Source: Chthonomonadaceae bacterium
GTDB lineage: Bacteria > Armatimonadota > Chthonomonadetes > Chthonomonadales > Chthonomonadaceae
Direction: 5' to 3'
DNA: 39,295 bases
Assembly: GCA_027459665.1 (NCBI GenBank)
Contig: DAIDHN010000038.1
Coordinates: forward strand, 1 to 39,295
In this document: one piece after another, positions 1-39,295 of the stretch
Position numbering within the stretch: position 1 is the stretch's first letter
Layout: each line of letters begins with the position of its first letter
The notes under the pieces: model-generated
The model's input: the letters and a program-made list of their open reading frames with translations, nothing else
Databases searched by the model: none
Told to the model about the DNA's origin: nothing
Translations under genes and position numbers: made by a program

Positions 1-101
1 AGCTTGAAGGCAGCTGTGTAGCGGCGCTGTTTGGGAGGAAGGGTCTCAAGTTCTGATGCGCTGCCAATGAAACGAGATGGGGTCTCAGGTTGATTATCCA
101 T
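1..101 (-). CDS. Transposase N-terminus, partial (runs off left edge)
   Basis: A leftward frame opens at an ATG (positions 101-99) and stays open to the window edge, giving 33 complete codons. Its last visible residues, around QRRYTAAFKL, resemble the opening of the helix-turn-helix domain of IS3/COG2963-type transposases, which typically carry a basic RRRYTAEFKL-like motif before the recognition helices. A near-consensus promoter lies just upstream (142-169), leaving a leader of about 35 bases. The ribosome binding site is weak (AAGG about 12 bases before the start). The family match rests on roughly ten residues, so the IS family is uncertain. The rest of the gene and both terminal inverted repeats are out of view or not identifiable. 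Confidence 0.5.
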   Translation of the reverse strand, partial: MDNQPETPSRFIGSASELETLPPKQRRYTAAFK

Positions 102-141
102 TCAGTGTCAAAACCTTTCTCGCCCAGCAAACAGTAGTCAT

Positions 142-169
142 AGTATAGTGTAGCATTTTATATTGGCAA
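142..169 (-). promoter_or_regulatory. Sigma70-type promoter for the leftward transposase
   Basis: Read on the minus strand, TTGCCA (164-169) and TATACT (142-147) are separated by 16 bases. Each hexamer differs from consensus at only one or two positions. Transcription would begin near position 135, about 35 bases before the transposase ATG. Confidence 0.55.
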
Positions 170-340
170 TTTGGGGGAGTGCCCATTGTCTCATATAGTT
201 TTTTACAAAAGCTGTTGCCCTGCCTGCACAAGCGCATCTTGTCAGGCAAAAATCAGCTTAACAGTCCACGGCGAGCAGCACTGTTGCAGCCGGCACCCTA
301 TAGCCCGATTGACAAAGCATCTTCGCGGCATGCTTCCAAG
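170..340. other. Intergenic stretch between transposase promoter and GH95 gene
   Basis: No convincing gene is seen here. The outer end of the insertion element should lie in or near this stretch, because a transposase promoter normally sits just inside the terminal inverted repeat. With only one end in view, the repeat and target duplication cannot be recognised. Just past the GH95 stop codon is a weak six-base hairpin on the minus strand (AAGCAT/ATGCTT, 315-337 region) with no T-run, so it is not called a terminator. Confidence 0.4.
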
Positions 341-2770
341 CTAATCGCTTTCCCCGGGCAGCAGCCGGTACAGGCTGCCGGCCTCAGCGAAAAACCCTGT
401 TTTACCTGCCCCCTGGTATTGTGCCGTACAGCGCTGCTCATTCAAAAACACCTGCAGGGGCGCTGTATAACGCACAGTACAGGCACCACTGTGCGCAGCG
501 GCGATTACTGCGCTGGTCAGCACGCCCTCTTTCCATTCCATATCTACCGTATACCCACCCCGTGCGCGCAACCCATGCACGCTGCCGCTTTGCCACGCAT
601 CGGGCAGGGCAGGCAGCAAATGCAGCGCACCGGCATGGCTTTGCAGCAGCATTTCTGCTATTCCTGCCGTGTACCCCCAGTTGCCATCCATCTGAAAAGG
701 CGGGTGAGCATTGAACAGATTGGGATAAAAGCCGCCTCCACTCCATGACAAACTGCTTTGGGGCGAGTATGGATGAAAAAGTGCGCGCATGAGGCGGTAA
801 GCATCGTTTCCCTGGTGCAGACGTGCATACAAATTGATCTTCCATGCCATGCTCCAGCCTGTCGCTTCATCCCCGCGCACTTCCATAAAGCGCCTGCTTG
901 CCGCGCACCATTCAGGCGTACTCTCAGGCGAAAACTCATCGCCGGGATGAAGCGGATACAAAGGCGACATGTGCCTGTGATGCGGGTCTTGCGGTACAAA
1001 TGGCCGGCTCCATTCAAGCAGTGCGCCATCGCTGCCGGCCTGATAAGGCATCAGGCGCGTCAAAGCGTCTTGCAAACGGCCGGCAAACTCTTCATCTGTA
1101 TCAAGCAGGGCAGATGCCTGTACACAAATGCCAAACAGATCACGCACTATGGCAGTATCCATGGTAGCAGATACAGAAGTGCATGCCGGCCTGCCATCTG
1201 GCGCAATAAACTCATGCTCAGGAGAAGTGGAAGGCGAAGTCACCAGTCGGCCCTCTGCATCCTCACTCAAAAAGGTAAGCAAAAACCGGGCGGCCTCTCG
1301 CAGTACAGGCCACACACGCTGCAAATAGGCGGCATCCGGCTGAAACTGGTAATGCTCCCACAAATGCCTGCACAGCCACGCGCCGCCCATTGGCCAGTTG
1401 GCCCAAACCGGGTAGCCCTGCCCGCCCCCCACCGCCTGTGTATGGCGCCACAAGTCTGAATTGTGATGCGCAGTCCACCCCTCCGCTCCGTACACCGTTC
1501 GCGCTGTTACCCGTCCTGTTTGCGCCAGCCCTTCTACAAACTCTATCAACGGCAAATGGCATTCAGGCAGCGCACAGGTTTCTGCCGGCCAGTAGTTCAT
1601 TTGCGTGTTTATATTTATGGTATAGTTGCTGCTCCAGGGCGGCACGGTCTCTTCATTCCATATCCCCTGCAGGTTCAGCGGCTGGGTTCCCGGGCGCGAG
1701 CCTGCAATCATCAGGTAGCGCCCATACTGAAAAAGCAATGTTTCCAACCCCTTGTCGGGCGTATGCGCCGCCTGCACCAGCCGTGCATCGGTAGGCAGAT
1801 GTGCTTTCGGGTCATCTCCCAGCGCCAGCTGCACCCTGTCAAAAAGGCTGCGGTGGTCATTCTCATGTTCTTTCAGCAGCTGCTCAAAAGAAGTCCCCCT
1901 GGCATATCCCATAGCCTCAGCCGCTGCAGCAGCGGGGTCGCCCCCCTTTGCGCCAGGCAGAAAACCGGCGTAACTCGAAGCCGCAGTAAAAACCAGGGTG
2001 GCAGCGCTGGCTCCGCGCACCCGTATACCATCTGCTTCAACCTTCGTCTCACCACCCTCTGCATGTACACAAAGCAAGCCTGCCCAGCGCAGGCTGGCAC
2101 TGCCCGGCTCCTGGTTGTAGCGTATCGGGTTCTCCGAGCGTACATAACTGGGGTCTGCCTGCTCAGGGCAAATCCCTTCCATGCAGCACACACCATTCTG
2201 CATCATGCTCAGCGTGTGCGGGTGTACAGAGTGCATGCTCACCCTAAAGCACACAGAACCTGGCACACTGGCAGCAATCCGAAGTACCAGCGCCCGGCGC
2301 GGATGTGTTATAAAACACTGCCTCAGCCAGCATATGCCCGCCTGTTCATAGTACACCTCACTCAGGCCGCGATCCAGGTGCAGCGCCCTGCAGTACCTCT
2401 CCGGCGGCGCATCGTTTTCCATTTCCAGCAAAATATCGCCCAAAGGCATATACGCCTGCGTATAAGGCCCCTGCAGCTGGCGGCAGAGCGCATCTGCCGC
2501 ATGGTACTCTTCCTGCTGCAGCAATTTGCGTATCTGAGGCAGCACTGCCGCCCCATCCGGGTCTTTTCCTGCCATCGGGTATCCAGACCAGAGCGTGTCT
2601 TCATTCAGGGCTATCCGCTCCTGCTTCCAGCCCCCAAACACCATGGCGCCCAGCCTGCCGTTCCCCAGCGGCAGCGCTTCCAGCCAGTGGCCGGCGGGCT
2701 GCAGGTAATGCATGCTCATGGCAGTAAGCGCCGGAAAAAGCAAAGCGTCAGGTTCTGGCATCACAGTCAT
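341..2770 (-). CDS. GH95 family alpha-L-fucosidase-like glycoside hydrolase
   Basis: The product is a predicted inverting glycoside hydrolase of family 95, which removes alpha-1,2-linked L-fucose (some members act on galactosides) from oligosaccharides. Family hallmarks occur in order: an N-terminal [13 protein letters not shown] block, [10 protein letters not shown], the catalytic-barrel [12 protein letters not shown] segment whose asparagines help activate water, [10 protein letters not shown] with the expected general-acid glutamate, and FQMDGNWG with the expected aspartate at about residue 695. At 809 residues it is full length. The frame extends 14 codons further upstream, to 2812, but ATG 2770 has a GGAG five bases away while the upstream ATG has none. 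No signal peptide is visible from this start, so the enzyme is probably cytoplasmic and would act on imported oligosaccharides. No transporter gene is adjacent. Substrate specificity is inferred from the family only. Confidence 0.9.
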
Positions 2771-2961
2771 AAAAGCTCCATTCGGCGGGCAAAAGCCCTC
2801 TAGTGCATGCATGTTTTCTACGCAGTGTGCTCATACTCCTGCATCTTCTGCAGCACGCCAGGAGCGTGTAATTTCTTCTGCTGTGCATTGCCTGCGGCCT
2901 GTAAAAACTGCGGCACGCCATTTCAGGCATCCTGCTGAAACGCTTCATGCCGCTGCAAGTG

Positions 2962-2967
2962 TATAAT
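2962..2967 (+). promoter_or_regulatory. Possible -10 element for the M16 peptidase operon
   Basis: A perfect TATAAT lies 40 bases before the peptidase start, in the divergent gap between the GH95 gene and the peptidase. No good -35 hexamer is found at 16-18 bases upstream, so only the -10 element is called. Confidence 0.35.
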
Positions 2968-3007
2968 ACAAAGCAAAGAATACGCAAAGAAAGCGGAAAC
3001 TGTCTTT

Positions 3008-5914
3008 ATGAACACGCATGGTTTCGAACTCCTTAAGGAACAAAACATCCCGGAGATTCGCTCAATGGCTCGCCTCTTCCGTCACACAAAAACGGGTGCG
3101 CAGCTTCTTTCACTCACCAACGACGATGAAAACAAAAGCTTCGGCATCACATTCCTTACCCCGGTAAACAATTCCACAGGAATCGCTCACATCATGGAGC
3201 ATTCTGTGCTGTGCGGATCGCGCAAATATCCGGTAAAAGAACCTTTTATCGAATTGGCAAAAGGCTCGCTCAACACTTTTCTGAATGCATTCACTTATCC
3301 AGACCGCACCTGCTACCCTGTTGCCAGCCAAAATACGCAAGACCTGTATAACCTGATGGAAGTGTATCTTGATACTGTTTTTTATCCGCGTCTGCTGCCG
3401 CAAACCCTGCAGCAGGAGGGCTGGCACTACGAACTCGATGCACCCGATGAAGAAATGTGCTACCGCGGCGTTGTTTTCAATGAAATGAAAGGTGCATATG
3501 CCACCCCCGAAAATGCGCTGGACAACCTCATGAGCAGCGCGCTGTACCCCGATACCTTTTACAGCCAGGATTCTGGCGGCAACCCCCGCTTCATTCCAGA
3601 CCTTACCCAAACAGACTTTGAAGCATTTCACAAAGCCCATTATCATCCTTCCAACAGTCTTACAGTAATGTACGGAGACGACCCCGAAGCGAAGCGGCTG
3701 GAGATTTTGAACGAATGGTTCAACGAATTTGAGCCTGCCGCTCCTGTTGCCATGCCCCCCCTGCAGCAAACTTTCAGCGCACCGCGCAGGGTAAGCGGCA
3801 TCTATCCCGCCGGGCAGGAAAACGAAGGCAAGGCATATCTGGCTGTATCGTGGCTGCTTCCCCCCACCACCAGCACAGAAATTTACTATGCACTGGCTCT
3901 TTTAAGCAGCACTCTGCTGGGCAGCTCAGTTTCTCCATTGCACAAGGCATTGATGGATTCGGGGCTGGGCGAGGCGCTGGTTGCCAGCGGATCAGACACT
4001 ACTCTGCAGCAAATGACTTTTTCGGTGGGAATGCGCGGGGTAGACCCCCAAAACACAGAAAAGCTGGAAGCCCTCATTCTCGATACCCTGCGCGGCCTGG
4101 CAGACAAAGGCATCAGCCCCAACACGGTAGAAGCCGCTCTCAATACCATGGAGTTTCATCTGCGTGAAAACAATACAGGCTCTTTTCCACGCGGTTTGCT
4201 GTTTATGATCAACGCACTGGAAACCTGGTGTTACGGCGGCGACCCTCTTGCCCCCATTGCCTTTGAGAAGCCTTTGCAAACGATCAAAGAAAAACTGGCA
4301 CAGGGCCGCTACCTCGAAAACCTGATAGATACCCTGCTGCTGCAAAACTCGCACAGAGTAACCGTAGTGGTCACTCCAGACCCAGAAATGGATGCGCGCG
4401 AAGCTGCAGAAGAGCAGCAGAGGCTGGCAGAGGTGCGCGGTGCCATGAGCGACACAGAAATTGAAAGGATAATAGAACAGACCGAACAGCTGCGCGACAT
4501 GCAGGAAACACCCGACAGCCCGGAAGCGCTGGCCACGCTCCCCATGCTCACTCTCGCAGACATGAAGCGCGAGATAAAAATCACCCCGACACAGCATTTA
4601 AGCGTAGCGGGGGTCAATGTACTGTCGCATCCTCTGCACACCAGCGGGATACTCTACTTCGCGCTGGGAATGGATGCTCATTTGCTGCCGCCCGACTTGC
4701 TGCCTCTGCTGCCTCTTTTTGGGCGCAGCCTCACAGAGCTGGGCACCACCGAATCTGACCCGACTACTTTTCTTGAGCGCATTGGGCAGAAAACAGGAGG
4801 CATTGGCGCCAGCAGGATGTTCAGTTCGAGGTGTGGAAGCAGCGACTGCGCAGCCTGGCTGCTGCTGCAGGGCAAAGCCACGCAGCAGCACCTGCCCGAA
4901 TTGCTGCAGCTAATGCAAGAAGCCTTGCTGAAGGTGAACCTAGACAACCGCACGCGCTTGCTGCAAATGGCCCAGGAAGCAAAAGCAAGGCTGGAAGCGC
5001 GCCTGGCTCCATCCGGTTCGGGCGTGGTGCGCGGCAGACTGATGGCCTGCTTCAATGAAGCGGGCTGGGCCGGCGAAGTCACTACCGGGCTTGAATACCT
5101 CTTTTTTCTGCGAGCGCTTATACCGCAAATCGAAAATGAGTGGCCAGAGGTACTGCAAAAACTGGAGCAAATTCGCACTCTGCTGCTCAATCGCAATGCC
5201 ATGTGCGCCAACATCACAGCCGATGAGCATCTGCTGGAAGATTTTATGCCTCGCCTCTCTGAATTTCTCAATAGTCTGCCCGCCGGGCCGCTGCAAAAAC
5301 AGACCTGGCCCGGCGCACTGTCTGCACGCAGCCAGGGCTTTACCATCACCGGGCAGGTAAACCACGTAGGGCTGGCCGCCAATCTGTATGAGGCTGGCTA
5401 CCAGGAGCATGGCTCTGCTTTTGTAATTCAAAACTACCTCAATACCACATGGCTCTGGGAACGGGTAAGGCAGATGGGAGGAGCCTACGGCGCTTCCTGC
5501 AGCCTGGAACGCCTCAATGGAGTGTTCTGCTTCACCTCTTACCGCGACCCCAACATCAAGGCTACACTGGAAAACTTTCAGCAGGCGGCTGACTATCTGG
5601 GCAGCCTGCCCCTCGATGCTTCCGAACTGGAACGCGCCATCATCGGCGTGATTGGCGACCTGGACTCATATCAGCTGCCTGATGCACAAGGGTACAGTGC
5701 GCTGGTGCGTTATCTGTGCGGCGTTACAGACGAAGAAAGGCAGCGGGTGCGCAACGAGGTGCTGGCCACTACAGCTGAGCATTTCAGGCAGTTTGGCGAA
5801 CTGCTTGCCCGTGCAATGCCCCGCGGCCTGCAGGCAGTACTGGGGCCGGAAAGCGCAATTGAAACAGCAAACAGAGAGCTGCAAAACGGGTTTGAAGTGG
5901 TAAGGGTGCTTTGA
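3008..5914 (+). CDS. M16C family zinc metallopeptidase (presequence-protease type)
   Basis: This is a large M16C peptidase of the PreP/insulinase clan, which closes two halves around unstructured peptides and degrades them. The inverted zinc motif HIMEH (H61, E64, H65) and the distal ligand in the NEMKGAYATPENAL segment (E159) are intact, so the enzyme should be active. The surrounding text (HSVLCGSRKYPVKEPF, TYPDRTCYPVAS) is diagnostic for the M16C branch. Its 968 residues match the usual length of about 970, including the M16C-associated middle domain and inactive second half. No signal peptide is present, suggesting a cytoplasmic enzyme. The ribosome site is weak (AAGCGGAAA). It is the first gene of a coupled trio: its stop codon overlaps the cytidylate kinase start. 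A functional link to that kinase is not obvious. Confidence 0.92.
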   Translation: MNTHGFELLKEQNIPEIRSMARLFRHTKTGAQLLSLTNDDENKSFGITFLTPVNNSTGIAHIMEHSVLCGSRKYPVKEPFIELAKGSLNTFLNAFTYPDRTCYPVASQNTQDLYNLMEVYLDTVFYPRLLPQTLQQEGWHYELDAPDEEMCYRGVVFNEMKGAYATPENALDNLMSSALYPDTFYSQDSGGNPRFIPDLTQTDFEAFHKAHYHPSNSLTVMYGDDPEAKRLEILNEWFNEFEPAAPVAMPPLQQTFSAPRRVSGIYPAGQENEGKAYLAVSWLLPPTTSTEIYYALALLSSTLLGSSVSPLHKALMDSGLGEALVASGSDTTLQQMTFSVGMRGVDPQNTEKLEALILDTLRGLADKGISPNTVEAALNTMEFHLRENNTGSFPRGLLFMINALETWCYGGDPLAPIAFEKPLQTIKEKLAQGRYLENLIDTLLLQNSHRVTVVVTPDPEMDAREAAEEQQRLAEVRGAMSDTEIERIIEQTEQLRDMQETPDSPEALATLPMLTLADMKREIKITPTQHLSVAGVNVLSHPLHTSGILYFALGMDAHLLPPDLLPLLPLFGRSLTELGTTESDPTTFLERIGQKTGGIGASRMFSSRCGSSDCAAWLLLQGKATQQHLPELLQLMQEALLKVNLDNRTRLLQMAQEAKARLEARLAPSGSGVVRGRLMACFNEAGWAGEVTTGLEYLFFLRALIPQIENEWPEVLQKLEQIRTLLLNRNAMCANITADEHLLEDFMPRLSEFLNSLPAGPLQKQTWPGALSARSQGFTITGQVNHVGLAANLYEAGYQEHGSAFVIQNYLNTTWLWERVRQMGGAYGASCSLERLNGVFCFTSYRDPNIKATLENFQQAADYLGSLPLDASELERAIIGVIGDLDSYQLPDAQGYSALVRYLCGVTDEERQRVRNEVLATTAEHFRQFGELLARAMPRGLQAVLGPESAIETANRELQNGFEVVRVL

Positions 5915-6597
5915 ACCGCATTGTCGCGATAGATGGTCCGGCAGGGGCAGGCAAAAGCACGGCGGCACGGCGCACTGCCCTGGCTCTAAACATGGCTTAC
6001 CTTGATACGGGCGGCATGTACAGAGCCATAGCCTGGCTTGCTGCCAGCAGAAAAGTTGACCATGGCAGCGAAGCGGAACTGGCGTGCCTCACCCGCTCTA
6101 TGCGGCTTGAAATGGGGCCGCTCACAAAAGAAGGCGCTCAGCGCATTGAGGTGGAGGGCACAGAGGTCACTCTTGCCCTTCGCACCCCGGCTGTAACACA
6201 GCTCTCGTCGCAAATTTCCGCACTGCCTGCAGTGCGCAGAGAAGCAGTGCAGCGACAGAGAGCGCTCGCCCTGCAGCACCCGGAAGGCGCTGTGCTGGAA
6301 GGGCGAGATATAGGAACAGCGGTGTTTCCAGATGCCGCAGTAAAAATATTCCTCACTGCTTCGCCCAAAGTTCGCGCACAAAGAAGACTGGCAGAAATGC
6401 ATGCGAAGGGCATAGAAACCACCCTGCAAGAGGTGTTGCGGGCGCAAAGCGAGAGAGACCTGCGCGACAGCACCCGCGACGCCTCTCCACTGCATCCCGC
6501 CCCTGATGCAGAAATCATTTCTACAGATACGCTGGATATGGAGGCAGTAGTACAAAAAATACTGCAAATATGCCGCAGTAAACTCGACATCTCATGA
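5911..6597 (+). CDS. cmk: Cytidylate kinase
   Basis: This enzyme phosphorylates CMP and dCMP with ATP in the cytoplasm, feeding CTP and dCTP pools. The P-loop GPAGAGKST lies at residues 9-17. The NMP-binding segment AYLDTGGMYRAIAW and the Cmk signature EGRDIGTAVFPDA both follow, with the arginine-rich lid (RAQRRLAEM) after that. The length of 228 residues is normal. Translation starts at TTG 5911, which overlaps the peptidase TGA in a TTGA tetranucleotide; an AAGGGTG ribosome site precedes it, so translation is likely coupled. The gene overlaps plsC by four bases at its other end. The cmk-plsC pairing is a common bacterial arrangement. Confidence 0.95.
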   Translation: MNRIVAIDGPAGAGKSTAARRTALALNMAYLDTGGMYRAIAWLAASRKVDHGSEAELACLTRSMRLEMGPLTKEGAQRIEVEGTEVTLALRTPAVTQLSSQISALPAVRREAVQRQRALALQHPEGAVLEGRDIGTAVFPDAAVKIFLTASPKVRAQRRLAEMHAKGIETTLQEVLRAQSERDLRDSTRDASPLHPAPDAEIISTDTLDMEAVVQKILQICRSKLDIS

Positions 6598-7283
6598 AAC
6601 AGAGTTCTTCCACTTCCTACACTACCGGGCAAAAAATAACCCGCACGCTCTGGATTACAGCCCTGCGCATTTTCTTCAAAACCATGGGCCGGTACAAAAT
6701 TGTGGGTGCAGAAAACATACCGGCCGAAGGCGCGCTCATTTTTGCCGGCAACCATGTATCTAACCTCGACCCCATTTTTGGCTGGATGGCTATCTCGCCG
6801 TACCGGCATGTACACGGCATTGCCAAAGAGGAATTGTGGAAGAACCCGCTTTTTTCTTACCTTATGAACGCCATGGGGTGCATTCCTGTAAAAAGGGGCG
6901 CATCCGACCGATCCATGCTGCGCACCGCGCTGCATGTGCTGAGCCAGGGAGACTGTACCGGAATTTTCCCCGAGGGTACGCGCAGCAGAAACGGAATGCT
7001 GCAACAGGCGCAGCCTGGCCTCGCGCTTATCGCTGCAAAAAGCGGTGCGACTGTGGTGCCGGTAGGCATTGTGGGCACATACAATATGATGCCGCCCGGC
7101 CGCAAGTTTCCCCGCCCGGCAAAACTTGTGCTGGCATTTGGCAGGCCGCTCTGTTTTCCGCCCGATGCCCCCCGCCAGCAAATTCTCGATGACACCATGG
7201 CAGCCATTGCATGCCTGCTTCAGCAAAACGGCTGGCCAGAAGCTCTGCCTGCTGCCGCAGATTCGCCTTCACCGCAAACGTAA
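6594..7283 (+). CDS. plsC: 1-acyl-sn-glycerol-3-phosphate acyltransferase family protein
   Basis: This acyltransferase is expected to acylate lysophosphatidic acid to phosphatidic acid at the inner membrane, a core step of phospholipid synthesis. The catalytic block I, NHVSNLD, spans residues 53-59 with the essential H54 and D59. Block III, FPEGTRS, which binds the glycerol phosphate, begins at residue 125, and block IV-like VPVGIVG follows. A short hydrophobic N-terminal helix precedes the catalytic core. The start overlaps the cmk stop as ATGA, so the two are translationally coupled. The acyl donor (acyl-ACP or acyl-CoA) and exact lysolipid cannot be read from the sequence. Confidence 0.88.
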   Translation: MKQSSSTSYTTGQKITRTLWITALRIFFKTMGRYKIVGAENIPAEGALIFAGNHVSNLDPIFGWMAISPYRHVHGIAKEELWKNPLFSYLMNAMGCIPVKRGASDRSMLRTALHVLSQGDCTGIFPEGTRSRNGMLQQAQPGLALIAAKSGATVVPVGIVGTYNMMPPGRKFPRPAKLVLAFGRPLCFPPDAPRQQILDDTMAAIACLLQQNGWPEALPAAADSPSPQT

Positions 7284-7313
7284 AAAACCCGCGCCTTTTT
7301 ACAAAGGCGCGGG
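7282..7313 (-). terminator. Intrinsic terminator of the DUF2325-like gene
   Basis: An 11-base perfect stem (7288-7298 with 7303-7313, loop TTAC) is followed on the minus strand by six T residues (A-run 7282-7287 on the plus strand). The T-run favours the leftward transcript. The stem may also slow the rightward plsC transcript, which has no T-run there. Confidence 0.85.
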
Positions 7314-7337
7314 CAAAAGCAATGCGCTTTCAGTACA

Positions 7338-9161
7338 TTACGCAGTGACTGCAGTGCGTGTGGCCAATATAGCTGTTGCAAGCCGTTTCAATGGGAACAC
7401 GCCAGGCACCTGCACAAATGGCTTGCCGCTCTGAAGGCATATATTCTCTGCGCCATGCCAGTCTTTGCGGCTGAAGCGTGTAGCCAAAACCACCATGTCG
7501 CAGCCCGCAATTGCAGCATCAAAGCGAGAAAGCGTGTCTGCTGTAGTAAGCGGCGGCCAGATAATCTCGCAGTCAAACACTTCCCGCAAACGTGCCATGC
7601 CGGCATCGCTTTTCAGGTCGCCCAGTATCAAAACACGCTGGTTGCGCGTCACCGTCAGGGCTTCCTGCAACAGGTCTGCAATCTCCTTCAGGCTCTCCGC
7701 ATCATCTACCGGCGCAGGGTCGAGCCGGTTGGCGCGCAGGCGGCCTTCCCAGTCCAGCTGAATTTCCCGCACGGTATCGCGAAAACGGTCATCGCCTTCC
7801 AGCATGGCAGACCAGGGTAAAAGCGATGCGCGCAAACGCGGGTCAGAAGCCGGTGTGCCTGCCTGTTTGGTTTGCAAAACCGCTTCCGCCAGTTTTTCGC
7901 TGTCTTCTGCAAAGTTTTCTCCAAAGCAAGGGTCTTCGGTAAGCTCTACCAAATGCTCTACCGCCTGGCCTCTGCCTTCTGCAGCTGCCAGCGGAGCACG
8001 CGCCTGATCCCAGGCGGCATCCAGTCTGCTTGCCTTGTCGACCAGTTCGGCAATGGGTACTTTGGGGCGCAGGCTGAACAAATAGCACTGCGCTTCCCTG
8101 GCCCACACGCGCAGATCATCAAACAGTTTTTGCTGAAACGGGTCGCGGGCGTTGATGCGAAACAGAAGCCGGTTGAAACGCTGCTGAATGGCAGCCACTG
8201 CCTCAGCAAGAGGCTGTACATCCTGCACGGTAAGCCGCTCGCGATTCTCTACCCACCACTCAAAAGCCTCCTGGGCACGGGCTGTTTCCTCATGCCTTTC
8301 GGCAAGCTCTCCCCACTGAAAGGCAGTAGGCCGCGGTTCGATGTCGTACTGAAGGGTTACGGTGTATTCTTCATCTCCCCCTTCTTCCCGAATGCGTTCC
8401 AGGTCTGTCTTCAATTCCGTTACTTCCGCAATTTCCGTATCGCCACCCTCTTCTTCCAGCCTTCTCATGCGGCAGGCTATAGCGCGAAGCCGAAGTGCAT
8501 TCGGAATATGCAGCTCGCCGTTTTCCCGCTTGACGGGGTTTTCTACAATCCAGGTCTTCAGTTCTTCCCGCATGCGAATGGCATCTGCCTCAATATCCAC
8601 CAGAGGGCGCATAGGCTGCCGCGGCAGACGGGCTGCCGGGTCTTCAGGCCTGGGGGCAAATACTGAAGGCTGTGAGGCAATTTGCGACAGGCCGCTCGCC
8701 GGCGCCGAAATAACAGGCATGGCAAGCTGGCGCGGCTGGCTGATCTCTGCTGTAAACACAGGCGCCGCTGCCTGAGGAGAAACCGCAGGACGCTGCTGAA
8801 TCTGCTGCACTGTCGCCCAGTTTGCACCTGCACCCTGCGGGGCAGACTGCGAAAGAGACTCAAGCAGCTCGCGCACTGCCACACGCACCTGCCAAAGTTC
8901 GTTGTACAGGGTATTGTCTTCTACAGCGCGGGCTGTTTGCAGCAAACGGGTAAGCCGCTCATAAGCTGACCGCAAGAAATGATTGCGCTGAACAGCATAT
9001 TCGGCCAGCCTGTTTTGCACTTGTAAACAGTAGGCATCAAATGCCTCCTGAGAACGCAGGGGAGAGCCTTCTGAACGTGGGGAGGGTTCTGAAGTACGCG
9101 TTGCATCCTGACTCTGAGGGGCGGAAATGGGGCGGTAAGCCCCGTAATCTGCTTCCGACAT
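7338..9161 (-). CDS. Hypothetical helical protein with C-terminal DUF2325-like domain
   Basis: The function is not recognised. The 607-residue product has an N-terminal helical segment (about residues 40-105), a Pro/Ala/Gln-rich linker (about 105-195), and a long acidic, mostly helical middle rich in Arg and Glu (about 195-500). The final 99 residues form a compact alpha/beta domain starting RVLILGDLKSDAGMARL, with a later AGCDMVVLATRFSRKDW strand. That strand pattern resembles DUF2325 (PF10087), a small Rossmann-like domain of unknown function. No signal peptide or membrane segment is seen, so it is probably cytoplasmic. An AGGAG lies 11 bases before the ATG. It has its own promoter and terminator, so it appears monocistronic. 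Confidence 0.7.
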   Translation of the reverse strand: MSEADYGAYRPISAPQSQDATRTSEPSPRSEGSPLRSQEAFDAYCLQVQNRLAEYAVQRNHFLRSAYERLTRLLQTARAVEDNTLYNELWQVRVAVRELLESLSQSAPQGAGANWATVQQIQQRPAVSPQAAAPVFTAEISQPRQLAMPVISAPASGLSQIASQPSVFAPRPEDPAARLPRQPMRPLVDIEADAIRMREELKTWIVENPVKRENGELHIPNALRLRAIACRMRRLEEEGGDTEIAEVTELKTDLERIREEGGDEEYTVTLQYDIEPRPTAFQWGELAERHEETARAQEAFEWWVENRERLTVQDVQPLAEAVAAIQQRFNRLLFRINARDPFQQKLFDDLRVWAREAQCYLFSLRPKVPIAELVDKASRLDAAWDQARAPLAAAEGRGQAVEHLVELTEDPCFGENFAEDSEKLAEAVLQTKQAGTPASDPRLRASLLPWSAMLEGDDRFRDTVREIQLDWEGRLRANRLDPAPVDDAESLKEIADLLQEALTVTRNQRVLILGDLKSDAGMARLREVFDCEIIWPPLTTADTLSRFDAAIAGCDMVVLATRFSRKDWHGAENICLQSGKPFVQVPGVFPLKRLATAILATRTAVTA

Positions 9162-9320
9162 AAAATGGATATCTCCTGATCGATTGGTCTAACCGGTCAC
9201 TGATGTGAAACTGCCTTGCTTTTACAGACAGGGAAGGGGAACATCGAGCGACAGTTTGGTGCAATTATCCCTGAAAACGCCTGTTCAACAATAATGGAGG
9301 CGCATGCAGATCAACACTCT

Positions 9321-9350
9321 ATTTTAGCACGGTTTCCTCTCTGCTGTAAA
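9321..9350 (-). promoter_or_regulatory. Extended sigma70 promoter for the DUF2325-like gene
   Basis: On the minus strand, TTTACA (9345-9350) and TAAAAT (9321-9326) are 18 bases apart, and a TGC immediately before the -10 makes it an extended -10. Transcription would start near 9313, giving an untranslated leader of about 150 bases before the gene at 9161. The rest of the 324-base gap to phosphoketolase (9162-9485) shows no gene. Confidence 0.6.
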
Positions 9351-9485
9351 CTATCAGAAACACTGTTTCTGCAACAGATGTTTTTTCTCCTGCTTTTCAG
9401 AAAAAAAAACATATGCTTCTGTTTCAATTCAACTGGTCTTATTACCAAAAACTGCAGGAGCAGCGCCTTTTTCCCCTCTGTAGTA

Positions 9486-11870
9486 TCAGTCTCCCGGCCA
9501 TTTCCAGCTGCGCACCTCAGGCATATCTTCGCCATGCACGCGAATGTAGTGATGATGATCGGTGCGCAGATCGCGCATTTGTTGGCGCAGATGCGCCGCT
9601 TCTGAAACCAGGCCGGGCACTCTGTCTATTACATCCATCACCAAATGATACCGATCGAGATCATTCATCACCACCATATCAAATGGTGTGGTGGTAGTGC
9701 CCTCTTCTTTGTAGCCGCGTACGTGCAGATTGGCGTGAAAGGCGCGGCGATAGGTCAGCCTGTGTATGAGCCAGGGATAGCCGTGAAATGCAAACAGGGT
9801 CGGGCAGCCTGGCGGAAAAAGGGCATTGAACTCTTTTTCGGGCAAACCGTGCGGATGCTCTTCAGGCGACTGCAGGGTCATCAGGTCTACCACATTCACT
9901 ACCCTGACTTTGAGCCGGGGCAGACTGGTTCGCAAAATATCTACCGCTGCAAGGGTTTCCAGGGTGGGCACATCGCCGCAGCATGCCATCACTATATCCG
10001 GCGTGCCTCCTTCATCCGAGCAGGCCCACTCCCACATTCCTATGCCTGCCGTGCAGTGCCGCACCGCCTCCTCCATACTGAGAAACTGCAGAGCCGGCTG
10101 CTTGCCTGCCACAATCACATTGATGTAATTGCGGCTTCGCAAACAGTGGTCTGCTACCGAAAGCAGGCAGTTGGCATCGGGGGGCAGGTAAACGCGCACC
10201 ACCCCTGCCTTTTTGTTTACTACATGGTCGAGAAAACCGGGGTCCTGGTGGCTGAAGCCATTGTGATCCTGACGCCATACATGCGAGGTAAGCAGATAAT
10301 TGAGGGATGCAATTGGGCGGCGCCAGGGTATGTGGGCGGTGGTTTTGAGCCATTTGGCATGCTGGTTGAACATGGAATCTACAATGTGAATGAATGCCTC
10401 GTAGCAAGAGAAAAAGCCATGCCTGCCTGTGAGCAGGTACCCTTCCAGCCACCCCTGGCAAAGATGTTCCGACAAAACCTCCATCACTCTGCCGTCTGGC
10501 GCAACATGGTCATCTGTTGCAAGTATCTCTGCCGTAGAACATCGGCTGGTTGCCTCAAACAGCGCGGTGAGGCGGTTGGAAGCGGTTTCATCCGGTCCCA
10601 TCACGCGAAAATTGGCTCGCTGGGCGTTGAGGCGCATGGTGTCGCGCAAAAACATGCCCAGCACACGCGTAGCCTCTGCCTCAGTTCTGCCGTGCGCCGC
10701 TACGGGCACTGCATACTTTTCAAAGGCGGGCAGCTCCAGGTCTTGCATCAGCAAACCGCCGTTTGCATGCGGATTGGCGCTCATGCGGCTTTCGCCTTCG
10801 GGAGCAAGAGCGGCAATTTCTGGCCGCAGAGCGCCCTGCTCGTCAAACAATTCCTCCGGGTGGTAAGAGCGCATCCACTCTTCCAGCAGTCTCAGGTGCT
10901 CAGGGTTGGCAGCAACATCTGCCATAGGCACCTGATGCGACCGAAAACTGCCTTCTGCCGGCAGACCGTTCACTTCTTTCGGCCCTGTCCAGCCTTTTGG
11001 TGTGCGCATCACAATCATGGGCCAGGCCGGGCGGCCGCTAAAGCCTTCTTCGCGAGCCTGCTTCTGTATCGCTCTTATTTGCTGCACTGCCTGTTCGAGC
11101 GCAGCTGCCATCTGCTGATGCATTTGCTGCGGGTGGCTGCCCGATACAAACAGGGGGCTGTAGCCATATCCCTCCATCAGGCTTTTCAACTCTTGTTCAG
11201 AAATGCGTGCCAAAACAGTGGGGTTGGCTATTTTATAGCCGTTCAGGTGCAGCACAGGCAGCACCGCCCCGTCTGTAACCGGGTTCAAAAACTTGTTTGA
11301 ATGCCAGCTGGCGGCAAGCGGCCCCGTCTCGGCCTCGCCGTCGCCCACCACGCAGAAGGCAAGCAGATTGGGGTTGTCGAATGCTGCGCCAAATGCATGC
11401 GCCAGCGAATAGCCCAGTTCGCCTCCCTCATGTATCGAGCCGGGTGTTTCGGGCGCTACATGGCTGGGTATGCCCCCCGGAAAAGAGAACTGTGTAAAAA
11501 GGCGCTTCATCCCCTCTTCATTCATGCCAATATGAGGGTACACCTCGCTGTAGGTGCCTTCCAGCCAGGCATTGGCCACTAGCCCCGGCCCTCCATGCCC
11601 AGGCCCGGTGATGTAAATGGCATCGAGTGCATACTTTTTTATGAGGCGGTTAATATGCACATACAAAAAATTGAGGCCGGGGGTGGTGCCCCAGTGCCCA
11701 AGCAAACGCGGCTTGATGTGCTCAGGCCGCAGTGGTTCTCGCAGCAGTGGGTTGTCGTACAGATAAATCTGACCTACCGAAATATAGTTCGCTGCACGCC
11801 ACCAGGCATGCATGAGATGCAGTTCGGCTTCTGTAAGAGGAGAGGCAGCGCTCTGGTTTTCTGCAGACAT
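9486..11870 (-). CDS. xfp: Phosphoketolase (xylulose 5-phosphate/fructose 6-phosphate)
   Basis: This thiamine-diphosphate enzyme cleaves xylulose 5-phosphate, and often fructose 6-phosphate, with phosphate to give acetyl phosphate plus a shorter aldose phosphate. Family signatures are clear: [13 protein letters not shown] near residue 57, GPGHGGPG at 89-96, [19 protein letters not shown] from about residue 145, and the cofactor/Mg motif GDGEAETG at 176-183. The 794-residue length is typical. GGGAG lies ten bases upstream of the ATG. No acetate kinase or phosphotransacetylase is adjacent, so the fate of acetyl phosphate is not shown here. No convincing promoter was found in the upstream gap. 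Dual versus single substrate specificity cannot be decided from the sequence. Confidence 0.95.
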
Positions 11871-12292
11871 GGCAAGGTAACTCCCTGTAACAAAATTTGC
11901 TCATTGTTTTGCCGCATTCAGGCTCACCTTACCAATGTACCTCATACCCGGTATAAATACCTGTGCTGCACCATCCCCCTGCCGGCTGAATAAATGCGGC
12001 GGCGCTGCGATTGCCTATTTGCCTGCCATTGCTGCCTTGCGCACAAGCCTGGGCAGTACAACAGAAACCGCATCACAAAGGTTCACACAAAAAATCGGTA
12101 CAGCCAGCCCATGCCTGTCTCTTTTTCCAGATCGCCAATGTATGAGGCGAGGCTGCTGCACACAGCTTCTTCCCGTGCCAGTTCACCGCTGCCAAACACG
12201 GCCTTCATGGCTTCACCGCAGTGCATCTGCCTCACCGCTATTTTTTATATCATAATAATACGTAATTCTTTACCTAAGCTTTCTGCCCGCGG
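11871..12292. other. 422-base gap between phosphoketolase and VOC genes
   Basis: The stretch contains the phosphoketolase ribosome site and one plausible small minus-strand frame, listed separately. An inverted pair GGTAT/ATACC (11950-11961) lies about 80 bases upstream of phosphoketolase and could be an operator, though five-base arms are weak evidence. The section near 12240-12270 is AT-rich and could hold the promoter of the small frame. Confidence 0.35.
12083..12226 (-). CDS. Possible small protein, 47 residues (41 from an internal ATG)
   Basis: The function is not recognised. A minus-strand frame starts at ATG 12226 (or in-frame ATG 12208) and ends at TGA 12083-12085. The product looks protein-like, with an acidic helical stretch near YIGDLEKETG and an aromatic tail WLYRFFV. 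GGTGAGG precedes the first ATG very closely, and GGTGA precedes the second. AT-rich DNA resembling a promoter lies immediately upstream, at 12240-12270. It could equally be a chance frame, since nothing but composition and the upstream signals supports it. Confidence 0.25.
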   Translation of the reverse strand: MHCGEAMKAVFGSGELAREEAVCSSLASYIGDLEKETGMGWLYRFFV

Positions 12293-12679
12293 TCAGCAGG
12301 GCTGGCCAAAGTAAAGAATAAACCCGCTGTTATCCCACACCACAAACTCTTGCATGCCCCAGGGTTTTGCCTCCAGCGGCTGGGCAAACTCTACGCCACG
12401 TCCCAAATATTCAGCGTACAGCGCGGCGGCATCGTTCACAGTGATATATACATCCAAATGATCATTGTGCTGTTTTGCATGCCTGCCGGGGTCTGGCAAA
12501 TCAGATAGCTTGAGGTGTATCATTATGCCGTCGCGTTCTACCCCGGCATAAAAGCCGCCGTATGAAAAAGCAACCTTAAAGCCCAGTTTCTCTACATAAA
12601 AATCGCATGCCTGCTGCAGATTGAGCACAAGAAACTGGGGGGCTATGGCTGTGAGAATGGCTTGAGTATGACTGGTCAT
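12293..12679 (-). CDS. VOC superfamily (glyoxalase/bleomycin-resistance-like) protein
   Basis: The product is a 128-residue vicinal-oxygen-chelate-fold protein. The pattern is typical: LNLQQACDFYVEKLGFKV in the first beta-alpha-beta unit, then DHLDVYITV opening the second half and a terminal DNSGFILYFGQP strand. Members include glyoxalases, dioxygenases and drug-binding resistance proteins. Few metal-ligand positions can be assigned here, so the activity is unknown. The start was set at ATG 12679, which has GGGAG nine bases upstream; the frame also extends to 12718 without such a site. The gene stands alone, between phosphoketolase and the divergent nitrogen operon. Confidence 0.75.
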   Translation of the reverse strand: MTSHTQAILTAIAPQFLVLNLQQACDFYVEKLGFKVAFSYGGFYAGVERDGIMIHLKLSDLPDPGRHAKQHNDHLDVYITVNDAAALYAEYLGRGVEFAQPLEAKPWGMQEFVVWDNSGFILYFGQPC

Positions 12680-12818
12680 CGTATTATTCTCCCTGCACAC
12701 AACGATTGTTTCTGTCATTGCAATTCATCTGATTTTTGAACAGGAAAGCAATTTGTGTATAAATTCTACTGGTTTTTGACTTTTTTGAAGATATTTTGCC
12801 AGAATGGAACCTATGGTA

Positions 12819-12847
12819 TTGACATGGCACAATATGCATAGTATAAT
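12819..12847 (+). promoter_or_regulatory. Perfect-consensus sigma70 promoter of the porin-amtB-glnK operon
   Basis: TTGACA (12819-12824) and TATAAT (12842-12847) match consensus at all twelve positions and are separated by the optimal 17 bases. Transcription should start near 12854. Such a strong promoter for nutrient-uptake genes suggests control occurs downstream in the leader or by a repressor. Confidence 0.85.
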
Positions 12848-12853
12848 ATTTTT

Positions 12854-13205
12854 TACCTCATGGTGAGTAACCATATGGAACAAAAACAGCCTAACCGGTT
12901 GTTTTCATCCATTATGCTCCCCGGCAGTGTTGCCGCGGATGCTGCCTTATAGAACAAACAGGCATCCGGTAACGTTGTTGTTGCCTTCCGAACCCACAGC
13001 CAAAGCTCAACCATTGCTCACGGCTGACCGCATTACATTTTCACCAAACCCGTGTTTCTGCGCCTGAAGGTCTTTGCCTTTCATGCTTTTCGGCGGTGCA
13101 GTTTATTCTTCACCATTGAATAGCAATCATGGCAAATGCTGCCAGTGCAGTATTTTGCGGGTATTTGCAATCAGTTTATTTTCCACAAGGAGGACCCTCA
13201 CTACT
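12854..13205 (+). promoter_or_regulatory. Long structured 5' leader of the porin operon
   Basis: About 350 bases separate the promoter from the porin start. Three consecutive hairpins are visible: CGGCA/TGCCG (12922-12935), a perfect seven-base CGGATGC/GCATCCG pair (12936-12968), and GGTAAC/GTTGCC (12968-12985, one wobble). The last two share a base, so they cannot both be fully formed. A 30-codon frame begins at ATG 12860, only a few bases after the predicted transcript start, and ends at TAG 12952, inside the second hairpin. That resembles a leader-peptide or riboswitch arrangement, but no known class was recognised. Confidence 0.4.
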
Positions 13206-14432
13206 GTGAAGCGACCGAGAACAACCCGCCGCATGCGCGGCCTCCGCTCCATAGCAGCGCGCACCTTTTCTGCAATGGCCCTTCTGGCAGTTGGAGCCGG
13301 CTCGGCACATGCCGATGCACCAAAGCCAGGCGCTATCTCTGTTTCAGGCCTGGCAGATTTCTACCTGGGCATCAACTTCAGAGCGCCAAGCCCGGCAGCG
13401 CCTCTCGCATTATCTGGCGGCGGAACCGTAGGCATCGACAACGTGGGCCGCTCGTTTGACATCAACGACAGGCTGCCCAGCCTCAGCCTCTTCGAGGTAG
13501 ACCTTACGCGCAATCAGGGCAAAGGCATTCCCTTTGGCATCACTGCAACGCTTACTGCAGGCGATACCGCTCGTATTGTGCATGCCAACGAACCGGGTGG
13601 AACAGGAGCCTGGCAAACCATTCAGCAGCTCTACATTACCCGTGCAGTAAATATCATGCATCACAGCGTTACCTTCGATTTCGGAGACTTCGTAACGCCC
13701 TTCGGGCAAGAGGTAATTGAAAGCTCAGGCAACGATGAATATTCACGCAGCTTCGGCTTTCAGTATGCCATTCCGTTTTACCATTTTGGCCTGCGAGCAA
13801 CCACCGCCATTACCCCACAGGTTTCGGCATATGCCGCACTGGTAAACGGCTGGAACAACATAGCAGACGACAACTTTGCCAAAAGCGGCATACTGCAGTT
13901 CACCTGGACCCCCAACTCCCTATTCACAGGAGTGCTTGGCTGGATGGGAGGCAACGAAGGCACAGGCGAATATGGAACCGGAATTGCGCTGCCAGGCACG
14001 GGGTACATAAACTCTAACCTGTTTGAGTTTCTGCCTACCTACCAGGTCACGCCAAAGCTGAAACTGGCAGGTGAACTAGACTACGGGCAGGGCGCTGGAA
14101 CCGTTGGCCCCAAACATCTTTCAGGCTACTGGATAGATATGGCAGGCTATGCACGCTATCAGCTCAGCAGCAAGTCAGACATAGCAGCCCGCCTGGAACA
14201 GTTTGAAGATGTGGCAGGCACAGGAGGCATTGGCCTTCGCACCGGGGCGCCAGGCTACACAAAACTGCGCGAATTCACCCTGGATTACGAGTACGACTTC
14301 TTCAAGGGCAACGTAATCACCAGGCTGGAATATCGCCATGACCACGCAAGCAGCGCATTTTTTCTGGCAGGAGGCGGTAAAACCACCCCCGACCAGGACA
14401 CCCTGTACGCAAGCGCCGTGGTGAAGTTTTAA
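13206..14432 (+). CDS. Outer-membrane beta-barrel porin (BBP2-like)
   Basis: The 408-residue product has a basic N-terminus, a hydrophobic core (FSAMALLAVGAG) and a signal-peptidase site at about SAHA-DA, followed by alternating amphipathic strands and a C-terminal phenylalanine (SAVVKF), the classic outer-membrane barrel ending. Segments such as FDFGDFVTPFGQEVIES resemble the BBP2/OmpL-like porin family. GTG 13206 was chosen because GGAGG lies 12 bases upstream and it begins directly before the signal peptide; the frame stays open to 13074, but that extension gives no sensible export signal. It is first in an operon with amtB and glnK, so it probably admits ammonium or other small nitrogen compounds through the outer membrane. 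That role is inferred from context. Confidence 0.82.
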   Translation: MKRPRTTRRMRGLRSIAARTFSAMALLAVGAGSAHADAPKPGAISVSGLADFYLGINFRAPSPAAPLALSGGGTVGIDNVGRSFDINDRLPSLSLFEVDLTRNQGKGIPFGITATLTAGDTARIVHANEPGGTGAWQTIQQLYITRAVNIMHHSVTFDFGDFVTPFGQEVIESSGNDEYSRSFGFQYAIPFYHFGLRATTAITPQVSAYAALVNGWNNIADDNFAKSGILQFTWTPNSLFTGVLGWMGGNEGTGEYGTGIALPGTGYINSNLFEFLPTYQVTPKLKLAGELDYGQGAGTVGPKHLSGYWIDMAGYARYQLSSKSDIAARLEQFEDVAGTGGIGLRTGAPGYTKLREFTLDYEYDFFKGNVITRLEYRHDHASSAFFLAGGGKTTPDQDTLYASAVVKF

Positions 14433-14465
14433 TCACACAAACACCGCTCTCATGTTGTATTTGCA

Positions 14466-14494
14466 GGGGTCTCGACACTCGTTGCTGAGGCCCC
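14466..14494 (+). promoter_or_regulatory. Hairpin between porin and amtB
   Basis: An eight-base stem with one G-U wobble (GGGGTCTC at 14466-14473 with GAGGCCCC at 14487-14494) encloses a 13-base loop. No T-run follows, so it is more likely a transcript-stability or processing element than a terminator. Confidence 0.45.
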
Positions 14495-14536
14495 GGTGGA
14501 ACAGTGATCCATTCACAACACAATGGAGGAAATTCA

Positions 14537-16177
14537 ATGATATTTAGAAGAGCCAATGCCCGAACAAATGCTACTCTGTCAGAGAAAAGAGTAGATAAAA
14601 TTGAAAGGCTCAAACTGCGTGCAAAAGACCCGCAGTGGCGCCGCTACGCATACACAATGCTCATAGGCAAAATGGCTGCTGTTGCTATTCTGCTCACTGT
14701 GTTCGCTTTCTTTCACGGCCTTATCGGCGGCGCAGCACATGCAGACCCGGCAGACTACCCGGGTGCAACCGTGCCAATGGGTAATACGGTAAACGCAATC
14801 AACACTACCTGGACACTGGTAGCCGCCTTCCTGGTGTTTGCCATGCAGGTCGGCTTCACGATGCTTGAAGCAGGGTTCTGCCGTTCGCGTGAAACCGTAA
14901 ACGTACTTATGGAATGCGTGGTGGATACCTGTCTTTGCGGACTGCTGTTCTATGCATGGGGCTACTCATTCATGTTCAGCACTGGCAACGGTTTTATCGG
15001 CTACCACTGGTTCTTCCTGCAGAATGCACCGCTCACCTACCCAGGAACCGGTGTAGCACTTCTTGCCCACTGGATTTTCCAGTTTGCATTCGCCGATACC
15101 TGCTCCACCGTTACTTCAGGAGCCATGATTGGCCGCACAGGATGGATTGGAGACCTGCTTTACAGCTTCGGCGTATCCGGTTTCATCTATCCTATCATAG
15201 GGCACTGGGCATGGGGGCCAGATGGGTTCCTTGCAACTATGGGTACAGCTGGCCACTTCATGCCAACATTTGGGCAAAGTTTCCACGATTTTGCGGGTTC
15301 TACCGTGGTGCATACTATTGGAGGAACCATTGCGCTGGCAGGCTCTATTGTGCTTGGCCCGCGGCTGGGGCGCAAATTCAAGCGTGATGGCGGCGGTCCC
15401 ATGCTTCCGCATGACCTGGTAATTGCATGCTCAGGAGCCTTGATACTCTGGTTTGGCTGGTACGGGTTTAACCCAGGAAGCACACTCTCGGCACTTGACT
15501 TCAATGGCATCGGGCGTGTTTCGGCAAACACCACACTTGCAGCATGTTCCGCTGGTCTGGTTGCCATGTTTGTAGCATTTCCCCTTACCAAAAAATGGGA
15601 CCTCGGCTTCACCTGCAACGGCTTCCTGGCTGGCCTGGTAGCTATTACCTGTCCCTGCTACTGGGTTTCTCCAACAGGAGCTGTTCTGCTTGGCGCAGTC
15701 GCAGGCGCTTTGGTAGTAGGCGGCGTAGAACTGCTGGAATACCTTCGTATAGATGATCCTATCGGCGCTGTGCCAGTACATATGTTTGCTGGTATATGGG
15801 GAACATGGTCACTTGGCCTCTTTGCATGCGGCAAGTACAACTCCAGTGGCCCAACAGGGGCTACTGTAACTTCACCGCTAACCGGCCTGTTCTATGGAGG
15901 AGGCATGAAGCTGCTGGAAGCCCAGATCATCGGCAACGTAATCATAACTGTATCTACATTCTTAGTTGCCCTGGGCCTGATGTATATTGTGCATAAGATG
16001 GGTAAACTTCGCGTTTCTCATGAAGGTGAACTGGAAGGTCTTGACCTGCATGAGCATGGCATTCCTGCATACCCGGAATATGCACTTGTGCCCGGAGCAT
16101 CTCCTGGGGGAATGCTGTCAGAAGCAGCAGTATCCACCACACCTGCCCCGGCAGGCAAAACCTCTACCACTCATTAA
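14537..16177 (+). CDS. amtB: Ammonium transporter, Amt family
   Basis: This is an inner-membrane ammonium channel. Family landmarks are AMQVGFTMLEAGFCRSRE near residue 102, the FADTCSTVTSGA segment near 185, and the conserved pore histidines at about H259 (STVVHTIGG) and H415 (VPVHMFAGIWGT). The cytoplasmic tail EGLDLHEHGIPAYPE is the segment that contacts P-II. The 546 residues exceed the usual 400-450 because of a roughly 45-residue basic N-terminus ahead of a signal-like hydrophobic segment ending near AAHA-DP, plus a Pro/Thr-rich tail. ATG 14537 has GGAGG seven bases upstream. Its partner glnK follows, with a strong hairpin between them. Confidence 0.95.
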   Translation: MIFRRANARTNATLSEKRVDKIERLKLRAKDPQWRRYAYTMLIGKMAAVAILLTVFAFFHGLIGGAAHADPADYPGATVPMGNTVNAINTTWTLVAAFLVFAMQVGFTMLEAGFCRSRETVNVLMECVVDTCLCGLLFYAWGYSFMFSTGNGFIGYHWFFLQNAPLTYPGTGVALLAHWIFQFAFADTCSTVTSGAMIGRTGWIGDLLYSFGVSGFIYPIIGHWAWGPDGFLATMGTAGHFMPTFGQSFHDFAGSTVVHTIGGTIALAGSIVLGPRLGRKFKRDGGGPMLPHDLVIACSGALILWFGWYGFNPGSTLSALDFNGIGRVSANTTLAACSAGLVAMFVAFPLTKKWDLGFTCNGFLAGLVAITCPCYWVSPTGAVLLGAVAGALVVGGVELLEYLRIDDPIGAVPVHMFAGIWGTWSLGLFACGKYNSSGPTGATVTSPLTGLFYGGGMKLLEAQIIGNVIITVSTFLVALGLMYIVHKMGKLRVSHEGELEGLDLHEHGIPAYPEYALVPGASPGGMLSEAAVSTTPAPAGKTSTTH

Positions 16178-16187
16178 TCGAGTTGCG

Positions 16188-16227
16188 GTGTGGCATTCTA
16201 ACCGCTTTGTCAGGTAGAATGCCACAC
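16188..16227 (+). promoter_or_regulatory. Perfect 13-base inverted repeat between amtB and glnK
   Basis: GTGTGGCATTCTA (16188-16200) pairs perfectly with TAGAATGCCACAC (16215-16227) across a 14-base loop. It begins 11 bases after the amtB stop and ends eight bases before the glnK ribosome site. Only a short TTCTC follows, so complete termination is unlikely. It could attenuate, protect the upstream mRNA from decay, or be an operator. Confidence 0.65.
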
Positions 16228-16248
16228 TTCTCGCAAGGAGCAAATAGC

Positions 16249-16590
16249 ATGATCAAGGTAGAAGCGCTCATCCGCCCGCAGAAGCTGGATGATGTAAAAA
16301 CCGCCCTCAACGAAATTGGGGTAAAAGGAATGACTGTAAGCGAAGTGCGTGGTGCCGGCAAACAAAAAGGCCTCACCCACCACTACCGGGGTACAGAATA
16401 CACGGTAAATCTGCTGCAAAAAATCAAAATCGAGATCGTCGCCACCGATACCGAAGCGCATCTTATTGCAGATACTATTGCAAAAGCCGCGCAAACCGGC
16501 GAAATAGGAGATGGAAAAATCTTTCTTATTCCCACAGCCGAAGTAATTCGCATTCGCACTGGCGAAACCGGAGAAACTGCTCTGGAATAA
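16249..16590 (+). CDS. glnK: P-II family nitrogen regulatory protein
   Basis: This small trimeric signal protein binds ATP, ADP and 2-oxoglutarate, and blocks the ammonium channel when nitrogen is plentiful. The 113 residues begin MIKVEALIRP and carry the T-loop RGTEYTVNLL with tyrosine at residue 51, the site uridylylated in many P-II proteins. The ATP-binding GDGKIFLIP segment and C-terminal IRTGETGE are intact. ATG 16249 has AAGGAG eight bases upstream; an upstream extension in the same frame lacks such a site. Location directly after amtB supports GlnK rather than GlnB, although the order is reversed relative to the classical glnK-amtB. Confidence 0.95.
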   Translation: MIKVEALIRPQKLDDVKTALNEIGVKGMTVSEVRGAGKQKGLTHHYRGTEYTVNLLQKIKIEIVATDTEAHLIADTIAKAAQTGEIGDGKIFLIPTAEVIRIRTGETGETALE

Positions 16591-16614
16591 CAGGTACTCT
16601 GCATCGATATTCCC

Positions 16615-16647
16615 AAGCCCCTGTGCGCTTTGCACACAGGGGCTTTT
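16615..16647 (+). terminator. Intrinsic terminator after glnK
   Basis: AAGCCCCTGTG (16615-16625) pairs with CACAGGGGCTT (16635-16645) around a nine-base loop and runs into TTTT. It closes the porin-amtB-glnK operon. Confidence 0.88.
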
Positions 16648-16753
16648 GCCTTTCAGGGCTTGAGGAATTACAGCTTCGTGCCAATACGTACAGAAAAATA
16701 GAAGATTATAAAATATGCTGAATCTGTACAGCAGTAAAATGGAGGCATTCCTC

Positions 16754-17713
16754 ATGAAAACGCATATTGCCGCAACAGCGCTTCTTCTCATCGCAACAGG
16801 GCTTCTGCCTGCCCATGCGCAGGGACGCACTGCTGCGCCGCCCGCGCATCCTGTTTTTCATATGCCCATTTCCGGCAGAAACATGCGCCCTCCCGTGCTG
16901 CACATCCCGCCGCCGCTGCACCTGCAGCCAGTGCGGGCAGCAGGCGCGGCGCCAACCCCTCCCGGCGCCTTCACCCGCTTCTCACTCTCCACAGAAGGGC
17001 ATGTGTACCACTACGGCATGAACCCGGCGCCAAACAACGGCGGGCTGGGCTATATTTCGCCTTACCTGCCTTACTACTACACCCCTGGCCCAGGCTTCGG
17101 CTACGCGCCAGGTCTCTTTTACGGCTTCACATATCCCTCGTACCCATACTACTACCCATACAGCGGATATGGCATCAGCAGCCCCTCGCCCTACCAGTAC
17201 TATGGCACGGTACCGCCCTACATCAGCAACGAAAACATCTACCTTTCTCAGCCGCAGGGCAACTACCTCTACAGAGTAGGAACCGGAAAAAATGCGGAAA
17301 ACTACTACCTGGGCCGAGGGGCATCACGCATTCTGAAACCCGGGCCTAATCTTCAAAAAGCAGTAACCGACCTGCAGAACGCATGGCTGCACAATAATAT
17401 CAGCCTCATTGCCGCACATATGCAGCGCAATGTACGCATAGGCATCTATATCAACGGAGGATACCGTTATTCACTCAGTTCAGCAAGCTACCTTGCACTT
17501 ACACGCGATGCCCTGAAAAAAACACACACGCGCAGCATCAGCCTGCAGCTGGCAGGCCGCCCTGCCCACAACATAGCCGTTTTGATGGGAACACATACCT
17601 ACCTAGATGGAAAAACAAACAAAACTGCCACAGTAGTGGTATGCTTTGCCATGCAAAAAATAAACGGCACTTACTCCATTCTGGAAGCAGGGGTTGACTC
17701 GCAGCACAGGTAA
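16754..17713 (+). CDS. Secreted Tyr/Pro-rich protein with possible NTF2-like C-terminal domain
   Basis: The function is not recognised. The 319-residue product has a clear signal peptide (MKTHIAATALLLIATGLLPA, cleavage near AHA-QG), a Pro-rich segment, then a Tyr/Pro/Gly-rich tract at about residues 100-165 with runs such as LPYYYTPGPGFGYAPG. The final 120 residues (from about LQKAVTDLQNAW) look like a globular domain. Their helix followed by strands, with IGIYINGGYRYSL in the middle, is reminiscent of NTF2-like proteins. ATG 16754 has GGAGG eight bases upstream. It opens a codirectional group that includes a GSFG-repeat membrane protein, so a cell-surface role is plausible but unproven. Confidence 0.6.
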   Translation: MKTHIAATALLLIATGLLPAHAQGRTAAPPAHPVFHMPISGRNMRPPVLHIPPPLHLQPVRAAGAAPTPPGAFTRFSLSTEGHVYHYGMNPAPNNGGLGYISPYLPYYYTPGPGFGYAPGLFYGFTYPSYPYYYPYSGYGISSPSPYQYYGTVPPYISNENIYLSQPQGNYLYRVGTGKNAENYYLGRGASRILKPGPNLQKAVTDLQNAWLHNNISLIAAHMQRNVRIGIYINGGYRYSLSSASYLALTRDALKKTHTRSISLQLAGRPAHNIAVLMGTHTYLDGKTNKTATVVVCFAMQKINGTYSILEAGVDSQHR

Positions 17714-17740
17714 ATAAATACAGGCAAGGAGCCGCTACAA

Positions 17741-18187
17741 TTGAACCAGGTTGTTTTCAAAACAGAAGGTGACTGGGACAGCACAACACTCACCTGCAAT
17801 GGGCGGGACTGGCCTGCCGCACAGATGCTGGTGCAGATTGAGGCAGGCCGCGATGAATACGGCTCGCCTGCACGGGGCGGGGTGAGAGATGGCGGCCAGA
17901 TGTCGGCAGTTGTGCGCTCACAAGATAATCCAGACCAGGAGCAGGCAATTTTTCCAGGCACCTTGCAGATGAACTTTCCAGGCCATGAAGTTGTGGTGGA
18001 AAACGTACACCCAAACTTCGATTTCGAATTTACCAGGGTACTTTACAATCAGCGGGATGTTACCGAGCAGATAGTAGACCTTACGGTGAATATAGACGCG
18101 GTGAACAACGAAGTACAGGCAGTCATTACCCTCTACCGCCCCCACTGGCTGGGAGCAGACGAGGTTGCTACCATCACAATACTGTAG
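17741..18187 (+). CDS. Hypothetical protein, 148 residues, TTG start
   Basis: The function is not recognised. The frame begins at TTG 17741 with AAGGAG nine bases upstream; no ATG occurs until residue 29, so the TTG is favoured. No signal peptide or membrane segment is visible. The sequence alternates hydrophobic and polar residues and ends in a strand-like VATITIL, suggesting a beta-rich soluble protein. It is 27 bases after the secreted Tyr-rich gene and 21 before the GSFG-repeat gene, so it is likely co-transcribed with both. Confidence 0.55.
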   Translation: MNQVVFKTEGDWDSTTLTCNGRDWPAAQMLVQIEAGRDEYGSPARGGVRDGGQMSAVVRSQDNPDQEQAIFPGTLQMNFPGHEVVVENVHPNFDFEFTRVLYNQRDVTEQIVDLTVNIDAVNNEVQAVITLYRPHWLGADEVATITIL

Positions 18188-18208
18188 AGAGGTCAGGAGA
18201 ACAACCAA

Positions 18209-18898
18209 ATGAAAAAAAATGCATGGGGAATCCTTTCCCTAATGCTCTTTGCTGCACTGCTGCTTGCCACACTGCCTGCACTGGCACGGCCCCATTTTGG
18301 AGGTGGTTCATTTGGGCGCAGCGGATCGTTTGGCGGGGGCTTTCACTCATTTGGAGGAGGTAGTTCGTTTGGGCACAGCTCATTCGGCCACAGTTCAGGC
18401 GGATTTCACTTTGGAGGAGGAAGCTCGTTCGGGCACAGCGGGTCGTTTGGAAGAAGTGGATCGTTTGGAAGCGGCAGCAGCCAATCCAGTTCTTTCGGGC
18501 ACAGCGGGTCGTTTGGAAGCTCAGGTTTTGGCGGGCGCTCTACAGGCGCTTATGGGCGCAGCGGGTCGTTTGGAAGAAGCGGATCGTTTGGCCGTTCCTC
18601 AGGCTATACGCATTCTACCTCTACCTACTACATAGGTGGGCGCTCTTACCCCGCGCACTACTACGGGGGCTGGGGTGACTACAGCTACTACTGGGGAACG
18701 CCCGCATGGTATTACTACACGCCTTTTCATCCTGCGTTCTACTACTATCCGCCTGTTATGGGCCAGGGAGGAGTATACTATCCGGGTGGAATCAACTGGT
18801 TTCACCTGCTATTATCCGGCGTTCTCTTCATGGCCGTTCTGGCCGTTCTGGCCAAGGCTTTCAGCAGCAAGGGCCGGGTAAGGTACAGAAACTACTGA
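18209..18898 (+). CDS. Glycine/serine-rich GSFG-repeat membrane protein
   Basis: The function is not recognised. The 229-residue product begins with a signal peptide or anchor (about residues 6-26, ending ALA-RP). A low-complexity region of repeated SFG units (GRSGSFG, GHSGSFG) covers about residues 30-135. A Tyr/Trp-rich segment (about 140-185) and a C-terminal hydrophobic helix, WFHLLLSGVLFMAVLAVLAK, precede a short basic tail. The layout suggests an extracytoplasmic flexible domain tethered to the inner membrane. AGGAG lies nine bases before the ATG. Repeat units differ slightly in DNA, so the array is old enough to have diverged. Confidence 0.65.
   Translation: MKKNAWGILSLMLFAALLLATLPALARPHFGGGSFGRSGSFGGGFHSFGGGSSFGHSSFGHSSGGFHFGGGSSFGHSGSFGRSGSFGSGSSQSSSFGHSGSFGSSGFGGRSTGAYGRSGSFGRSGSFGRSSGYTHSTSTYYIGGRSYPAHYYGGWGDYSYYWGTPAWYYYTPFHPAFYYYPPVMGQGGVYYPGGINWFHLLLSGVLFMAVLAVLAKAFSSKGRVRYRNY
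18299..18600 (+). repeat. Imperfect in-frame tandem repeats encoding SFG units
   Basis: A 23-base unit occurs identically at 18431-18453 and 18497-18519 and with one change at 18554-18576. Shorter copies such as 18314-18334 and 18350-18400 fill the rest. All copies are in frame, so the array can expand or contract without destroying the gene. Confidence 0.8.
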
Positions 18899-18909
18899 AG
18901 GGACAATAC

Positions 18910-19392
18910 ATGACTCAGACAGACAGCAATCTAACATATATAAACGATGCAGCAATTGAGGCCGGGGGGTTGGTACAAGTCATCGTAACACAAACCGACC
19001 CAATAGAGTTTTCGCTTTTTTTGAACCAAAAACAAATTCAGCAAGACGACATAGAAAGCCTGAATGTGTATATCGATGCATCGGTAAACCCCATCAATAC
19101 CTGGGCAAAGCTGTCGCATTATGTAACACAAGTAGACGGTGAAAAACAGATAGAGAGAAAAGAGTTGTTTCCATGCACCATTATGATTACCTGCATGAAA
19201 CACTTTATCCGTATTTACTGCCAGAACCCCGGCAGCAGCGTCGGCCTGTTTATACAGGCAGGCATACACGACAACGGAACAGAGACAACACTGCGTGACC
19301 TTACTGCCTTTACGCTAATGATAAGCAGTCTGTTGGTACAGGCAACTATAAAGGCAACCAATGGCAGCCAGTATTCCCTGCTGCCCATCTAG
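18910..19392 (+). CDS. Hypothetical protein, 160 residues
   Basis: The function is not recognised. The start was set at ATG 18910, 12 bases after the GSFG-repeat gene, with a GGGA ribosome site; the same frame runs further upstream, but only inside the preceding gene. The product has no signal peptide, contains a central CTIMITCMKHFIRIYCQNPG strand/cysteine cluster, and ends in a hydrophobic AFTLMISSLLVQATIK segment. It might associate with the membrane, but this cannot be settled. It has no obvious relationship to the 17741-18187 product despite similar size. Confidence 0.55.
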   Translation: MTQTDSNLTYINDAAIEAGGLVQVIVTQTDPIEFSLFLNQKQIQQDDIESLNVYIDASVNPINTWAKLSHYVTQVDGEKQIERKELFPCTIMITCMKHFIRIYCQNPGSSVGLFIQAGIHDNGTETTLRDLTAFTLMISSLLVQATIKATNGSQYSLLPI

Positions 19393-19429
19393 CAGCAGGC
19401 AGGTATGCAGTGTATAAGGAAGTGTAATT

Positions 19430-20665
19430 ATGTATTGTAAAAAAACCTGGAAAGCCGGCATGCTTCTACTGGCAGGCATGTGCGTCTTGTGTTCCCTTCC
19501 TGTGCAGGCAGCACCCCCCAAGCCCTCCCCGCAGGCCGCTGCCGTCGACCCGGAAGTGATGATTGGCCAAAAAGCTGCCCAGGAGGTGATGAAGGAAGAA
19601 AAAGTAGTCACCAGCGGTCCTGAATGGGAGCGTGTAAACCGTATTGGGGAAACCATTGCCCAGGCAGCCAACCAGTACGCGATCCCCGCAAGTTTTGGCT
19701 CATCAGTACATAAAATATTTCAGTTTCACTTCTACGTTGTGCAAAACAATGATGTAAACGCATTTTCACTGCCGGGCGGTTTTGTGTTTGTAAATACCGG
19801 CCTGCTCAAGTTTGTACACTCAGATGATGAACTGGCAGCAGTACTCGGCCACGAAATAGGCCACGTAGAGCATCACCATGTAATCACGCTGATGCGGCAG
19901 CAAAACAAACTGCAAAGCATTCTCACTCCCCTGCAGCTGGCAGCGCTTGCCCTGGTGCTGACGCACAGCGGCGGCAGCTACACTTCTGGCAAGCAGGGCA
20001 GCGACCTGGCCGGGGCAGGCATGAACCTGATGGAAGCCTCGCAGCTGTATAGCATAGCGCGCATCAATGGATACCGCGTGCATGCTGAAGAAGACGCAGA
20101 CCACACTGGCATCATGCTGCTTACGCACACCCAGTACGACCCTGCCGCCATGTATACCTTTATGCTGCGCCTTTCAACTTATGAGCGCGAACATGGCGAC
20201 CAGATGCTGGGCATTTATCGAGATCACCCTCCCACCCCGCAGCGCATTGCTGCAGCTAAAGCTCTGCTCAACCAGCTGCACATACCTATCTATTTCAGTG
20301 TAGCCGACCCTGCCTGGCGTGCAGTTGTAAAGCCAGTGCAGGTAAACGGGCAGACGCTGCAGCAGATTTCTGTGAAGGGGGTAGATATGGGCACAGTTAC
20401 CGCACAAGACGGCCAAACGGCTCAGCAGCATGCAGAATTGATAGGCAGGCGGATAAACTGGCTGCTTGACAGAGGGCTTGCAGCATTTGAAATTCGCGCC
20501 AATACTGCCACCGGCAGCGTAGTGGCGCGAGGGCTTTCTATTTTTACCCAGGCAGATGCAGCTGCCTGCCACACTACCCTGCAGGCATTGGCAAGCCAGC
20601 TGAGCATGGCGGTAGTGCAGGTGAATGAAATCAAGCAGATGGAACTGGCGGCTGCCGAAAATTGA
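19430..20665 (+). CDS. Secreted M48 family zinc metallopeptidase
   Basis: The 411-residue product has a signal peptide (about residues 1-28, VQA-AP), followed by an M48 catalytic domain. The zinc motif HEIGH lies at residues 141-145 and the distal ligand EEDAD at about 220-224. The preceding VNAFSLPGGFVFVNTGLL is typical of the BepA/LoiP group. That group acts in the periplasm on outer-membrane proteins, so a quality-control role is a reasonable guess. The C-terminal 130 residues, after the peptidase domain, are not recognised. No TPR repeats are seen, unlike BepA. The stop overlaps the next gene's TTG start in TTGA. Confidence 0.88.
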   Translation: MYCKKTWKAGMLLLAGMCVLCSLPVQAAPPKPSPQAAAVDPEVMIGQKAAQEVMKEEKVVTSGPEWERVNRIGETIAQAANQYAIPASFGSSVHKIFQFHFYVVQNNDVNAFSLPGGFVFVNTGLLKFVHSDDELAAVLGHEIGHVEHHHVITLMRQQNKLQSILTPLQLAALALVLTHSGGSYTSGKQGSDLAGAGMNLMEASQLYSIARINGYRVHAEEDADHTGIMLLTHTQYDPAAMYTFMLRLSTYEREHGDQMLGIYRDHPPTPQRIAAAKALLNQLHIPIYFSVADPAWRAVVKPVQVNGQTLQQISVKGVDMGTVTAQDGQTAQQHAELIGRRINWLLDRGLAAFEIRANTATGSVVARGLSIFTQADAAACHTTLQALASQLSMAVVQVNEIKQMELAAAEN

Positions 20666-22293
20666 GAGCAATCAAAACTGCAGGGCTTCTGCTGCAGCTG
20701 CGCCTGCGTATTGCACGCAATAGTATAAACGAGGTACGGCATCGCAGCAAGCTGCTTCTTTTTGTCATAGCGGCAGGCATTGTGCTGCTCGCACTGCTGG
20801 TATTTGCTGGCTCGCTAACTCTGCTTCTTATAGCAAGGCAGCAAAATGCTCTCCCTGAAATAGTTGCCCGTCTTTGCTTCACAGGCTTTTTGCTGCTGCT
20901 GGCCGGTTCGGTGCCTTTTGCAGCCTCCACTCTTGCCCTCTCTGAAGACTACCCGGTTCTTTTCGCCGCACCCATACAACCCGAGGCAGCTATTGCAGCG
21001 CGCCTGCTTGATGCGGCAGTATCAAACAGCGCTCAGTTTGCCGTCATCGGGCTGCCCATGTTTCCTGCCTGTGCATGGATAGCGGGTTATTCGGGCTGGC
21101 AGTGGCTGCTACTTACTGCAGCTGTCTTTCTTTACCTCACCCTGCCCGCCCTGCTTTCAGGCTTTATTTTGCTTGTGCTGCTCCGTCTGCTGGGCGCCGC
21201 CCGTCTGCGCGGGGCAATAGCCATTCTCAACCTGCTTATGGGGGCAGTTACCTGCCTGGCAGTTGTTATAGAAGCACAGCACCTGCCCATTCATTTCAAT
21301 GCTGTGCAGCTAATGCAGTCGCCCGCGCCGCTCACTGCTGCACACTGGCCGCCCGCCGTCTGGATGACACGCCTGCTGCTTTCTTCTGCTCACACGGGTG
21401 TTCTGCTGCAAAATCTGCTCTGGCTTTTTCTTGCCAATCTCGCCCTGTTTGCAGCATGCATGGCTGCAGGCAAAGGGCTGCAGGAAGAATTGGGAGATGC
21501 ACTGGCCGCAACAGAAAAAAATGCCGTTCGAAGCCTGCGCGGGGGCGAATGGCAGTGGCTGCCTTCGCCACTCGGAATGATGGCCTCGCGAGATACCCGC
21601 ATGGTGCTGAGAGACCCCATGCTTCTCTCACAGCTGGGCGTGCCGGTTCTGCTTTACCTCACACCCTATATGCTGGCAGTGCAAAACAGCGACCCGGCTT
21701 CCAGAGAGCTGCTTTTCCCCTTCGCAGCAGGAGTGGTGGTGTTTATACTGTATATGCAAACTAGTATTCTTACTCTTTCGCTGCCGGGCATGGATGCACA
21801 GGCTTTCTGGATCATTCTGGCAGCGCCGCAGCCTATTCAGCGTACGCTGGTTGCCAAGTGGCTGGTGGGCTTTCTCTTTTGCAGCGTTACCGCTGCAGCG
21901 CTGATATTGATTGCAGGCATCTCTTTTTCAGCCTCGCCTGCCGCACTCATACTATGCAGTGCAGTGATTTTGTGCAGCGCTGCAGCACTCTGCGGCCTGG
22001 GCACAGGCATTGCAGCGCTTTTTCCAAAGTTTATACACGCCAACCCATCGCTCAGAGTAAGCAACCTGGCTCTTATCGCTGGTTTTTTTGCCTCTGCCGC
22101 TTACACTCTTCTCTCTGTACTGCTGCTGGCAGGCGCATGGTGGATAGATCAAAACAGCACAGCCGGCTCGCTGCACAAAATTTGGGCAATACTCATGCTG
22201 CTGCTCTATCTTCTGCTCAGCGCGGTTTGCACTGCCCTGCCTATAGGGCTTGGGGCAGCGCGGCTGCAGCAATATGAATGGGCACAGGCATGA
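20662..22293 (+). CDS. Putative ABC-2-like exporter membrane subunit
   Basis: The 543-residue product is strongly hydrophobic, with roughly a dozen predicted transmembrane helices in two groups separated by a polar cytoplasmic segment (about residues 280-310, including DALAATEKNAVRSLRGG). This layout fits large ABC exporter permeases. Translation starts at TTG 20662, overlapping the M48 gene's TGA; the ribosome site is weak, which favours coupling. No ATPase gene is adjacent, so its energising subunit would have to be elsewhere. An orphan transporter or a different membrane protein family is also possible. Confidence 0.6.
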   Translation: MRAIKTAGLLLQLRLRIARNSINEVRHRSKLLLFVIAAGIVLLALLVFAGSLTLLLIARQQNALPEIVARLCFTGFLLLLAGSVPFAASTLALSEDYPVLFAAPIQPEAAIAARLLDAAVSNSAQFAVIGLPMFPACAWIAGYSGWQWLLLTAAVFLYLTLPALLSGFILLVLLRLLGAARLRGAIAILNLLMGAVTCLAVVIEAQHLPIHFNAVQLMQSPAPLTAAHWPPAVWMTRLLLSSAHTGVLLQNLLWLFLANLALFAACMAAGKGLQEELGDALAATEKNAVRSLRGGEWQWLPSPLGMMASRDTRMVLRDPMLLSQLGVPVLLYLTPYMLAVQNSDPASRELLFPFAAGVVVFILYMQTSILTLSLPGMDAQAFWIILAAPQPIQRTLVAKWLVGFLFCSVTAAALILIAGISFSASPAALILCSAVILCSAAALCGLGTGIAALFPKFIHANPSLRVSNLALIAGFFASAAYTLLSVLLLAGAWWIDQNSTAGSLHKIWAILMLLLYLLLSAVCTALPIGLGAARLQQYEWAQA

Positions 22294-23042
22294 CTCAAAA
22301 CACCACGCAGATGCCCGCATCTGCAAAACGCATGCAAATTACTGCGGTAGTCGTAACCGGCCTGCTTGCACTGCTCAGTCTGCCCTCTGTACTGCAATGG
22401 CAAAAAAACCATGAGCAGCAAACACTCAGTCTCTCGCACCTGCACAGGCTTGCCTATTCGCTGCAGCTGTACGCACAGGATTACGACGACGCGCTGCCTG
22501 AACCTATTGCGCCCTCTTCCTGCCTAGACTGGACTACGCGCCTGCGCGGCTACTACGACAACCGCCAGGAACTGCAAAACCCCTCCAACCCATTTCAGCG
22601 CCCAATAAAAGACCACGCAACAGGGTGCCCCATTCACAGCGGCTATGCCCTGAATCAGCGCTTCTACGGCCAGTTTTCCCCTGGCCCGTTTCCATTTTAC
22701 AACCTGGTGCTGCCCGCCCAAACAGCCCTTCTCGTAGAAGCAGGCCCCATGTGGAAAACCACAGGCAGGGCAGAGCAAAACTCTGCATCCCCACAGCCCT
22801 GGGGCAGTTTTGCATACACCGACACCCTGCAGCGCTTTAACGGCCTCGTGCCGTTTCCCTCCACCCACAACCACAAACTATGCCTTGCTGCAGCAGACGG
22901 CCATGCAGTATGCGTACGAGTTGCACACTATTCCCCCGCAGACGGGCCGCACAATACAATGCTGGGGCGCATAGGTTCGCATATGTACAACTGGAACGGC
23001 GGCCGACCCAACGGCCATGCCGACCAGCCCCCGCAAGAATAA
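22290..23042 (+). CDS. DUF1559-like (H-X9-DG) pseudopilin-related protein
   Basis: The 250-residue product has one N-terminal membrane helix (about residues 17-34), followed by LHRLAYSLQLYAQDYDDALPE, and ends with a HNHKLCLAAADGH segment. This arrangement matches the DUF1559/H-X9-DG proteins abundant in Armatimonadota and Planctomycetota, which resemble type II pseudopilins. The usual prepilin cleavage motif (GFTLIE-like) is absent here, so it may stay anchored. ATG 22290 overlaps the upstream stop as ATGA; an in-frame ATG at 22278 is the alternative. Confidence 0.62.
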   Translation: MTQNTTQMPASAKRMQITAVVVTGLLALLSLPSVLQWQKNHEQQTLSLSHLHRLAYSLQLYAQDYDDALPEPIAPSSCLDWTTRLRGYYDNRQELQNPSNPFQRPIKDHATGCPIHSGYALNQRFYGQFSPGPFPFYNLVLPAQTALLVEAGPMWKTTGRAEQNSASPQPWGSFAYTDTLQRFNGLVPFPSTHNHKLCLAAADGHAVCVRVAHYSPADGPHNTMLGRIGSHMYNWNGGRPNGHADQPPQE

Positions 23043-23073
23043 ACTCCTGCCGCTTGCCGCGGCAGGAGTTTAT
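23041..23073. terminator. Bidirectional hairpin between convergent genes
   Basis: A perfect 14-base stem (23041-23054 with 23060-23073, loop TTGCC) starts in the stop codon of the DUF1559-like gene. Short T-rich stretches flank it on both strands (TTTATT), so it could terminate both the rightward operon and the leftward subtilase transcript. Confidence 0.7.
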
Positions 23074-23106
23074 TGGCGTTGTTCTGAGGAGGGGAACAAA
23101 AATCAG

Positions 23107-24324
23107 CTAATTGTCTCCCTCTGTGGCGCTTTGAATGTCGATCACCCCTTCGCCCAGATAATCTGAATAGAGAGGGTTCAGATCGCTAATATCGTAGGCA
23201 GAGCCGCATATTTGAGACACCGCATCATCTACCGACATCTCTGAGTTATGATAAAGCACATCTGCCGCCTCTGCCGAAACAAAAGGTGCCGCAAAGGAGG
23301 TGCCCGACCAGGTGGCATACCCGCCATTGTAGAAGGTGCTGCGCACATCTACCCCCGGGGCGCACACGCATACATTCTGGCCGTAATTTGACCAGGCTGC
23401 TTTCACATTACTAGAATCTACAGCAGCTACAGCTACTACATTGGGCAGGGCGGCGGGATAATGCGGCGCCATGCTGCCATCGTTGCCATCTGCCGCCACC
23501 ACTATTACCCCGTTGTTGTAGGCGTCTTCTACGGCATCTTCCAGGGCGTCGCTGTAGGTAGAAGTACCCAGGCTCAGGTTGATCACCGTGGCTCCATGAT
23601 GAATGGCATATTCTATCCCCATCACCACAGACATCACCGAACCATTTCCATCGCCATTCAGCACGCGAATGGGCATAATTGCAGCCCCAGGCGCCATTTT
23701 TGCAATAATGCCCGCTACCATGGTCCCGTGCCCCGCTGCTTCATTGGTAGCGCCGTCTGGCACATCCTGGGGAGGGAGAGCAGGGTTCAGCACATTGTAC
23801 CCCGCAGTCAGGTGCCCCTGCAGCGCCGGGTGCTGAAGGTCAACACCTGTGTCCAGCACAGCTACTACCTGCCCTGCGCCGGCATTGTCATCAAGGCTGC
23901 CTCCGCCAATTTGAGAGTAGCTGCCTGAAAACGCGTAATTGCCCGGGAGGCCGCTGGCATCGAAAGCAACGTGTATTTGAACGCTGTGCACCTCAGGATC
24001 GGTTACTGCCGAGTTACCCTCGGCAGATCGCGTTTGCGCAGAGCCTGCCAGCAAGGTCTGCAGCTGCGCATCGGTCATGCCTTCTGCAGGAAGCATACTG
24101 CAAATGCCTCCCCCGTCGGCTATATCCTCAACGGTCGCTCCAAACTGCGCTGCCAGTGCATATGCATCCACACCCGGTTGAAGTGCTACCACAATGCCGC
24201 TGTCTATTCCATCTTGCGCACAAGCCATTTTTGGCATCAGCAGGCAGCATACGCAGAGCATCAGCACTGCAAATCTGCCAGAAATAAACCTGGAAGTAGA
24301 GTGGCCCAAAGCTTTTGCAACCAT
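23107..24324 (-). CDS. Secreted subtilisin-like serine protease (S8)
   Basis: The 405-residue product has a signal peptide (about residues 15-36, ending ACA-QD), a prodomain-like region to about residue 120, and a subtilase domain. The catalytic triad is intact: aspartate 158 in AVLDTGVD, histidine 199 in GHGTMVAG, and serine 343 in SGTSFAAP. The oxyanion asparagine lies in AADGNDGS (about N281). AGGAG lies eight bases before the ATG. It is the last gene of the sigma/anti-sigma/CHAT operon, 20 bases behind the CHAT gene, so it is presumably induced with it. Its extracytoplasmic location contrasts with the cytoplasmic CHAT protease. Confidence 0.93.
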   Translation of the reverse strand: MVAKALGHSTSRFISGRFAVLMLCVCCLLMPKMACAQDGIDSGIVVALQPGVDAYALAAQFGATVEDIADGGGICSMLPAEGMTDAQLQTLLAGSAQTRSAEGNSAVTDPEVHSVQIHVAFDASGLPGNYAFSGSYSQIGGGSLDDNAGAGQVVAVLDTGVDLQHPALQGHLTAGYNVLNPALPPQDVPDGATNEAAGHGTMVAGIIAKMAPGAAIMPIRVLNGDGNGSVMSVVMGIEYAIHHGATVINLSLGTSTYSDALEDAVEDAYNNGVIVVAADGNDGSMAPHYPAALPNVVAVAAVDSSNVKAAWSNYGQNVCVCAPGVDVRSTFYNGGYATWSGTSFAAPFVSAEAADVLYHNSEMSVDDAVSQICGSAYDISDLNPLYSDYLGEGVIDIQSATEGDN

Positions 24325-24344
24325 AGTGAAATCTCCTCAGAAAG

Positions 24345-27209
24345 TTAACATCCGCCTACTATCAGAAACGGCGCCCAGTAATAGGAATGCTGCAAAGCCT
24401 CATAAAGCATGGTTTGCGCCTGCTGCAATGCGGCAGAGGCGGTTTTGCCCTGCTGCATGTGTCGATAAAATTCATTCATCAGCCTGTGAGTAGCATGGTC
24501 GTCTGCGGGCCAGAGGCTCACTGCCACCGATCGTGCCCCCGCAAGTAAAAGCCCGCGGGTAAGCCCAAACAACTCATCACCGGGCGCAACATGCACCGCC
24601 CCTGTGCTGCAGGCAGAAAGGGTAACCAGACTGCACCTGAGAGGCATTTCATACAGGTCTCGTGCAGTAAGCCATCCGTCTGCAAATTTCAAGCCTGAAA
24701 AGAGCGGGTTGTCTTCCCTGAATTCGGCATGCGCAGCTACATGTATAATTTGAGCATCTGGTGCCAGTCTGTTGAATGCTTCCAGAGTAGCCTCTTCCCC
24801 CAGCAGCAGTCTGGAGTTGGGCAGCATTGCTGCAACCTGCCTGCATTCTTCCTCTACCTGCTCGTATCCTGCTCCTGCAATGCCCACTACCAGAGAGCTG
24901 GGTTTCAAACCTGCGTTTGAGCTTCCCTCCTGCCTGGTTCTGGCAGCATGCCACACCGAGCTGCTGGGTGTGTAAAGAATTTCGTGATGCAGCAGCATGG
25001 GGCCATCTTCATCCATGAACGCATGAAAAGGAAGGCCGTGCAAATCGCCGTACGGCGCAATCAGCACGCGCGAGGTTTGTACATAGTGAAAAAGCGGTGC
25101 GCACAACAGATTGTGCAGTCTTTTCAGTACACAGTGCAGCACATCGCCTATTTCAGCCGTGTCATTTCCGCTGCAGGGTGTATGGCTCATAAACCGCTGC
25201 ATGTGAAAGCGAAACCGGTGTGCTTCTCTTCGCACAAGGGCCGCATCAGCAAGGTTTCTCACTGCCTGTATCTGTTTGGAAGTAACTACAAACGCCCCCA
25301 CCTCATCTTCCAGCACAAAAAACTCTATCAGGGTTTCATCAGCAGACAGAGTTTGCTGCAGCTGTTCTACAGAAACCGTAGTTCTTCCCTGCAGCCATGC
25401 AGGCCGCTCGCCTGCTCCCAGCAGCATGCACTGATGCTCCAGGCTGCGGTACTGCTGCTCAAGCGCTGTGTATTCCTGTTTGCGCACCTGCCGGCTGTTT
25501 ACCAGTCTCACCTGAGGCTGCAATGCTTCTCCATAGTGGTAGGCCCTGTTCAGGTCGAGGCGGGCCTGCAGCATTTTTTTCTGCAGTTCATACGCTTCCG
25601 GGGTCGTATCCCTGTCGCCCCGCGGGTTCAGATTTACCAGAATGCCTTCCAAAAGAATACGCGATTTACTCTGTTCTACATACTGCATGGCAGTCATAGT
25701 ATCTCCACGATGGCTGCGCTGCAAAAGCAGAGCAACAAGATCGGCATACACTTTTTCTTTTCCATCGAGAAAGGCTACATGAAATTCTTCGGGCACTATA
25801 AGCGTGCGTACGCTCTCCAATGCATCCACTGCCGAAATGTAGTGCCGAATAGCATCAGAAATACGGCTGCACCGGTGCATATACGCACCGATAGCATATT
25901 CGGCCCTGCACTCAAGCCAGCCCCTGCCGCACTTGCGCGCATGGCGCGCCACCATGCTCATCTGCCGCACTGCATTTCTGCCTGTGGCCAAATAGAGGTC
26001 GGCCTGCAGGTATGCGGCTTCTGCCGCCCAGCCGGGCAAATGCGATTTTCGAAAAATTTTGCATGCTTTTGCAGCGGCTTCTTCTGCTTCAACCGGCTTG
26101 TACACGCTGCGATAAATCCAGCCTTTTATCAGAGCGCAGTGTGCCTGCTGCACAGAGTTTTTGGTAGCGGTAAATATCTTTTCCGCCTCCAGTATCTCCT
26201 TCTCAGCCTGCTCCGTTTGCTGCAGCCGCAAATAAACCGAAGCAGAAATGGCATGCGCCCGCGCTCTGTCGTATTCCGACTCAACGGTTTGCAAACCAGC
26301 CATTGCCTTTGCACAACATTCCAGCGCTTCTGGGTAGAGGTTCAAAGCCAGGTAGGCGCCGGCAGCATCTATGTTGCAGCGCACCGCCTCGTGAGTACGG
26401 TGAAAACGCTCAAAAACCGATGCCGACCGCATAAAACAGGTAAGCGCCTGAGTGTAGTTGCCCGAAACATATTCCAGGTACCCCAGGTTGGTATCTACTG
26501 CCGCGGTGTTGATCTCGCTGCCTGCCTGTATAAAAAGATCGCGGGCTGTTTGATAGCGGGAAACGCTTTCTGCAATCCTGTCCAGGTGGGTAAGAGAGTT
26601 TGCAATGTTTACCTGCAGGGTGGCGAGAATTTGCGGGTCTATGGTGCTGCCGAAATGGGCTTCTGCAGCCTGGTACATTTGCAATGCCTGCTCGTAGTCA
26701 TCAGACCGAAAATAGGTGTTTCCCAAATTTACCAGAGCGCGGCCGCAGTCAAGAGACATCCCCGCCTCTTCCATCTCAAGAATGAGTCGTTTGCCCAGTT
26801 TCTCCGCATCAGAGTATCTTCCCAAAATGGCAAAAGAATCAATACTGCCCAATTGAACCGAAAGGCTCAACCCTCTGTCATTACCGCGCAGCGCCGCTTC
26901 GGCTGCCTCCTGCAGCGTCTGCAGCGCAGCATCGTGTCTGGCCAGTGCACGCAGGGCCTGCCCTTGTACGCGCAGTGAACGCGCCTGAGCAAGAGAGTTC
27001 TGCTGCATGGCAAAGAGGGCTGCAGCACAGCATGCCAGCTTTTCAGCCCTGCCTGCATCTGCCTGCAAACAGGCGCCTGCAGATTCAAGCATCTGCTCTG
27101 CAGCATTTTCCTGCATGGCAATGCTCTGCAGCAGAGCCGGCTGTATATCGCCTTCATTCCACCATTGCAGAAATCTGGTTTCCAGTTCAGAAGGCAGGGT
27201 ATGGTTCAT
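24345..27209 (-). CDS. TPR-CHAT caspase-like protease
   Basis: The 954-residue product is cytoplasmic by prediction. About residues 40-480 are TPR-type helical repeats, for example YRLQQTEQAEKEILEAEKIF-like 34-residue units, which usually bind a partner or ligand. A roughly 200-residue linker is followed by a C-terminal CHAT domain (about residue 690 to the end), a clan CD protease fold related to caspases. The catalytic histidine is in HVAAHAEF (about H827) and the cysteine in TLSACSTG (about C867); both are intact, and the downstream GLLLAGARSVAVSLWP block is typical. The start overlaps the anti-sigma stop as ATGA, so synthesis is coupled to that gene. Substrate and trigger are unknown. Confidence 0.92.
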   Translation of the reverse strand: MNHTLPSELETRFLQWWNEGDIQPALLQSIAMQENAAEQMLESAGACLQADAGRAEKLACCAAALFAMQQNSLAQARSLRVQGQALRALARHDAALQTLQEAAEAALRGNDRGLSLSVQLGSIDSFAILGRYSDAEKLGKRLILEMEEAGMSLDCGRALVNLGNTYFRSDDYEQALQMYQAAEAHFGSTIDPQILATLQVNIANSLTHLDRIAESVSRYQTARDLFIQAGSEINTAAVDTNLGYLEYVSGNYTQALTCFMRSASVFERFHRTHEAVRCNIDAAGAYLALNLYPEALECCAKAMAGLQTVESEYDRARAHAISASVYLRLQQTEQAEKEILEAEKIFTATKNSVQQAHCALIKGWIYRSVYKPVEAEEAAAKACKIFRKSHLPGWAAEAAYLQADLYLATGRNAVRQMSMVARHARKCGRGWLECRAEYAIGAYMHRCSRISDAIRHYISAVDALESVRTLIVPEEFHVAFLDGKEKVYADLVALLLQRSHRGDTMTAMQYVEQSKSRILLEGILVNLNPRGDRDTTPEAYELQKKMLQARLDLNRAYHYGEALQPQVRLVNSRQVRKQEYTALEQQYRSLEHQCMLLGAGERPAWLQGRTTVSVEQLQQTLSADETLIEFFVLEDEVGAFVVTSKQIQAVRNLADAALVRREAHRFRFHMQRFMSHTPCSGNDTAEIGDVLHCVLKRLHNLLCAPLFHYVQTSRVLIAPYGDLHGLPFHAFMDEDGPMLLHHEILYTPSSSVWHAARTRQEGSSNAGLKPSSLVVGIAGAGYEQVEEECRQVAAMLPNSRLLLGEEATLEAFNRLAPDAQIIHVAAHAEFREDNPLFSGLKFADGWLTARDLYEMPLRCSLVTLSACSTGAVHVAPGDELFGLTRGLLLAGARSVAVSLWPADDHATHRLMNEFYRHMQQGKTASAALQQAQTMLYEALQHSYYWAPFLIVGGC

Positions 27210-27847
27210 AACTCTTCTCCCACCTGAAGCGGGGCTATTTGTACCTGATTGCCATCATGCTGCAAAAGCATGATGTAGCTTCCGCGCGGTACGCTGTCTG
27301 CATAAAACTCCATCTGGCTGCTGCTCATCTGCAGACCATAACCGTTGGGCAGAAACAGTTCAGCCCTGGTAAGCGGTTCAGAGGCCGCCCTGCCACCGGC
27401 AAGCAGCACGCCCATCACCGACCAGTTACCCGATCTCTGCCGTTCCATACCAATTTCTATGGTGTATTGATCAAGCTGGTAGGTTTGTTGTATAGCATGT
27501 GCTGAGCCTCGTGCCCCGGCAGCAAGCAGTGCGCTGCGGCTGTCAAAAACCAGGCGTGCCTGGCGCAACTGCATCAGAGCCTGCAATGCAGTTTTGCTCT
27601 CATGCATAATGTTTTTGGCCCGTATCAGGGCATTTTGTGGAGCGCTTGCTGCGGTGAGTTCACCCGAGGCATGTACCTGCTGAAGTACATTCCTCCACCA
27701 CGCAACTTTTTCACTGCAGGGGGTACAGCCGTTTGCCAGATGTTCTTCCAGCCAGGCAATTTGTTGAGGGGACAATTTGCCTTCAAGGTAGTCGAGTATC
27801 TGCAGCTGTGTGAGATGTTTGCGAAGCATAATGCGTGCATTCTCCAT
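27206..27847 (-). CDS. Putative zinc-finger anti-sigma factor
   Basis: The 213-residue product has an N-terminal segment LDYLEGKLSPQQIAWLEEHL followed by CTPC, an H-x4-C-x2-C arrangement like the zinc-binding anti-sigma (zf-HC2) domain. It lies directly after the ECF sigma gene, the standard place for its antagonist. No transmembrane helix is apparent, so it would act in the cytoplasm. The C-terminal half is beta-rich and could be a sensor. Start choice is uncertain: ATG 27847 has no clear ribosome site, while ATG 27829 has a GGAG 12 bases upstream. The gene overlaps the CHAT gene by four bases. Confidence 0.68.
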   Translation of the reverse strand: MENARIMLRKHLTQLQILDYLEGKLSPQQIAWLEEHLANGCTPCSEKVAWWRNVLQQVHASGELTAASAPQNALIRAKNIMHESKTALQALMQLRQARLVFDSRSALLAAGARGSAHAIQQTYQLDQYTIEIGMERQRSGNWSVMGVLLAGGRAASEPLTRAELFLPNGYGLQMSSSQMEFYADSVPRGSYIMLLQHDGNQVQIAPLQVGEEL

Positions 27848-27904
27848 TCAGGCGCGTGTACATAACGATTAAATCCTGATCACAACACAAAACCAAGAAC
27901 ACAT

Positions 27905-28498
27905 TCACTCTCCAGAAAAATACACAGAATAACCCAGCCTGTCTAAAATTTTTTTCAATTTTCCCAAACATCTGCTTCTGCTGGGACCAATGCTTCCAGA
28001 AGGCATGCCCAGCAGGCTGCTGATTTCAAGGTATGTAGCTGGAGGGTCGTTCAGGTAAAGCATTTCAAGCAAACTGCGGCAGTTGTCAGCCAGCTCGCCC
28101 AGGCCGGTAACAAGCATGTACTGCTGTTCCTGAAAAAGAGCCTGTTCTTCCGGCAGCGGCAGCAGAGAAGGCTCGTTTGCAGCCGCAGGGTCTTCCATCT
28201 GCACAGTGGCTGCTCCACCACCCCTGCGAGCCGCGCTCGCAAATCGAATAGAACGAAGGGCTTCCTGCCGGGCAACAGCTGCCAGCCAGGCGCTCAGCTT
28301 TTCGGTGTTCTGAAGAGTATGAAGGTTTCGATACATGCTCAAACAGACATTTTGAAAAATATCATCTGCATCGCTGCCGCTCATACCGCAGCGAAGTATC
28401 ACTGTATAAATAAAGCGCTGGTAGCGGTCTATCAGTGCATCCCAGGCGTTTTCCTCCCCCTGTATACATTCTGCAATCAACCGTGCATCGGTCTTCAC
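27905..28498 (-). CDS. ECF-type RNA polymerase sigma factor
   Basis: The 197-residue product has sigma region 2 (about residues 8-80; RYQRFIYTVILRCG and DADDIFQNVCLSMYRNL) and region 4 (about residues 128-190; a helix-turn-helix around SSLLGMPSGSIGPSRSRC). Lacking regions 1 and 3, it is of the extracytoplasmic-function type. It begins at GTG 28498 with GGAG six bases upstream. A 57-base gap separates it from the anti-sigma gene. It likely transcribes its own operon, including the CHAT protease and subtilase. No matching promoter motif pair could be defined within the window. Confidence 0.9.
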   Translation of the reverse strand: MKTDARLIAECIQGEENAWDALIDRYQRFIYTVILRCGMSGSDADDIFQNVCLSMYRNLHTLQNTEKLSAWLAAVARQEALRSIRFASAARRGGGAATVQMEDPAAANEPSLLPLPEEQALFQEQQYMLVTGLGELADNCRSLLEMLYLNDPPATYLEISSLLGMPSGSIGPSRSRCLGKLKKILDRLGYSVYFSGE

Positions 28499-28565
28499 TT
28501 TTTTCTCCAGACCTGTTTAAGGGCAATGCAATTCTTTTCAACAGACACAATTTCGCTGGTTGGTT

Positions 28566-28575
28566 AGAATATTCT
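28566..28575. promoter_or_regulatory. Palindrome in the divergent sigma/glycosyltransferase gap
   Basis: AGAATATTCT is a perfect ten-base palindrome lying 68 bases upstream of the sigma factor start, in the shared regulatory gap. It is a candidate operator, but a palindrome of this size can arise by chance. Confidence 0.25.
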
Positions 28576-28606
28576 CCTTGAAAAATTGTTCCATTTCGTT
28601 TCGCTA

Positions 28607-28636
28607 TTGCTCAAAATTACGCGCAGGTTTTTTAAT
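28607..28636 (+). promoter_or_regulatory. Possible promoter of the glycosyltransferase/export operon
   Basis: TTGCTC (28607-28612) and TTTAAT (28631-28636) are 18 bases apart, giving a moderate sigma70 match about 90 bases before the first gene. A GCAGGT/ACCTGC inverted repeat (28623-28656) straddles the -10 and may be an operator. Confidence 0.3.
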
Positions 28637-28728
28637 TTTCTATGTATTTTACCTGCAATTTCCTGTCTTCCTGAAGATACACATCCAGAAACTGGCCCCC
28701 CGAATTCAGTTCAGGAGGATACACTATC

Positions 28729-29976
28729 ATGATTTATCAGGACACATTCAAGCTGCAAACCAGAGAGGCAGCCATTCAGCAAAACCTGCCGCTGCGAGTA
28801 GCGCTCTACTCTTCCGGCGTGGTAGGTCTGGGGCATATGAGACGAAGCCTGCTGGTTGCACAGGCGCTTTCACACTCTCCTCTGCATCCCGCGCTTTTGA
28901 TGCTGGCAGATGCCAGGCAGGCGGGTGCATTTCATATGCCCAAGGGCATGGACTGCGTTACCCTGCCCGCACTTATGAAAACCGACGGCCAGTTTCAGTC
29001 GCGCTACCTCTCTCTGCCGGTTCATAATGTATCTTCTCTTCGCGGCGCCATGCTGCTTTCGATACTGGAAGAATATCGCCCGCATCTGCTGCTGGTAGAC
29101 AATGTGCCCAGAGGAGTGATGGGTGAGCTTGCTCCCGTGCTGCGCATGCTGCAGCGAAGTGACAAAACCCGCATTGCACTGGGAATGCGCGATGTTCTCG
29201 ATGACCCCGAAGCAGTGAAAAGTGAATGGGAGCATCTGCACAACCAGGATTTTATACTGCAGAACTATGACGAAGTGTGGGTATACGGAGACCCCGCAGT
29301 AAACGATGTAGTGCAGGAATACGGGTTTCAGAAGGCGCTGGCACAGCGCATCAGATACACCGGCTACCTCGACCAGTCCGAACGCATTCAGAGCAGCCCG
29401 CGCGAAATACAGGAGGTGCTGGAATCGCTGGAGCTTACGCCGCACAAATACGCGCTCTGTCTGGTTGGAGGCGGACAGGATGGAGCCAGGCTTGCGCGTA
29501 CCTTCGCCCTCACAGACATGCCCACGGGTATGAAAGGTCTGATTATTGCCGGCCCATTTATGCCCGAAAGCGAAAAAATCGCACTGCACCATGCTGTCAT
29601 GGGCAACCGCAATGTAAAAGTGCTCGAATTTTTCCCTGAACCTGCCCTGCTCATCAAATATGCCGCCTCTGTTGTCTCTATGGGAGGCTACAACACTACC
29701 ATGGAGATACTTTCATTTGGTGCAAGGGCGCTGCTGGTGCCGCGCGTAAAGCCCCGCAGCGAACAGCTGATACGGGCAGAACGGCTGCAAAAACTTGGCC
29801 TGATTGATGTGATGCATCCAGACCGCCTCGACTCATGCGCGCTGGAGCGCTGGCTCAACAACACCGGCAGCCGCCCGGTGCCGGCTTCTTCCATACTCGA
29901 CATGCAGGGGATGAAGAGAATACCAGCCTATATGTCCACGCTTCTTGCCAGGCAAATTTCCTGCCACATTGCCTAA
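28729..29976 (+). CDS. MurG/GT28-like glycosyltransferase (COG4671 type)
   Basis: The 415-residue product has the two-Rossmann-domain (GT-B) layout. The N-terminal loop VVGLGHMRRSLLVAQAL resembles the acceptor-binding GxGHxxR motif of MurG-type enzymes. The C-terminal donor site includes SMGGYNTTMEILSFG and the following LLVPRVKPRSEQLIRAERL, typical of COG4671 predicted glycosyltransferases. No signal or membrane helix is seen. GGAGG lies ten bases before the ATG. It opens a seven-gene unit with two more glycosyltransferases and export proteins, pointing to a surface glycan or glycoconjugate. The sugar and acceptor are unknown. Confidence 0.82.
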   Translation: MIYQDTFKLQTREAAIQQNLPLRVALYSSGVVGLGHMRRSLLVAQALSHSPLHPALLMLADARQAGAFHMPKGMDCVTLPALMKTDGQFQSRYLSLPVHNVSSLRGAMLLSILEEYRPHLLLVDNVPRGVMGELAPVLRMLQRSDKTRIALGMRDVLDDPEAVKSEWEHLHNQDFILQNYDEVWVYGDPAVNDVVQEYGFQKALAQRIRYTGYLDQSERIQSSPREIQEVLESLELTPHKYALCLVGGGQDGARLARTFALTDMPTGMKGLIIAGPFMPESEKIALHHAVMGNRNVKVLEFFPEPALLIKYAASVVSMGGYNTTMEILSFGARALLVPRVKPRSEQLIRAERLQKLGLIDVMHPDRLDSCALERWLNNTGSRPVPASSILDMQGMKRIPAYMSTLLARQISCHIA

Positions 29977-30004
29977 CACTATCTTTAGTTTGAGGAGACT
30001 ACCT

Positions 30005-31258
30005 ATGAAACTTGGTTTTGTGGTGAAACGCTACCCACGCTATTCAGAAACTTTTATTGTTCGGGAAATTCTTGCGCACGAGGAGGCAGGCGTTCCGCTG
30101 GAAATTTTTGCCCTGCGACCGCCCAACGACAGGCATTTTCAAGACATTATCGCACGGGTAAAAGCCCCGGTCAACTACCTTTACATGCCAGCATTACCGC
30201 CGCAGACAGAGCCGGTTCCGGTAGATATGCTCACCCCTTCGGTGTATTGGGAAACATTGCAGCGGGCCGCCGATGTTTTTCCAAACTTCTGGCAGAGACT
30301 CGAACAGGCCAGAGGCGAAGAAGCGCGCAATGTGTACCAGGCCATGCTGCTGGCTTTTCAGGTGCAGCAAAAACAGATCACGCATCTGCATGCGCCATTT
30401 TCAAACCAGCCCGCTTCTGTAGCGCGCATGGCAGCGCTCTTTTCGGGCATAGGCTTCAGCTTTACTGCCCGGGCAAAAGACATTTTTCATGAATCGGTAT
30501 CGCACAACGACATACAGCGAAAACTGCAGCAGGCATCTACAGTAGTCACTATAACAGATTACAACCTGCAGTATCTGCGAAAAACCTATGGCGCAGATGC
30601 CGAAAAGGTGGTTCACATTTACAACGGCCTGGAACTCGACAGGCTGATTTACTCTGAGCCTTTGGTGCGAGAACCTCTCATTGCTGCAGTGGGCAGACTG
30701 GTTCCAAAAAAAGGGTTTGAGTACTTGATAGATGCATGCACGCTGCTGAAAGAGCAGGGAGAACGGTTTCGCTGCGTAATTACCGGTGCAGGGCCGCTGC
30801 AAACTGAGTTGCTGGCCCGCATTGAGGCAGCAGATCTGCAAAACACTGTGCAGCTCACCGGCCCTCTGCCGCACGTTGAGGTAGCCAGACTCATGCAGCA
30901 GGCGGCGGCATTCACTCTGCCATGCATTGTTGCTGAAGACGGCGACAGAGACGGCCTGCCCAACGTTATTTTTGAATCGATGGCGCTGGGAACCCCCGTA
31001 GTATCTACCGATGTAACCGGCATTCCAGAAATACTGTGCCATGGAGAAACCGGCCTGATGGTGCCGCAGCGCAATGCAGATAAACTGGCAGAATCGCTGG
31101 GTCTGCTTCTGCGCCAGCCCGAACTGCGCGTTCAACTTGCCCGCAATGCCCGCAGGCTCATTGAACAGAAATTCGATGCCGATAAAAATGCTGCTCAGCG
31201 GCGTGAACTGTTTGCAGGCAATGCTCAATCGGGCATTCTCACAGGAGCAAGAGCATGA
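30005..31258 (+). CDS. GT4-family glycosyltransferase (WcaL-like)
   Basis: The 417-residue product begins with VVKRYPRYSETFIVREI, a start typical of WcaL/AmsK-type enzymes of exopolysaccharide pathways. The GT4 donor-binding domain follows, with VGRLVPKKGFEYLI, the TGAGP turn, and an EDGDRDGLPNVIFESMALG segment holding the conserved nucleotide-sugar E-x7-E region. ATG 30005 was chosen because GGAG lies seven bases upstream; the frame extends 60 bases further without a ribosome site. It overlaps the next gene by four bases. Likely a retaining transferase using a nucleotide sugar, with specificity not predictable. Confidence 0.88.
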   Translation: MKLGFVVKRYPRYSETFIVREILAHEEAGVPLEIFALRPPNDRHFQDIIARVKAPVNYLYMPALPPQTEPVPVDMLTPSVYWETLQRAADVFPNFWQRLEQARGEEARNVYQAMLLAFQVQQKQITHLHAPFSNQPASVARMAALFSGIGFSFTARAKDIFHESVSHNDIQRKLQQASTVVTITDYNLQYLRKTYGADAEKVVHIYNGLELDRLIYSEPLVREPLIAAVGRLVPKKGFEYLIDACTLLKEQGERFRCVITGAGPLQTELLARIEAADLQNTVQLTGPLPHVEVARLMQQAAAFTLPCIVAEDGDRDGLPNVIFESMALGTPVVSTDVTGIPEILCHGETGLMVPQRNADKLAESLGLLLRQPELRVQLARNARRLIEQKFDADKNAAQRRELFAGNAQSGILTGARA

Positions 31259-32424
31259 AAATAGCCTATGTATGCGCAGACCCCGGCGTGCCGGTGTATG
31301 GAAGCAAGGGATGCTCTATTCATCTGCGGGAAATTGTGCGCCAGATGACTGCAAATGGAGATGAAGTAACCCTTTTCGCACGCAGCCTGGCAGGTGAGCG
31401 CCCTCACGACTTTTCATGCAGTCATATTGTGCCGCTGCCGCCGCTGCCGCGGGTGGAAGCGCCCCAGCGTGAACAATATGCCTTGCAGTCGCAAGATGAA
31501 ATAGAACAGCTGCTTCGTTTGCAAGGCCCATTCGACATGGTATACGAACGCTATTCTCTCTGGAATGCCGCTGGCATGGAGTATGCCTGCAAGCAGGCGA
31601 TACCCGGCATACTGGAAGTAAATGCCCCGTTGATTGAAGAACAGGCTGCCTACAGAACCCTGGTAGACCGCCGAAGCGCCGAACATATTGCGCAGAGGGT
31701 ATTTGCTGCCTCCAGCGCGCTCATTGCAGTCTCGCATGGCGTAGCAGACTATCTGGCTGGTTTTGCAAACACCAAAGGCAAAATTCATGTGGTGCCAAAC
31801 GGCGTAAATATACACCGCATCGCCCCCTGGTCGCCTCCTCTTATTCCGGCTGCCGATAAAATCACCCTGGGCTTTCTGGGCGGCCTCAAACCCTGGCATG
31901 GAGTAGATATACTGATAGAGGCGTTTTGCCAGCTGCACAAAGAAAACCTGAATGTGCGCCTGCTCATTGTGGGCGACGGCCCCGAAAGAGCCAGGCTCAA
32001 TGCAATGGCTGCCTCCTGCCCAGAGGCGGATATAGTATTCACCGGGGCAGTAGACGCTGCAATGGTGCCTGGTTTCCTTACTGCAATGAATATAGGGGTA
32101 GCCCCCTACCCTACCTTGAAACAGTTCTATTTTTCCCCCCTCAAAATTTACGAATACATGGCCGCAGGTCTGCCCGTGGTTGCCAGCAGAACAGGAGATA
32201 TTCCCTCCATTGTAGAGGATTTGCACACTGGCCTGCTGGTAGAACCGGGCAGCATCCTGTCGCTTACCCAGGCGTTGAAAACTCTTGTATACAACTCTGC
32301 AATGCGCCGTGAAATGGGCGCCAGGGCACGCAAGGCAGCATCTGACGGCCATTCCTGGGAATCGGTGATCAGTCGCATCTACTCTATTGCCGCGCTTTAT
32401 GATATTCAGGAGAAATCAGCCTGA
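31255..32424 (+). CDS. GT4-family glycosyltransferase
   Basis: The 389-residue product is a second GT4 enzyme. The N-terminal acceptor domain begins MKIAYVCADPGVPVYGSKG and the donor domain holds GFLGGLKPWHGVDIL, VGDGPERARL and YFSPLKIYEYMAAGLPVVAS, with the usual E/E nucleotide-sugar motif. It differs enough from the upstream GT4 gene to be a separate step rather than a recent duplicate. Its ATG overlaps the preceding stop (ATGA) and its TGA touches the adaptor gene's ATG (TGATG), so these genes are translationally coupled. Confidence 0.9.
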   Translation: MKIAYVCADPGVPVYGSKGCSIHLREIVRQMTANGDEVTLFARSLAGERPHDFSCSHIVPLPPLPRVEAPQREQYALQSQDEIEQLLRLQGPFDMVYERYSLWNAAGMEYACKQAIPGILEVNAPLIEEQAAYRTLVDRRSAEHIAQRVFAASSALIAVSHGVADYLAGFANTKGKIHVVPNGVNIHRIAPWSPPLIPAADKITLGFLGGLKPWHGVDILIEAFCQLHKENLNVRLLIVGDGPERARLNAMAASCPEADIVFTGAVDAAMVPGFLTAMNIGVAPYPTLKQFYFSPLKIYEYMAAGLPVVASRTGDIPSIVEDLHTGLLVEPGSILSLTQALKTLVYNSAMRREMGARARKAASDGHSWESVISRIYSIAALYDIQEKSA

Positions 32425-34127
32425 TGAAAAGTATTTCAATTACAAACAGCGCCTCGCCTGCAGGCATTGCACCAAAGCTCAGCCGTTTTTTCTCGCTGCA
32501 AAAAAGCGCTGCCAGCCTGCTGGCTCTGCTGGGAATAGCCGGGGCGCTGCATTGGATGGCACAGGGCATCCAGCCGAAAAGCGCAGACTACAAAACTACA
32601 AGGCTGCAGGCCAGAAACATTCAGCAGGTGGTTGAGGCTTCAGGCGTAGTAGACGTTCAAACAGGTTACGAGGTAAAAATCGGTTCGCAAATCAGCGGGC
32701 GCATTCAGCGCCTTTACGCCACCCTGGGCCAGAACGTGCAGGCTGGCCAGATTATTGCAAAACTCGATCTGCCCGAACTCAATGCACAGCTCAAGCAGGC
32801 GCGCGCCAGCTTAAGTACGGCAGTTACCCGCCTGCAGCAGCAGCAGGCGGGCATGGGCCTGCAGGAAACACAAGACAGCACAGCGGTTGCTCAGGCCGAG
32901 CAGGATGTGCAGTCAAATCGTTCGCTTTTGCAGCAGGCTCAGCTGACCAATCATGTGCAGCCGCTGCAAACCAGGGCAACTCTGCAGCAGGCTGAAGCGG
33001 CCATGAAATCTGCAAAATACAAGCTGGCTCTCATACAGCGTACCACCCCCTCGCAAATCGCTGCTGCGCGGGCTGCCATCGCAAAAACAGAAGCAGCCGA
33101 TCTCAATGCGCATCAAGATCTCGAACGTCAGACAACACTCTTCAAAAAGGGATTTGTTGCCCAAAGCGTTCGGGATGCTGCACAGGCCACAGCTCTTTCT
33201 GCAGATGCCGACCTCAACTCTGCAAAACAACAGGAGCAGACACTTCGTTTGTCGCTGCTGCTGCAAAAGAGGAGCGCCGCTCAGGATCTGAAGGCAGCCC
33301 AGGCAGCCCTGGCAGGAGCCACTGCACAGGCTCAGAAAGATGCCGCGCTGCAAATGGCTGTGGCCCAGCAGCAGAATGCGCTTGCCAAAGCCAGAGAACA
33401 GCTGGCGCTGGCAAGAGCAGGCACTGTACAAAACAGACTGAAACAGCAGGATATTGAAGCAGCCAGGCAGGCAGTGCAAATCGCACAGGCGCAGGTGCAG
33501 TATTACCAGGCGCTCAAGGCAAAAGACAGTATTGCCACCCCCATCTCTGGCACAGTGCTGCAGCTGGCCAGCCAGCAGGGTGAAACCGTGGCCGCCGGCC
33601 TTTCTGCCCCAACGCTTATTGTGGTGGCAAACCTGCACAAACTGCAAATGGATGCCTACGTAGATGAAACCGATATTGGCAGAGTAGGCATCGGCATGCC
33701 AGTTCAGATCGTGGTAGACAGCTTTCCAAATCGCACATTTCATGGAGTAGTCACCAATATAGCGCCCTCTGCCACTCTGCAGCAAAACGTAATCACCTAT
33801 CTGGTTACCTGCAGTTTTCAGCACATGCCCGCCTGCCTGCGCCCCGATATGACAGGCTCTGTGCAGATTATGGCAGGCGTGCATAAAAATACACTCACCG
33901 TGCCAGTGCAGGCGATTCACTGGGACAGCCAGGGGCCGTTTATCTATCTGCTAAAACACAACCGGGTTTGCAAAACAGGCATTCACACCGGCGCTACCCA
34001 AAATGGGTACACGCAAATAAGCGGCAGCCTGCACCAGGGCGACCTGGTGGTTACAGCAGGATACAAACCTGAAAAACATTCTTCAAAACAGAGCCTGCTT
34101 TCTGTTTTTACAGGAAACAGGGGCTAA
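32424..34127 (+). CDS. HlyD/MacA-like periplasmic adaptor
   Basis: The 567-residue product is a membrane-fusion protein: one inner-membrane helix (about residues 29-47), a first lipoyl half (YEVKIGSQISGRIQRLYATL, about 82-115), a very long Ala/Gln-rich coiled-coil hairpin (about 115-365), the second lipoyl half (TPISGTVLQLASQQGETVAAG), and beta-barrel and membrane-proximal domains. Such adaptors link an inner-membrane ABC pump to an outer-membrane channel. It is longer than MacA (about 370 residues) because of the extended hairpin, which could span a wide periplasm. The permease follows six bases later. No TolC-like gene is present in the window. Confidence 0.88.
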   Translation: MKSISITNSASPAGIAPKLSRFFSLQKSAASLLALLGIAGALHWMAQGIQPKSADYKTTRLQARNIQQVVEASGVVDVQTGYEVKIGSQISGRIQRLYATLGQNVQAGQIIAKLDLPELNAQLKQARASLSTAVTRLQQQQAGMGLQETQDSTAVAQAEQDVQSNRSLLQQAQLTNHVQPLQTRATLQQAEAAMKSAKYKLALIQRTTPSQIAAARAAIAKTEAADLNAHQDLERQTTLFKKGFVAQSVRDAAQATALSADADLNSAKQQEQTLRLSLLLQKRSAAQDLKAAQAALAGATAQAQKDAALQMAVAQQQNALAKAREQLALARAGTVQNRLKQQDIEAARQAVQIAQAQVQYYQALKAKDSIATPISGTVLQLASQQGETVAAGLSAPTLIVVANLHKLQMDAYVDETDIGRVGIGMPVQIVVDSFPNRTFHGVVTNIAPSATLQQNVITYLVTCSFQHMPACLRPDMTGSVQIMAGVHKNTLTVPVQAIHWDSQGPFIYLLKHNRVCKTGIHTGATQNGYTQISGSLHQGDLVVTAGYKPEKHSSKQSLLSVFTGNRG

Positions 34128-34132
34128 CTTTC

Positions 34133-35368
34133 ATGCCATTTAGCACATGCCTTCAAATAGCCCTCGCTGCACTTGTCACCAACAAGGTGCGCACCATGCT
34201 TACCATGCTGGGCATTATTATAGGCGTAGGGGCTGTTATTGCCATGGTTTCTATTGGCAACGGAGCCTCTCAAAAGGTGCAGCAGCAGGTAAGCCTGCTG
34301 GGCGAAAACCTCATTACCATCACGCCGGGCAATGCGCAGTTTAAGCACCTGCCCGGTCTCAGCCCAGATTCCACTACCACGCTCACCCTGCAAGACAGCA
34401 GCGCTCTGCAGCAGCAGTTCCCCGGCCTCATTGCAGGGGCGTGCCCGCTTGTGCGCGGCATGGCAACTGTGCAAAAGGGAAATCAAACCGCCGGCGCACA
34501 GGTAACAGGAACCACGCCTCAGTTTCCAGCTGTAATGAACCGCACTGTGCGAGCAGGCAGTTTTATTAACCAGCAGGAAGAAGAAGACCGAGCAAAAGTC
34601 GCTCTCATCGGCACTACGGTAGTACAAACGCTTTTCGGCAGCGCCAATGCAAACCCCATCGGCTCAAGCATACTCATCAACCATGTGAAGTACACCATAC
34701 AGGGGGTACTGCAGCCAAGAGGTTCAAGCGATGCCGGCCACGACCTGGATGACATAGTGATGGTGCCCCTCAGCACCGCCTTCTACCGCATACTCAACCA
34801 GAAATGGCTGAGCGAAATTGATGTGCAGGCTGCTCATAAAAACGAAATGCCCATTGCAGTGCAGCAAATTACGCAAATGCTTCGCCAGCGCCACCACATT
34901 CACACAGGCACAGGCGCGCCCGATGATTTTACCGTGCGAAACCAGACTGCCGTTATGGAGGCTTCAAGAAATATAGCAGGCGCCATGACCATTCTGCTCG
35001 GAGGCATCGCCGGGGTATCTCTGGCTGTAGGCGGCATCGGCATCATGAACATCATGCTGGTATCGGTGCAGGAGCGCACCAGGGAAATAGGGCTGCGCAA
35101 GGCAATCGGAGCCAAAAAGAAACATATTCTGCTGCAGTTCATGGTCGAATCGGTCATTATGTCGCTGCTGGGAGGCGCTGCCGGAGTGCTGACCGGCGTG
35201 GGCAGCGTAGCAGTTTTTGTGCACCTGCTGCATGGCAATGCGCTTGTCTCTATGCAGTCGATAGTTACTGCACTGCTGGTTTCTGCAGGAGTAGGCATGT
35301 TTTTTGGCATCTATCCTGCACAGCTTGCCGCAAAACTCAATCCCATTGAGGCGCTGCGCCATGAATAA
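34133..35368 (+). CDS. MacB-type ABC permease without an ATPase domain
   Basis: The 411-residue product has a first membrane helix (LTMLGIIIGVGAVIAMVSIG, about residues 23-42), a large periplasmic MacB-core domain, and three C-terminal helices of the FtsX type around GGIGIMNIMLVSVQERTREIGLRKAIGA, the classic coupling segment. This is the mechanotransmission permease of MacB/LolCE systems. E. coli MacB carries an N-terminal ATPase; here it is absent and no free MacB/LolD-type ATPase is adjacent. It probably works with the upstream adaptor. AGGGG lies nine bases before the ATG. The last eight bases overlap the next gene. Confidence 0.88.
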   Translation: MPFSTCLQIALAALVTNKVRTMLTMLGIIIGVGAVIAMVSIGNGASQKVQQQVSLLGENLITITPGNAQFKHLPGLSPDSTTTLTLQDSSALQQQFPGLIAGACPLVRGMATVQKGNQTAGAQVTGTTPQFPAVMNRTVRAGSFINQQEEEDRAKVALIGTTVVQTLFGSANANPIGSSILINHVKYTIQGVLQPRGSSDAGHDLDDIVMVPLSTAFYRILNQKWLSEIDVQAAHKNEMPIAVQQITQMLRQRHHIHTGTGAPDDFTVRNQTAVMEASRNIAGAMTILLGGIAGVSLAVGGIGIMNIMLVSVQERTREIGLRKAIGAKKKHILLQFMVESVIMSLLGGAAGVLTGVGSVAVFVHLLHGNALVSMQSIVTALLVSAGVGMFFGIYPAQLAAKLNPIEALRHE

Positions 35369-37196
35369 CCCGCAGCGGGCGGCAAGGTCTAAAAACTGGC
35401 CGCATTATGTACTCCCTGCCTGCAAACCCTACAGGCTTTCCATCATGCTGGCTGCACTGGGCGCACTGCTCACAGCAGGGCTGCAAGTGCTGAAACCCTG
35501 GCCGCTCAAAATTGTCATCGACCGCGTACTGCTGCATCACGCCTCCCGCGTTCCCTTTGTGGGCAGACAAATCAACCACGCGCATCTGCCGCCAGTCACC
35601 CTGCTCAATCTGGCATGCACAGCCACACTCGTTCTCGCAGTTGTTACCGGCGCGCTCAACTACTACTCTATGAAAGTAATGGGAGAAGTTGGCCAAAAGG
35701 TTGTGTTTGAACTGCGGCAAAACCTGTTTGCACACCTGCAAAGGCTCTCGCTGCGCTTTCACGACAGACAAAGAACAGGCGATCTGATTACCCGTCTTAC
35801 CTCAGACATACAAGCCGTGCAAGATGCTATTGCCAGCGGTATTGTTGTGCTTATCAACAACACATGCACGCTGCTGGGCATGCTGGGCATGATGTTCTGG
35901 CTCGACTGGCGTTTTGCGCTGGCGGCTCTCAGCATTACCCCTCTGCTCTGCTTCACTGTGTTTAGATCTGCAGCGCTTATGAAGCAGGCGGCCAGACGCG
36001 CTCGCAAAAGCGATGGTCTACTGGCTGCTATTGCACAAGAAACCCTCTATTCTATTCGGATGGTGCAGGCGCTCTCGCAGGAAGAAAGGCAGGAACGCCT
36101 CTTTCGCAGCCAGAGCGAAGACAGCCTGAGCGCCTACCTGGATACCAACCGGTTTCAGGCTGCCATAGCCCCCGTGGTAGACCTTCTTGCAGCAGGCGGA
36201 CTAATCATTGTAATGCGGTACGGCGCCATGCAGGTAATGCAGGGAGCTATCAGTACCGGAGATGTAGTCATCTTTTTTGCCTACATTACAGGGCTTTACC
36301 GCCCAATCCGCCAGCTCTCGCGCCTGTCGCTTACCCTCAACAAGGCAGCCATCGGGCTGGAACGAGCGGCAGCAATTCTGGATGAAAAGCCCGATGTGCA
36401 AAACCTGCCCGAGGCGCTGCCTGCCCCCGGGCTTACAGGAGACATTCGGTTTGAAAACGTAAGCTATGCCTACACCCCCGGCCGATACGCACTGTCGCAC
36501 ATCTCGCTGCACATACACAGCGGAGAAACAATAGCCATCATTGGCGCAACAGGCGCAGGCAAAAGCACGCTGTCTGGCCTGATACCACGCCTCTACGACG
36601 CCACAGAGGGCAGAATACTGCTGGATGGGTGCGACATTAGAGACATGGAACTGGGCAGCGTGCGAGATCAAATAGCACTGGTGTTTCAGGAATCGCTGCT
36701 GTTCAGCGGCACACTGCGTGAAAACATAGCATTTGGCGCTCCACCTGTTACAGACAGCCAAATAGAAGAAGCTGCAAAAACTGCAAACATATGGGAGTTC
36801 ATACAAAGCCTGCCGCAGGGCCTCGATACTCCGGTAGCCGAAAGAGGCAGTACGCTCTCTGGCGGACAAAAGCAGCGTATTGCCATAGCCCGTGCTGTTT
36901 TGCGCCATGCATCCATTCTCATTCTGGATGAACCTACCAGCGGGCTAGACCCCCTGGCAGAAGCCGGAGTGATGAAGGCGCTGCAAAAAGCAGCACAGGG
37001 ACGCACCACCATACTCATTGCGCACCGCATGGCTACCACACGCTTTGCACATCGAGTAGTGGTGCTGGAAAAAGGAAAAATTGTGGAAGCCGGTCCCCCC
37101 GCAGAGCTTCTGCAGCAGAACAGCCGCTATGCTGAATTCTGCAGAATGCAGCATGAACCCGAATCGGCAGGCAGCCTGGCCACCCTGCCATGCTAA
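35361..37196 (+). CDS. MsbA-like ABC exporter half-transporter
   Basis: The 611-residue product fuses a six-helix type I exporter domain (about residues 25-330) to an ATPase. Walker A GATGAGKST lies at about 395-403, the signature LSGGQ at 499-503, Walker B ILILDEP at 519-525, and the switch histidine at about 555 (LIAHRM). It should dimerise and flip a lipid, glycolipid or other amphiphile. The start was set at ATG 35361, with GAGG ten bases upstream; the longer frame would extend well into the permease gene. Location after glycosyltransferases suggests export of their product, but no substrate can be read. Confidence 0.92.
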   Translation: MNNPQRAARSKNWPHYVLPACKPYRLSIMLAALGALLTAGLQVLKPWPLKIVIDRVLLHHASRVPFVGRQINHAHLPPVTLLNLACTATLVLAVVTGALNYYSMKVMGEVGQKVVFELRQNLFAHLQRLSLRFHDRQRTGDLITRLTSDIQAVQDAIASGIVVLINNTCTLLGMLGMMFWLDWRFALAALSITPLLCFTVFRSAALMKQAARRARKSDGLLAAIAQETLYSIRMVQALSQEERQERLFRSQSEDSLSAYLDTNRFQAAIAPVVDLLAAGGLIIVMRYGAMQVMQGAISTGDVVIFFAYITGLYRPIRQLSRLSLTLNKAAIGLERAAAILDEKPDVQNLPEALPAPGLTGDIRFENVSYAYTPGRYALSHISLHIHSGETIAIIGATGAGKSTLSGLIPRLYDATEGRILLDGCDIRDMELGSVRDQIALVFQESLLFSGTLRENIAFGAPPVTDSQIEEAAKTANIWEFIQSLPQGLDTPVAERGSTLSGGQKQRIAIARAVLRHASILILDEPTSGLDPLAEAGVMKALQKAAQGRTTILIAHRMATTRFAHRVVVLEKGKIVEAGPPAELLQQNSRYAEFCRMQHEPESAGSLATLPC

Positions 37197-37266
37197 ACAA
37201 CAGCAAAATCAATTTGGGGCGTTTTGGCAGTAATTGCAATCATCACTCTACAGGAGACTATACATA

Positions 37267-38322
37267 ATGGCTCGCATACTTGTTACCGGTGCGGCAGGCT
37301 TCATAGGTTCGAACCTCTGTGAAAGGCTGCTTCACGACAAACATACCATTGCAGGGGTAGATAATTTTGACCCGTACTACGCACGCGCCATCAAACAAAA
37401 CAACCTGCTGCATGCATCCGCATCACAACAGTTCAGGCTGATTGAGGCAGACATTCGCGATGCCGCCGATATGAGAGGCATATTTGCAGCTTTTCAGCCC
37501 GACTGCGTAGTGCATCTGGCTGCCAGGGCAGGCGTGCGTCCCTCACTGGAACGGCCAGCCGACTACATTCAGACCAATATCACTGGCACCATCAACATAC
37601 TGGAAGCTGCCAGGCTGCATCGAACAAAACATTTCGTGCTTGCCTCTTCTTCTTCGGTTTATGGGGAAAGCGCGCAATCGCCGTTTCGTGAAACACAGCC
37701 AACCAACTCGCCTGCCTCACCCTATGCCATGACAAAAAAAGCCGCCGAAACCGCGGCCTTCACTTACCACCAGCTTTATGGAATGCACACCACCTGCCTG
37801 CGCTTCTTCACTGTATACGGCCCGCGCCAGCGCCCCGATCTTGCCATTGCGCGCTTCACAGCCCGCATCATGCAGAATCTGCCCATCACACTCTTTGGCG
37901 ATGGATCGAGCAGCAGAGATTACACCTACGTATCAGACACTGTAGAGGGAATTGCCAGCGCAGTTTCGCACCCAAACGGCTATCAGATATACAATCTGGG
38001 CAACAGCGCGCCTGTATCATTGTTGCAAATGACCCGCACCCTGGCCGATGCCCTGGGCCGGCAGCCTCAAATAGAGTGGCTGCCCAGCCAGCCAGGCGAC
38101 GTAAGCTCTACCTGTGCCGATATAACGCTTGCACAAAACAGACTGGGCTATTCGCCTGCCACCAGCTTTGCACACGGCATTCAAAAGTATGCAGAGTGGT
38201 ACTGCCGCACTCAGGGAGGCGTTTTCACCACCCTGCCTTCTGCTTCAGTTACAGCGGTGGTAGAACACCGCAGTGGTTTTCATACCAGAAAACAGCCTGC
38301 CCCAAGCAGAATGTCTGCCTGA
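37267..38322 (+). CDS. NAD-dependent epimerase, UDP-glucuronate 4-epimerase-like
   Basis: The 351-residue product is an extended short-chain dehydrogenase. The NAD site GAAGFIGSN lies at about residues 8-16, and the catalytic tyrosine and lysine are in SPYAMTKKAAE. The segments DNFDPYYARAIKQ and RFFTVYGPRQRPDLAIARF match UDP-glucuronate 4-epimerases, and LFGDGSSSRDYTYVSD is shared with UDP-sugar epimerases generally. It probably supplies a UDP-sugar, such as UDP-galacturonate, to the glycosyltransferases upstream. ATG 37267 has GGAG ten bases upstream. It is the last gene of the operon. Confidence 0.88.
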   Translation: MARILVTGAAGFIGSNLCERLLHDKHTIAGVDNFDPYYARAIKQNNLLHASASQQFRLIEADIRDAADMRGIFAAFQPDCVVHLAARAGVRPSLERPADYIQTNITGTINILEAARLHRTKHFVLASSSSVYGESAQSPFRETQPTNSPASPYAMTKKAAETAAFTYHQLYGMHTTCLRFFTVYGPRQRPDLAIARFTARIMQNLPITLFGDGSSSRDYTYVSDTVEGIASAVSHPNGYQIYNLGNSAPVSLLQMTRTLADALGRQPQIEWLPSQPGDVSSTCADITLAQNRLGYSPATSFAHGIQKYAEWYCRTQGGVFTTLPSASVTAVVEHRSGFHTRKQPAPSRMSA

Positions 38323-38365
38323 AAGATACCGGCCGCAAACGCACCTTCAAGCGGTGAGCAGCCGG

Positions 38366-38390
38366 TGCTGCAGCCGTCTCCCCTGCAGCA
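38366..38390. promoter_or_regulatory. Hairpin between convergent genes
   Basis: TGCTGCAG (38366-38373) and CTGCAGCA (38383-38390) form a perfect eight-base stem with a nine-base loop. No T-run follows on either strand, so it is a structure of uncertain role rather than a called terminator. Confidence 0.35.
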
Positions 38391-38394
38391 GCAT

Positions 38395-38439
38395 GCCCGC
38401 TGAATACCCCCTCCTCAGTGTTTAGCGGGCTGCTTTTTT
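38395..38439 (+). terminator. Intrinsic terminator of the glycan/export operon
   Basis: GCCCGCT (38395-38401) pairs with AGCGGGC (38424-38430) and is followed by TGC and six T residues (38434-38439). Adjacent AGC/GCT bases extend the stem. The 22-base loop is long. It overlaps the 3' end of the converging aspartic-protease-like gene. Confidence 0.65.
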
Positions 38440-39295
38440 ACAAGCGCTGGCTTCTTAACAGGCAGCGCCTCATGGGGTACTGCAGCAGGCAGAGGCTGCA
38501 GGTAGAGCTTCTGCCTCGCATACGAAATGGTAACTATATAGCGGCCCAGCACATCCATGCCCAGCTGAGCTGGCAGCAGCGTTCCCGTTTTGGAAGACAC
38601 TATTGCCAGCACATGCAGTTTCTCAATGCGCACACGCCCCATCTGCAAAAGCGGTATGGCAGTGGGAGAAACGCGAATGTGTCCCCCACTGGGCAGGGTA
38701 GCGGGTATCAAAATGCTATTGCCAGCCTGTTTACTCTTCCCAAGCATGCTCTGCTGCAGCAGAGTAACCGGCGCGGTAGTGGCCAGCAAAGCCTGAAACG
38801 GCTTTGCCCCCGGCACGCTCAGCGTTACATAAAGCGCACCGTTTTTGTACTGCAGCGGCGCTTCTGTCACCCCTTTGCCGCGGGGTGGCGCTGCATTGGC
38901 AGGGTCGAGCACTATTAAATGCCGTGCAGGGTTAAACGTAATCTGAAACTGACTGAGAAACGAATTGCCCAGCCAGAGCGCCGGGCCGTCGGGCCGGTTC
39001 GCTTTTTCAGGCGACAGCAGCCCCAGCAAATTTACCAGCCCCACAGGCAGCTTGTAAAACGCAGTATTGTTGATCGCAAATTCAGGCAGCACAGAACCTG
39101 GCACGCTGCGTGCGCCGTCGGGCAGATGAATGCTCACCGCACCCTGCCCGGCAGGCACCTTCAGGCGCGCCGCTGCATCGGGGCTGAGCGTGCAGGCATT
39201 CAGCGTAGTATCGCAGGTTGCCGTGAGCAGGTGGTTGCCCACCAGCACCGTAAACTCTGGTATGCCGTACCAGTCGTGGTAACCGGTCACACCCC
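38415..39295 (-). CDS. Retropepsin-like tandem-domain protein, degenerate, partial
   Basis: The frame remains open to the right window edge; GTG 39290 is a possible start, but the gene likely begins beyond it. Over 290 residues are visible. Two copies of a retropepsin-like fold appear: the first holds ATCDTTLNACTLSPDAA and closes with WLGNSFLSQFQITFNPARHL; the second holds LLATTAPVTLLQQSML and closes with LGMDVLGRYIVTISYARQKL. These closings match the LG-x-x-FL...D strand of pepsin-like lobes. The canonical DTG is CDTT in copy one and ATTA in copy two, so the second lobe lacks the aspartate and activity is doubtful. The Lys/Pro-rich tail is probably flexible. It converges on the glycan operon. 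Confidence 0.62.
   Translation of the reverse strand, partial: GVTGYHDWYGIPEFTVLVGNHLLTATCDTTLNACTLSPDAAARLKVPAGQGAVSIHLPDGARSVPGSVLPEFAINNTAFYKLPVGLVNLLGLLSPEKANRPDGPALWLGNSFLSQFQITFNPARHLIVLDPANAAPPRGKGVTEAPLQYKNGALYVTLSVPGAKPFQALLATTAPVTLLQQSMLGKSKQAGNSILIPATLPSGGHIRVSPTAIPLLQMGRVRIEKLHVLAIVSSKTGTLLPAQLGMDVLGRYIVTISYARQKLYLQPLPAAVPHEALPVKKPALVKKQPAKH

Follow-up and report, generated by a model that had tools for sequence, protein, structure and literature searches.

We found that an ECF sigma factor, a soluble anti-sigma factor, a TPR-CHAT caspase-like protease and an exported subtilase are encoded together in at least four phyla (Armatimonadota, Acidobacteriota, Chloroflexota and Gemmatimonadota), and sequence comparisons strongly support the four genes being one conserved, coupled module. 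On balance, we lean towards reading it as a self-contained protease-gated sigma switch, in which the CHAT protease would cut the anti-sigma factor after Arg113, the sigma factor would be freed, and expression of the operon, with its subtilase, would be raised.

The four-gene locus and its recurrence

The window analysed here is one entire contig (39,295 nucleotides) of a 3.67 Mb genome from Chthonomonadales (Armatimonadota). ORF coordinates place the four genes co-directionally on its minus strand in the order sigma, anti-sigma, CHAT and subtilase, with spacers of 57 bp (sigma/anti-sigma), −4 bp (anti-sigma/CHAT, an overlap) and 20 bp (CHAT/subtilase), the shared direction, four-base overlap and 20-base gap all being present as a preliminary description of this DNA had them. 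Codon usage is coding-like for all four genes. The features are as follows.

27905..28498, minus strand: ECF sigma factor, 197 aa, GTG start (PF04542, TIGR02937, alignment)
27206..27847, minus strand: soluble class-I anti-sigma factor, 213 aa (family-profile match to RsiW/DdvA, AF2 model)
24345..27209, minus strand: TPR-CHAT caspase-like protease, 954 aa (PF12770, fold match to Csx29)
23107..24324, minus strand: exported S8 subtilase, 405 aa (PF00082, N-terminal hydrophobic segment)
27506..27514, minus strand: anti-sigma codons Ala112-Arg113-Gly114, proposed CHAT cleavage site (conservation and predicted coil)
28563..28592, minus strand: promoter-like element GGAACAATT-N15-TCTAAC, candidate autoregulatory (phylogenetic footprint upstream of the sigma gene)

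Divergent from the sigma gene lie three glycosyltransferase-like genes (28729-32424, plus strand), and tail to tail with the subtilase gene lies one for a 254-aa protein (22278-23042, plus strand) with an N-terminal hydrophobic segment and without a Pfam match. The glycosyltransferase/sigma synteny is retained in the three closest genomes, to the limit of their contigs, and the module locus thus appears to be a stable chromosomal one.

Full-length CHAT orthologues were identified in 20 of 101 relatives (fragmented by contig ends in two of the 20), and the same partners recur around them, further neighbours not being conserved. The family version of the sigma factor is present in exactly those 20 genomes (profile scores of at least 200 bits; next best 168 and 120) and that of the subtilase in 19 (at least 371 bits; next 263), the G021 gene being cut by a contig end; the anti-sigma factor also occurs in 19 of the 20 (in G036 it is located at a contig end). 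The remaining 81 genomes have none of the four at these score levels, two of them (G041 and G077) carrying divergent versions of all four genes. Co-occurrence extends to unlinked parts: the sigma gene of G005 is on a separate contig, with the other three genes inside a 90 kb contig, and the subtilase genes of G022, G023 and G026 are on separate contigs, with the other three genes inside long contigs. These genomes are assemblies from fragments, in which a single unlinked case could be a binning error, yet three g16 genomes concur. Other CHAT proteins in the same or related genomes (L055-L059, L061-L063, L065) are without these partners. Moreover, among 201 genomes of the phylum, matches to the anti-sigma beta domain occur at CHAT loci only, with one exception at a contig end (G009); a match in G102 that we checked is adjoined by a CHAT gene. 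A chance gene neighbourhood was rejected, since unlinked parts still co-occur and the same content recurs in independent lineages.

A scan of species genomes with a single CHAT sequence retrieved nothing, and an alignment-based profile was needed; the cross-phylum sample comprises the best 80 loci from a CHAT profile scan of GTDB species genomes. Among these best 80 loci, the module is complete as sigma-anti-CHAT-subtilase in 10 of 13 from Armatimonadota (and in one more with the sigma gene divergent) and in 7 of 32 from Chloroflexota, and as sigma-CHAT-anti-subtilase in 19 of 29 from Acidobacteriota; many of the incomplete modules stop at contig ends or have diverged parts. With this gene set kept far beyond close relatives, across four phyla, the earlier proposal of one coupled module withstands the test set for it and is strongly supported. 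Of 158 gene junctions, 78 are no longer than 30 bp and 47 overlap or abut (with start codons uncurated), and the median gap between anti-sigma and CHAT genes is 7 bp where they are adjacent in that order. Within each phylum, the distance matrices of the partners track that of CHAT (r 0.86-0.98), as expected if the partners were inherited together with CHAT.

Ktedonobacteria have an anti-CHAT pair with no subtilase nearby and a diverged sigma-like gene upstream, recognised by eye only. Pairs of this kind without a subtilase were observed at L132-L134, L137-L139, L142, L144 and L145 (Ktedonobacteria and related). The Ktedonobacteria-type anti-sigma factor can have two zinc-finger-like motifs, and the conserved gene upstream of it, read at three loci, encodes a strongly diverged sigma-like protein of about 255 aa, without a Pfam match in the one scanned. 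Another Armatimonadota family carries a divergent module at L060 (G077:C3:10000-27000, 5084-10194) in the acidobacterial order sigma-CHAT-anti-subtilase, and the G077 subtilase groups inside the Acidobacteriota clade in the tree. From this grouping together with the gene order, the module seems likely to have passed as a whole from one phylum to another.

Two other readings were considered and set aside. A single profile scan of viral contigs with CHAT found no relative, which argues against a phage origin, and PADLOC had no model match for the sigma factor, the anti-sigma factor or CHAT, its matches for the subtilase being to generic subtilase/IetS models, which argues against a known defence system. 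On ten other window genes, PADLOC returned matches for one, of a kind resembling shared ATPase domains.

The component proteins and a candidate promoter

The sigma factor matches Sigma70_r2 (PF04542, 2e-13) in Pfam and, over residues 18-185 and regions 2 to 4, TIGR02937 (sigma70-ECF, 1e-18) in NCBIfam, both above cut-off. It has Sigma-70 regions 2 and 4 without region 3, the ECF arrangement, and the family alignment contains a conserved GSIGPxRxRCL motif. In the four closest genomes, phylogenetic footprinting revealed GGAACAWTT-N15-TCTAAY upstream of the sigma gene, the surrounding spacer being poorly conserved. An exact match occurs once per whole genome in G000, G011 and G014, a looser form once in each of these and twice in G001 (the extra match being unrelated), and a stricter form with one mismatch gave one extra site in one genome, no more than the reversed control; the pattern having been built from the four genomes' own sites, the independent evidence in these counts is rarity only. 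This rarity fits an autoregulated sigma factor, possibly one with a very small regulon. Across 51 loci, GGAAC had no clear enrichment upstream of sigma, and in the g16 genomes no element common to the unlinked sigma and subtilase genes was seen by eye, so a general GGAAC promoter across phyla was rejected. The shared sigma-responsive promoter anticipated in the preliminary description thus has a candidate in the four closest genomes, and no such motif was found in more distant loci. In some genomes, secreted-looking proteins or lipoproteins are encoded between sigma and anti-sigma (L039 4447-5991, L041 12352-13818, L040 10730-13426), and these are possible extra regulon members.

The anti-sigma factor consists of an anti-sigma domain (residues 1-91), a flexible loop with Arg113 (103-117) and an Ig-like (carboxypeptidase-regulatory-like) beta domain (118-209), corresponding to helices (14-91), coil (103-117) and a beta sandwich (118-209) in its AF2 model (mean pLDDT 87). 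No match above cut-off was obtained in Pfam or NCBIfam (zf-HC2 below threshold only, E 0.0047). The N-terminal part of the family profile matched solved structures of RsiW (5wuq, 2e-5) and DdvA (8rlz, 0.0024) as well as 3hug (0.0046), and the C-terminal part weakly matched carboxypeptidase-regulatory-type and other Ig-like domains, a fold search with the C-terminal domain yielding generic Ig-like matches only (best Z 8.3). With an N-terminal helical domain related to RsiW, RslA and RsrA, the protein belongs to class I (ZAS/ASD-I). The window protein has the zinc motif H36-x4-C41-x2-C44, of the H-x3/4-C-x2-C form, and the ligands are kept in 57 of 74 homologues but lost in several lineages, so that the zinc-finger label given earlier to this anti-sigma factor suits most members and not those lineages. 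Zinc therefore appears to be dispensable for the module, and ASD-I families can indeed lose the zinc motif among their members (PMC7406223). One Armatimonadota genome, G042, has three complete module copies (L040, L045, L048), two of them with an anti-sigma factor without the zinc motif.

Conservation in the anti-sigma factor peaks at Arg113, which 73 of 74 homologues have, ahead of the zinc ligands; among 51 representatives of less than 50% identity (mean 21%), 50 retain it, a level matched by one beta-strand Gly. The predicted coil that holds Arg113 varies in length and averages 39% at its remaining positions, and the next residue is in most cases Gly or Ser. Arg113 is retained in members without the zinc motif and in those without the subtilase, and in this it follows CHAT. 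Such a pattern would be expected of a P1 position cut by an Arg-specific caspase-fold enzyme, a resemblance and not proof; the role of Arg113 could instead be structural or sigma-contacting.

The CHAT protein matches PF12770 (1e-58) and TPRs in Pfam, with a TPR superhelix at about 36-500 and the CHAT domain at about 695-952. Its AF2 model (pLDDT 87.7, pTM 0.82) is closest in fold to Csx29 (Z 35.7 over 529 residues), with further matches to separase (Z about 30) and DdvA (Z 22 over 602 residues); Rap-type peptide receptors are among the fold relatives of the TPR superhelix (Z about 22), which may just reflect a common TPR arrangement. The His/Cys dyad of its CHAT domain, H827 and C867, places it among clan CD cysteine proteases and is aligned with H585 and C627 of Csx29, in which mutation of C627 abolishes activity (PMC9729208). 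The earlier claim that both proteases keep their catalytic residues was correct, H827 and C867 being found where it had placed them and the subtilase triad D158/H199/S343 being intact, and the expected retention in orthologues was seen in 81 of 81 CHAT homologues. Two acids are equally well conserved: E788 (81 of 81), in the helix that succeeds the first core strand, and D904 (80 of 80), at the N-terminal end of the helix behind the next strand after Cys. Gingipain-R and MALT1 hold the P1 Arg at such acid positions, and a separase model places it likewise (PMC4626109). From secondary structure, E788 and D904 are thus putative S1 acids as in Arg-specific caspase-fold proteases, although CHAT domains in general may have them, irrespective of Arg specificity. 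The conserved Arg113 loop and these S1-type acids together lend indirect support to the anti-sigma factor as the probable CHAT substrate.

The subtilase matches Peptidase_S8 (PF00082, 1e-44) above cut-off and, with its triad and signal segment, has the features of an exported S8 peptidase; the N-terminal hydrophobic segment is present in 44 of 49 module subtilases. Where a triad residue is missing in homologues, the alignment has a gap; this affects few sequences, most of them from truncated ORFs. In two sequences from Acidobacteriota, N replaces the D of the triad. Module subtilases form a clade (support 99/96) that excludes the remaining subtilases encoded by these genomes and includes the relocated g16 copy. 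A T7SS mycosin was considered and rejected, the subtilase being related yet scoring 166 bits against a cut-off of 279. By hydropathy, 67 of 69 anti-sigma factors lack a transmembrane segment, and CHAT has no clear one; given these profiles and the hydrophobic N-terminus of the subtilase, the proposed sigma/anti-sigma/CHAT switch would most likely operate in the cytosol, with the subtilase exported.

Comparison with known sigma-release systems

Craspase (Csx29/Csx30/CASP-sigma) shares with the module the TPR-CHAT fold, the aligned dyad, and a locus that encodes both an ECF sigma factor and an inhibitor of sigma. This inhibitor, Csx30, is cut by Csx29 in a small flexible loop, at residues 427-429, where no residue is essential, and sigma inhibition is thereby relieved (PMC10028731). 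In contrast, the inhibitor here is not Csx30 but a 213-aa zinc-type anti-sigma factor with an Ig-like domain, an exported subtilase is added, and Csx29 has Ser at the position of CHAT D904. Moreover, CHAT scores 46 bits with the Csx29 model (cut-off 300), which leaves it outside Craspase, and CHAT has as its identified partner genes those for the sigma factor, the anti-sigma factor and the subtilase, with no CRISPR, Cas7-11 or crRNA link among the identified neighbours.

In Myxococcus, DdvS/DdvA pairs an ECF sigma factor with a transmembrane anti-sigma factor (PDB 8rot, 8rw5, 8rlz). The anti-sigma domain of DdvA is of the same family and is joined to a TPR-CHAT body; there the two form one membrane protein, whereas here they are separate soluble proteins accompanied by a subtilase, an organisation distinct from a single transmembrane polypeptide of DdvA type. 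In a type III CRISPR system, CalpL cuts the soluble anti-sigma factor CalpT and frees the ECF sigma factor CalpS (PMC11417357). A signal-activated cytosolic protease that cuts a soluble anti-sigma factor would be of the same kind as the module, although CalpL is a Lon-like protease with a SAVED domain, triggered by cA4, and the protease here is CHAT. By analogy, we infer that the module works like Craspase and CalpL/T/S, but it is a member of neither, having no CRISPR partners among its identified neighbours and an inhibitor of another family.

A type III-B SAVED-CHAT proteolytic cascade with a CHAT protease at its head was reportedly described by Steens et al. in 2024; the CHAT protease is shared with the module, and the CRISPR link and cyclic-nucleotide activation are features of the cascade. 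The literature on CHAT with anti-sigma or ECF factors, covered mostly through papers outside subscription, contained CRISPR cases and no account of the four-gene module.

The proposed switch, its alternatives and its meaning

In the protease-gated switch towards which we lean, the soluble anti-sigma factor would hold the ECF sigma factor through its N-terminal helical domain in the resting state. An intracellular signal received by the TPR superhelix would activate the caspase-like domain, and active CHAT would then cut the anti-sigma factor after Arg113, in the loop between its sigma-binding and Ig-like domains. The cut protein would be inactivated or further degraded, with release of the sigma factor, which would transcribe its own operon and amplify the switch; operon induction would also add exported subtilase, which may act on a target outside the membrane. 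Coupling between CHAT and the anti-sigma factor is favoured by a four-gene set that the same 20 genomes among 101 share, unlinked cases included, and that stays complete though reordered at 19 Acidobacteriota loci and in Armatimonadota G077; cleavage of the one by the other is favoured by the precedents of Csx29/Csx30 and CalpL/CalpT. The promoter-like motif, unique in the genome, speaks for autoregulation by the sigma factor; its restriction to four close genomes, and the lack in g16 genomes of a motif common to unlinked sigma and subtilase genes, count against it.

Control might instead be exerted by conformation, with the TPR-CHAT protein as a receptor that binds the anti-sigma factor and with proteolysis as a downstream or feedback event, such as self-cleavage or clearance. 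The fused DdvA, a single polypeptide that has both the anti-sigma domain and the TPR-CHAT body, would fit such a non-proteolytic sensor role too, as would the tight packing of anti-sigma and CHAT genes (median gap 7 bp) and the persistence of the pair without subtilase in Ktedonobacteria. We nonetheless regard it as unlikely, for it leaves unexplained both the near-invariant Arg113 loop and a catalytic dyad kept in 81 of 81 homologues. CHAT and the subtilase might also be simply output enzymes, for example executioners of a stress or cell-death response, of a sigma/anti-sigma pair that senses stress alone (e.g. redox or metal at the zinc site). The H-x4-C-x2-C motif of most anti-sigma members and the location of both protease genes downstream of the putative sigma promoter are consistent with that role; yet many members lose the zinc ligands and keep Arg113, and in 201 genomes the anti-sigma family, hits at contig ends excepted, is always accompanied by CHAT, a constancy that co-regulation alone would not need; we think this role rather improbable. 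A relay running both ways, with the exported subtilase as signal input that makes a peptide or processes a ligand outside, to be re-imported and read by the TPR superhelix, would account for the Rap-type peptide receptors among the fold matches (Z about 22, perhaps a common TPR arrangement) and for a subtilase that co-occurs even when unlinked; with no peptide gene or importer noticed and the subtilase missing near the module in Ktedonobacteria, such a relay seems to us highly improbable.

CHAT proteases are caspase-like and common in bacteria; very few of them, to our knowledge, have a native substrate assigned, and most of these few belong to CRISPR systems. Here, the operon itself encodes the predicted substrate with its predicted scissile residue, which makes the function of a large CHAT group directly testable. 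As a broader and tentative suggestion, plausible but one to which we do not commit, the modules may be CRISPR-independent, caspase-gated sigma switches spread over four phyla, in which an Arg-specific TPR-CHAT protease coupled to a subtilase would cut the anti-sigma factor at its invariant Arg, and of which Csx29-Csx30-CASP-sigma could be CRISPR-adopted relatives. If this is true, caspase-type control of sigma factors would be a general chromosomal strategy, extending beyond CRISPR, and the module would tie an internal protease to an exported one.
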